Part shown: positions 1 through 64,000 of the stretch, piece after piece
Numbering within the stretch: position 1 is the stretch's first letter
Layout: each line of letters starts with the position of its first letter
NCBI GenBank assembly: GCA_021234535.1
Contig: CM037842.1
Location: 28,984,189 to 29,048,188, forward strand
DNA: 64,000 nt
Origin: Stichopus chloronotus
Taxonomy: Eukaryota > Echinodermata > Holothuroidea > Aspidochirotida > Stichopodidae
Direction: 5' to 3'
Made by a program: the position numbers and the translations under genes
The notes under the pieces: generated by a model
Seen by the model: only the letters and a program-made list of their open reading frames with translations
Told to the model about the DNA's origin: nothing
The model's database searches: none

Positions 1-1379
1 CATTTTCAATGTTTCAAGACCATCTGAATCGCTACATTGAAATGACTGCTAAAATAATGTTTTAGAACACACTGATAAGAAATGAAATTTTATTTGTTTG
101 TCTTATTTGTTTTTATCAATTTGTAGTACATACCGGTATGTAAGAATATAAGCCTAGGGTAACTTTCGTGTTGGGAGCCTGGATGAAGGAGTGGAAAAAC
201 TATGCTACAGTATTTAATCTTTCTTGTTGACGCTGTTTGTATTTCACTAATTCCAATGAATCATTATACTTTCTTTTTCGAGTCTTTCACTAGTTACCTC
301 TTTCAAGATTTAGAAATTACTTTATCTTTAGCTGTATTCCATTATTTGCACATAATTAGCTTAATTAATATCTCACTTGCTTCTCAATAAAACACATGCC
401 ACTGGCAAAGAAATATTTAACTCAATAAAAGGGGAAAGGAAAAACAACATACCGTAGTAATTGAAATATATGCATACTTGATTACAATTTAAATAGATGC
501 ATTATGCTTATCTAATTACAGCTAATTATTGAAAAGAAACATCTATACTCGAAATCTACACTTTCTACCTTTTCGTCTATAATCAAATTAAGACTCGTAT
601 ATATTTTTTTCTTTGAAGGATTTAAGAATCTCGTGGAACAGGATAACTTAGAATGTCCGGTGCCATGTGTTTTTCTCCCATGATGGCGAAATGGGAGCAT
701 TCCATTTTATTACCTTATAACCCATATTTGATCTTAACAATGTAATTATATTATTTCTCTGCAACTAACGTTTAATATTGCCTCATTCGCTATTGGAAAG
801 GAAAATCCAATTTTCATACATGTATGGATTTCTTTTGCCATCGTGATGTAAACACGTTTTAAAATAATGTTACTGTCCAAAATTTCCTTTCGTCTCTCCT
901 CTTACACTGAATTGATTTTTACTAAATTAAATTTGTACCATTGACATAATAACGAAGTTAACTTCTACTAAACTTCTCGTGCCTATTTCTTCCTACGTTT
1001 CTCGTTTTTTCCTTTGTTCATCTGTTTGTTAGTTTGTCTGTAGTATGTTAAATTTCCTGCGTATGGTTGCAGGAGGTGTTGTTATCGACAGCGGGTCACT
1101 TCAAGAATCGCGTGACCGCTTGAGTGTGCACTACTGCATGTAGTTTCAAGTACTGTGAGTACGTTACTTGCGCGTATAAGTCAACTGTTAGGCACGAATC
1201 AGTCGATTCCCAGAGAACAAAACAGTAAACTAAAATGCGGAAGTGACCTAAAGAACTCTGAGGTTCACGTTTCATGATAAATAATGAGTCCATCCATTGC
1301 CTGTAAATCACCTTCCAGTGTACACGTACTCGGTTGAGGAAACAAACGAAAATTTTCGTACGTAGCCATTAGGAGAGAT

Positions 1380-1780
1380 GCCAAATCCAGGGGCGTATAG
1401 CAAGGGCCCTATGAGGGGCAAAATCGACTCTCCGTCCCTAGTTTGACCTTCGTCATAAGGAAGGGGTACAAGGGGAGAAATGTTTGCCTAATAAAGCTTA
1501 AGTCAGGATTTCAAATCAGTCAGTCCACAGATAGGCCTAGGTGGCAAGAGGATACTAGTAGGTCTAAGGGGTGGAGGCGCCTCCTTCCCCTTTGCCTTAC
1601 TGAAGAGGATCATGTTTGTCCTTCTTAATTGCCCGATCATGTTGCAAAATTGATTTTCTTTGACACCTGGATCCATGAATCTAAAATAAAGGTTAGAAAG
1701 TATTGGAGGGGGCTGAGGGCTGTCAAGACTATCTAAGTGGAGCGCCAGTTGGCGTGGAGCTACGTCAAGCAAATTTTTGG
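1380..1780. mobile_element. Possible transposon end fragment
   Basis: The segment begins with a CAGGGGCGTA-like string followed by GGGCCCTAT and GGGGC. This composition is typical of hAT-type element ends in marine invertebrate genomes. It contains overlapping short frames on both strands but no recognisable transposase. No target-site duplication could be identified by eye, so the call is weak. Confidence 0.2.
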
Positions 1781-2529
1781 CGTTTTAAACTCTCCAAATG
1801 GCTGAGAATGGCACTTACAGAGTGTTCCAAGCTGCATGTACCCAGCCTTAAAATAAGGATCTCATGTCAGCTGTTTCTCAATTAGGCCTAATGAAATAAA
1901 AATCAGTGTATGAAGAATGGAGTAATACGTATCAAATGGGTTGAGATAATGCAATAATCATAATAAATAATTCATCCTCTTTCATTTACTCTTGGAACAG
2001 TTGGTACATAGTAGGAGGGAGAGAAGTGGTGCTGAACAAATCTTTAGACTCCACTTTTCATTGGTTGATAAAAGGAAATGTTTAACTTGAAAATAAAAGT
2101 AAAACTTGACGGTTGAACATTATCTAACGCAACGAAGCGAAGCAGAATCCGATTGGGTGAAGAACCATCTTGTGTCTTGATTGTTCTCGCATGTTTACAT
2201 GATTATTATACTTAACGTTAGCATACAGAACGAATAGCAGGTGAGATGTTGACTTGTTTACTTTCATAATAAGTGTTCACTAAGAGAGATCTTTTAAGTA
2301 AGTTGGGCCATGTTGACTGCCGGGATAGTCCTGTGGTTGCATCACAAAGTTTGTACAAATACCTCTACTGTATCTTTGAATCACATCTCTTCACGTAGCT
2401 CGTATGAAAGTAAAACATTCACATATAGCGATGCAATACACTCAGTCACGATAATTTTAGTTACCGATGGTCTGACAAATCCATCAATGTAGGAAGCTTC
2501 TTGTGATATTTTGTTACAGGATTACTATG

Positions 2530-3020
2530 TTGTTGTTACGGAGAAAAAATGTCTTACCAGAAGGATAGGTATAGGACAATCAGTAGGGGGGGGGGGGGGT
2601 TGAGAGAAAGATTTTTCCAGAAGGAAAGGCAGTTGGGAGAAAGACTTTACTGGTAGGATAGGTAATTGTTGGAAAAACTTCAATTGCACTGGAGCTATGG
2701 AGGATAGGTAGAAGGAAGTTGTTATCAGGAGGATAGGTAGTTGTGATAAAGGTCAACAGGGATGATAGGTTGTTATGAGAAAGACTATCAGGAGAATATG
2801 TAATGGTGGAAAGACTTTAAAGGATAGGTACAGTAGTTGTTTAGAAAGACCAGAAATTAAGATACTGTAGTTAGTTGAGAGAATGACACTAGGACAATGT
2901 CGATATGAGAAAGACTTTGAAGGATAGGTACAGTAGTTGCTTAGAAAGACAAGAAAGATACCGTAGTTAGTTGAGAGAAAGACACGTTGACATTAGGACA
3001 GGTCGATATGAGAAAGACTT
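2530..3020. repeat. Degenerate minisatellite (AGGATAGGT / GAGAAAGAC units)
   Basis: Words such as AGGATAGGTA, GTAGTTG and GAGAAAGAC recur irregularly about every 40-60 bp. One longer unit (AGGATAGGTACAGTAGTTG followed by TTAGAAAGAC) appears near 2820 and again near 2920. A run of 14 G lies at about 2586-2599. Confidence 0.75.
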
Positions 3021-3720
3021 TGTTAGAAATTATTGTAAGAAAGCTTCAGCATGCATGTTATTCCGTTAGGTTTTTTCCTTGAAAGTGCTGTAAATCAATA
3101 TTTCAAGTACAGTAGAAATTAGTAACTTCGGTAACTGTGAAGAGCCCGAGTGAAGAGTTTGAAATATCCTTTAGTTGACTGTAAAGCCACTTTAAATGCG
3201 ATTTTTTTTTTTTTTTTTTTTGCAGTAGGTTATGTCCCAGTTTCAAAGAAGATTCCAAAGTCAGATTACTTTTCGTCTTACGTTTTAGTTCTAGTTGGCG
3301 GGTCAGTTTGCATAGGCTTATAGGTCTAGTATGTGACCACAAAGAACATCGTGTACTGGCACTCTCATCACTATATTAATTTGTCAGGTAAAAATAACAC
3401 TTTGGAGTATTGGTTGTATTTATCATTAAAAATGTTAAAAAATAGCTACAAACTCCAACAAAATCCATCAAAAACTGACACGTTCACAGGCAAATTCCTT
3501 TCTCATACTCCAAGGGAAGAACTCCTATGATATGATATGTCTTACATTATAATTTGTTAATTTGACTTTTATCTCCAAAATACCGATATTACCTACCAAT
3601 GTGAAACCCAGTAATTAAGTAATTAAGAGGCAATATACAAAGGCGAAACAAAAGAAATGCTGACTCTGTGCAACACTCAACGTCATCCATTTTTATAAAA
3701 CATTAAAGAGTCATATCTCA

Positions 3721-3743
3721 ACAACAACAACAACAACAACAAA

Positions 3744-3775
<32 letters not shown>

Positions 3776-3779
3776 ACAA
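3721..3779. repeat. CAA trinucleotide microsatellite
   Basis: An interrupted run of CAA/ACA triplets in two blocks is separated by a short AAAGTAAACAAAA spacer. Confidence 0.85.
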
Positions 3780-4149
3780 ACGTAGTAAATTAAACACAAT
3801 CGTCGGATCCATTTTGATTCACAATTTCACATCCGAAACTTCTGAATGCATCTAGCTCATTTCTGGATGCATGCCAAACTTTTACATTAAGAAAATATAA
3901 ACATAGAAAATTCATATCCAATACTGTTGTCATTTGCGTTGGACCAAGTAACTGTTTCCATTGGACCAAGTAAGTAACTTAGGAAAGTGATCTAGTTTCA
4001 GACTGTCGATAAATAGTTAGCAGAGATATCAACCAAACGTTGGGTAATCTAAAATGTGCTGTAGACGAAAGCTTTCACGCTCAAAAAGACCCTTAAGCTT
4101 GCTTGAACAGGGCAAAGAAAATTATAGTACTAATAGGGAGGATGTGCTT

Positions 4150-4240
4150 TCGAGGGGGAGGGCGAGGGGAGGGCGAGGCGAGGGCGAGGGGAGGGCGAGG
4201 CGAGGGAGAGGGGAGGGCGAGGGGGAGGGGAGGGCGAGGA
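4150..4240. repeat. G-rich GAGGGCGAGGG array
   Basis: Tandem copies of GGGCGAGG and GGGAGGGCGAGG occur in an otherwise AT-rich neighbourhood. The plus strand has many runs of three or more G spaced by one to three bases, so it could form G-quadruplexes. The short Arg/Gly-rich frame across it is a by-product of the repeat. Confidence 0.8.
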
Positions 4241-6970
4241 GGTAAAATTAAATCTCTCCAATGAAAAGTGTGGGATTAAGGTATTTTTAGCTCGCCCCCT
4301 CTATATTTGCCAAGTGTTCAGGACTTGTCTAATACAACTGAGTACACTCGGGAAATGTTGGTTCCGGCCGGACTGTGGACTTTCTTGTACTCCCCGCGCC
4401 AACTGATGGTGGCAGTCCGCTTAGACAGTCCTGACAACAGACATTAAATCCATCCCCCCGCCCATCTCCAATAATTTTTTCATTGGGCCCATTAGACTAA
4501 AACTTGCTGTGAATTGAATCCAACATCTTTTCATAGGATGCGACCTACACGTTATTCCGAGTTGTTTATTGTCTTCAGTAAAACGTCTTAACTCGTTGTA
4601 AAACATAAAAAAAAGGTAAAAATAAAACAAGGAGAAAGAAAACATTAAATAGCCTACCACATCAGCTCACAGGCAAGTTACTGAAGTCTTTGTCAGTACT
4701 GATGATTCTTTTTTTTATGAAATTGCAAAATTTGATGTCACTGTTTCAAGTGTTTGTGTTACTCTTAGGCCCAGAAGCCTGCTTGATGTTGATCTCAGCC
4801 AGCTCCCCCGTCATTGACCCGAAATGTGGATGAAACTTTTCTGATGTAAATGACGAAGTAGCAGACGACATGAACCCTTTCATGTTAACTTCCTAATAAC
4901 ATAAGCCCTATTGAATCTGTAAGTTGTGAACAAAGAGAATGTATTTGGCGGCAACTAAGTAGGTTCAATGGAAGGAATTAGATACGTATCTACTTCTAAA
5001 TTGCATGGTGGGCTGATCGCCGTTCAAGGTCGGCACGATTCAAGACTCATAGAATTGGTGCACTGCTCCAGTAGCCTAATGCTCATGCCGGGAAGAAGAA
5101 CGGAAGAAAACCTAGTGCAAATGTTTGTTACACAATGTAAGCATCAATGTCAGACGCTAATCTCATGAGTGACTGCATCTTAGGCTACGCTATGCAAGTC
5201 TACAACTGGACAAGTCTACTTAAAACCAATAAGGGCATGCAATATCGATTCTGGTGTTCTGGTGTCTTCCTTTGTTTTTCTGTTTGATCACTTTTTGTGT
5301 TAATTCTTTGGACATGCAAGACATATTCTTCAAACAACATAACAAACAATTAGGCCTATATACTATATTATTTTTGATGCTAGAAGTAAATATGTTACCC
5401 ACGACTTGACAACATTTTCAACTCTCTGCTCAAAACGTGATACCAGCAAGCGTAATATTTGGGATCCAGATAACTGGGCCGACCTTGATCAAGATGGGAT
5501 TACTAGCTGTGACCCATATAGTGTCCATAGGTGACCCAACTGTCATTGCGCAGTGGGTGCAATTACTGGGACCGATTTAGGGGCAATGTGGGCTATAATC
5601 ATCAGTTAGTTCGTCATGATGTGGGCAGTCTCAAACGTACATAGGCCTATTTATTAAACAAAGAAGGCCTAACTCTGTTTTCTCTGTTTTCTAAGGAATG
5701 ACAAGCAAAATCGAAACACTACTACGCCTATTTCGGTCAATAGTTAACTTCCTTGTTCTCATAGAGGACTGAAAATGTAAACGAGAAAGTTGGTGGTCTC
5801 ATATAGGCTATACAAAATTATCGTTTTTACAATAAATTTGGATCACAACTCCTTTTTTTCAAAACAACATGGCAATGATATTTGCACGTTCATCTTTGTT
5901 CACAATTTCTTTCCACGTGCATAATACTAACACAAATGTACAATTAACGATATAGCCTACTATTATCCAGCCTCATATAACCCTTTAAATCGGGATAAAT
6001 ATGACAAATATGAATATGAGTATTAATGATACACAGATTTAACACTATTTACAACATGCAACCTTCTCAACATGTCGCCTTGGATCCTAAATTTGTAGGC
6101 CTGTACCGTCGTGTTAGTAAGACAATGCATGAAACAGAAAAAGAAAATTAGGGCAGCGCTCGCATTAAGTTATTCTCACTAAGTCCAGATAAAGCCCATC
6201 AGTGGGCCCGTGCGAGTAGAACGGTTCCACCATAGCCCATATAGTCTTAATGATATCCATCTGGGCCCCATATGATATGTATTCCAACGGGTACATAGGG
6301 GCCGCCGAACGAAAAGAATATGTGGAATGGTGGAGATCATTGGGCTGAATGTCGGCAGGACTATCTAATCGTTCCTTTAGTCACTCACTTTTTCGAGTCC
6401 CAACTGGTTCCGCCGCCACTGCATGGGAACCATGTTGTCTATAAAGCCCGGATGGGCCCCACATCTGCTTAGGCCGACACTAGAAATTTACATATAGGCC
6501 TACTAAATTTGGTTACTACCTCTGATAAAGATTGTTGTAAAAGTTTCGCTAGGAACGACAAAATTCCCAGCTTTATTCATAATAATAACTGTTTTTTCCT
6601 ACAATAATTAATTATAGCATATTTTGCACTCTTTGGTAGTTATTGGCCCTGGGTTCCTTCCTGAACATGTTGTGTTGTGTGATGTCGAAGCCACCTTAAT
6701 CTTTTCAAAGTTCATTTTTCTGCACATTACTCAGTCCATACAACACCATAACGTAGAGCAATAACAAATATTACTGCAAAGATTTTTCTTTTTTATTTTA
6801 GTAAACGGTGCAATATATTACGATCACGATATTTCAGTAAGTGACAGGGTCGTCAAATCCGTGTATAGATGAACCATACTTAGGCTGTCCAATAGAACCA
6901 CTGTGCATGTGACAGACCTTTACATTGGCATATCCCGCATAAAGGTCATCAGCGAATAGGACTTCTAGCA

Positions 6971-6984
6971 GTTGCCATGGTGAC
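6971..6984 (+). promoter_or_regulatory. RFX-type X-box in the CFAP44 promoter
   Basis: GTTGCCATGGTGAC matches the palindromic X-box (GTTGCC AT GGYAAC type) with one mismatch in the right half. It lies 54 bp upstream of the CFAP44 start codon. RFX transcription factors drive ciliary genes through such motifs close to the start site, so position and gene identity agree. Direct binding is inferred. Confidence 0.7.
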
Positions 6985-7037
6985 ATTCACCTGAACCTAG
7001 CAGAACAGCACCGAGCTTATTTTTTGGGCTTTAAATA

Positions 7038-7077
7038 ATGGAAGAAAACACTGCGGAAGAGCAGAATGGTGCTCAGG
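7038..7077 (+). CDS. CFAP44: CFAP44 exon 1 (residues 1-13)
   Basis: ATG GAA GAA at 7038 opens a short acidic leader. The exon ends CAG-G before the donor GTAATC (phase 1). The leftover G plus AA from exon 2 makes Glu. Confidence 0.85.
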
Positions 7078-10000
7078 GTAATCACCTCACATTTTTTCGG
7101 AGATAATATATTGTTTTCAGACAAATCATGTAATATGTACTTTCAAAGAAACGTAGAAACGCAGCTTCCCTACACTTGAGCCCGTATTGTTACCACCGTT
7201 GTGAATGCTCTCAATGTGAGAACCGGTTTCGCGAAATTTTTAAGCTTGTCGTTCCAAAGGCTTTCACAAAGAAACGTAGGCCTTGGCTACTTGACATAGC
7301 ATATGCCATGTACTAAGATTGTCGCAAATTTCTTCAATATGATGCATTGTCCCTGGTTAATCTTTTGATGAGGCGTGTTTCTGCTATGATACTAACCTTA
7401 AAATCATTCAGGCTACCATACACACGTATGTGGCATGGATGTATAAAACTTGCGCATCTAACGTTAAACCTTGAAATTACTAAGTGCTGGAAACTCAAAA
7501 TCCCTATAAATTTATTAATCTTGCTGAAGCACGTCTAAAGATCCTTATTAATATAATGTGAGCTAATCTGGTAGGAATTGTACCTCAAAATCTGTTATAT
7601 TGTCAAACATTTACTTTGAGACAATTGATTTAATAATAGATGTACAGTAAACCTGCGAAACTTCACGCACCTCACTAACTTAGCATGAAAATCATTAATG
7701 GAGAGTGTCCTTTTAAATAAATCCCATGCGTAAACCTACAGCAGTAACCTGTGAACAAGCTAGCAAAATAAACCGTCATGAACAGTTCCACTGAGTGGTC
7801 AAAATTATGATTTTGAAATTTGTAACATTAGGGCAACAACTGTGAATAGGGTGCTTTAGGCCTAGCCTAAGTCTCCTGTGCAAACACAGCACCATAAAAC
7901 TGACTAATTAGACAAGGGCAATTAAATAAACAGTGTCTCAGCTTACTTTCCAGTTATTTCAAGGTATGGTAGTCAAATCGTTGTCAAACTGCGTAGTCCA
8001 TTGCATTTTCGGACTTATTTTCTAGGGGTGTGCGATGTTTGGCAGTTCGCGAAGTTTTATGTGCTGTATAAAGGGGTGACCGTCGAACACTCTGTTAAGG
8101 AAATTTATCATTCCAAGTTTGTGACAGTTCCACCTACAAAAATTGGAACGTTTCCTTATGAATCAGTATTGTCTCAAATGAATATGTATTCATTGCAATG
8201 AAAAAGTGTGTCAGCAAAGGTGAAATTATCACACCTTCTTTACAACAATCCAAACAAAATTAACTTTCGCTAAGGTGCCCGTCGAGTGCGCCTACCGTTG
8301 ACTTAGTGTAGAAATGACAAAAAATGGTTGCGTGCTTCACTATTCCAACATGCCGAACCTAAGCCGAACCTAAGTTGTGATTTGTAAATGATAGGCTAGA
8401 GGCACAGTAGATCAGTAGATGGCTACCTTATAATACACCTAGAAAGACACACATTCCCTAGCTGTTGCCGAAACTGTATTACTTCAGACAAACAAACCTA
8501 TTTTATTGAAGGAAGAATGACATAATTCGTTAAACATAGTATGTCGCTGATGAAGCCTGTTGCAAGTATGCTTTCTTGATAAGGTTTTCCACCCTTGCCT
8601 ACAGTGAGTACAGGCTAGGCTTTATCCTAATTTAAAATGTCATTTCAACATAACAATCCAGAATACATCTCAAAATCCAGTGTATGCATTGTACAATCTA
8701 GGCTAGACTAACTGCATGAAAATACAACCTTCCAAAGCACTTGGTAAAGTTATTCATGGTCAAATGTGATCTGCTAATTACGTGGTACTGTATCCTGTAT
8801 TTTTAGAAGAAGCAGGAGACCCTCAAGAGAGCCCGGTAAATGAAGGAGCAAAAGGAGAAAAGTTGGATGAGAATGAACCCAATAGTGAAGATAAACCAGA
8901 TGAGCCTCATCCAGAGGATAACAATGACAATGCAGGTGCAGAAGAAATAAAAGATGAACCAGATGTTGGAGAGGGAACAGTTGGAGATGACAATTCAGAA
9001 GAGGTAACCAAAGCAGATAGAGCAGCAGAGAATGATCCGGGGCAAAATGATGGAGAGAATGATCCTGGGCAAAATGATGCAGAGGATGTTGAAGAAAGTC
9101 AGGGGAAAGAATCTGAAGAATCCAAGACCAGCAACGTCGAACAAGAGACAGAGCAGGGTACGAATGTGGAAGTAAGTAATGACGACAGCGAGACCAAAGA
9201 GCCTACAGGGAAGGAGAATGGTGGTGAAGATCAAGCACCTCCAATTGAAGAAGATAATGTGAATAACAATGCAGGAGGGGATGAAGAAGGAATGACCCAA
9301 GAGGAACCCAAACCCGCTGAAGATGGAAATGAGAACAATACTGTCACAGAGAATGGTGAAGGTATGACTGTCACTGACAACACATTTGGATGTATCGTGT
9401 TGATTATTAACTCTAATAATCTAGATTCTCAGCAATTTTTTTCATTGTAGTTGTCACAAATGATTTGTCATCTGTACTGCCTTGCTGCCAATGTATTGGT
9501 TCTTTCATGCCTTATGATAGCTGAATTGAATTTTACCATGATTAAATAGAAACTATTGGAAAAAGTTGAACTTACGAAAAAAAAAAAATGTTTTCAACTT
9601 TGAGATCGTCTTATGTAAAGCTGAGTTTGTAACATAAACATTGTTATTTTTTTCTTACTTAGAGTCAACTGTTCAGGACGATGGCACTAATCAAGAAGAA
9701 ATGACAGGAAACGGAGAAGCAGATTCTGAGGAACAGAAATCCACAGAAGATAAAACAAATGATGAGGGGAAAGAGGAGTCAGAGCCGGTCACAGGTATAA
9801 CTTACTCTAAATGTAAAAAGAGTTTCTAAACTGACCTACCCCCTCAGGTTGCACACCCTAGCTGTTACCAAATGAAGTTTCTACCCTCAATCTTACCTAT
9901 TTTCGTACCTGAAGCATGACACATTTCATGAAAAGTTAATCCATTCTAGTGACTCCAAACACTCCATTGTCAAAATTATTTTTTTGATAAGCTCAAATGA

Positions 10001-13000
10001 ATATGATCCTGAAAGCTTTCAACTAGTTGATTTCTGAGTATACTCATTTGTAATTGCTCAGTACAGGAGGCAATGTTAGGCATCATTGCATTGTTAGGCC
10101 CCACAGCAATGTCAGTGTTATACATCACAGCAATGCCTGACATCAAAGTGATGTTAGGCATCATGACAATACTTGGCGTCACAGTGATGTTAGGTGTCGT
10201 GGCGATGTTAGACATCACAGTGATGTTAGGCATCATGCTGATGTTAGATAAATGTATGGCAATGCTTGACTTCATGGTGTTGTCAGGCATCTAACATAAA
10301 GAAGAAAGTGAAAATCGCTTTTAAAAATTCTTCACTGTGGTTTTGATGAATTCATCTCTTAGAAATAATATGTCATGTATGGCAAATTCTTCCCAGGCTT
10401 CATTTTTAAGATGTCTACAATGTTCTTATACTCTAAAGTATCTCCTTTCTGTTTGTGCTAAAAGCTGAAGATGAAGGAAAGGCAGAACAAGTAGAGACAG
10501 GGGAAGATGGTGCAACCGACAAGGATGATCAAAAAGAGAAAGACAGCAAGGAGCAGGAGAATGCAGAAGGTTTGTTAGTTTCTACTTTGAAATGTAATCT
10601 TTACCCCTTATGTGTGCTAAAATAGTTAGCAGCTTGTCACTCATGGTAATCTGCGTGGGTCCACCTTGGATTTTCAGGAGGGTTGCCTGAGCGAGATACA
10701 TGGTAAGTGTTTTTAAGTGACTGGTTTTAGCAGTGCATGCCAAGCTGCGTCGGTTTATGGGGACTAGCATATTTGAACAGGGGTGTATTCCTAAACTAGC
10801 CCCCCTACCCTTACCCTCACTTCATTCCATTCAACACAGCCTAGACAGTCAATGTTTTCCTCCCAATGTTCATTATAGATGCAACATTATTTCTTGCATG
10901 TGATCTAGACCATAAAACTGGCAAATTGAAAATGTCTCTTTCATTCTTTTTCATGAAGATGAAGAAAAGAAAACAAAGAAAAAGAAGACTGCAGATGAGG
11001 AGAAGATCATTGCCTCTGACTTCTTTTACAACTACGAGGATCTCGTTTCCAGAGCTCGCATCACAGAAGAATCTGGTTTGCCAGAGAATGTCATGAGCTT
11101 GGAGTATCCTTCATAAAAAAGAAAAAAATGAATTGTTTTTATGTGACAACAGTGCCCTGTTGGTCCACTAGTGAGGGCATAGTTGTGGAGTCCATTAAAA
11201 TAGGAGTTTTATTTTAACTTATGTAACATTATCACACCTACGTCTGGAATTCACAACCTACAGAGAGCACAATGCATTAGGCCTCACCTTTGCTTTTGTT
11301 TAGGAGTAACCATGAACTGAATCTAACCTGTACTGATGAGACTAACTTTCACTGTTAACTGTGATCTGAAAGCCTCATGTGGCTCTGGTTCATCATCCGC
11401 TGATTGTTACCCATGGTTGTGTATGCCAGCTGGGTCTCAAAACCTGTGAGTGGTATTTTACCTGTTCGTGTGGACATGTAAGATGTTTTACAAGAACAAG
11501 AACTCCATCAACAAGATAATGTTGTTTTTGGGTAGGCTACCCCATTAGCAATTTAATAGTGTATTGCCGGCTACCCTGTCAGCCATATGATGGTGCAATA
11601 AATTGATGTAGGCTACCCTTTTGGCAACATGATGGTATATTGGTGTAGACTAAACTATCCTATTATCATTGTAATGTTCAATTGGTGTAGACTAAGCTAT
11701 CCTGTCATCATTGTGATGGTGTACTGGGATATCCTAACATACCAGCAAACATGAAATAGTCCAGAAGAGACAATTACACAGTTTTTGTCCTTAACTTTGA
11801 AATTCAGGCATTCTTTTGGATATGACTGTCACAAAATGTCTAACCTCCACATGGTGGACCCCGACACGGTCCTGTTTGTGGCGGGTAACGTGGTTGAGAT
11901 TCTTAACTTGCAGACCGCGGAGCAGAAGTACATCCGGAGCATGAGTGGTGGGGGCATTGGTGCTGTTACGGTGAGTCACTATTCCTTTAGTTCTGTGCAA
12001 ATGTTAAAATTCTGTGCCTACCCAAGTTGACCTGCCAAACCAATTTTATGATTGCTTATACAATATGGAACATAAATTTCATTCTTGTTCATTTTTTATT
12101 ACGACAACATGAAAGATGTTTATGACGTCCTGTCTTGGAAGGTGAAAATGTATTTATTACCAACCATTTTTCACACTAACAGGTACATCCGAGCGGCAAG
12201 TATTTTGTTGTGGCAGAGAAGGGTGAGATGCCAAACATCGGTGTCTACGAGTTCCCCTCCCTGAAGTTGTATCGCATCCTCCGTGGAGGGACGGAGTCTG
12301 CCTACTCTTTTGTTGATTTCAATCCCTCTGGATCTCTTCTGGCATCAGTTGGTAGCTACCCTGATTTTATGCTCACTGTGTGGGACTGGGAACAAGAAAA
12401 GACAATGTTGAGGACGAAGGCATTCTCTCAAGATGTCTTCAGAGTGACATTCTCTCCAGAGAATGAAGGACAGCTGACAAGCAGTGGCACAGGACATATC
12501 AGGTAAAACTTGTTGATGTATTATCAGTTACAATGTCAACTGGGTCACCTGGTAAATAAATGCAAGTTTTCTTTGAAATTTGATGTACAGTAATTAGACT
12601 TCATTGCAAACTCACAAACATCATGCAATGGAATGAAATATGCGTGGATTTCACTTGTTTTTCTGCTGAAAGTGCACTCAAAAAAATCTCTTTGTTTTTT
12701 GATGTGGCAACTTCCATTGGAAACTCTGCCTTTGCCATTACACTGTCTAAGATGTCTGTACCTCAAGATAATGCCCTGTACTTTATCTAGTGAAAGCAGG
12801 ATATGGGATCCTTTGTTGGTGATTGCCTAGTCATCCTTGCCTTTGGAATTGTCCATATGAACTGGACAAGTGGTTTGCAATGTTAGAATACAGACAAGTG
12901 CAAATACAGAGAGGTTTAAAGATGTGACTCTGAGTGATGTGCATTGGTATGCCACTAAGATTTACCATTTGAGGTAACCAACCTGTCAAATTTAACAGAG

Positions 13001-16000
13001 TGACATGGCTTTTGGAGAATTATCTTTATCCATGGATGCGGGGCAAGGGGGATGTATCTGAGTTAATTTGTGAAATCATTGATAAATGTTGTGTAAGATG
13101 CTGTATCAGCCAATTTAAATCTTCACCAAAGTATCTGCCTCCTTTGTATCGGCTAATGTTGCTGTTTTCAAGCTGGGCATCTTGAATTTTTTCTTCTCTT
13201 TTTAGATTCTGGAAAATGGCAAGAACCTTCACAGGTTTGAAACTTCAGGGAGAACTGGGAAAGTTTGGACGCACAGAAATTTCAGACATCCGAGGATACG
13301 TGGAGCTACCGGACGGTAAGGTCTTATCAGGCACAGAGTGGGGCAACATGCTGCTGTGGGATGGTGGGCTGATCAAGGTCCAGATATCTAGGAAGAATAA
13401 GAAGTCATGCCATGCTGGAACAATCGAACAGTTTGTGATGGACGAAGGAGAGCTGATCTCCATAGGAGCAGATGGCTATGTCAGGGTGAGTATATACTGT
13501 AAGCAACATCATTATAACTTACATACTACTTTATATGTAACACTGTGTAACATAACTCATAGCATGACTTATAACATAACACAACACATCACCTGTCAAA
13601 CACACTGTAACTGAAAAATATTTGAAAGGTTCAGTCCTACTTAAAAATTGTGGATGCAGGAAGCTGTTGCACCATAGGGTCCATTTAACTTATTTGAACT
13701 GGTGTCCTAATCTTCTCCCCCTTGTTGGGACATACCTCACGAGCAAACAATTTAATACAAGATCTAATCATTATAGTTAACGATATCGTAACCACATTGG
13801 TTTGCAGGTCTGGGATTTTGAGAGCATCGATACTGCTGATTCCATGGATGAATCTGGCATTTTTGAGATGGAACCCATGAACGAACTTAAAGTGGGAAAC
13901 CATGTCCATTTGATGTCCATGGTGAAGACCGTTGATCCAGAGGCGACCAGTATTTGGTATGCGCAGGTACGTGACACGGTATACACATGTATGTGACAGG
14001 CTATGTGACAGGCTATGTGCAGGTATTTGATGGGGATATGATAGGTTATGTTCAGTTATGTGACAAGCTATGTACAGGTATGTAATGGGGATGTGACAGG
14101 GTATGTACAAACCTGTGAGAGGGCATTTACAGGTATGTGACAGGGTATTCACAGGTATGTTGCAGGGTATGCATTGGGACATGACAGTGTATGCACTTGT
14201 GTGTGACAAGGTACGTATGTACAGGTTTGAATACACATATTCAAGGTGTGTAACAGAGTATGTGACCAGTATGTGGGTTATTGCTCATCTGTCACATGAT
14301 TACAAAAATTTGTAACACTCTTTGTATTTGTGTGAATGTTTGTTATGTATTTGTTTGTTTCATGTATTTTGTATGTTATTTTGCAGTCACCCATTTGGAT
14401 TGCAGTAAGACATTAATTTTTTTATGATGTTTTTTTCAAGAGAAGCATCTCTTCTAAGTATTGCCAGACACCATTTGATTAAAGTGACATTTCCCGTGTA
14501 ATCTCAATATCACTTTTTAATTCAAATTTTTGTATTTTAGCTGAATGTAGTTTGTCAGATGTTTTGACAATGCTGTAGATTCTCTATCTTTGTTGAAAAC
14601 CTAAAATCCATGCTCATCAAAATATTTGGCAATAAAATCTACTGGTAAAAAACTGTGAGGAAGACTGTGAATTGAAGACATTGCAGTGAGGTGTGTGTTT
14701 GGTAGTGTCACAGGGTTGTACCATACAGACAATGAGGTGGTGCTGTAGCTGTTGGTTGTTTTGGTGTTGGTATAATTAGCAATGACAGTTGAGTTGGTGG
14801 TGGAACCATTCATGAAGAAGTCATTAATTGTTCTCCTGATAGCTCTGGTGGTGGTATTGGTTCACTGTATGGGTGTTTCCAGTGGTAGATGTAGGTGGTC
14901 TGATGGTTTATCATTTTCATGGGGATCAATTTGATTTGTTTCATTTCACTTTCTGATATTTAAATAACATGGTGGTGTTAAAAAGAAAAGTGGTAGTGCA
15001 AGCCAAATTAAATTTAGAAGGAAGGAGCAGTAGTGATATGAAGCATCTTGTGAATTACTTCTTCAGGATGCTAGTAGTGATATCTAGAGTGACTGTGAGA
15101 AATCTCTCTTATGTCCACAAAGCTTCACACAGCTTCTCATTATACACCCTGCATATTCCACATGGTTGAGTGGACTCTCTGAGTCACCAGAAGATATGTG
15201 CACTAGAGCATATATCATTACTGTCTAGTTGCTATCCCCATTACAATGGTTAGCAACGGCTTACTCTAAGATGATCTTGGGTAGATTTGTGAGACTGCCC
15301 TCAGGTATGTTGTTCATAACCTTTGCATGATGCTAATGGTTGTATCTTAAGGGACTATTAGTTATGCTGTTTACTACTTCATTTTGTGCTAATTGTGGTA
15401 TCTTGAAGGACTTACTGATATTGTCGTTGATTGCTTCCTCAGGATGCTAACGTTGTATCTTAAGGGACTGTTGGTTATGCTGTTTATTACTTCTGGTTGT
15501 GCTAATTGTGGTATCTTGAAGGACTTACTGATATTGTTGTTGACTGCTTCTCAGGATGCTAATGGTGGTATCTGGAGGTTGGATCTATCTTTCTCTCACA
15601 CCATGGAGACCCCTGAGAAGCTCTTCTCCTTTCACTCTGGTGAGATTTCAGCGGTGGCTACCTCCCCGGTCTCTCAGCTGGTGGCTTCCACAGGAGTAGA
15701 CAGTAAGTGAATAATTACATGTGAGTCAGGCTACACCAGTCTATCAGTTGGTGGCTTCCACAGGAGTAGACAGTAAGTGTTTAAGTACATGTCAATCAGA
15801 GTACACCAGTGTCTTTGCTGGTGGCTTCCACAGGAGTAGACAGTAAGTGAATAACTACATGCCAGTGAGAGTCTCTAATTTGCAACAACTTTTGAGATTA
15901 TTTTAAAATTGTGATTCCACATAATAGCTATCTTTAGAGATCTTTGGCAATCTGTGGCAGCAGGTGGAAGTTGCTCAGTCACTAAACATTAACAAAACTA

Positions 16001-19000
16001 AATTAAGACTCTGAAAAGAACCAGCAGTTAAATATTTAGCCATTGCAAAATTTCAGTCAGGATTAGTTTTCCTCACATCTAGTATGCTAAAGTTCATTTT
16101 CTTTGATATTTTGAATTGTTTTCCTATTTTTTTTTGCTTTTCTCTAGATTCGGTCAATGTGTATGATTATATATCAAAGACCATGCTCTGTCATAACAAG
16201 TTCAACTCCAGTGCTACGTCCCTCCTCTGGCTTCCAGATATTGTAAGTATTGAAAAACAGATTGATATTGACATATGAATTTTAAAGTATCAATAATATC
16301 TAAGGCATAGGTTTTCCCACAAAATTTTAAGACGCCAATTTGCACTGCATGCAAAATATCAATGTTTATGGACCATTTCTTTGCAAGTTGTCCCTCAATA
16401 AAGTTGTCAAATGTGTGCCTTTAAAAAGTAGAAGGGAGCATTAACCTCATTGTAAACAATTTCTATGTTACCAACCAACACTTGCCTGGTCTCTTTAATG
16501 TAGTTAGTCGTTGGGTCAGTGTATGGACTGTATGCTGTAAACATAGTAGCCAATATTAAGCATAGATATTAGCGTGTGCTTGTATTGGTATTATCAACCA
16601 AGCTCAATATTGTTATCATGGGTATAGAGTACGATCACTCTGTCAATAATCAATATATCAATAATACAGGCATATTGGTGAACCATAATTGTAAGTGCTG
16701 CTTTCAGCATGCTCCTAATGAAGAGAACTGTGACTAGTAATTTCTCTATGTACCTACAAAGGCAATGACATTGAACTTTATATTCTAAAGTAAGATGAAG
16801 GTTTTGTGACCAAGTCGACATTGTTGACTGGATTGAAGCAATGAAGCTGAGCAACTGGGAGGTTTGGAGTACAATCGCAGCCAGGTCACAGTAAGATGGG
16901 ATTTTCATCCAAGACCAAGTGGAGGTTTCTTCATGTGAACTTACTTTGTGAAAAAAATAAAATATACTAATTTGATTTGAAATATGTCGAGATAGCAGTC
17001 ACCTGACGTTTGTGGTTGCTCAACAGTTTAAAATAACTGAGTCTACTGTTTGAACATACTGCTTTAATGTAATTGATCCCTGCAAACTTCACATGCATGG
17101 TGTATTTAGCCGTGCATGTAATCATACGACTTCTGTACCCTTGTGGACTAGGAATGTTAGGACAGTTAAACAGGAATTATGAATTGTCTAATCAGTAGGA
17201 CAATGATTACCAATGATTTAACATCCACTGTTAGAGATATATCCAACAGGGATGTCATAACTAAATTTTATTCAAGGTTAAAAGTGTGCCATTTAGACCT
17301 CCAGACACTGGTAGTAAAAAAATTGGAAGATTTCTCTTTGTATACTCTGTTTTCTTGAAGTACATGCAAGCTTATAGATCATATTCTGTGACTTCCAGTC
17401 TCAGGAACATGTCACAGCTAGCAGTTGGTATTGAGTTCAAGTATCAGTTTTCTAGTTATGTCACGTTGAAAGTTTAGATTAGTTGGTTCTATTTGACTCT
17501 GTCAGGTCGATCCGAAGGGTTTAGTGATTCTGGCTGGTTTCAACTTTGTGTCATATTTTCTGCTTTTCTCTGTCAGATCAATCCTAAGGGATCAGTGATT
17601 CTGGCTGTTTTCAACTTTGGATCATATTTTCTGTTTTACCCCATCAGATTGATCCTAAGGGATCAGTGATTCTTGCTGGTTTCAGGGATGGTGTGGTGAG
17701 AGCCCTCCTCATAGCAAGGAATGATGATGGTGACTCCAAGAGGAGCTCTAATGTTAAGGAGGCAGATCTGTTGCTGAAGCAGGCCTTTAAACCTCATACC
17801 AAGATGGTTACTGCAATGAAAATAGACTCAAAAGGAGAGCTGTTGGCCACCGGAGTGAGTTCCTCCTCTTGATTTTCCATTAGTTTGTCGAATTTCAGGT
17901 TGTTCTTTATTTATGTAGATGTTTGTTAGAATGCAAGTCTCCCTCGATAGTGCCCTGAAGATTTGGCCTCTAGAGTTTTGACTGTGGACAAAGTTCTTCA
18001 TTTGGTCCGATACATTTTCTGGAAAAGTGAATTTATTAACTCTTCTGTACCTTCTTTTGCCCATTTTGAAATAGAATTCAGTCAGTTATTGATTTACAAT
18101 ATGCAATTACAGACCATTGTCCGATTGATAATTGATTTTGATTAAGAGATGAAGTCATATTTTCTGCAGACTTCTCATATTGGTATCTTATCAGCTTATG
18201 TCAATTGTTGATAAAACCTTCCATCCTTGATCACTTAGCTCTACTACCTGATATATGCATCAATATCACGGTGCATTATGTGCTTGTCACTGAAGTACCT
18301 CATATGATAAATGATTAATTTGCTATATGTTTTTAGTGGAGTACCTTGGACTTTCATTAATGGACAACTCATGTTTGTTATATATAGTTGAATGTTCTGT
18401 TAGATGGAGTATCCCAAGGCTAACATCTTGTTTTTATTATGATGTTTTTGATGGAACACCTCACTGTTGGATGGATTATCTCTTAATCCCCCCTCCATTT
18501 GACGTTCTTGTAATTTCAGGGAGAGGACTGTACGGTATTTTTCCTGAGCATCGGTGACAACTTTTCACCGATTGGATTTATTGAGACTCCAGGACCGGTG
18601 TCAAACCTGACTTGGGCACCAGGATACCATGTAAGTATATACTTATAGCTACAGGTCTGGCTACTAGTGACATTGCAAACTGCTATCTTGAAATACCTTT
18701 GTCCTAATATTTCAAACTTTTAGATAGCTGTGGCACGGCATAAACAGCCATATGTTGCATCAGCAAATTGTGAAACAAACGTGAAAATATCGTAACTATA
18801 AATTAAGACATAAATAAAGGTAACAAACAGATATCATGAAGTGTGTAAGTCCTCAACCATTGATAACTTACTCATGAGGGTTTATACCTCTCATTTATTT
18901 GCTATTTCATCTGTTATAAAGGTTACAGTGCTTGTAAGTATGACAAGTAGATTGTGGGTCTTCCTCGGTAGTGACATTTAAAGGGAGCAATCACATGTGA

Positions 19001-22000
19001 GGATTAAAACACCAGAGAGTGATGCCTACAGATGCTTTGTTTGAAACCTACTTTATTTGAAAGCCACAATCTGCTGTAGCTGTGATCTGAAAGACATATA
19101 ATCTGCAACAACAAAGTTTCTAGTTATTAAATTTTGCATTTCAAACTTATTATGGTGATAGGACAGAATGTTTGCCTAAAATAACACATTTTTCTGAAAA
19201 TTTTGTTGAAATTTTGAAAGCTAAACTGAATTTATCAATTTATTTTTAAATTTAATTCTGTAGCCATCATTCCAATCCTGTAAGCTCCACCCAACAGACT
19301 CTGTCACACCAATCAAATCCAACAACTTAAATGCACAAACTGTTGAAAGTGGTCAACAACACATTTGTTGTCAAACAGTCGATTTGTGAATGTACAATGT
19401 GTTGAAATGGGTAGTGTAAGTAATTCTATGGTGAAAAGAAAGCAGGAAAAAAATCTATTTGGCCTGTGACAGCTATTCTTCTGTTGGTCTGTGACAGCTG
19501 TTCTTCTGTTGGTCTGTGACAGCTATTCTTCTGTTGGTCTGTGGCAGCTATTCTTCCATTGGTCTGTGGCAGCTATTCTTCCATTGGCTTGTGACAGCTA
19601 TTCTTCTGTTGACTTGTGGCAGCTATTCGTATGTTGGCCTGTGGCAGGTATTCCTGTGTTGGCCTTTGACAGCCATTCATCATTAAAGATCATAAATACC
19701 ATCTGTTCAGAGAACACTTGGAATAAGAAAATACTTTTTTCTTCTTTATAACCTTGCAATTTATCAACAAATAGCTAAGTAATGACTTTATTTTATGAGA
19801 GTATTGTGGAGATCACTTACACAATGAACTGTCCAGTTATGACATGACTTAATCTCTCCAAGTAATTCTTTCACCAATTTGCATTTTTTTTAACAGGAGA
19901 AGAACACCCTTCTGATATTTTGCTCCAACGGAGAGGTGTTGGAGGTTGAAGCTCCAGAACCTGGCAAATACGACACCTCCAAGACCTTTAAGATAGAAGG
20001 GCTGTCGTCTCGGCAACTTACTTTCAAAAGCATCAAGTCTAGACTCAGGGTTAGTCTTAAGATACTATCACGTAAAACATTGCCATTAATTGCTGCAGCT
20101 TTTCAATTTGTCCTACTACAGTAGTTTGCAGAAAGAAGCAACTGTTTTCCTGTTTGTGTTTTCATCTTTTAAAGAGAGCATTTGGAACCTGATTTATTTC
20201 AATCGTTACTGACATATTTTGAACCGTCAGTGACTTTCTTTGACCCATCCCAGGTCTATTTTAAACGTCTCTGATCTAGTTTACTGAATTATGAAGATGT
20301 GTTGTAAACTGTATTGTTTTAGGAAATGCCTTTGTACTCCAACTTTCTGCTCTGCTTCCATTTTACTGTTACGCTTTCAATTTAAAGTGTAAATTCTTAA
20401 AAATTTATTGACAATGTCTGCAGAGGGAAGAAGAAGAGGAAAGAAAGAGAGAAGAGGAAGAGAAGAAGAGGCAGGAAGAGGAGAGGAAACGACAGCTGCG
20501 GAGACAGAGAGGATTGGACAGTGATGATGAAGAAGAAAAGAAAGGTAACATCACCCCACTAATGGATGTTAATTGCTTCACACTGTAATGAAGTGATATG
20601 ATTCTGTCCTAAAGTTCAGACAACAAGTCAAGTCCTTGATGTCTAGTGATTCGGAAACGACATTCCTCAAACACGTCCATATCCTAAAGTACAGTTTGGT
20701 GTAACGCTTATTGGAAGAACACCTCATTACAAATGCAATATGTAGTGTGGCAAGTATAAAATTTGAAAAAACATTAAAAATTTTAAATATTCTTTTTATT
20801 AAACTTGGTACAAAAGTTACTTTTAATTAAATTGAAATAAGAAAACTTAGCTTACATACATACCAGTTATTCAGCTGCCAGACTTTATAGTAGCAAATTT
20901 ATGTTCGAAATTCTGTGTAAATTTTTTCATTTGCATTTCCTTTTTTTTTGTATTTTGTCAATATGCATAAAGAGAAGATAATGTATTAATAAGTAACATA
21001 ATATAAAGAGAAAGGAAGTCTTATGATGGTGTGAAAATGTTTAATCTTTTTAATCTTAAGTAAAAGTTTAAAGAATATACCAAAAAATAAACAATGACAC
21101 TAATATTTATACATGTAAAAAGGCTTATAATGTATAATATGAGAAACAGAAAAAAAAAGCCTACAAAAAACATTCTACATGCTTCGATTGAATGAATAAT
21201 GTGGCATGATAGATAAACGAATTTCTAAAAACTTCTGTCCTGTATTTTGGCAAGATGTGTGGATTTCTTGTGTCTCTGTTTGGTTTACGTGAGAGACTTT
21301 GTAGTACAGGGCACAGTGGGTGATATTTGTCATTGTTAATCTCATTTGAAATTCTTGCAAAATCAGCTTTTGAAGCAACAGTCACTTTTGCTAAAATTGC
21401 GGCGAAATCTATGGTAAAAATAGTTGATGTATAGTTCAGAAATTTGGCAAGTATATCTTTGTCCTTGTGTGATACAAAGTGGTATCAGACAGGCACTGCA
21501 TAAATTATGTGCAGCAAAATGATGACATTAAAGAGATTGATAGTGGTGTTGTTCCATCTTGTGGTATTGTACCACATTGATTGTGATGTTTCATTCTGTA
21601 GTGTTGTACCATGTTGATTGTGATGTTTCATTCTGTAGTATTGTACCATGTTAATTGGTGTCGTTTTATTCTGTGGTATTGTACCATGTTGATTGTGATG
21701 TTTCATTCTGTGGTACTGTACCATATTGATTGTGGTGTTGTTTCATCCTGTAGGTTGCTACTTTTAGGGTGAACAAGTTTGATTTTTTCTATAGATGTAG
21801 GAAATTGGTGGTGAAAATTTCAAAACATGTGGGTCAGTTGACATTTAAGGGGAATTTATAGTGACTGGATATTTGATGAAGAAAAAACAGTCTGCACTGA
21901 AAGTTATGTAAATCTTAATTCTAAAATTACTTTTTCTATCTTTTCTTTTGTAAAGTCAGTTGTTACCCCTGAGAAACTTTCGCCCTAGATGGGGATTGAA

Positions 22001-25000
22001 ATATTTTTTTCTCATTTGTATCTCTTTACCAGATGAAGAAAAAGAGGAAGAAGAAGAGGAAGAACCAGAGCCTCTCTACATCCCAGAGGATCCTAGTCCT
22101 ATTCTCTTTGGTCTTTACTCTCCTCATGATCCAGACTCCTTCTGGGTCTCAATGGTAAGATTTTGTTGTGACTTTCTGGAATGTGTTTCTGTCTCTTGAA
22201 GACTGTCCCCATGCTACCAGCATGAATATGTTTTTGAAACATGAACAAAGTAGTATTCAGAATGTAATACATTTCATTCATGACTGAATTTATTTTGCAC
22301 CAATATTGCAGGTCTGTCTCTCCTCTCATGATTCTGCAGCATCATTTTGTGATTCAGTTGGAAGTGCTTGAATATTAGGGTTTCTGTATGCACCACAGTA
22401 TTGTAGATGTAGAAAAAAAAAGGAATAATGATCATTTTAGTTGTAAGTTTGGCACTTACATTTAAATGTTGTAAAAATGGTACTCAGTGATGATTTTAGA
22501 TTCATCTGTAAATTTTGTATGGAAAGTAAAACACAATGAATAATAATTACAAAAGGTATAATAACAATAGTTAATAAAATAGACTAACAATTGTAGATAA
22601 AATATGGTGTGGGAGATGTACAATGAACATTGGCACATAACATATAGTAGCACTGGATATAAAACATACAAGAATACTATATAAAACATATAATAACAAA
22701 AGCATGTAAAAGAATGGAAGTACCAGTGGTATACAGGTAGAATCTTCCTGACACAAGGCATTCTGTAGTCTCTAGGGTATTTCTATAGCCCCAGGGTATT
22801 TCTATAGCCTCTAGGTTATTTAGCTCTACCAGTGCTGTGGCGGAATCAATAAAGGTGGTGACGTTTGGAGCAGTGAAGCTTAGCAATCCGGATGATTAGG
22901 GTGCAGTCCTTGGCCAGATTGCAGTAAGAGATTCTTAATTTCAGTGCAGCCTACAGCCATCTGAACTCACCTTGTGAAAAATGGATGCCAAATGGGATTC
23001 AAAACTGTTGAGTTCGTAGTCATCCGAAATGAAGTTGGAATATAAGAGCCACCGGCTTCCTCCTCAGTTATGTGGTTGCCCAGCATCTAACTAACCATCT
23101 GAGTTATCATAGCCCACCCTTCCTCCCGGTTTCAGGCAGACCTTACTTTATCATTTTGTGTCTGCAGGGAGGGTTTGACGCCGGCTACCTCTATGAGTGT
23201 AAGTTTTTTGACGATCAGGAGAAGGCCATGTTGATCAAGGAGAGTCGAGAGGAAGCAATCAACGAACCGATCAGATCCATTCCAGTAGTCGATAGCGATG
23301 ACGTCCCAATAAGAACCATCAGCTTCACGTAAGTCCTGATTTGTTACTTGGATACTTTCCAATAAGAATCATCAGCTTCACGTAGGTGCTGATTGGTTTG
23401 GATATGTCCCAATAAGAACCATCAGCTTCACATAATTGCTGATTGGTTACTTGGATACGTCCCAATAAGAACCATCAGCTTCACAGAATTGCTGATTGGT
23501 TTGGATATGTCCCAATAAGAACCATCAGCTTCTCATAAGTGCTGATTGGTTTGGATATGTCCCAATAAGAACCATCAGCTTCACATAAGTGCTGATTGGT
23601 TTGGATATGGCCCAATAAGAACCATCAGCTTCTCATAAGTGCTGATTGGTTTGGATATGTCCCAATAAGAACCATCAGCTTCTCATAAGTGCTGATTGGT
23701 TTGGATATGTCCCAATAAGAACCATCAGCTTCATGTAAGTGCTGATTGGTTTGGATATGTCCCAATAAGAACCATCAGCTTTATGTAAGTGCTGATTGGC
23801 TACTTGGAAATTTATTTTTCAGGTATCTAGGATGTTGCCAATCTGAGGCTTTGTCAACCACCAAGTTATGCTTTGATAGCTAAAAAGTTGTATTTTGGTA
23901 GCTACCATGATGTGCTTTAGTAGCCACAAAGTTATGCTTTAGTAGCTACCATGATGTGCTTTAGTAGCTACAAAGATATACTTTGGTAGCTAACATGAAG
24001 TGTTTTAGTAGCTACAAAGTTATGATTTGGTAGCTACCATGATTTGCTTTAGTGGCCACAAAGTTATTCTTGGTGGTTTTCAATGTAAATAGTGCTTTGG
24101 AAACTACCAAGGTATGCTTTGGTGGATACGAAGTTGTGCTTTGGTAGCCAGCAAGTTATGCTTGGGAAGCTACCAAGTTAAGCTTTGGTAGCTACCATGG
24201 TGTCCTGTGGTTTTGGGTGTTATGAGAAAAGGACAAGCAGTGTAACATCAATAAGAAATTTTCAACAGTGCAGAAACCCATGTGTGATACAAAAATTGGT
24301 AACTTCCATCTTGATATTTTATACTTCACAGTGTGTGAATGTTTAAAAGGCTGATTTTTCCTTTTGTTCGCATGTCAATCAAAGCCATGCATTACCCAAA
24401 GACCAGGTGACAGTCTGGTGATTTGTCACATGATTCATCTCATGATTTATCACATGATTAAACTTTCTACTAAACTTGTGAAATTTGAGTTGATCATAGA
24501 AATGTTTTGAATGGGACAGCGCTATGTTTGCTTTTGATCATAGTTGTGTTTAATAAGTAAATTTCTTTTGAAGACTTTGTGATATTTTGCATCCATCAAA
24601 GTGCAAAAGAATTCAGTTTGTGCCATTTGAATTGAAGTTGAATCTTGTTTTGAATTGCATTAGTGTGACCCTGCCTCAAGACTGTAGTCTATATCTATCT
24701 ATAGTTGATACGTTAATGACATTGAAGGGAGAATAGTTGAAATTAGGTTTTTCTTCCGATGATGGGCAGTATTTCTACCTGCGGTACAATCCTGATGCTA
24801 ACTCTGATTGAGTTGTCTCAGGGGATCACATTTAAACAATTTTGTTTATGTTGTAATGGATGTATGTATTTCAGACATGATGGCAAGTATGCCATAGTGG
24901 GTATGGAGAATGGTATCATCAGGGTACAGACTGTAGAAACCACAGATGACGCAAACAGCCGTTGTCCAACCAGCGGCCAGGCGGATCTCTCCACCTTAAC

Positions 25001-28000
25001 CAGTTACTGGATGTTGAATGTCCATGACAATGGTTATGGCAGGATCACCGGACTGGTTCCGAGCTTTGACGACAAGCACGTCTTTTCCTCTGCTGCGGAT
25101 GGCAACTTTTTCGTCTTCAGCATGATGAGCTCTGAACAGATAGAGGAAGCCCAGGCAGTCGCCAGGGCCAAGATTCCCTCAGCTAAGGTAAAGAAACTTT
25201 TGTTACTTGTATATATCCAGACAGTCACCATGGACAAGCTTCCATAGGCTAGGGTAAGGGAATGATGGTGGCTCATACCTCCTGTACAGTCACTAGGACC
25301 AAGATTCTATCAGCTAGTGTAAAGAAAATGATGGGGACTCATATGTCCTGGTAGTTGTTTCCATCTAATTTTAGATCTTGTTCAGAATGTGGGAGTAGTT
25401 TGTGATTAGTGTTTGCTTCAATGCCATGCAGAGTTTTGTTCTTGATGTTATTGTGAACATCTGTCTTTTCTCTGTTAGAGTTTCCAAGAAGAGAAACTAC
25501 ACTCTTTCAGTTACTGGTTGGTGCCCTATGAAAAAAAAAATGAAATTGCATAAAAAGTGTATAAAGTGTAATTCTTGAAAAATAGAATATTGTAAAAATT
25601 TAAGGTTTTTGAGTCAATATTTGCAAAGAAAAGATTTTCTTTTTAAAAAGACTATAAAAACATTCATGACACTTTTTATTTGAAAATTTATCTTTAATTA
25701 TCTTTATCTTTAATTTGTTTGTATACACTTTTGTCCAGAGAGATGATGAGTTGTTAAGGACAGTGGACATAGAGAGCAAGGATCATTACAGCATTGAACT
25801 GGAGAAACAGCAGGCAGAGTATGACAAGATGATGAAACTGGCTGAGGAGAAAAAGACAGAAGTCAGACGAACCATAGCCAAACTCAGGAGACAGTTTAAG
25901 AAACTGTTGGAGAAAAACCAGGAGTTGCCTGAAAAGCTCCAGCTTGAAAGAAAAGTAACTATTAAATATGTGATGTTAATCCAAGGTGGAGTTAAGTAGT
26001 ATTAACCGTTAGGAAGATTCTGCTTAAAGTAGCCCCTCGGCCTCCGCTCTTCCATTTCCTTGACAGTTGATTCTGACAACAAACAGGAATGAAATGCATA
26101 GTTCCATCACATTTACATTTATCAGAAATTTTCACATTTTTTTGTTCATGTCCATCATTTTTCTCAGGAATTTGAAATGGATCCTGGAATCAGACGAGAG
26201 CTTGAGAGGCAAACCAAGGACAGAATCGAGCTGGTGAAGAAAGAACTTGCTTGGGAGGCGGAGAAGCACCGCATCGCCCTGGAGAAACTTGAGCAGAGGT
26301 ATGTGATCTGCTAAACGTATGAAAAAATACTTTCTGTGTTCTTGGGATGTTTTAAGACGTTTGTAAAAGAAATGGGTTATGATGTTACATCAGGTGTTTA
26401 TTGTAAATGACAAATTTTGTCACCACTTTATTTTCACAATTGCTTTTATGGTAACCTTAAGGGAAAATAGGTTTTTGAGTATACCACCCAAGGTTAGCTA
26501 TGTTGTAATCTCTCGCAGGTTCAAAGCTGAGCTAGAGTGCGAAAGGATTGTGGTGGTCTCCGTCAACACTTCCCACCAGGTCTCGACGTACCGAACCACC
26601 GAACTGAGCAAGGAGTTTCACATCCTACGAGAGGAGATGAACCGCAAGCCGACCACGGTCTCAGACAAGGGCCCCTCTCGTGAAGCCACTCAGGATTCTA
26701 TTGGAGGGGACCCTCTTCTCTCCCAGTCTAACTCTGATGCAGCTCTAGTGACCGGTAGGTGGTCATAATGCAAATTACTAAAAGATCTGAAACAAACTTT
26801 GGAATGACTCTGAAGTTACCTTATCATTTGTTTGCTATTTATAGCTGCATACCCTTCGTAACCAGGAACAGTAGTGATCTGCTTGTATGGTTACCATGGA
26901 GACCAAAATAAGCTGGTTTATATGGTGGGAGTAACCATGTTGACTTCATCTGACTTGTCTCCGTCAGATTGATATTAGTAGCAATACCGAGTGGTCTGTT
27001 ATGTCTTAATGTGGTGTCATTGTACACATAGATTATTACCATTGTTATTAGTTTACTGTTTTTGCAAAAAGCTGTTGAAAATTTGATTGTTGGTGTGAGA
27101 ACAGATGGAACAGTTAATAGTGTGTGGCACAATCGACCGTTTTAATAAACCGAAAGACCTTTTTATCCACAGGTATGCAAGGAGCTAAAAAGCCAACGCT
27201 TTTGACAGGACGCCTCGGAGAAAAAGTTAATCAGGCACTACAAAAGGCAGAGAAAGCCAAGCAGAAGAGACTTGCTCGTCAAAAACAGGTGGACCTTACA
27301 AAGATTACACTTGAATGATGTCATGTGACTTGAATGATGTCATGTGACTTGAATGATGTCATGTGACTTGTATTCTCCATCGTTGGCTGCAGAATGATCT
27401 CATTAGCTTGTTTCTGATTTGCATCTCTTTGTTCTTGGTAGTGCTAGAATAATATCAACAATTCTAGAGACTGAGTAGGTGTCACCAGGTCCATCTTCCC
27501 TTTTCTAGTGTTGCCACCTAGTCCTCACAAAATGCACATAGTATGCTACAGTCATGTCTCGAGAAGACCTCTTGGGCATGATAGAACATGATGTGATATC
27601 CAGGTATACCATAATGGTTATGGTATGTTCCTCTCAAGAAGGCAAGAACATTTTTTTTTTAGGTTGTTGGAGAGTAATATATAACCTTGACAGGGTTATG
27701 TATGATATCACCACATATACCCAACTGTGATAAGCAGGTAGTTATTGAATGTCTACTTGTGTGGCCAATATGTCATATATAATTTCAGGAGTATTTAGTG
27801 ACAATGTAGGACATTTATATTTATAATTTCACTTCATAGCATGAAACCACTATAGCATTAACATAGCATTTTGGAACCCACCATAGTGGTATATTTGAGG
27901 TAAACTGCTGTTGCATACAGTTACTTATACTTGATCATGGTATCAATACATTTCATTTTCAGTGGGAAGAACTACGAGCCAGCAAACCTCCAGAAGACTA

Positions 28001-31000
28001 CGAAGACCCAGCCGATGTTCAGGCAATTAAGGAAGCCCAGGAGCACATGGGAGATTTTAAGCTGAAGACAGCCAAGGACTACGTCGTCCCGGAACACCTG
28101 AGGATGAACGCTCTCAAGAAAAGAAATCAGCTGCTAATCCTGGAGGAATTGGTGAGAATAAACTCAAATTAGTAGAAAAGAAACATCATGGTAGCTTTTC
28201 ACCTGCTTTGACATTATATTCAGAATGTGTGAGTAACGTTTGCACAGGGTGGACCAGCACACGGACTCGGATACCCACAGTCCATAGTCGATCAGATATC
28301 CCCAAAATAGAAGTGAGGCTACAAGTTTGTAGTGAAGTCATGCTTATTATTATAACACCATGTACCTTGTGCACATGCAGGACAATAAAGTGTACTTAGT
28401 TTAGCATACAAACTGAATCTTGTCACATGTATAATGGCATACAAGCTGAATCTTGTCACATGTGTAATGGCACACAAACTGAATCTTGTTTCATGTATAA
28501 TGGCATGCAAAGTGAATCTTGTCACATGTATAATGGCATACAAACTGAATCTTGTCACATGTATAATGGCATACAAACTGAATCTTGTCACATGTATAAT
28601 GGCATACAAGCTGAATCTTGTCACATGTATAATGGCATACAAACTGAATCTTGTCACATGTATAATGGCATACAAACTGAATCTTGTCACATGTATAATG
28701 TATGTTTGTGCTTCATGTAACAATTTCAGAAAAGAGTCCTGACATCATTAGTTGTAAAATTTGAAAGTCTATCGCGTGGTATTGTAGTTCAAGAGAGTAA
28801 ACTTTTCACTTCTGAAACTGTGGCATAGTTTGATATCAGTTGTATTTAAACATACCATTGTTGAGGATTGTTCTGGTCTTGGTACCTCCAGATGCACAAG
28901 TACAAGATGGATTTCAATCGGAAGGTCATAGCTCTTCGAGACAAGAAGATCAACATTATTGAAAAGATAAAGAAATACCTGAATGAGCTGACCGACCTAC
29001 AGGAAAACATCTCCGAAGACAAAAGGAAACAGCTTCCAGCATGCCCAACGTTACAACCCTCTGAAATCCCAGAGAGGTGAGAATTGGAATAAAAGGAAAT
29101 TGTGGCATAAAGTTGCTTCAGCAGCAACTATTGTCTTTGTTCTGTATATATCAGTGATATATGTTGGAGATATTTGCATATTCTTGCAACATTCTAGTTT
29201 ACTAACAAAGATAGAGGGCACTTAACTAAGCCCTTTCGAGTGATGTGTCATAGAAAAAACACGTGAACAACAGATCGTTGCATGATGTTGCAAGTTGTTA
29301 AGGCTCAGCTGGATTGTAAATTATGAGTTTTGTTAGTAATAAGTCCTCAGTTTTAAATGTGGACATATACTGCATAGTCTATTTATAGCTTCTTTGTTTT
29401 TGTCTATCTCTCTGTCTGTCTCTCTGCCTGTCTATATTTTAATAACTGGCTGTTTTGAACACACTGTGTCATGTGTTGTGCATGTTACTCTTCATTCTTG
29501 ACACCTGTCTAGTAGTGTTTTGTATCCTAGTATGCTGTGTACTGCATTACATGTTATTCTTTACTAACAGCAATGGACTATCATCAGTCAAAGTCTGTCA
29601 ATTTCTAGTTTTGTATCCTATTATTTGTGTACTACAGTATACTGTATGTCAGTATTTATTAGCAGTAATGAATATTCACGGGTCAAAGTCTGTCAAACTC
29701 TAGTGTTGTATCTCAGTATAATGTTTACTCTACTGTATGTCACGTTTTACTAGCGGCGATGAATATTCATATTAATTAATTAAAACAGTAACATGTAACA
29801 GGTGTAATTGGTTTCCCATATGTATCTCCTCAGGAAGTTTCAGTACACCAGAGAGACTCTTTTAAAATTTAAAGAGGAAATGGCCCAGAAGAAACTGGAA
29901 GCAATCACCGGCGATGGAGGGGGAGGATTTGGAGGGTTTGGTGGATTCGGAGGAGGAGACGGAGGGGACAATGCTACCAAGAAAGAGGTGTCTTCATTTT
30001 ATTTAGTTTTGAAGAAGAGAAAGGAAGAATTTAAACAAATATTCAAAGAGAAAAGATCCAAGGCTTTGCTAACAGAGTTGTGATACTCTGTTCTATTCTT
30101 AATAAAGTTGGTGACATGGCTTAACAACTATAAATCTTGCAAAAGATATAATCAGGGATGTATGATAAACCCGTTCAAACTAGACAGCAAAAAAGTCAGG
30201 AGAGAAGCAAAATCAATGTGAAGGTTTTATTAAATGTTAGATTAGTAAGCACTGAGCAAAGAATGTTTGATTTGTGGATGTTTTGTTAACACTAAATCGC
30301 ATTTTTTAGGCTGTAAATGTTTCAAATTTACCAGAAGCTTGAGTAAATTGAGAGAGAACCAATAAAAAGTCATTTGAACAAGAATTAAATACAAGGCAAT
30401 TTGAGAGAAGTGAGGCAAATTGTGAATAAATATTTGATATTTTGAATTGAATGGTTTGCAGTGTTGGTTCTGTTTATTCTGTAAATGTAAGGTGTAATTA
30501 GTGTTATACTTTGATAAACTATCAACATTGTTACATGTTAATGTGCTGGATGATTGGGAAATCTTGCAATGAGAGCTTCATGTGGTATCCTGAAGGAGTC
30601 CTTTCTAATTGTCAGCAACAACCATTTTTTCAAAGACTTATCTGGTTCTTATTTTAGCAGCAGAAGGTTGCCACCCCGGCCTCTGGTAGGGTAAGGTCAC
30701 GTATATCCCTCAGATCAGCCCAGGCCATGATGTCGCCTTCAGTCAGCCGTACAACAGGGAACCTCTCCTTGCTGGAGCAGCAACTCGCAGAGGCAGAAAA
30801 CATCAGAATCATCTACAGGCAAGACAAACTGCTTCAGATGATCAAAGACCTCATTGTCAACTTTGATGCTGAGTTGAGGATGCTGAGACACACTAAATTT
30901 AATCTGGACATTGATATCAAAAATGCTGATCTGAGGTAAGTGACATGTACATGTGACTGGCATGTACTGAACATGTGTGATTGGTATGTACTGTAAGTGT

Positions 31001-33082
31001 GACTGGCATGTACTGCACATGTGAGTGGCATGTACTGTACATGTGATTTCTATGTAATGTACATGTGAGTGACTTGTGTGCACATCAGTGGCAATGTACT
31101 GTACATGTGGGTCATATGCTATAGGAGTTATGCCACCTGTTTCTTTCATTATATTTTTTTTATCAACATTGGTATCACACAAAATTGTGATTGATGCATG
31201 TGAAGACAGTTCAAAGGGTAACACATCAGAATTCCGGAGACTAACCAACTTGTTTAAGGAAGTAGATGTTTTGATCTAATGCCTAATTCAAAGTTGCACA
31301 TGTAAGTTAGAGGAATGCATGATAATATTCAGAGGTGATTTAGAGTCAAATCTTTTGTATTAAAGGTACCTGTTGTAATTCATATTATTCAAACCTTTGC
31401 AGTTTGCCAACACGAAGTTATATTAACTGAATGCTTTATACTGCAAGATGAACTCCCAATCAACATTCATTTCTTCTTCATAGAGTAAACTATGTACATA
31501 TCAAAAGAAGCAATATATTGCTGCACAATTCACATACATAAGATGTGTTAGTCACAATTTAGCTGTACATATCTCTCCAGGAAGGTGACTTTATTTGAAG
31601 AACTTCAGCTCCTCAAGGAGTTTGAGAAGAGAGAAAATGTCCTGGCAGAGAAAGTTGAAGCCAAGATTAAAGAGAAGACAGACATGCATTTGAAGGTAAA
31701 CAGATTATCCATTTATATCAGTAAAGATAAAGATCACCTACTTGGAAAAACAACACAATGTAAGTGAAACCTTTGAAATGATTAGTTGTTGTATGGGATG
31801 TGCTTATAGTGTAAAACTAACAATGCATAATATCAATCTGTAAAGTGAAGTGATAAAATATTATACTTTGCTCTTACATTTATTTTTTAGACAATCATAG
31901 TAGCTGTAAACTTCGGTGAGATTCATTAATATTGTTCATTACATTATTTTATAGTATCAAAATAATTAATTTAACAGAAGTTTAATCAATATACGATCAT
32001 AGCAATTTAAAAAAAAGTCTGCTGCTTGATCAAAAGTGTTGTAAGGTTGACCCCACACACCCTCTTTAAAACTTGACTCACCCACTCAGTGAGGTTTGTA
32101 AATGCTGGTGACATTTTCACACTCAAATATAATAATTGTGATATTCATCTTGTCTTTGGTCCCATAGCAACCTTTTTGTCTCACCTCGTCTTATTCCTTG
32201 GTATTCTAGGTAATGGAGATACAGCAGAAGCATGACAACAAGCGTAAGGACATCGACAGACTCACCGAGAAGGAGAAGGCCCTCTATGCTAATTTTCAGG
32301 CTTCCCTCGGGGAGAACAACAAATTTGCAGAGTTTCTGAACAAAGTGTTCAAGAAGAAGATCAAAAGAGCTAAAAAGAAAGCTCAAAATGAAGAAGGTGA
32401 TTATGGAAAATAAAATATTGTTATGACCTCAGCCAGTGGAAATTTGTAATGTTAATGTGACTCTTGGATTAATTAATCCACAAATATTTTGGTCTTTATT
32501 CCTGCAATGTTTGTGTAATGTTTTACAGCCACAATTAGATACTGAGGTGTTGCAGTGCTGGTGGAGTATGGTGAATATTGTTTTACTAACAAACTATTTT
32601 GAAATTGCAAATAATGCAGATGAGAAATTTCATTAGAATGCTCATTCAGATTGTCTGTTCATTTGAATTATGTAGATAACCTCTCAAAATTTAATGCTCC
32701 CCATCTGTCCAGTGACTTTTGATGTTTCATGTCTTGTGATTTCCTGACAGGCAAAGTGTGTTTTCTGTGAAAAACTAAAACTGAGTCATATTTTGACCTG
32801 TTTGATGATGTCCTTGCTAGTTTCTGTACATCTAGTCATGTTTCCTTGGGTGGTATTTACCTCTTTCCGTTTTCGACTCGCCATCGCATGTAATTCTTTT
32901 TTGTGTCTTCTCAGGATCGAACGATGATGAAAGTGAGGAGAGCTCAGAGGAAGAGTCTGATTGGTCCAGTGAAGATGAAGAATCAGATGATGACGCTCTC
33001 GATGACTCCGTCTGTCCTCCGGGATGTGAACAGGTCAGTCTAGATGATGATAATGATGATGATGATGATGAGGATGATGATG

Positions 33083-33116
<34 letters not shown>

Positions 33117-36100
33117 GGATGACGATGACGATGACGATGACGATGATGATGACGATGATGATGACGATAAGGATGATGATGATGATGACGATGATGATGA
33201 CAATAATGATGATGATGAGGATGATGATGATGAGGATGTGATGATGATGACGATGATGATGAGGATGATGATGATAATGATGATGATGAGGATGATGATA
33301 ATGATGATGAGGATGATGATGATAATGATGATGATGAGGATGATGATAATGATGATGATGATGAGGATGATGATGATGATGATGAGGAGGAGGAGGATGA
33401 TGATGAGGATGATGATGAGGAGGAGGTTGATGATGATGATGAGGATGATGATGATGATGATGAGGATGATAATGATGATAATGATGATGAGGATGAGGAT
33501 GATGATATGATGATGATGAGGATGATGATGATAATGAGGACGATGATAATGATGATGAGGAGGAGGAGGAGGATGATAGGGTGTCAGCTCTATTTCGAAA
33601 AATTGATATGACTCTGGATGATGATATGGCCTCATGTAGAAAAACAGAGTTTTTATAAAAGCAAACATTTAATACCAACATTGACATATCACCATTAAAA
33701 ACTTAAAAGTATCTACCAATGTGAGACCTTTCTGGTGATAGTTTCAGTAGACTGAGGTAGTTCCAGTTGACACTACATCAATCAGAGCTATGTATGATAT
33801 GAACGGACATTGCAGAGAAAGCTTTGTGGAGTATTTCCACAAGTGTGAGATGAGATCTTTGTTTTCATGGTTACATTATTGGCATTCTCTTTTTGCTGAC
33901 TGGGAGACCGAAGCACAAACTGAGGCTATAATGTAAGACTTTACTAATAGTCACAGCATCCCATGGATTGTCATTAATTTGAGAAAGTATCGTTGCAAAC
34001 ATTGAATTCTTATTACACCTGTGTGTTTTTTTATGAGTTTACAAAGGGAGGACAAAATAACTCAATTCACCATACTTCAAGTAATGCTTGATAAAAACAA
34101 AGAAAATTGTAGCAACTGGCCTCAGGCAGTGAAAGAAACTGCCTAACGGGGGATGGATGTTACTGAAAATACATAAAGCAGTAAAATATGTATAAATACC
34201 GGTAGACAATAGCAGTCAGGAATGAATGTGTATCCAGAATGGAAGAGAAAATGAATATAAGTGTGGAAGTCAATCTCTGAAGAAATTAACAACTTCAAGC
34301 ACCATTCCCAGAAAATACAGATCAGGAAGAAAACACTCTGCCTTTAAGCAAACACAACACAAAGCATATCCTGACATTGGCTGTAAGGACTCACAAACTG
34401 AATATCTCAAGCAGTTTCATGACAAGATGTTTAAGTAAATGTTACACATTTTACCTCTACATTCCATTGTAAATTATTGTAATGATGTCGGAAGTAACAT
34501 TGAATATTCTTTCTCCTGCTCTCTTCCTTAACATTCATCGTCTGTGAAGGAGCTTTTCGACAACACATGTTCGCTTCGTGAGAAGAGGCTGGACATCGAG
34601 GAATTGATGGCAGAGGAGAAGAAGACTGCTGATAGTCTGAAGAAGGAAGTAGATGCCCTGGTGAAGAAACAGAAGATCATCGAATCAAACCTGAAAACAG
34701 CAGAGGCTGACCTCGAAGCATTCCAGGTACAGCGATGGGTCTCAGTCCATCTAAGTCTGGGCAGATTGTGGTTTGACTTAAGTGTGTGAGAGAGAGAGAG
34801 TGAGTGAAGGTCCCGGTTTGTCTCAAAGAATCTGTTGGTCCAGTAGAAAAGATAAAAACAAGTGTTTAGTTCTGTCCAGTAACTGACAAGATTGCTAATC
34901 CTCTTTAGAGTATTTGAAGCATGTGAAACTGGAGCAGTTCAAAGAAAAATGAGGTTTTGTAACTTAACTGAAATCTTGAATGAGCTCCCTGAATTTCACG
35001 GCTTATACAAAACTTGCGGTTAGCTGGATTTTATTAGAAAAAAACATCTTACTCCTGAAACAACAAGCAACAGTGCTTATTACACACTCTATGTTAACAT
35101 ATCTTGCTCAAACTCTCCTTGTTATGTGTTGAACTTGGATGTCAGAATTGCCAGGAATATGATGAAAATATGTACTTTTTTCCTTAAATAACTTTGAACG
35201 TTTTTTAGCAGAAACAAGAAATCAAATAATGCAACAATTCCACTTTAATAAACCTCAAAGTTGATGATTGTGCACAACAGATATGAGAGACAGACACGAT
35301 GTCCTCTTTTTGTGGTACAGCAGAAGCGACATCACATCAGATTCAGTGGAGTAAAATAAACACTGGGCAAGGCACCATGTCATAATTCTCCATTCTTATA
35401 TTACTATGTATTGGATGGAAAACAGTGAATATTCAATTATTCAAATTTAGTAAAGATTACCATTTATTGCTTTGTAAGGTTTTGATCAATGAAATGTTTT
35501 TCTTTGGTAATTCAGCTGGAGAAGCAGCAAAAGTTGAATGAGTTGGATGTGGTAGTTACCCTCCGGTTCCATCAGATCGAGTACATGGTGAATGGTACCC
35601 TCCCACAGGACCTCTCCCCGTGTCTCGTCTTCACCACTCAGTCCATCAGGAACCTAAAGAAGAGAATCTTGGAACTAGAAGAAGAGAAAACAGCCCAGAA
35701 GAGACATTACAAGTAAGAATTGTCGTTGGAAGAAGAAAGTAAGCTACAGTGGAAGGAGACATATGGAAAATAGAAAGAAATTTAATGTAAGAGGTGAAGA
35801 GATGGTGAAAAGTAAAATAAACGTGAAGAGAATGAGATGGGTAGATGCAGGGAAGATGCAATTAGAGGATGTTGAAAGGTAGCTTCAGGGAGGAGATGGT
35901 GACATGTGTAACAAAGGTAAGGGTGATATGAAGATAAAGGTATTAGGTGGTTTGGAAGGTATGATGATGATGAAAGGAATACAAGAGGAGAAGATGAAGG
36001 GAAGATGAAGAGAACAGACAGTGAAACTCAGATGGCAGGAAGAGATGGTGAAAGGTAAAATAAAGGTGAAGATAAAGGGACAACGAACTAAAGATGATTA

Positions 36101-39100
36101 GGAAGGGAAGATGGAGATGCAGTGAGAAGATGAAGGGAAAAGACAAAAGATAGATGAAGGGCATTTGCAGATAGATGGATAGATGAAGGGCAATTGGAAT
36201 CAATGATACAGATGATTTGATAAAGATGTTGAAGGAAGATCCAGGATGAATGTGTGTGATGCAGCAGGTATCAAATGTTTGATACTTCATGTTTTCAATG
36301 TCTGACTCTCTCATTTTATTGCATATCATTGTGTGAGGATGAATACAGTTCTTTGCACTTGTTGCACTGCTAAGGTTGTTATGTTGATGGTTTTGTTTTT
36401 TGGCTCTCAGGGAGCACCGTCAGCAGCACATCCAACTGATCAAAGACCGTAGGCTGATGGAACAGAGGATTGAAGACCTCAGGGAGCAGTGCAACCAGGC
36501 CATGAGACTCAAGTTTGGACGCATCATAGACCTGGACAAGCTCGAGACGGTTGGAGTCAACAGAAACATAGAAGAACTGAAAGAGAAAATAAGACTGGGT
36601 GAAATGGATAATGCCAAGGATCTTGAGAAGATGGATGTGAGTATGAAACATTACGTATTGCATTCTCTGCTCTTAATTCTGAAAGAGCTATTTTTATGTC
36701 TCCTGTCTCACAGTTGTGAGAACAGAATGTAGATCTGAAATTTTCACAGACAGGTTTTCTGTATCAACGGAAACATCAGTTAAATTTTCTTTTAAGGTTT
36801 ACACATCAGCGTAATGCAGTTGTTGGAACAAAGAATATCCTAGTGACTGAGAAATGTGAAGCAATATTGAGTTTGATCTTTTGTTCCATATCAATAAATG
36901 GAAGTAGAGAAAGTCGTCTGCTAGTATATAGATACACTTTTCATAGCAGTTGAAGGACAACTTGTGACAACTTTATTCCTCAGTCTCTTCTTTCCCCAAA
37001 CCTCAGGCCAAGATCGAAGAGAAGAAGCACCGTATCACGGAGCTGATAGAAGAGAACACACACCATCTCCAACTGATGACCATGAAACTGGGAGAGAAGA
37101 AGGAACTTGAAAGAGCTCTAGATGCAAGACAGACAAGTTTGGTAAGTAGTAGTATTGACTCATAAATTTGTCATCTATTTCTGGAATTTTGTAATCATCA
37201 TGTATAGTATGTATTAGTATATGGTTTATGTGGTTTATATGGTATATGTAATCATCATGTATAGCATTTAGTGGTATATGGTTATTCTAGGAATACCAAA
37301 AATCATATGCATAAATAATGAACATGTTTAGTGTGACACAAAAAGTTTCAGGAGGGTAGCTCAGCCCTCCCTCTGAATGAAAATTGATACCCTCTGAAAC
37401 AGAAACTACTCCCATAATACTGCTCCTTGCAAAGTTCTGCTTGACCTCCAAAAACAGATAATGCTATTTTAAATGAAGATCTACCTTAATGTTGGTTGTC
37501 TCTGTGTGGCACCATTTTGCATCTTAATTACTGGAAATGAGGGAAGAACCGCCTCCTCCCTTCAGACCCTCTTACCTGGCAATCCATCTCCACCTTTCCT
37601 TGATACCCACAGAGAATGTCGTCTATCACATGCAGTTATTAACAGTCTCTCCCCATTGAGGTCTGCTGAGACACACACACACACAAACCCACAAACAAAA
37701 AAATCATTAATTTTAACCTTGTTCTTTCTTTACAGATGTATCTTTCTGAAGTGGTAATTTTTATTGTTATGAGCAAAGTTAATGTGTTTGTTTTCACAAT
37801 TGTGGATTTGTTTTTACAGCTTTGCCTGCTTAGCAATAATTTACCGAAATGAAAATCTGATTATCAAAATTTACACAACTTTATAAGTATTGACACCACT
37901 TTATTAGTAGTTATGCAGAGTGACTGTGTCATGTATTGCGCTGTTGGTTGATGTTTATGATTTTCTGCTCCAGTGAATTAGTTATTTAGTTTAGGGAAGT
38001 AAACTTTAAGTCTTTCATACTGTTTTCTGTCGTAGCTTTTTTGTTCTGGTTCTTGTCATTTCTGTTCTCCAATTTCTTTTACAATATTTTTGTGAATTTA
38101 CTTCACTTTTATTTCAGTTCTTCTCTACTTTTAAGTTGTCCTTTACACTGCATCAATGTTTTGATGTTTGCTTTTTATAAACCAATTACCTATTGCATTT
38201 CTCGGTTCTTTTGTTCAACTTGTATTATCATTTGAAGTTGGTCTTTGTTTTTTTACAACAATTACCTATTGTATTCCTCTGTTGCTTTGTTCAACACCTT
38301 TTGTTGCTTCGTATTCATTTTTGTCTTGATCAGGAGATGCATTTTGAGTACCTAAGACCTAACATTCTTTTAATGCAGTTTTTTCCCCATGTGACCTATA
38401 AACATGCCACATCAAAGGCTTTAAGCAGCTCCTTGCATCACAGAAGAAATTTAGGTGTAAAACTACCAATAACAAACAGGCAATGTAGTTTTAATTTGCA
38501 TTTCACAATCAATTAGGAATAAAACTACCGATAGCCAACAGAAAATGTAGTTTAAATTTGCATTTCGCAATCAGTTAGGAATAAAACTACCAATAGCCCA
38601 CAGAAAATGTAGTTTAAATTTGCATTTTGCAATCAGTTAGGAATAAAACTACCAATAGCCAACAGAAAATGTAGTTTAAATTTGCATTTCACAATCAGTT
38701 ACGAATAATATGGATGCAAAATGTTTCCTTGGTATGTCTTGTCTAGAATTTCTCAGCTGGGTCATTTTGTCCAAAGTTTGTCTGTTGGGGTTTAGGTTTT
38801 TTTTCTCTCCAATCTTTTTCTTTTCAGTCAGTTTTTTACCCCGTAAACTTAACATAATGTGTGATTAATGTTGGGGACAAATAAACATCAGATATTGAAA
38901 CAGTATTTCAGAATCACCCCTTTGAAAGAACAAAGAACCAGGAACAAAGACACCAGACTATAACTTTCTTTCTGACCTGCCTCTGTCAAAGTGCATGGAA
39001 TTACTTTGCTAGTTTCTTTTTTTTCACTAATTGTGCAGTAACAAGCACTGCATTCTTGTTGCTGAATCTATCATAGACCTTTTTTGATGGTCTTTGGCAG

Positions 39101-41822
39101 GGCTACTGTTTCTCCATCTTTGAGCTAATTCTTGAAATTTATGCTCATTAAAAAAAGGTGCTCCTCAAAGAAATTTTCATTTGAGATTTTCTGCCTTTGA
39201 CATTGACAAATGTCAAGGTTACCTACCTGGCAAATCGATATGTATTATAGCTAGCTGTTGTGTCTTTCCATCCTAATTGGACAGAAAGTTTCACTCTATG
39301 CAGTAGTAAAACTAAACGTTTAGATTTTGGGAGAATTTTGTCTCTAATTTACACTGCTCAATAAAACTGAGATATCAGTAAATCATTTTCTGAAATATTG
39401 TTTCTTCCTACAGTAGGCAACTTTTCTAAGTTCATAAGGTTAAGGTGAAAGTGCTGTTGATTTTGACAGAAGTAGTTACATAAATGTAAAATGTGTTGTT
39501 TTGAAGTGACTTTGTACAGTGAAACCAACTTGGACATGTTCCTTATTTGCATGACAATGTGGCTGAATTGCCAACTCGGTATCCGTAGCAAGGCCCTCTT
39601 ATGTCTAGGGGTTTCTTGGCTCATCATGGCCCAGGCCCATTAGGGTTACTCCACTGTCTCTTAATATTGTTTCGAATGTCACTTTTTTGTTTATTGTTTG
39701 TTGGATGTTTAATGTTTCAATTTACTACAACTACTCTCCCTTGCTTCATTGTAACTGGTTAGCGGTGATTATGTCCAGCTTTTCTCAGCATCATGTCACC
39801 ATTTTCTTGTTGAGCCGTCCTGCCAGCATCTGGCCTTTTTTAAATAGTTATATTTTCCTTCATGAGTTGAACGCTACTAAGATATATTAAGTGCAAGAAG
39901 TAGGCTTGAAGGCATGGCAAACCATTAAGAACAATTAAAAAAGTATGAAAAAACTGAGCACAATAGAAATAACATTAGAAACAAGAAAATCGTTTGTAGT
40001 GGATTAAATTTAATTTAGGTATTAGTATCATAGCTAATGGTAGGCTAACTGACAATAATTGGAGTCGCAAACAATGCCCTTTTAGTTGTTGGTACTGCTT
40101 GCTGTGTTATTGTAAAACGTGATTGCATTGAAATGTTAATACCAGAAGGTGGATAGGCCCTCAGGAGATTGGCTTGATTTCTGTTAGTCCACAACACTGG
40201 CATCTATGAGCAACCAAATCACCAGATATGATACCAATAAAGTAATAAACATTGCTGGTGTTACTTGTAACTTGAATCGTAGATTTACAAACTTGACGTG
40301 CGTATGATCCAATAAGGAATAGTCTCATTTTAGATCAGTTGTTCTCGCCCTGTAGGAGGGGGGGGGGATTGCAAAACTGGTACAAGCACTTTATACTGAA
40401 GTCATGCCTTCAATGTATTGAATGTTTGATATATTTTAAGAGGTTGGAATACCAAGTGTAACTGATTGGAAAGGAGGAATGGAACAAAACAGATTAAGAC
40501 CCACTGGTCTAGATTTTGTTGTAATCAAGTTAGTTTACAATTCTGAGAGATTAATCTCACCATTCATTTGTTGTAATTTACTGAATATTACCCCCCCCCC
40601 ACAGGGTGGTGAGTTCCATGTTGTAATTTCCTCAATTTATTCCCCTCACAGGGTGGTGAGTTCCAAGGCAGTCGTAAAGCAGACACTGTTGAGAGAAAGA
40701 GACTTATCCAACTGGTTCAGGTGAGCAAATAGTTCTGCAACTGATCTTTCTTACTCTTCTTTTCAGATTTGTTATGATTTTTTTGTTTTCTATCAATTTC
40801 TTTGAGCTTTCTCTTCAATTGTTTTTTTTTTTTGTCATGCTGTATTTACAAGTTAGAATTAGCAAATAAGACCAGCAGTCTCTCTGTGTGTTTTTTTTTC
40901 ATATATTTTAGAAAATCTTTTAAAACCTTTAGTTCATATCCAGTTTGAGGCTGGGAAACTTGATTCTCTCAACTTTAATTCCCTTATTGCATCAGTACCT
41001 GGGGCTGATACACAGCCAGTCACTGTCTCAAAACGAGGAGTTTTCTTTTCCTCTGTGTCAACATCTGTAAGTGATATAATATCCACATTTTAGAGCTATG
41101 CACTGCAACCAATGAAGATAACAAGGTACATTTATCTAGTGAGCCATATCTATGTTTTTAAATGTAAAGTGGTTATTTAGCAGCTTTTTAGCAGTTACAT
41201 GGCATTGATACAGTGGTTATATACTTTAGCGGAGGACTTTTATAAAACAGTTATATAGTATTTAGTCATGTGAGAGTTATAACATAGTTACATTGCAGTT
41301 ATATAGCAATTATTAAGCTGTTATATAGGAGTTAAATATATTTATATAGTAGTTTTAAGGCAGTAATGCAGCAGTATGTAACAATAATACAGCAGTTACA
41401 GTATGTATAATGTATGTAAATTTGCGATAGAAGTGTACAGAGAATGTTATTTTCTTGACAACTTTTTGGTGCATTTTGAAATGTTCAAGTCCAACAAAGA
41501 CTTCCAATAATCAGACCTCCTTTCAGAATAATTAGAACATCGGATCATGTACAATACAATTTCCTCTATCAAGCTAAGATTGTGTTTTCAAGAAACAGTA
41601 CTCCTTGAATGTGATAGTTTTTTACAATCATGTAATTGCTCATTGCTTGCCTTTGTTTGGTTTCAATTTGGCAGCTTCAAGCCCAAGAGATAGACTGCCT
41701 TGAAGGATGAGATTGGACTACTCTCCAGGAAAGGGGGTCACATTTTACCACCGAGTCAGCCTCCGTTACCCCACACATCATCCGGTAACAACAGGAGTAA
41801 CCTCCCCACAGGTCAGAAGTAG
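7038..41822 (+). CDS. CFAP44: Cilia- and flagella-associated protein 44 (35 exons)
   Basis: This is the axonemal protein CFAP44 (FAP44, WDR52). From the family it is known to pair with CFAP43 in the tether/tether-head complex that anchors inner dynein arm f (I1) to the A-tubule. Loss in humans gives malformed sperm flagella. The 35 exons listed separately join in phase and give 2030 residues as sequenced. The human protein is about 1850, and the excess is mainly the N-terminal acidic region. Layout: residues 1-325 acidic low complexity; about 326-1110 two blocks of WD40 repeats ([49 protein letters not shown]); 1111-1750 coiled coil with a Gly-rich linker near 1490-1512 and an Asp/Glu/Ser block at 1712-1751; 1752-2030 coiled coil ending in the family's ALxxEIxLLSRKG region. 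The start has a good context (A at -3, G at +4). The last exon carries a one-base frameshift: the literal frame stops at 41708-41710, while the conserved tail continues in the next frame to TAG 41820-41822. Identity is secure; the exon map comes from reading splice sites and the family alignment. Confidence 0.95.
7078..8806 (+). other. CFAP44 intron 1
   Basis: A 1.7-kb intron from GTAATC to TTTTTAG. No repeat array, RNA gene or extra exon is apparent. Confidence 0.8.
8807..9361 (+). CDS. CFAP44: CFAP44 exon 2, acidic N-terminal region (residues 14-198)
   Basis: A 555-nt phase 1-1 exon, rich in Glu, Asp, Asn and Gly codons. It contains a short internal duplication ([17 protein letters not shown]). 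The acceptor is TTTTTAG and the donor GTATGA. It is probably disordered; no domain is seen. Confidence 0.9.
9663..9794 (+). CDS. CFAP44: CFAP44 exon 3, acidic (residues 199-242)
   Basis: A 132-nt phase 1-1 exon after CTTACTTAG, beginning [13 protein letters not shown] with the split Glu. The donor is GTATAA. It has the same acidic composition as exon 2 and can be skipped without a frameshift. Confidence 0.85.
10070..10290 (+). repeat. Minisatellite in intron 3
   Basis: About 12 imperfect copies of an 18-24 bp unit of the type GATGTTAGGCATCATGAC. The unit is close to a multiple of three, so it leaves open frames on both strands that are not genes. Confidence 0.8.
10465..10569 (+). CDS. CFAP44: CFAP44 exon 4, acidic (residues 243-277)
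   Basis: A 105-nt phase 1-1 exon, [16 protein letters not shown] onward, ending in ENAE. The acceptor is GCTAAAAG (pyrimidine-poor just before the AG) and the donor GTTTGT. It was missed by frame-length filters because of its size. Confidence 0.8.
10959..11103 (+). CDS. CFAP44: CFAP44 exon 5 (residues 278-325)
   Basis: Starts with a Lys-rich stretch, then [14 protein letters not shown] and [11 protein letters not shown]. This is the conserved lead-in to the WD40 domain in CFAP44 proteins. The acceptor is TTTTTCATGAAG and the donor GTATCC; entry phase 1, exit phase 2. Confidence 0.88.
11510..11740 (+). repeat. Degenerate tandem repeat in intron 5
   Basis: Four to five copies of a roughly 50-bp unit built on GTAGGCTACCC / TGTAGACTAAGCTATCCTGTC with CATGATGGT inside. 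Confidence 0.7.
11808..11970 (+). CDS. CFAP44: CFAP44 exon 6, first WD40 segment (residues 326-380)
   Basis: [17 protein letters not shown] then [14 protein letters not shown] and the [13 protein letters not shown] loop, all strongly family-like. The acceptor is AAATTCAG and the donor GTGAGT; exit phase 0. Confidence 0.95.
12183..12502 (+). CDS. CFAP44: CFAP44 exon 7, WD40 (residues 381-486)
   Basis: [20 protein letters not shown] opens a blade. It continues [19 protein letters not shown] and [19 protein letters not shown], then [20 protein letters not shown]. These are classic WD-repeat strands. Donor GTAAAA, exit phase 2. Confidence 0.95.
13206..13485 (+). CDS. CFAP44: CFAP44 exon 8, WD40 (residues 487-580)
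   Basis: [20 protein letters not shown], then [20 protein letters not shown] and the GADGYVR turn. Enters in phase 2 after TTTTTAG and exits in phase 0 at GTGAGT. Confidence 0.95.
13808..13966 (+). CDS. CFAP44: CFAP44 exon 9, WD40 (residues 581-633)
   Basis: [20 protein letters not shown] completes the blade begun in exon 8, followed by [19 protein letters not shown]. The donor GTACGT sits at the head of a tandem repeat that copies the junction. Confidence 0.95.
13950..14280 (+). repeat. Junction-seeded repeat after exon 9
   Basis: The exon 9 end and donor (TATGCGCAG-GTACGTGAC) recur in degenerate form in the intron as TATGTGCAGGTATT, TATGTACAGGTATG, TTTACAGGTATGTG, TTCACAGGTATGTT and TATGTACAGGTTTG. 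GTGACAGG spacers lie between them. Confidence 0.7.
15329..15575 (+). repeat. 112-114 bp tandem repeat ending in the exon 10 acceptor
   Basis: The first bases of exon 10 (GATGCTAATGGTGGTATCT) are preceded by two upstream copies at 15329 and 15443. These are 114 and 112 bp apart, with conserved intervening intron sequence. The 15443 copy keeps an intact CTTCCTCAG acceptor; the 15329 copy has lost it. Confidence 0.9.
15555..15702 (+). CDS. CFAP44: CFAP44 exon 10, WD40 (residues 634-682)
   Basis: [20 protein letters not shown], then [20 protein letters not shown] and ASTGVD. The acceptor is CTTCTCAG and the donor GTAAGT; exit phase 1. Both ends are embedded in tandem repeats of themselves. Confidence 0.95.
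15681..15852 (+). repeat. 70-bp tandem triplication of the exon 10 donor
   Basis: GTGGCTTCCACAGGAGTAGA plus CAGTAAGTG occurs at the true junction (GT at 15703) and twice more with GT at 15773 and 15843. The spacing is exactly 70 bp. Each copy is a near-perfect donor. Confidence 0.95.
16148..16242 (+). CDS. CFAP44: CFAP44 exon 11, WD40 (residues 683-714)
   Basis: The split Asn then [18 protein letters not shown] and [10 protein letters not shown]. Acceptor TTTTCTCTAG, donor GTAAGT; exit phase 0. The exon is only 95 nt and is fixed by the family alignment. Confidence 0.92.
17500..17690 (+). repeat. 71-bp tandem triplication of the exon 12 acceptor
   Basis: Three copies of polypyrimidine tract, TCAG and the first ~40 coding bases start at 17506, 17577 and 17648 (the true exon). 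The period is 71 bp. The two upstream copies keep TCAG but diverge after GGTTTCA/TTTTCA. Confidence 0.93.
17648..17854 (+). CDS. CFAP44: CFAP44 exon 12, WD40 (residues 715-783)
   Basis: [20 protein letters not shown], then [20 protein letters not shown] and the GELLATG blade start. Acceptor CCCCATCAG, donor GTGAGT; phase 0 at both ends. Confidence 0.95.
18520..18630 (+). CDS. CFAP44: CFAP44 exon 13, WD40 (residues 784-820)
   Basis: [20 protein letters not shown], then [16 protein letters not shown]. Phase 0-0, acceptor TAATTTCAG, donor GTAAGT. Confidence 0.93.
19450..19675 (+). repeat. 25-bp minisatellite in intron 13
   Basis: About nine copies of the unit GGTCTGTGACAGCTATTCTT followed by CTGTT, with GTGGCAG and CCATT variants. 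Confidence 0.9.
19897..20049 (+). CDS. CFAP44: CFAP44 exon 14, WD40 end (residues 821-871)
   Basis: [20 protein letters not shown], then [16 protein letters not shown]. This last part matches the segment that enters the charged linker in the family. Donor GTTAGT, phase 0-0. Confidence 0.92.
20424..20544 (+). CDS. CFAP44: CFAP44 exon 15, charged linker (residues 872-911)
   Basis: [20 protein letters not shown], then [15 protein letters not shown]: a charged single helix between the two WD40 blocks. The acceptor is TGTCTGCAG and the donor GTAACA; exit phase 1. No long open frame covers it. Confidence 0.88.
21540..21745 (+). repeat. ~37-bp minisatellite in intron 15
   Basis: About six copies of the unit ATTGTACCATGTTGATTGTG followed by ATGTTTCATTCTGTGGT. 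It gives a spurious minus-strand frame with a repeating peptide. Confidence 0.88.
22033..22154 (+). CDS. CFAP44: CFAP44 exon 16 (residues 912-952)
   Basis: [20 protein letters not shown], then [20 protein letters not shown]. The acidic linker ends and the second WD40 block begins. Acceptor TTTACCAG, donor GTAAGA; exit phase 0. Confidence 0.93.
23168..23328 (+). CDS. CFAP44: CFAP44 exon 17, WD40 (residues 953-1005)
   Basis: [20 protein letters not shown], then [19 protein letters not shown]. Acceptor TGTCTGCAG, donor GTAAGT (phase 2). The donor begins an array of about nine junction copies. Confidence 0.95.
23300..23800 (+). repeat. ~58-bp array copying the exon 17 donor
   Basis: About nine tandem units hold CCCAATAAGAACCATCAGCT, TCA(C/T)(G/A)TAAGTGCTGATTGG and TTTGGATATG. 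The first unit is the true exon end. Several copies keep a usable CGTAGGT or TGTAAGT donor; others have CATAAG or CATAATT and lack GT. Confidence 0.95.
23860..24205 (+). repeat. Minisatellite (GTAGCTACCATGATGTGCTT units)
   Basis: About a dozen degenerate ~20 and ~38 bp units alternate TAGCTACCATGATGTGCTTT with AGCTACAAAGTTATGCTTT. It lies about 60 bp after the exon 17 array but has an unrelated sequence. Confidence 0.85.
24875..25187 (+). CDS. CFAP44: CFAP44 exon 18, last WD40 segment (residues 1006-1110)
   Basis: [20 protein letters not shown], then [20 protein letters not shown] and [15 protein letters not shown]. Acceptor TATTTCAG, donor GTAAAG; exit phase 0. Confidence 0.95.
25160..25335 (+). 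repeat. ~66-bp triplication of the exon 18 donor
   Basis: CAGTCGCCAGGGCCAAGATT plus CCCTCAGCTAAGGTAAAG at the true junction is followed by two diverged copies. One is CAGTCACCATGGACAAGCTT with GGCTAGGGTAAGG; the other is CAGTCACTAGGACCAAGATT with CAGCTAGTGTAAAG. Confidence 0.9.
25739..25954 (+). CDS. CFAP44: CFAP44 exon 19, coiled coil start (residues 1111-1182)
   Basis: [20 protein letters not shown], then [20 protein letters not shown], a heptad-like charged helix. Acceptor TTTTGTCCAG, donor GTAACT; phase 0-0. Confidence 0.93.
26168..26298 (+). CDS. CFAP44: CFAP44 exon 20, coiled coil (residues 1183-1225)
   Basis: [20 protein letters not shown], then [16 protein letters not shown]. Acceptor TTTCTCAG, donor GTATGT; exit phase 2. 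Confidence 0.93.
26519..26754 (+). CDS. CFAP44: CFAP44 exon 21 (residues 1226-1304)
   Basis: [20 protein letters not shown], then [20 protein letters not shown], then a Ser/Pro-rich disordered stretch. Acceptor TCTCGCAG, donor GTAGGT; exit phase 1. Confidence 0.93.
27173..27288 (+). CDS. CFAP44: CFAP44 exon 22 (residues 1305-1343)
   Basis: [20 protein letters not shown], then [15 protein letters not shown]. The acceptor is TATCCACAG. The donor CAG-GTGGAC is weak, but it is the only one that joins in frame to exon 23. Confidence 0.85.
27305..27370 (+). repeat. 19-bp triplicate in intron 22
   Basis: Three near-identical copies of ACTTGAATGATGTCATGTG start 17-20 bp inside the intron, next to the weak donor. 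Confidence 0.9.
27963..28151 (+). CDS. CFAP44: CFAP44 exon 23 (residues 1344-1406)
   Basis: [20 protein letters not shown], then [20 protein letters not shown], one of the most conserved coiled-coil stretches of the family. Acceptor CATTTTCAG, donor GTGAGA; phase 0-0. Confidence 0.95.
28395..28705 (+). repeat. 33-bp minisatellite in intron 23
   Basis: About nine copies of CATACAAACTGAATCTTGTC plus ACATGTATAATGG. The unit length is divisible by three and lacks stops in several frames, so it yields long repetitive frames on both strands that are not genes. Confidence 0.95.
28892..29076 (+). CDS. CFAP44: CFAP44 exon 24, coiled coil (residues 1407-1467)
   Basis: [20 protein letters not shown], then [20 protein letters not shown] and [10 protein letters not shown]. 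Acceptor ACCTCCAG, donor GTGAGA; exit phase 2. Confidence 0.94.
29500..29760 (+). repeat. ~115-bp repeat in intron 24
   Basis: About two and a half diverged copies contain TCAAAGTCTGTCAA, CTAGT(G)TTGTATC, and a stretch with GTATACTGTATGTCA / TACTAGC(A)G. Confidence 0.7.
29834..29987 (+). CDS. CFAP44: CFAP44 exon 25, glycine-rich linker (residues 1468-1519)
   Basis: [20 protein letters not shown], then a [20 protein letters not shown] stretch and ATKKE. The Gly/Phe run is a simple-sequence linker. The acceptor is CTCCTCAG and the donor GTGTCT is weak; read-through would stay open for about 31 codons to a stop at 30081-30083. Confidence 0.88.
30661..30935 (+). CDS. CFAP44: CFAP44 exon 26 (residues 1520-1610)
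   Basis: A basic Ser-rich start, then [20 protein letters not shown] and [20 protein letters not shown]. The acceptor is a TAGCAGCAG tandem, so the exon may start at 30658, 30661 or 30664 without changing frame. Donor GTAAGT, exit phase 2. Confidence 0.9.
30940..31120 (+). repeat. ~28-bp repeat after exon 26 donor
   Basis: Degenerate copies of GTGACTGGCATGTACTGTAC ATGT start about 5 bp inside the intron. Unlike the exon 10, 12 and 17 arrays, the unit does not copy exon sequence. Confidence 0.8.
31581..31695 (+). CDS. CFAP44: CFAP44 exon 27 (residues 1611-1649)
   Basis: [20 protein letters not shown], then [18 protein letters not shown]. Acceptor TCTCTCCAG, donor GTAAAC; exit phase 0. Confidence 0.93.
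32210..32396 (+). CDS. CFAP44: CFAP44 exon 28 (residues 1650-1711)
   Basis: [20 protein letters not shown], then [20 protein letters not shown]. Acceptor GTATTCTAG. The donor GAAG-GTGATT is weak but required by phase (exit phase 1). Confidence 0.92.
32915..33033 (+). CDS. CFAP44: CFAP44 exon 29, Asp/Glu/Ser block (residues 1712-1751)
   Basis: [20 protein letters not shown], then [13 protein letters not shown]. The acidic stretch followed by the DDSxCPxxC motif is diagnostic for CFAP44. Acceptor GTCTTCTCAG, donor GTCAGT; exit phase 0. Confidence 0.95.
33040..33580 (+). repeat. GAT/GAC/GAG trinucleotide array
   Basis: A 540-bp interrupted GATGATGAx tract starts 7 bp inside intron 29. Long open frames (poly-Met on plus; poly-Ile, poly-Ser and poly-His on minus) are products of the repeat. 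The tract resembles the acidic codons of exon 29 just upstream. Confidence 0.97.
34550..34726 (+). CDS. CFAP44: CFAP44 exon 30 (residues 1752-1810)
   Basis: [20 protein letters not shown], then [20 protein letters not shown], ending EAFQ. Acceptor TCTGTGAAG (a poor tract, chosen by phase and alignment), donor GTACAG; phase 0-0. Confidence 0.9.
35516..35712 (+). CDS. CFAP44: CFAP44 exon 31 (residues 1811-1875)
   Basis: [20 protein letters not shown], then [20 protein letters not shown], strongly conserved. Acceptor GGTAATTCAG, donor GTAAGA; exit phase 2. Confidence 0.95.
35715..36240 (+). repeat. Purine-rich degenerate repeat in intron 31
   Basis: A GA-rich tract with recurring AGATGGTGAAAGGTAAAATAA and GAAGGGAAGATGAAG words. 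It is asymmetric in purines over about 500 bp. Confidence 0.7.
36411..36636 (+). CDS. CFAP44: CFAP44 exon 32 (residues 1876-1951)
   Basis: [20 protein letters not shown], then [20 protein letters not shown] (the conserved KFGxxxDxxxLxTxxVN motif). Acceptor GGCTCTCAG, donor GTGAGT; exit phase 0. Confidence 0.95.
37007..37141 (+). CDS. CFAP44: CFAP44 exon 33 (residues 1952-1996)
   Basis: [20 protein letters not shown], then [19 protein letters not shown]. Acceptor AACCTCAG, donor GTAAGT; phase 0-0. No long frame covers it. Confidence 0.9.
37142..40651 (+). other. CFAP44 intron 33
   Basis: A 3.5-kb intron, the longest in the gene. It holds a four-copy ~62-bp minisatellite (38450-38710) and a duplicated 3' junction at its end. 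No extra exon is needed: exons 33 and 34 are contiguous in the family alignment. Confidence 0.8.
38450..38710 (+). repeat. ~62-bp minisatellite in intron 33
   Basis: Four copies of GAATAAAACTACCAATAGCC, AACAGAAAATGTAGTTTAAA and TTTGCATTTCACAATCAGTTA. Confidence 0.93.
40571..40670 (+). repeat. ~48-bp duplication of the exon 34 acceptor
   Basis: TTGTAATTT, a pyrimidine stretch, CACAG and GGTGGTGAGTTCCA occur twice: once with a C10 tract ending at 40604, once at the true junction ending at 40651. The exon-start positions are 47 bp apart. Confidence 0.92.
40652..40720 (+). CDS. CFAP44: CFAP44 exon 34 (residues 1997-2019)
   Basis: [20 protein letters not shown] then LVQ. Phase 0-0, acceptor CCCTCACAG, donor GTGAGC. 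Recognised from the conserved LIQLVQ that precedes the final exon. Confidence 0.9.
41110..41400 (+). repeat. Degenerate repeat in intron 34
   Basis: Irregular copies of CAGTTATATAGCAGTTA-type words, about 15-20 bp apart. Confidence 0.6.
41675..41822 (+). CDS. CFAP44: CFAP44 exon 35, frameshifted last exon
   Basis: The exon starts LQAQEIDCL in the incoming frame and then reads EG-stop (TGA 41708-41710). One base further on, the frame from 41703 reads [20 protein letters not shown] and continues to TAG 41820-41822. That is the conserved family C-terminus. The shift lies within CCTTGAAGG (about 41699-41703) and is explained by one extra base. It could be an assembly error, an allele or a real truncation. 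Confidence 0.85.
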
Positions 41823-44770
41823 CTGCTGCTGCTGCTGATGGAATATGATATAATATCATAATATTCTATTGAGTGCTTCACCTTGAAAACTTCACCTTGA
41901 AAAATCTTGTTCACATGTTTTGTTCAGTTTTTTTTTTTTTTTTTTTGTAAACTGAGCCACACATTAAGTTATATCACTTACTGTGACTGACTGTATTCAC
42001 ATTGCCTCCATTATATGTTTCTAGTTGTTTTGAATTGTTATTCTGTTTATGCTTGACTTACAGCCTTCTGTATTTATGTGTTTTTCAAACTTGTAGAATG
42101 CAGGGATGCAATTTATTGGTATAATATTGAATCAATACCATGAAATGAGTCACTTTTCCTTGAAGTGTTGATTTCATGCATGGTTGAATATTTTCTCTGC
42201 TGTATGTGGTACTTGTAGCTTGTATCAGATCAGCATGGTAAAGGATCCTTGATAAATCCAAGAATGGTCTTGTTATTATTGAATGTTAGTGATTCTCTCT
42301 GACAGAGTTGTGAATTATGTAATTCTAACAATCGCTGATTACAAATGAGTCTTTTACATCGTTCGAGTCACTTACATCGTTTATAAATTGCTCATATACT
42401 GGTGATGTGCACTGGGTGTCTACAAGCTTGATTGAGTACCACCACATATTACTGAAGGGCTATTTACAAATTCTAGTTGTTATTAGTATTTACACTGTGT
42501 CAAACTTTTGGGTCCGTTTACTCTCTCTTTGCATGGTCTGTTGACTTCCCAGACAGCCAACAGACCAACGTTTGTCACGAGTTTGTCGAGAAGTGAAAAT
42601 ACAGCATTTTGTTTTACATGTTAACGTATCTTAGGTACTGGCATGATAATGAAGTGTTTTTAGTTGCACATAAGCTGAATTTTGATACTCATACAATGGA
42701 CATTAATGAAACTTTTGATTTCGGTCACAATTTCAGAACCAGGTCTTGATATTGTTGTCGCGTACCTGGGTAGTAAATACTAGTTTACAGTATTCCATGA
42801 TGTTTTACATGTACAAGTTTAAAAGTCATTTCAATGTGTGTACAAAACTCAGTAATTCCAGTCCTGCAGAATGCGAGTTTAAGAATGATATTGCACTGAG
42901 CCTGCTAAACATGACTACATGTTTCATTGAATCACAACTTAATTTTCAGTTAAGGTTTGCTTGTTGGATCAAACACGTTTGGGATCGTACTAGTGTGACA
43001 TAGGATCAAACACATGCAGGATCATATCACTATGATTTAGATGTTAGATCAAATGCATGTAAGATCATTTCCTACTTTTAGATAGGAGCAGTGGAGTAAA
43101 AGTTCTCACACTTACAGTTTTCCGCTGCCATCTGATTCTTGGTCGATATGTGTCTGTTTGAATATAATGCTTTTCATATAATACTTATGAATAAAAATTT
43201 TCTGAGATTATTCCAGCCCAGAATGACGTACTGTGATTGAATTCTTTTTGTGTAAATCACGTGTTGTATTTCGTTTCTTTTCCTATCGTTATTTAGCCAT
43301 GTAGATGAGACTCTTTTCATTGCTATAAAGTTTATCAATCCTAAAAGTCCCTAAAGTCTATCCCACAAACTGTAGGTGATGTGAAGTAGGTACATTACAC
43401 ATAAACAATCAACATTTAATATGGAAATGTTGATTCAAATCCTCAAGGGAAAATTTTATCTCTGTTACCTCTTCAGCTTTGTAGGTAACAATTGATTCGT
43501 TTCTAAATGTTCTGATATTAGATCCGAGTGTTTGAAATAAACTCAACCATGGATGAACAAACTGATAAACCACTCATGAGATACATTCACTGTTATTTTG
43601 CTGGAGTTAAGTCAACTTTATACATCATTTCAGTTCTACTGTATATATGTTATAGACCTGCACCAGCTAGTTTATTTGTAATTATTTGATTTGCAATTTA
43701 TTTCTTGAATGAATGATTTGGAGATGTCCAGCACAGAATTAGACAGTTAGTGAACATGCTTGGGTAACCCTTCGTTTTTGGAATCAAGGCTATTTGTATT
43801 CAAGATACACCATTTGAAGACATTCTATCAGGCAGACGGAATTATCCCCGCTGGTACCACTTTTAGAAAATAAAGAGATCAAAATTTAACAAATGTAGAC
43901 AAGAAAAGCAGGGACTGGTCAAAGCATTATTGTAAATACAAAGTTACTAACATTTCAATTGAGATAATCCTTTCGCTCTCCAAGACTGTAGACCTTCAGA
44001 AAATATAGCGTGAGCCTTGTTAGTGTATTCAAAACCTCCTTGGTGTATTTATAACAATACAAAGGACTTGCGAATGAGTGTAAGTTACTGAATTAAGAAA
44101 TTAAGTGTTTGTACTGAGATTTCAAACCTCTAATTAGAGTATACTGATGAAATGATGATGGTCCTTCTCTTGGGCTAGGATTCCCTGCCGAGTCTCCCTT
44201 GATATCACAACTAACTCGGAAGGATACAAGGAGGGTCGGTAGAAGGTCGACCAGCCTAGCGTGCTAGGCAGTGTGAGGTAAATACAACAACTCGACCTGA
44301 GGGTTGAAGGATTCTTTGTGACCCTCATGTGTCCATAGTCAACTGAACACACATCCCCATAATTCGTGTTCTTTTAGAAAAAAAAGAAGCAAAAAACAAT
44401 ACCTACGGATGCCATAAGAACGTCACAAAAATGTAGGAGCTCGCTGATTTTTGCATATTCTACAACTGTGGTATGTTTACATCAGCTGTCTGATGTTACA
44501 TTTGATGGTGGTGTTTAATGACCGCTTGGACAAGACAAGGGATACTGAATCAGAGCATGTAACAGTATGATCAGCGATGAGTGTCAATGATACAGTTTAA
44601 TTGGAAGACCATGAGACTTATGTGCAATAAGAAATAAGATACAAATGAGGTACTTTCAATGTAACGCTTACAAATTACTGGAGCGCAGTAAATACTCTGA
44701 AATAACGTCAGGATAGTGATTCCACTGAGGTGTTAAAAGCATTGTGCAGTTAAGAGGTACCCATTTCGGG
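41823..44770. other. CFAP44 3' flank and intergenic DNA
   Basis: Probably 3' UTR for up to about 1.4 kb, then intergenic. It holds a T run near 41931-41946 and a three-copy ~50-bp GGATCAAACACATG repeat near 42960-43080. The short frames at 42746-43003 and 44134-44352 have no recognisable homology. Confidence 0.6.
43190..43195 (+). terminator. Candidate CFAP44 polyadenylation signal
   Basis: The first AATAAA seen downstream of the CFAP44 stop. Further AATAAA words lie near 43530 and at 43869-43874, so the true cleavage site is unknown. Confidence 0.3.
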
Positions 44771-44771
44771 T

Positions 44772-45157
44772 AAATATGTCACAACCATTACAGCAAAATT
44801 CCCTGATGAGAGAGGACGTACAAACAAACGTACATTGGCCTAACAGAGAACACATTCAAACAGAGATACATAGCACACAAAAGCAGCTTTAAAAATCGTA
44901 CAAACAGAAATGCAACAACGCTTAGTCAATACATCTGGAATCTCAAGGAACAAAAAACCGATTTTTCCATCAAATGGAGAATTGTCGACAGAGGTAGTCC
45001 TTACTCAACCTCCACCAAATCCTGTAACCTTTGCACAAAAGAAAAGTACTTTATAATCTATAAGCCAGACAAGGCCAGCCTGAACAATAGGAACGAGTTA
45101 GGATCAGCCTGCAAACATAGAAAGAAGCATCTATTGTGCAATTTTAATCCAGGCTGA
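44772..45157 (+). pseudogene. Penelope-like element remnant, GIY-YIG end
   Basis: The frame from 44813 reads TYIGLTENTFKQRYIAHKSS, then NATTLSQYIWNLKEQKTDFS, IVDRGSPYS and SCNLCTKEKYFIIYKPDKAS, ending with a stop at 45155-45157. This is the C-terminal GIY-YIG nuclease region that Penelope-like retroelements of marine invertebrates carry. An upstream piece (KYVTTITAKFPDERGR, from 44772) is in another frame, so a frameshift lies near 44825-44830. No reverse transcriptase is present: a dead 3' fragment. Confidence 0.8.
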
Positions 45158-45232
45158 AATCGAAATAAAAAGAGCTGATACTGCCCTTCCAGCTCACACA
45201 ATGCTGTTATCCTGAAGAGAAAGAGTCTTATA

Positions 45233-45236
45233 GTTT

Positions 45237-45267
<31 letters not shown>

Positions 45268-45360
45268 GTATATATATATATGTATATATATATGTATATA
45301 TATGTATATATATATATATATACATACATATACGTATATATATATATAATATGTAAAATG
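45233..45360. repeat. TA microsatellite
   Basis: Interrupted (TA)n with GTATATATA units, immediately 3' of the Penelope-like remnant. Confidence 0.95.
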
Positions 45361-45775
45361 TATAAAATATAAAAATATATAAAATGCATTAATGCATTAT
45401 ATGTATATATAAAATGCTCGTTAATGATTATATGGGTAACATTCTGCAATGTGCTTACTTATGTTTAGTGTGATAATAGTGGTAGGAAAACCACAACTTA
45501 AAGTTCTGTCATTAGACAGTTGTCATAGACAGTTGTCACAGACAGTTTAAAAGTCTTTACATGTATATTAGGCATTTTACAACTGAGGTGTATTCAGTGG
45601 ACTGGTTTCATTGCATACACATCTCAATAAAAAAGAAAAATCTTGCAGTCGTCATACGTATACCAGAAAAATTGATTGCAAATTGAATATTTGTAACGGG
45701 AACACGAAATGAAAAATAGCACTTAGATTTGCATTTGTATAGTAACATATTTCAAGCAGAACCGCAGGTGGAAGA

Positions 45776-45783
45776 TATAAATA
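45776..45783 (+). promoter_or_regulatory. TATA-like box of array gene 1
   Basis: TATAAATA lies 184 bp upstream of the first array gene's start codon. Its position would give a 5' UTR of roughly 150 nt. No equally clear match precedes the other two copies (TATATAAC at 51822 is a weak candidate). Confidence 0.4.
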
Positions 45784-45959
45784 GTGACTGAAAACCCCAT
45801 TGTCACGGGATTAAATAACTGTTGGAGGCGGTTGAATGTGAATTTGAAAGTGGGATTTATTACAATTTAAAATCAGATAAGGAATATCTTATTGAATAAC
45901 TACAACCAAGGAATTAATTATCTATTATTTTGATCGACGTCCAGAGAGAAGATTTAAGA

Positions 45960-48027
45960 ATGAATTTGTTAGCCTTGAGGTTTCAATGGGCCATAGTTTT
46001 GGTGGTGCTACCAAAGGATTACTCCGACGTCACTACCATGAAAAACATGTACTATGGACATGCAAAGATAAATGCTGCCTTTTACAAGGTGAGACGTGAA
46101 GCCGTCCAAGCTTACCTGGGGAATTATTTTGAAGATTGTCATGGAAGTAAGTCGTATTTGTAAGTCAGTAATATTTAGCGTGTTGTTGGGTATCCACCAC
46201 GAGCATCTTTGAATGGTTGGCCGGGAGCTAGGCAGGACTGGGGACATGTATATCTACTTTCAAAATCAAATCGAGGCCCACAATGGTTCATTTGTAAGGT
46301 AAACTCGAAGTTACTCACTAACGAGTTTTAGTGTGATAGCAAACGTATGCAATTTGGCAAGAAAAATATATGTAGCATTTTGAAACATTTACGTAAGTTA
46401 CACTAACCCTGGTGTTTTAAATGTTGTTTTACTGCAACGTATCAGTACATTCTGTTATCATGATCATGAGGAATACTGTTGAATTTTCTTTATTCTAGGA
46501 TATGAGTAAGAGGATTCAATTGTTGTAATTGGCATTACAACAACTGAAAAATGACAGAACTTGGCCTAATTGTAGAAACAAATAATGAATCCGTTACATG
46601 AACATTCATTCATCATTAGTAGATATAATCAGAAGAGGAAAAAGTATGACATTATTTAATCACTATTGTATTGCATTCATTGGTGTTTATGGTATTAAAG
46701 TGGCTCATTGAGTTGTCTTGTGAAATTCACTAAATTTTTACAGACCTGTGACAGTCGTTTTCTTCACATACTCATGACAAATGATCAAACTAAAAGAAAC
46801 CGCATGTGTCCCATACAAACAAACATTAATGAGTCAGTAAATAACTATTGAAATTAGTTTTTTTTTCAAAATTCGGGACCAGACATTTTTTACAATGGTG
46901 CTAGTTCATATGAACACAGCCCGTACAGGTCAAAGTCAAAAATAAAAAAAAAATTCACAGTTTTCATAGCTGTTAGGAACGTGTATTTGTACCCTTCAAA
47001 ATCCTCACACCCTTATCGATATCAACTCAATGAGCCCCTTAATTTAGTTCTTAATGATGCCTTTATATCTTTCAGAAGGTTTTCTTTTAAATTGTTCCTT
47101 TGGAAAGTCAATGTAAAGAAGAAAAGCAAGCGTGTTTACGTAAGGTTTCTAAAATTGTCGCACGGTTAATGGTTTTAATTTCACTTCCGTTAACTATTTA
47201 TGATTTGTCATTACTGGAAAGTAACAGAAACAGTTGCTATGACAGGTATGTATACATGTCACTCATAATTGTTTTCAGATTCCTTGCTGAAGTTACCAGA
47301 CAGGTATCCAGAAAATATGCTAAACACCAGCTGTGACGGTGCAGTGGCTATTATCATGTACGGAAGCTTCGAGACTGATGCACTTGATGACTTACCTAGT
47401 GACCTTAGACATTTGTATAATACTTCTTTCGAAAAGTTAGAATTTCATCTTGGTTTTCTAGAAAAAGATAACACCACATTTGTGAAAATACCAATGGCCC
47501 AATTCACTGACAGCCCAACGGCAGTGTTTCCACCATTCTTTGGTGAAAAGATCACTTACATCGAAGAGATCGTTCGAGATTCTAATGGTACAGTGATACT
47601 CAGGAACGGAAGTGACGTCATGAAGGTTGCACTTCCAACAAGGCCGTGTTCTGAGGGAGATGATATACCATCTCACACCAAGGAGTGGAAAGACGTAAGA
47701 ACGACTTTGTGGACATTACGTCGAGAAGCTGATTGGTCAATATGTGAACGTTTGAACTGGTCTGGATCAGTCTGCCAAAAGTTGAACCAACATTTGTGTG
47801 GCTTGTCAGGTGTAGGAGGGGACTTCTGTTACAAGTTGAGGGAGGTTAAAGGGAAGAGCAGAAGATGTAAATCATCAATAAGGGTGGAGGAGGTTACAGG
47901 CATCTTCAAGAAAGCAGCTCTTCTCTCTGAGGAGGAATCACTGGAGGCGTTTGATGCCGAGTGGATAGAAGGACATCTTGAAAATGACATAATTTATCCT
48001 TGTTTGAGACAAAACATACTGACTTAA
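45960..48027 (+). CDS. Secreted Cys-rich glycoprotein, array copy 1
   Basis: I do not recognise this family. Two exons, 45960-46146 (donor GTAAGT) and 47279-48027 (acceptor GTTTTCAG), are joined by a phase-1 intron and give 311 residues. MNLLALRFQWAIVLVVLP looks like a signal peptide. Exon 1 then codes a helix-prone segment (YYGHAKINAAFYKVRREAVQ) ending at Cys60. Exon 2 has KLPDRYPENML, a SCDGAVA motif, KLEFHLGFLEKD, QFTDSP, FFGEKITYI, NGTVILRNGSDV and the cysteines PC, SIC, VC, LC, CYKLREV, RC and PC. It ends in FDAEWIEGHLENDI. Nine cysteines are shared with the two downstream paralogues, and there are about six NxS/T sequons. There is no transmembrane helix after the signal peptide, so it is probably secreted. 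The start is chosen because all three paralogues align from Met-Asn-Leu. A role in defence, adhesion or extracellular matrix is possible but unsupported. Confidence 0.85.
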
Positions 48028-50328
48028 AAAGTTGGTTTACTTTCGTTTTGAGGAACTTTAGGTGTGTTAGGAATGTTGGTCTTGATACGTTACGACATTC
48101 TAAGTACTGTTTGTTCTGGTTAGATATACAATAATTGGCATCTCTCTTTCTTCGTTTCTAATTACCTAATACATGCACAAATAAGATAGGGAGACTATGT
48201 TACTGCATGTCACCAATACTTATCTTACATAAAGTCGCCCTACCTACATATCTAATGTAATTTATACGATACTTAGTCAACACAGACGAATAATTACCTT
48301 GGTAAAGATTGATTATTATTTTTTTTTGTAGAATTTAAATATTACAAAAGACAAACAAGGTAGCTGAAAGCAGAAGTATAAAACAAAGTCATTAAGAAAA
48401 TAGAAAATTTGGTTACGTATCAAAACCAAACTGGACATGAGCACTTACTATCTGGCATTTACAACGTTGAAATTAAACTGATCATATGTAGAGTTGAGTT
48501 AGTTGGTTTGAAGGGAGAGGGAGGGGGCAATATTGCATACAAGAGTTGAAGATGTAACCAAAGTCATTGCAAATGACTGACACGAACCAGAAATTAGAAT
48601 ACTGCATATTGCCAAGGGGTATGGAGTAAATTATTAAGTGACTACATTAATCTGGAAGTAGGGAAAACGAAGCCATAATGAAAGAACCTTAAGAAAGATC
48701 AATCCTTTGAAATCGGTTGAAAAATAAAGAAAACAGCAGAGAGAATAAATACTGTTACATATTTCAAACTTACTTGATTTTTAGCACTAGATGTAGAAAG
48801 ACCAGATATGTCAGAAAGCCTTTTGCACAAGAACACTATGCATATGATAGTCGTACAACTTACTAGCACAAAGGTCACTGACATAAACAGTTTGTAAAGT
48901 GTGAATGTGGTAACCTTTGCAAATTATGGTTTTAATACTGTCAGACTAAATCTTTAAAGGGTGTACAAATATGTGTTATGCTTTCAAAAACCCTTGAATA
49001 CGGCTGGCACTGATCATAACATTCCCTGTTTGGTAATTGTGATTAATTTCCGTGATAGGAATTTATATGACCCAGGCTCGTGTGCAGCTTTTTCAGTGGG
49101 GGGTTCGATTTTGCCATAATTGGAACATTTTACAAGACAATTATGACCAACAAATCAAAACTCATTGTATATGTTGCTAACGTAGGCCTGCTATCAAAGA
49201 CTGAGCGGAACTCCAGATCTTGTAGGGGGGTTCGTCCGAATCCCCCCCCCCCCCCGATACAGGCCCGTGGCCGATATATAATTGTCTATTAGGTTCTCGT
49301 TCATGCCATGAAAACAAACGCACAGACTAAGGCAGTCTATTAAAGGCTACCTAACGTTAACGTTCGACAGATTAAGTGCAAATCGATTTAATTTAACCCT
49401 CTGTTCAAGGCTATAAGTGACTTAGGCCTGCAGCGAAGCAGTCTGAGACATACCATACTGCTCTGTCCAAATTCCAACAAATTGCCAGAAAAAAAGTTTC
49501 ACGGTTTTTCTAATCTTTATGCACTTCTCCATGTCATCACATTCTTGATAGACTTTTTACAAGAATTTAGTTTTACAACAGGATGGAATGAGTTGAGAGT
49601 CAAAATGCAAATAATGTTTGCATATACCCAAATATTATATAAACAAATACACGATTTACAAACATTCTAGACAGGGAGACCTGCCTAACGTATCGGTGAA
49701 TGAGCCTATACTTAATACCGTATTGTAATAGGCCACTTAACATTTACATGTGGCACTCTTGAGGAAAAAAAGCGTAATTGCCGATGTTTTCCTCCAATCT
49801 TGTCACATACATGTTTTCTCTGCTATACGAATCTTTTCGCAAAGCTTCAATTTGTTTCAGGCAGTAATTAGCCGTGAAATAAACTGAACGAAAAATATGC
49901 GATCACGTGACCATCTGAAAACGCAACCAAACACAATAATGGACATGCTGCTCATGTCCACCATTTTTTTTATTTTAACCAAAAAACGTCAACAGGTCAT
50001 AAACATAATCGTAGTACATGGGCGTAAACGTACAGCCCACTGATTAACACAACGGACATATTCAATAAACGTATATATAATCTAATATAATCGGGATTGT
50101 AGTGCAAGTATCTTTAAAACGACTTGAACCGTGCTAGTCATTAAGCCGTTTTTGTGTTATAATGGTTGGCTTTGACTATTGCATTTATTTTGACATATTC
50201 ATAGATTAACGTAAATATCAAGACCACCCTATGGGTATCCTGCAGCGACTCTCCTCTATTCAACCAAATAAATCATATCACCATGGTAACTGTTCAAAGA
50301 AGCAGTTTGGTATTAATAACACATCGGT
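48028..50328. other. Intergenic DNA between array copies 1 and 2 (left part)
   Basis: No gene seen. A piece at about 49070-49275 has two GGGGGGTTCG words, a C-run (about 49242-49255) and CCCGTGGCC, which suggests a short transposon fragment. Confidence 0.5.
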
Positions 50329-50640
50329 ATGATACAACTAACAACTACAAAGCAATTCGTTACTGATAACATATCAAACAGTGTTCATTCTTTCAATACC
50401 CGCTGTAAAGATATTTTTCGTCCCCATTTCTCATCCTCATCTATACACCATCGTTCCATATGTTTCAGCGCCCCTGGATTTTGGAATATCTCAATTCAGA
50501 AATTAGATCGAAACGTAGCTTCTAGTGTTTTACGGAAGCGCTTAAAAATATCTTACTAGAACATCCTAATATATAAACATTTTTCTCTTTGCTGCTGTCG
50601 CTTGATAATGATTTGCTACCATTTTTGTAGCTGTTGTAAG
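50329..50640 (+). pseudogene. LINE reverse-transcriptase C-terminal tail remnant
   Basis: The frame 50329-50559 reads HSFNTRCKDIFRPHF, HRSICFSAPGFWNISIQ and VLRKRLKISY then stop. The pattern H-x-Y/F-NTR, R-xx-S-I-x-F-x-x-P-xx-WN-xx and a final basic FKxxLK-like helix is the typical C-terminal tail of non-LTR retrotransposon ORF2. The reverse-transcriptase core is absent, so it is a 5'-truncated copy. Confidence 0.6.
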
Positions 50641-51821
50641 GAAGGGGTGTTACGAGGGGGGTAGATAGAGAGAGACATCAGAATGAGGGGGGTGGAGACA
50701 TAGAGACGTCAGAGAGAGGTCGACTTGATTTCATGATCAAAGTTTCATTCATGGGCCTATTTAAGGGGGGAGGGGGTCGCTCCTTTCCTATTTCAAGGGA
50801 GTTTAAGAATTCTTCAGATATAATTTTCCACAATATCAGGCTTTTGTGTCCAGTTTGTCTACTTGCTATGGCTGGATGTACTCACGCTGAGCCCTCATGA
50901 TTACTTGCATTAATCCCAGATCGTGCACTATCTTACAGTTAATACAAGGTCCAGCGTTGATTAACTTTTTTTTTCAAATCTACCATCAAATAGAGCAACA
51001 TTTTGCATCTAATCCACCCTAGGTTAGCAAAAATTTCCTTGAAGGGTAAGGGACACCGCTTACCTTTGACCCCTCTCCAGGACGGGGATCAGTCACCATC
51101 CTGTCTCCCCCTCCTCCTTCTGCCAAATCTTGGATCCACTTCTGCCATTCTTTGTTGCTCTCATATAAATTATTGATGCTTATGGTGGTGACGACTTGTG
51201 ACTAAATACATCCAAGGAAGTTGTCAAAGAAGAAAGGCGGTACAAAAATATAAAAATAACATCACGGAGTGTTGAGGCGAACTGGGACAGTTGCTTTGTG
51301 GCTGAATGGAATCGAGGCCTTCGCTTGCGCCCTCAAGATTTCTGCAAGCTTCGACCAATGATGAAATCTCCTCGAAAAAGTGAGTGACGTAACTAGTTGT
51401 CAACCAATGGGGTTATCCACACTGAAAACATCCCAGAGTAAATGAATAGAACATCGTCACTAAATAATTCATGAGGGTTTGATGGTTCTAGACATGTTAT
51501 GTATCTCTTTGTTTGAGTCGACCGGAGATGATATAAAAAGTTAATACTTTCTAATTCTTTGACACATCTATTTACACACTCACACGCACACACACATATA
51601 TATATTTATATATATATATATATATATGCACACAACGACAAAACAACAAGACGATGTCGACATGTTAATTACATGGTAGAGTAATTTAATTGATGATATA
51701 AAATTTATTATCATCTGCACTCTTGTGGAAGACAGAGTTAAATATAAATTTTTATCTAATTTCCTCTCTTGTAGGTAAACAGAGTCAAGTAAAACTTACA
51801 CGGGCATGAATATATGTTAAG
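50641..51821. other. Intergenic DNA with low-complexity tracts
   Basis: GA/GGGG-rich stretches at 50640-50780, a C-rich transposon-like stretch at 51050-51120, and an AC/TA microsatellite at about 51585-51626. No gene is seen. Confidence 0.5.
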
Positions 51822-52066
51822 TATATAACGATGTTTCCATTCACTGTAAAGAAGATAAATATGGTAAGACATGCACACTAGACTTTGTGGATAAGGCTCA
51901 ATTTTTCAGTTTGTCTTTTGAGCTTTTAAAAAAGTGCATTTTGTTGGAAGTGTATATGTATTGATTATCGATTCACTTATAGCTCAGTCTATCATCTCCA
52001 CTGAAAATGAACAGAGAGACAGGACTTTACTTCTGCTGACGACAAAGAGAGAGAGAGAGAACATTC

Positions 52067-53777
52067 ATGATGAATCTAGTGTGCGTTCTTAAAGTCTCGT
52101 GCCCGGTGATTTTATTTATCTTGGTATCGAATGTTGATTCTGAATTGATCCGAGATGTTTACTACCATGAAGCGAAGGTCCATGCTGCCTATTACAAAGT
52201 GACACGTGATGCAGCTCAGTCATTCATCACTACCTATTTTGACAGCTGTCACAACAGTAAGAAGAATTTATTGGTCATTTTGATTCTGTTTATTGTCTAG
52301 GTTAGAATATGAAAAAAAAAAATTACGTTAATTTTCTGTAGAAGGTATAGTTTCGACAACCAGAACTCACAACAAAAGATTGTAACTTACATCATTACGT
52401 TAATAATAAATATCCACGTTCAATATCAACGATAAATTTTGTTACATGTGCTTATAATTAGTTTCTAGAGCTATACCATCACTTCACAAGACGGTTGACT
52501 TGAACATTGCTGACTCCGAGATCAGAGAAACATGGCCACTCCTACATGGCCACTCCTACATGGCCACTCCTTGATGACATTGTAAAATGTACTTATAAAT
52601 GGCAACATTTAGTTTATTTCGTCTATACATACACACATACACTATGAAATGTAACAGAGGACCATACAAAACGGACAAATTAGAAAAAAATTAAAGAAGT
52701 ATTAAAAGGAAGAAAACCTAAGCAGCAGGCTTCTTTAGCTTTAAGGGGAATTTTAAGTTTGCTTTTAAAAGTAGCATACGGTAGTTACCGAAAACTAACT
52801 CTTCTGAGTTACCCGGAATGTAGTTACTGTTTCCCGGAGGTTCTTCCCTCAAATTTGAGTGATATGTAATAATAATCATTGCATCAAATAATGGTAGCTA
52901 CAAAATATGTGAAAATGTTCTCTCGTATCATAATAAAGTGAGTTTTGTGGATAGGGTCTGTGTTTCTTTCTTTCATTCATTCATATATATTAATTGCATC
53001 ATTTTTCCGGCAGGTTCTTTCGTAAAAATACCAGATCGCTATCCCGAAAATATGTTGAACTCAGATTGTGACGGTGCAGTTGCTGTCTTGATTTACGGTA
53101 TCTACAAAACAAATGCTTTGGAAGAAGCACCCGCTAATCTTCGAGACTCGTTTAGCACTTCTTATCAACATTTGGAATTTCATCTTGGCTTTCTTGAACG
53201 AGAAAATGATGAAGAAAATTTCTTTCACATTCCAATCAACGTCTTTACCGACAGTCCTCAGACGGTGTTCGGCCCACTATTTGGGGAAAAAGTTACCTAT
53301 ATTGATGCTATTGATCATTACCCCAATGGTACGGTAATGCTTCGAAACGGAAGTGACGTCATGACACTATTGGTATCCGAGCATCCCTGCTTTCAGAAAG
53401 GTAGTATACCACCTCACATAAAAGAAGAGTGGAAAGACGCAAGGTCAAGTTTATGGGCATTAAGTCGAGAACCTGATTGGTCAATTTGTGAAACGTTAAA
53501 CTGGTCTGTTCCTGTCTGTCGAAAATTAAAAGAAAATAATTTGTGTGGCTTAGTCAGGAAAGAATGTGACGTTTGTTACAAGTTGAGGGAGGTCGAAGGA
53601 AAGAGTAGAAGATGTCAATCATCAATAAGGTTGGAGGAGGTAACAGGCATCTTCAGGAATGCATCTCTTATATCTGAGGAGGAACCACTAGAGCCGTTCG
53701 ATGCTGAGTGGATAGAAGGTCATCTTGAAACTGATATTTATCATCCATGTCTATGTGATTCCTCTGACTTAAACTGA
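52067..53777 (+). CDS. Secreted Cys-rich glycoprotein, array copy 2
   Basis: The second paralogue, 317 residues, has exons 52067-52256 (donor GTAAGA) and 53014-53777 (acceptor TTTTCCGGCAG) with the same phase-1 junction. It begins with two Met codons and a hydrophobic signal peptide (VCVLKVSCPVILFILVSNV). Exon 1 carries KVHAAYYKVTRDAAQSFITT and the conserved Cys. Exon 2 has IPDRYPENMLNSDCDGAVAV, HLEFHLGFLERENDEENFFH, NVFTDSPQTVFGPLFGEKVT, NGTVMLRNGSDVM, WSICETLNWSVPVCRKLKEN, CYKLREVEGKSRRC and FDAEWIEGHLETDI. It has an extra Cys before CYK (ECDVC) and an extra one at the C-terminus (PCLCDSS). A GA tract sits just before the ATG. AATAAA at 53992-53997 is a plausible polyadenylation signal. Function unknown. 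Confidence 0.86.
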
Positions 53778-55685
53778 ACTCGTCAATTAAATCAGATACA
53801 AATATACTATTTCTCACATAGAAATATTTCAACAAATTTCGAGCGTATACATCAAATCCTTTTTTGATCCCCTTCTCCTATACCTGTAGCAAGGAGAATT
53901 CATCTCCATTTTTATGCTATAGCTGCTACATAGATTAGATTATTCTGTATGCAAGAGTCAAGATAATTTACCAGACCTCCGAATCATTACAAATAAAACT
54001 GCATTGCATGTCCCAAAGCCAGTGAAGTGAAAGTTGAAGGATGGTCGTTTGTACATTGAAAGGTGTACCTTATATGCAATCAAATAATATTCATTGAGAT
54101 TATCATTAGGAATGAGGGTGATGTAAAGATATCTGGTACTTGGGAATGTATCAGGGGCAGACTTAGGCCGGCCTCTCAAAAAGTTGATTTTTTTTCCCAA
54201 CTTCATATAAAACAGTACAAAGCCCAATCCAATCAGCGCACTAGGCCAATGTGATGTGTCAGTGAAGATTTGCTGATTATTTTCCACCTCAAAATACTAG
54301 TATTTCTCTGAAGAGTTACTTGATTGTGTCACCCAGAATACTAGAACCCTGATAATATTATGGCTCGTATGAAACACAGTAAAACTTAGGCCAACTCCAG
54401 ACATTACCGGGAGTATTACTCTCTTTGGTTACTCATGATCACTATATTGAATTGGATTGCTAACTTCAGACTATTACCAGGGTAACCAGGCCCACAGAAA
54501 ACTTCTTTCTACTTTCAAGAGACTTCATCTATAATTTTCCTCTATCTCACTGGCTTTCGTGCCATATCTCTCAGCACCTTTAGTGTCTTACCGAAAGTCA
54601 TGCAACTGATTTGGATGGAGATTCTGGGTGATCCGAAGAAGAAGTAACTCATACAAGAAAGTATCATTTGGCTATGTGGAACCATTAATCTGAAACCCAT
54701 TCTATGGAGAATTTCAACATTGCGTGACTGCAGTTGACACATATAAAGTGGAAGTAAAACAGAACATACACCTTTGTTACATAATAAATCTGTCACAGAG
54801 ATTTTACTTTCTTGATCGCTTGTTTTCGACCAACTCGGTGGCAGAGACAGTGACACACGGTTTGAAGTATAGCCCATATGACAACACTGGCATCAGTTCC
54901 ACTGTTTTCTCTTACTATTAAACGTTTAAGGTATTAAGTTGTTTTCTATAATATACTCGTGGTATGCATTATCGACCTCTCTGTACCCTCTAATGGCAAC
55001 ATACTCAGAAATAAACGTCAATATAGGTTAAATGTAATATAACACAATTATTTATCTTCCAAATAAAATGAGTAGATATGCTTGCAATATTACTCAATCT
55101 TGTATGAAGGCTCATTTCTTTGTGTGGATGTAATATTATGGACTTTTCACAAAATTATCACGTTGGCATTGCATCTCGACTTGGTTAATTAATCCAATAT
55201 TTCACACTTTATTCATATACATATAACTAACTCTGCTGGTACTGTTCGAATTATAGCAGTAGCTAGTAAATATTTAAATTTTAAATAAAGCGTATTCCTA
55301 AATTAATTTGAAAATTACGGTTACCTGCAGGATTGTTTAATGTTCCTTAATTGTTTTTCTTATTAAAGAGCTAGTAGAGAAGTTGACTATGCGCATATTG
55401 CTAGTCCAGTTATATCGTTGTGGATTCGTAATTGCCAAATGGTTATTTGTCAAAGATAACATAAAAATTCATAGCTGGGAAATCAGTAAAAATATTTGCC
55501 CTAATAATAGGTTATTGCTTAGCAATGCTTAGACAAGTTCCCTGTACCTATCAGTAAGGTGCTTTTGAAATCTAAAAAGCAGTAAATTTCATTTAGAATA
55601 TATTTGAGGTGTGTTTGGCGATATTATGAAGTCAGAAAAGCACTGCATGTTAAACCCCTCATTAATAAAACATAACAAATTCAGA
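53778..55685. other. Intergenic DNA between array copies 2 and 3
   Basis: AT-rich. A possible transposon scrap at 54150-54250 has GGGGCAGACTTAGGCCGGCC. The short frames at 54542-54921 show no recognisable homology. No clear TATA box precedes copy 3. Confidence 0.5.
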
Positions 55686-57466
55686 ATGAATTTGCATATG
55701 CTAAGAACTATATGGACGATGTTTTTAATGGTTTCAACAAACGTTTTGGCCAACGTTGTATTGACGAATATGTACTACGAACACGTGAAAGTCAACGCCG
55801 CGTATTACAAGGTGTCACGTGATGCAGCGCAATCTTTTATAGGAACTTATTTCGATGACAATTGTGGAGGTAGGTGACATTTGAAATATTGTGATTTGAT
55901 TTATACGGAAAATACTTATCTATTGTATACTAGACTTTCATCTCTGGCTTATTGTCTATAGTCAATAATAATTGAAAATGCGTACTGTCATAACTAAGAT
56001 AGAATGGAGCAAAGCTACAGAAGGCTAATTAGTCACCTACTTATAGGTGTTTTTCCTGCAGCCACGAGACAATGGTTTTGTTTCCTTTTGATAAGTGATT
56101 TAAGACTACAGAGGACAGCATACGAGGGAAAGAAAATCATCCCTATATGCCTGCGAAAACAAGTAAAATATTACCATACATCTTGACAGACACTGATGGT
56201 GTTTCTTTAAGAAATGTCTGCTACTTATGCAGCTACTTATGTAGTATCCATACCAAATATTGTATTTACATAACAAAGTGATAGGACGTTGTAACTTAAA
56301 ACTGACTTTTATTCAATATGTAAGTAAACGTAGTCTGAAAGACATCTGTAACTCCTTTCAAACTGAGAGATTACAATTTCCAATGGATTCGGACAAACCA
56401 AGTTACACTGCAAACTGATATATTGTATTACAAGTTTGCACTGAATAATTCCATTATCACCCTACTGCCACTACTATTCCACTGGGTGGTATGTTATATT
56501 GTATTGCCAGCTTTGTGGCATGATACTAACTAGTCTTCTAATTTCAGAGTACTCAAAACTCCGAAAGAGTGATCAAACATTTTAGTATGATTATCAGCTT
56601 TCTTCCTGAACGACTAATCCCTTTTAACATAGACTGTAAACGTAAGTAAAAACACACGATGTAATTTTAACAGGAGTAGTGGATGCGTATAGAAGACATT
56701 TATTCTCTGACTTTCAGATAACGTTTTGAAGTTACCAGATAGCTATCCAGCTAAAATGCTCAACTCAAGTTGTGAAGCTGTTGCCATGTTATTGTACGGT
56801 ACCTATGAAACAGATGCTTTAGCTACCTCACCACTTGAACTACAACGTTCGCTTAACACTTCTTATGAAAAGTTAGAATTTCATCTTGGCTTTCTGGAGA
56901 AAGATGAAACCACTTTCGTGAATATTCCAATTGCCTGTTTTACTGACAGCCCTACAACAGTGTTTGGACCATTCTTTGGCGAGAAAGTCACTTACGTGGA
57001 AACAATTGATCGATACCCAAACGGTACCGTAATCATGAGGAACGGAAGTGACGTTATTAAGATGACCCTACCTAAACATCCGTGCTCTGAAAAAGCCGAG
57101 ATTCCGTCTGATACAGACATCGAGTGGAAAGAGGCAAGGTCGAGCTTATGGACATTGAGGCGAAAAGCCAACTGGTCAATTTGTGAATCATTAAAATGGT
57201 CAGTTCCTGTCTGTCGGAAGTTGAAAAAGAATCTTTGTGGAATATCTCGAGCGGGAGGGGACTTTTGTTACAAGCTACGGGAGATCAAAGGGAAAAGTAA
57301 AAGATGTAAATCAACAATGATGGTCGAGAAGGTTACCGGCATCTTTAGGGAAGCATCTCTTCTGAATCAAGGAGAATCACTAGAGCCGTTTGATGCCGAG
57401 TGGATCGAAGGACATCTTGAAACTGATATTATGTATCCTTGTCTGAACGCTGATAACATCCTATGA
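55686..57466 (+). CDS. Secreted Cys-rich glycoprotein, array copy 3
   Basis: The third paralogue, 310 residues, has exons 55686-55869 (donor GTAGGT) and 56718-57466 (acceptor CTTTCAG) with a phase-1 intron. The frame is open upstream to another Met at 55626, but the signal peptide (MNLHMLRTIWTMFLMVSTNV) and the paralogue alignment favour 55686. Exon 1 ends KVNAAYYKVSRDAAQSFIGT and YFDDNC. Exon 2 has KLPDSYPAKMLNSSCEAVAM, YEKLEFHLGFLEKDETTFVN, CFTDSPTTVFGPFFGEKVTY, NGTVIMRNGSDVI, WSICESLKWSVPVCRKLKKN, GGDFCYKLREIKGKSKRC and FDAEWIEGHLETDI. It has one extra Cys (ACFTDSP). Several NxS/T sequons are present. Function unknown; closest by eye to copies 1 and 2 throughout exon 2. Confidence 0.86.
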
Positions 57467-59035
57467 ACATTCTTAGATTTGGTTTAAGGTTCAGTATTCC
57501 TTAATGTCGCATGAATATCGTTGAATATTTTCTGTGTCTGAATTTCTTCACATTTGATCATTCTGGAATATAGTACGTTGTGGGATTTCGTTTCAAGAAT
57601 TTAACCTTAGCGATCATTGTACTTGCAACGTTTCATGAATTAAAACGTGAAAATAACAATGATTTACATCTTTACAAAGTTACTTAGTTCATCCAAAGCA
57701 CTTTATTACTTTAAACACTTCCTCCAATGTCTTAATGAAAAGCCAAATGTGAAACATTGTCATATGTTAGAAAGGATAATCATAATTTTGTTTCTTTATA
57801 ACTTTGGATGATATCGCGGCTATATTTATGTGACCAGATGCTGATGCTTTTCAATTCAAAATTTATATGTCACATGTTCAACAAAAATATAAAAAGCAAC
57901 AACAGTTTCAAACAAAGGTACCAAACATATGAAGGACGCTAGAATTCAGTCTGTCATCAAAAATTATATCATCGGTCTAGCAACCTGCACGGAAACTAAC
58001 AAGAACAACTAGGTAAACAAAAACACAAAATAATGAGAGCGAAGTGAAACAGCACAAACAAGGAAAAAAATGAGAGACAGAGGGAGAAAAAGAAGAGAGC
58101 ATGAAAGCGAACGAGAAAAAAGACAAAAAAAAAGAAAGAAGAGAAGAACGAGCATATTAAGAAAATCTTGCTTAATGAAGGGTTAGTCAATCCTGGACCG
58201 TATATCAACTGCAGGGGCTTTTTAAAAAACATTTTAGTTGGGGTGGGGGCATTTGAAAAAAGGGGCCATCTAAACGGAGCCACCGTAAGTCACTAAGTAT
58301 GAAGATTTTTTTATTTTACTTTCGAAAAATGCTCTCCAGATTTACAAAAATGAGTTTACCATACCCAACAAGTAAATTTATCAAATCACCCTTACTTTTT
58401 ATATTTTGTTTTCTCAAATTTCTCCGTCGATCAAAATTTATACGGTGTAGGAACCTGTAGGCTACCTAGTCCATCCCTAGGCTTCTTAGTCCGTGTGTTT
58501 GGGTCGCCTTGTGCATCCCGTATTAGCTTAGCAATCTCGTCACTGACACAATTGGTAAAAAGATACACTGATCGCAGTGACGTCACGATGAGTCTGGTGG
58601 CCTTTGATATCAGCGAAGGAAGGGCTCCTGGCTGGTGCGGAGAAGCGCACATCACGAGCGCGGAGCCGCGAAGTCCCAAAGGCGTGGGTCCAGGGCCCTA
58701 AGACGGGCCCTGGAAACTCTGGGGTTCTACAAGCTCTCTGATGCAATCTAAGCCGTATATGGAACATTTTGTGGTGACTTTATCGGCTGAGATTTTGGGG
58801 GCAGTCTGTGTTCATAGACACATTTTTCGTCCACCTTGTCGGTCATACTGAAGTGGGAACAAAAGAACGTTGCAAAGCTAGAATACATTAAAAGATTGAA
58901 AGGACAATAAGAACAAATGACCGGTGTCCAATTAACATAAAGGTGTATATTTCCCAGCACTGATATTTCCACCCATGGTGTAAATCCTGTGTCATATGGA
59001 CAAATGGTATCCAACTTCCCTAGAACTTGGAAAGG
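57467..59035. other. 3' flank of the array and transposon-like DNA
   Basis: AT-rich to 58150, then pieces with GGGGTGGGGGCA and GGGGCC (58230-58270). A markedly GC-rich patch at 58615-58715 (GCGCACATCACGAGCGCGGA, GGGCCC) differs from its surroundings. It probably belongs to the hAT-derived insertion next to it. No intact gene. Confidence 0.45.
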
Positions 59036-59296
59036 CTAGAGATTGAATTTACTCAGCCTGGTCTTCTTGCCAGCAAACATATTGATTAGTCCATCTATAT
59101 CAAGTGATCATGCCTCCTCACTGTCGATGGAAAGGACAGCCAGCGAATCCAGCCGATCTTTAGAAATGGTTGAACGTAGGTATGTTTTGATTAGCTTGAA
59201 CTTGGAGAATGATCTGGGCAAAATATCAGCAAAACGGTGGAAAAAAAGAATTGCAGTTGCAGGGGCATATGATTTATGACGATCGTATTCATGCAC
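59036..59296 (-). pseudogene. hAT transposase C-terminal remnant
   Basis: On the minus strand the frame reads FADILPRSFSKFKLIKTYLR, STISKDRLDSLAVLSIDSEE and A, then an in-frame TGA (59108-59110), then SLDIDGLINMFAGKKTRLSK and FNL before TAG (59036-59038). The FSKxKLIKTYLRSTxxxxRLxxLAxLSI string is the C-terminal dimerisation region of hAT transposases of the ZMYM1-like/TTF group. The rest of the transposase is not seen and the internal stop marks it as dead. Confidence 0.8.
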
Positions 59297-61550
59297 AGAA
59301 AAATATGTCCATTGACTCGTTTATAATTTCTTTCCCAACGAAAACGTGACGCTATATACATTGCACACACGAATATACACAGTAGTATCCGGGAAAAGGA
59401 TGTACGGCGAGATCCTAGGCCTAGTTTCAGGAAACTAGGCCTAGGTATACACTGTTAAAAATGTGACAGACATGTTGTACATATAGAACTTGTTTGCAGT
59501 GTACGCTAAGCTAGTCACTGAGTGAAGTAGTTTGTACTTTGCCCTGTCTGCATAAATTTGTTTTCACACGTGAAGACAAAAATTTCTAGAAGAAAGCTAC
59601 CATACTGGTGGGGGGGGGGGGGAGGGGGGACAAATGAGCAAATTGGAGGGGCCGAGTAAGGGACTGTGCCATGGGGCCATGGTCTACCAGTATGTATGTT
59701 AAAAAAGGCCCTGATTAACTGACATGTTGGATAATGCACGATCGGAGGTAAATTCAAGCGATGCACGAGGGCCTAGCGCGTGTGCATCACACGGCATCGT
59801 TCGCTTTAACATCCGAGAGTGCATTATCATAAATGTCGGCAGATACACCGTCCATCATTGATTAACCTTACACATACATACCAAATGAGATGTAAGATGT
59901 AAAAGAAAATTCCGGTTTGTAAATAACCTCATTTTTTATTGAAAACAGTTAGGTCCAACCCAAGAGGTAGGTAAACAAGATTCACAACATGACTATCAAC
60001 ATTATTAATACCAACATTGATTTGTGTAAGACTGCAGCAGACGACAGGACATTGTCGACCTACGCTTTTATTGTATTCATCCGCCTGTGATTTTCCTATA
60101 AAATTGGCGGTGTATTATACTTCGGATAATGCACGGTCACTTGACTGAAGTGGACCAATATGGTTTAAGGATTCTTCACAATTATATATGCAGTTTCTTT
60201 TGAAAAATCCGTACCGCACTCAGGAGTCTACTACAACAAAAAAAAAAAAAAAAGAAAGAAAAGGAACTAATGAATTCTCTTAGACTTCTCACGTATTTAA
60301 GATCAGAACCCCTTTTTCCATATTACATAGAATACCATGCCTTCTTACACATGATGATATCGGGAAACTCATTAAAGAGCAGTGTAAGGGTTGCAAATGT
60401 AATAAATGAAGACAGACGAAGAAGTTTAACTTATCTACCCTCTCCCACGTGCGGAAGTTTATCATTTAAAGGATATTGAAAGAAATGATCCAGTTTCCAA
60501 TTTTTAATTCAAAAATGACGTTTTTGACAATCAAATTCACTGACTGAGTGTGTTTTGATAGTTTGCACATTTTTATTTTCATTCAGCCAATCAGAGAGCG
60601 GTGCTGTAATACTTTCCCTGAACATTGTTTATCAATAACACAATGAGAGGGTTTGAAGAAAAATGAAGTGTTTTGACCATATTTCTGGAAATTCTGGTAA
60701 TATTAGACTATTCCAACAGTATCCTTAGGTTGAAACATCTTCCTTCAATCCTTGTGTCGAAAGATTCATGTAATCGTTATGCGAGAATCGAAAACATTTG
60801 TGGTCAATATGTAGAGCATCTAAAAATTGGGATGTCTTTTCACAAAATTACAATATAAATTATTGAAATATTTAGATTATGTAAGGTTATGAAAGATGTA
60901 AAGGGACTAAACAAGAGATTAAGTCATTTGAGTAAATTAACAACGATAAGCAATTCTGTGCTTTCAAGAATAATTTTTAGACAATTCATCTGTAAGAAAA
61001 ATTAACACTGACACTAAGTTTAAAAAAATATGACGTCGCACTCTAAAATATTTTATAACGTATATGTCATTTGCTGATCTGTCTACAAAATTTGGCATAA
61101 AATTCGATTCCTACTACAGCATTGCTCGAAATATACCATTGAGAATGGACCTACGCATTTGGTAAAATCATGCACATTTCTCAAGAGGGCAGAAGGAATG
61201 ATGTGGTTCTACATGCAATACAGATCGATGAACATGTAAAGTCAAAATGGAAGAGAAGTGCTAAGAAATGCAAGTCTTTCTATTAAAGTTGTCGTATATA
61301 GAGGCAAACAATCCACCTTTTTACTTACTCAATGGTGTGTGAAAATAACTGCTTTTGTTCTGGTAAGACTTCCAATAACATTTTCAAAACAAATATGTGA
61401 TTTCTGCATAAGGCATACCAACTCAGTACACCTGATACTGTTGAATCAATAGAGGATCATAATGAGTGATATCATAATGATAAAGGATATATAAGGTCCA
61501 TTTATATTTGTTAGGGTTGTCCCAGCAACACTTATTGCATTCTAAAGGAA
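59297..61550. other. Intergenic, no gene seen
   Basis: Apart from the palindrome, it holds a G run near 59610-59628 flanked by GGGGCC words (transposon-like), an A run at about 60237-60253, and AT-rich DNA. The short frames at 60270-60479, 60673-60858 and 61258-61452 have no recognisable features. Confidence 0.5.
59414..59445. repeat. Perfect 32-bp palindrome
   Basis: Arms CCTAGGCCTAGTTTC and GAAACTAGGCCTAGG are exact reverse complements around a 2-bp AG loop. It contains two copies of the TAGGCCTA octamer that recurs across the window. Confidence 0.95.
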
Positions 61551-61703
61551 ATGGTCAAAATGAACCATAGGCCTAGACTTGTTAACTGTGCACTGACCCA
61601 AAATATGGTCAACTTGATACACGTAATTTACGTTTAATAAATTGACCATATTTTGAGACGGCGCATATTAACCAATCTATAGTCAATTTTGACCATAGTG
61701 AAT
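61551..61703. repeat. 150-bp imperfect hairpin (MITE-like)
   Basis: The two halves are reverse complements with a few bulges. ATGGTCAAAATG pairs with CAATTTTGACCAT, CAAAATATGGTCAA pairs with TTGACCATATTTTG, and the centre is the exact palindrome ACGTAA-T-TTACGT (61621-61633). Such folded elements are usually miniature inverted-repeat transposons. No clear target-site duplication is seen. Confidence 0.75.
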
Positions 61704-63855
61704 TGAGTTCTGTAAATTCAAAAGAACGAAGAGGGGAGTTCTCCAGGCTTAAACAAATTCAAAATGAAAGAGATGTTTTTTTGTTGATAATTGTCAAACA
61801 ATCTAACATTTACATTTATTTAAACCATTATCGAAGAACAGCTATAAGTACAATTATTTTCAGATTAACTGCAACATTACAACATCATAATTCTGTTTAA
61901 TATTATTTGGTTCCAGTGTTTGCATCTCTGACAATCATTTCAATTAATGAGACGACGAGTAATAGCAAGATTACTTTATGCAACTTTCCAGATCCTTGGG
62001 TAAGTATATCTTTAGCGGTACTGGCATTTAAAATACTCCTGTCTCCTGTTAAATTAATGCTATTGGTTCAGGATCAGGATTTGGTGAGACTACAGATGAT
62101 TGTTAGAGATAAACAGTTATCTCACCCGGAAGTCTCTACGGGACACTCTTAATGATTACTTAAGTAATGTTATAATCATGAGTTCGAGTCTAACGTCTAC
62201 TGATGTATCTTTTACCACTGAATATTATCTCTCCTCTATAGCTTCAAGGAAAAGGAAACATAGTGTATGAAGGTCAAGAAAAGAAACAACAAAACTTTCC
62301 GGAGAGAAAAAGGAGAGAAAAGAAAAAGAGGGAACACCGCTGACGTAACTCTAAATAATAGCGCTTCCCACCTTTCCTCCCAAAAGCATGCCCGATTTTT
62401 CTAGGCTCACCCTAAAAAAGAGCCCCCCCCCCCATTTTGTCTGACAGAGAACCTGTATGTGTTACCTGTTACTAACTCAGAGCACTTTTTACTCTGTAAT
62501 GGTGTTAATTAATTCGCGGTTAATACAGTATCTGCTAGGAGAATTGGCTGGTTCAGATCAACGTGACGTCTGCCATATTAATTAGATGCATTATATCAGT
62601 ATACAACAATATAAAAGAAACATGGGGCATAATATGTGCTGCTAATGGAACTAACAATGTAACTAACGATGACTATAGGCTATGACGATTGATATGAAGA
62701 TGATAGCGAACCTTGATCTTATCATGAGCGTAGAATTTGTCATTTTGTAATTAAACTGCATTCCTGTATGTCTGTTTTTTTACATCTAATGGACACTTGA
62801 GCATTTCATCACGTGACTGAAGTTCCGTCTACAGGGTCACCTTTTGACTGATACAGCAAATGTGAATGCCTTCCACCTATAGGTGTCCATATTCAGTCAT
62901 TGTGTAACTACGTAGCTCTTTCAGCTATTATCGTGACTTTTATGGAAACTCGGTATCACGTATGAGAAGCAAACTTTTTGAAGGTGCGGGGGAGGGGTTG
63001 TGAGATGATTTTACATGTTTGTATTACAGACCTCTTAAAAACGTTTCAATTTCATGAGAGCAAAAATGTTTGCAATCGCTCGGTAGTTCTGGATGCCAAG
63101 AAGATGTTTAGTGCTTACATAGGGTCCACAATTCGGTGCCGGGTACTCGTAGTTCATAATCGGTTATCCGAAGAATGAATTCCGTGGGACTACGCGTTCA
63201 TTGTTAATAAATAATACATTTTGCTTTGCACTTTTATAACATCATGTATCTTACTTACAGGCATGATAATGAAGTATCCCTAGGCATACATGTTGAATTG
63301 AATGAATTGAATAAACGTAAGACTGTTTTTCTACCATATGCTCAAGGACAAGTACATTAAAAAGTTTTGTTGAATTGGCAAAAGGAAAGGAAATCAGCCA
63401 AGGGATAAATAGTCATAAATATATACTGCTCAATGACTTTTTCCTTCTGAATCAAGTCTTCAAATACCAAACAACATAATTCATCTGCATTAGTTGTCTT
63501 ACAGTAAAGTTAATGTTAGAAGGTCTAATCATCTACAGTGAATGTAGCCGCCACATCACTTCGATTGACTATATCTTTACAACATTTGACGATTATCTTT
63601 CGCTCTTTATCTAAGTCTAGTTTTATCTTGAAAAGATTTATGTTTACAACCACAATGGCTCTTTCTTTGTGTCAGCGGTATGTATTCCGAGAAGAGTATA
63701 CGGTAATAATCTGTCGATAACTTACATTAGTGACATATGAAGAACATGACTTTTCTCATTTCCTCTCTAAAAACACATTTATTGTATTAACTGATATCGA
63801 TTGTCTGCAATAGACAAGGAGTAAAGAAGATATGAATGTTATAATGTGACACTAA
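61704..63855. other. Intergenic, no gene seen
   Basis: AT-rich DNA with short uninformative frames (61907-62152, 62978-63178). It also has a purine-rich stretch near 62240-62340 and a C10 run near 62424-62434. Confidence 0.5.
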
Positions 63856-63869
63856 GTTCCCATGGCAAC
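63856..63869. promoter_or_regulatory. Second X-box-like motif near the right edge
   Basis: GTTCCCATGGCAAC is a good X-box palindrome. About 40 bp later there is a TATATAG word, and an ATG occurs at 63990. It could be the promoter of a gene that continues beyond the window. With nothing coding visible, this is tentative. Confidence 0.35.
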
Positions 63870-64000
63870 AAAGAAGTGAAAGCACTCTACTGTTGATCAA
63901 CGGTGACATATATAGAGCTGGGTAACGCTAGCAGTGACAGGCGCTTACTTTACACACGATATTTCTTGGATTTAAAATTAAAGTAGAACATGAAACCATT

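Follow-up and report, generated by a model that had tools for sequence, protein, structure and literature searches.

Three tandem genes for an orphan family of probably secreted glycoproteins in Stichopus chloronotus

Described secreted families and the present locus

The Sp185/333 (Transformer) proteins of sea urchins are described as secreted products of small, clustered genes divided into two exons, the first of which codes for the leader and the second for the mature protein (PMC5491942; PMC3091723). In these proteins a glycine-rich part is followed by a histidine-rich part, an RGD motif occurs in most members and diversification is strong; the term "cysteine" is absent from the review (PMC5491942). 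Ependymin-related proteins offer a second point of comparison, being secreted glycoproteins with conserved cysteines and tandem expansion in some animals, with a reported median length of 213 aa, four to six cysteines in set positions and a beta-sheet fold with a deep pocket (PMC6280359). A third is provided by the SCRiPs of reef corals, a secreted cysteine-rich family with no known homologues when described, whose processed products measure 41-48 aa (PMC2652719).

The window analysed here, a stretch of 64 kb of Stichopus chloronotus DNA, contains three genes (copies A, B and C) which share features with each of these families and are not filed under any of them. Like the Sp185/333 genes, they are small, clustered, divided into two exons and probably encode secreted proteins. 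Their exon 1 also codes for about 35 residues past the signal-like stretch, one cysteine among them. In contrast to that family, the proteins are conserved, with 9-11 cysteines in the mature part, low glycine (4.1-6.3%) and histidine (1.4-3.8%) contents and no RGD motif in any of the three. When compared to ependymin-related proteins, the products are longer (310-317 aa), with eight invariant cysteines plus one that is nearly aligned and no Pfam match; a kinship below the sensitivity of sequence profiles may exist, though only distantly so. The SCRiP products are far shorter than the approximately 285-290 aa of the three proteins.

Gene structure of the three copies

The copies are arranged head-to-tail on the + strand between positions 45960 and 57466 of the window. 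Exon 1 of copy A (45960..46146, MNL start, GT donor at 46147) is an open frame encoding a signal-like hydrophobic N-terminus, followed by a conserved YYxxxKxxAAxYKVxR stretch, and one cysteine; exon 2 (47279..48027, AG acceptor at 47277-47278, phase 1) provides the remainder of the protein with eight invariant cysteines and the stop. Copy B consists of an open exon 1 at 52067..52256, with the GT donor at 52257, and an exon 2 at 53014..53777 with a phase 1 acceptor, additional cysteines in the mature part and the stop. Copy C follows with an open exon 1 at 55686..55869 (GT donor at 55870) and an exon 2 at 56718..57466, again with a phase 1 acceptor, the eight invariant cysteines and the stop. 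Each copy has a single GT..AG intron in phase 1, and the coordinates give intron lengths of 1132 (A), 757 (B) and 848 (C) bases. The sequence-only reading had proposed three same-strand genes with this two-exon structure and the junctions 46146/47279, 52256/53014 and 55869/56718; predicted splicing at these positions yields intact frames of 311, 317 and 310 aa for A, B and C, bearing out the proposal.

The start of copy B is an ATG-ATG pair, so that 52070 may serve as well as 52067, and in-frame ATGs lie upstream of the start taken for copy C. All three aligned copies open with M-N-L, and this conserved beginning supports the chosen starts in spite of the upstream ATGs of copy C. No fourth copy was detected in the 64 kb window by tblastn at E values up to 1.

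Divergence and selection

The three proteins are clearly related, with pairwise BLASTP identities of 62.8% (A-C), 60.3% (B-C) and 56.5% (A-B) and a weakest E value of 8.7e-132 in the three-sequence comparison. Differences at codon positions 1, 2 and 3 amount to 101/64/152 for A-B (310 codons), 71/52/144 for A-C (308 codons) and 105/56/148 for B-C (310 codons). Nei-Gojobori estimates over the whole coding region gave Ka/Ks values of 0.31/1.63 for A-B (ratio ~0.19), 0.23/1.31 for A-C (~0.18) and 0.31/1.32 for B-C (~0.23), where Ks is rough since 62-66% of synonymous sites differ and saturation is close. Three other frames counted per gene contained 14 to 27 stops. The excess of third-position changes, together with Ka/Ks ratios near 0.2, indicates that A, B and C are protein-coding genes under purifying selection, with a coding signal that far exceeds chance. 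Taken as an average across all codons, so low a Ka/Ks argues against a rapid arms race.

While exon DNA still matches between the copies, neither the introns nor the flanks (1 kb upstream and 1 kb downstream) gave a blastn match between them at E 0.01. Since flanks and introns can no longer be aligned, the tandem duplications look old, and the copies appear to have been kept by selection on the protein.

Cysteines, glycosylation sites and secretion

An alignment of the three copies reveals eight invariant cysteine columns. The total number of cysteines is 9 in A, 10 in C and 13 in B, two of those in B belonging to the signal-like stretch. The nine conserved cysteines noted from the sequence alone hold for these eight columns; the ninth, in exon 1, falls one column later in C (column 63) than in the other two copies (column 62). 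Repeated N-glycosylation sites had been noted as well, and the counts agree, with six sequons in A and five each in B and C, among which an NGT and NGS pair (columns 169 and 176) is common to all three.

In every copy the strongest 11-residue hydrophobic stretch is the N-terminal one, with mean Kyte-Doolittle values of 2.1 (A), 2.9 (B) and 1.8 (C), compared to best values elsewhere of 1.7, 1.9 and 1.5. The sequons and the hydrophobic N-terminus make it likely that the proteins are secreted glycoproteins. Two points argue against a clean signal peptide, namely the small margin in copy C and the cleavage site of copy A, which by eye looks weaker than the sites in the other two copies. The approximate pI is 4.9-5.6 and the mass 32-34 kDa without glycans. 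A heparin-type, glycan-binding motif (XBBXBX), which has one shared position in A, C and the relative P0001 described below and a different one in B, was dropped from consideration as chance-level, as it arises in 543, 311 and 560 of 2000 shuffled proteins (16-28%).

Searches for relatives and predicted structure

The family had been called unrecognised, and profile and sequence collections gave no reason to revise this. No Pfam family was found for the three whole proteins at E values up to 5, NCBIfam returned no matches, and two profiles had none among PDB sequences. When six exon-2 halves and P0001 were submitted to Pfam, only chance-level matches were obtained (STAT2_C, E 0.26; RNF180_C, E 0.15), and a single PHROGs match, from one of three members at E 0.13, was taken as noise. 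Rfam had no match in the 64 kb window. Literature queries with peptide strings of the family and at topic level brought up no recognisable description of it.

Among approximately 5.8 billion proteins, a collection understood to comprise mainly prokaryotes and metagenomes, one relative was detected, with the same result in searches with 1789, 3165 and 217 candidates. This protein, P0001, is a 193-aa fragment from a 6617-base ENA contig, with identities of 72% to A, 69% to C and 64% to B, and it keeps all seven invariant cysteines within its span. It differs in starting at an internal methionine, without the NGS sequon, and in ending a few residues after CKSS, at least 46 residues short of where the family's proteins normally stop. 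This early end may reflect an intron in the contig, a broken copy or faulty gene prediction. None of the 55 viral and 134 genome stretches (viral and prokaryote contigs) that matched a pattern encodes a relative.

Structure prediction and fold searching, which had been suggested as a check, have been carried out for exon 2. The two AlphaFold models are poor, with mean pLDDT values of 38.2 and 40.2, and fold searches with them gave nothing usable. Both low-confidence models place strands at about 21-31, 51-63, 66-69, 95-99, 103-109 and 111-117, with helices following at around 162-176, 202-211 and 226-244. This pattern merely hints that exon 2 may comprise a strand-rich first half and a helical second half, where most of the cysteines would lie.

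Proposed role and alternatives

In the best explanation, A, B and C would represent a conserved family of old standing, whose members are soluble, secreted glycoproteins that bind something outside the cell. The gene anatomy, the codon-position bias, the low Ka/Ks, the diverged flanks and introns and the conserved cysteines favour it, as do the absence of a stronger hydrophobic stretch elsewhere in the proteins and of any Pfam enzyme or domain match. It is held at about even confidence as a whole, most of it belonging to the secreted-glycoprotein part; the binding role itself is inferred. According to this model, exon 1 would provide the signal peptide that directs the protein out of the cell, and would also encode the beginning of the mature chain. 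In its first half, exon 2 would form a strand-rich, glycosylated face carrying the common NGT and NGS sequons, with the conserved cysteines locking the helical second half and tying the first, possibly through about four disulphides, which would leave one odd cysteine for pairing or free. The protein would then circulate or be deposited outside cells and bind an extracellular ligand or partner, for instance in body fluid, mucus or an egg coat, and the copies might split tissues or ligands between them.

It is tentatively possible that the genes belong to a known secreted family and have diverged too far for sequence profiles to recognise them; a family with a ligand-binding beta-barrel or cup, like the ependymin-related proteins or the lipocalins, would be an example. 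The several strands that both low-confidence models place in exon 2's first half would be consistent with this, and ependymin-related proteins are secreted glycoproteins tandemly expanded in several animals; nonetheless, the sizes and cysteine numbers given there (~213 aa, four to six cysteines) are unlike those found here (PMC6280359). The Pfam results for the whole proteins and for the seven pieces also weigh against it, as does the lack of a fold match from the poor models.

An unlikely reading is that of a new extracellular family with its own fold, combining a strand-rich glycosylated half with a helical disulphide half, confined to one animal lineage and maintained by strong selection for a role that no known family performs.

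The sequence-only reading proposed a lineage-specific family, as this one may be. If truly confined to one lineage, a conserved and probably secreted family without a Pfam profile would merit a profile model of its own and structural work, and its low Ka/Ks separates it from many fast-evolving orphan secreted genes. Orphan secreted families are common in animal genomes, and on its own the family raises no question of long standing. The sequence-only reading had gone further in suggesting an undescribed system; what stands is a tandem-expanded family of probably secreted, cysteine-containing glycoproteins, and the three paralogous genes give no sign of a system. It is a functionally unexplained family, orphan in the collections searched, ordinary in kind and not a new kind of system.

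Reproductive proteins, or those of venom and other secretory glands, often evolve fast, so that Ka/Ks ratios of about 0.2 make it quite improbable that the copies are tissue-specific members of such a group, even if secretion, tandem arrangement, cysteine content and old divergence would all suit it. An immune effector cluster working like Sp185/333, in which small two-exon secreted genes are made against microbes, would share the leader-first exon pair, the clustering and the secretion described in the review (PMC5491942), but is judged still more improbable given the lack of RGD, the composition (4-6% glycine, 1-4% histidine), strong purifying selection in place of diversification, and the absence of common element mosaics or near-identical repeats around the genes. 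Pseudogenes or chance open frames, for which nothing was found beyond the in-frame ATGs upstream of copy C, have a negligible probability and are refuted at the family level by the intact frames of all three copies, the third-position bias and the low Ka/Ks.

Surroundings of the genes

Two translated frames matching CFAP44, a protein of the cilium, are located upstream on the + strand, at 13186-13611 (best E 1.5e-40) and 36388-36729 (best E 2e-9). FAP44 of 8glv (Chlamydomonas, by entry title) is the best-scoring entry for the second frame, and is outscored by the three top entries for the first. Together with the long introns and the repeats, these matches point to an animal genome. CFAP44 gives no clue to what A, B and C do. 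A frame between the two, at 24747-25244, shows weak WD40-type matches below curated cut-offs. Two further + strand frames, at 44810-45157 directly before copy A and at 50320-50559 between A and B, might be terminal parts of retroelement proteins (Penelope-like and LINE); neither has a Pfam match. Several tandem repeats also occur in the window, namely minisatellites at 23303-23799 (period 50, 9.8 copies) and 28404-28700 (period 33, 9.0 copies), both situated between the CFAP44-matching frames, and at 38451-38708 (period 62, 4.2 copies), a GAT trinucleotide array at 33043-33577 with 179 copies and 83% matches, and a perfect 14-base repeat, present three times at 52530-52571 within the intron of copy B.
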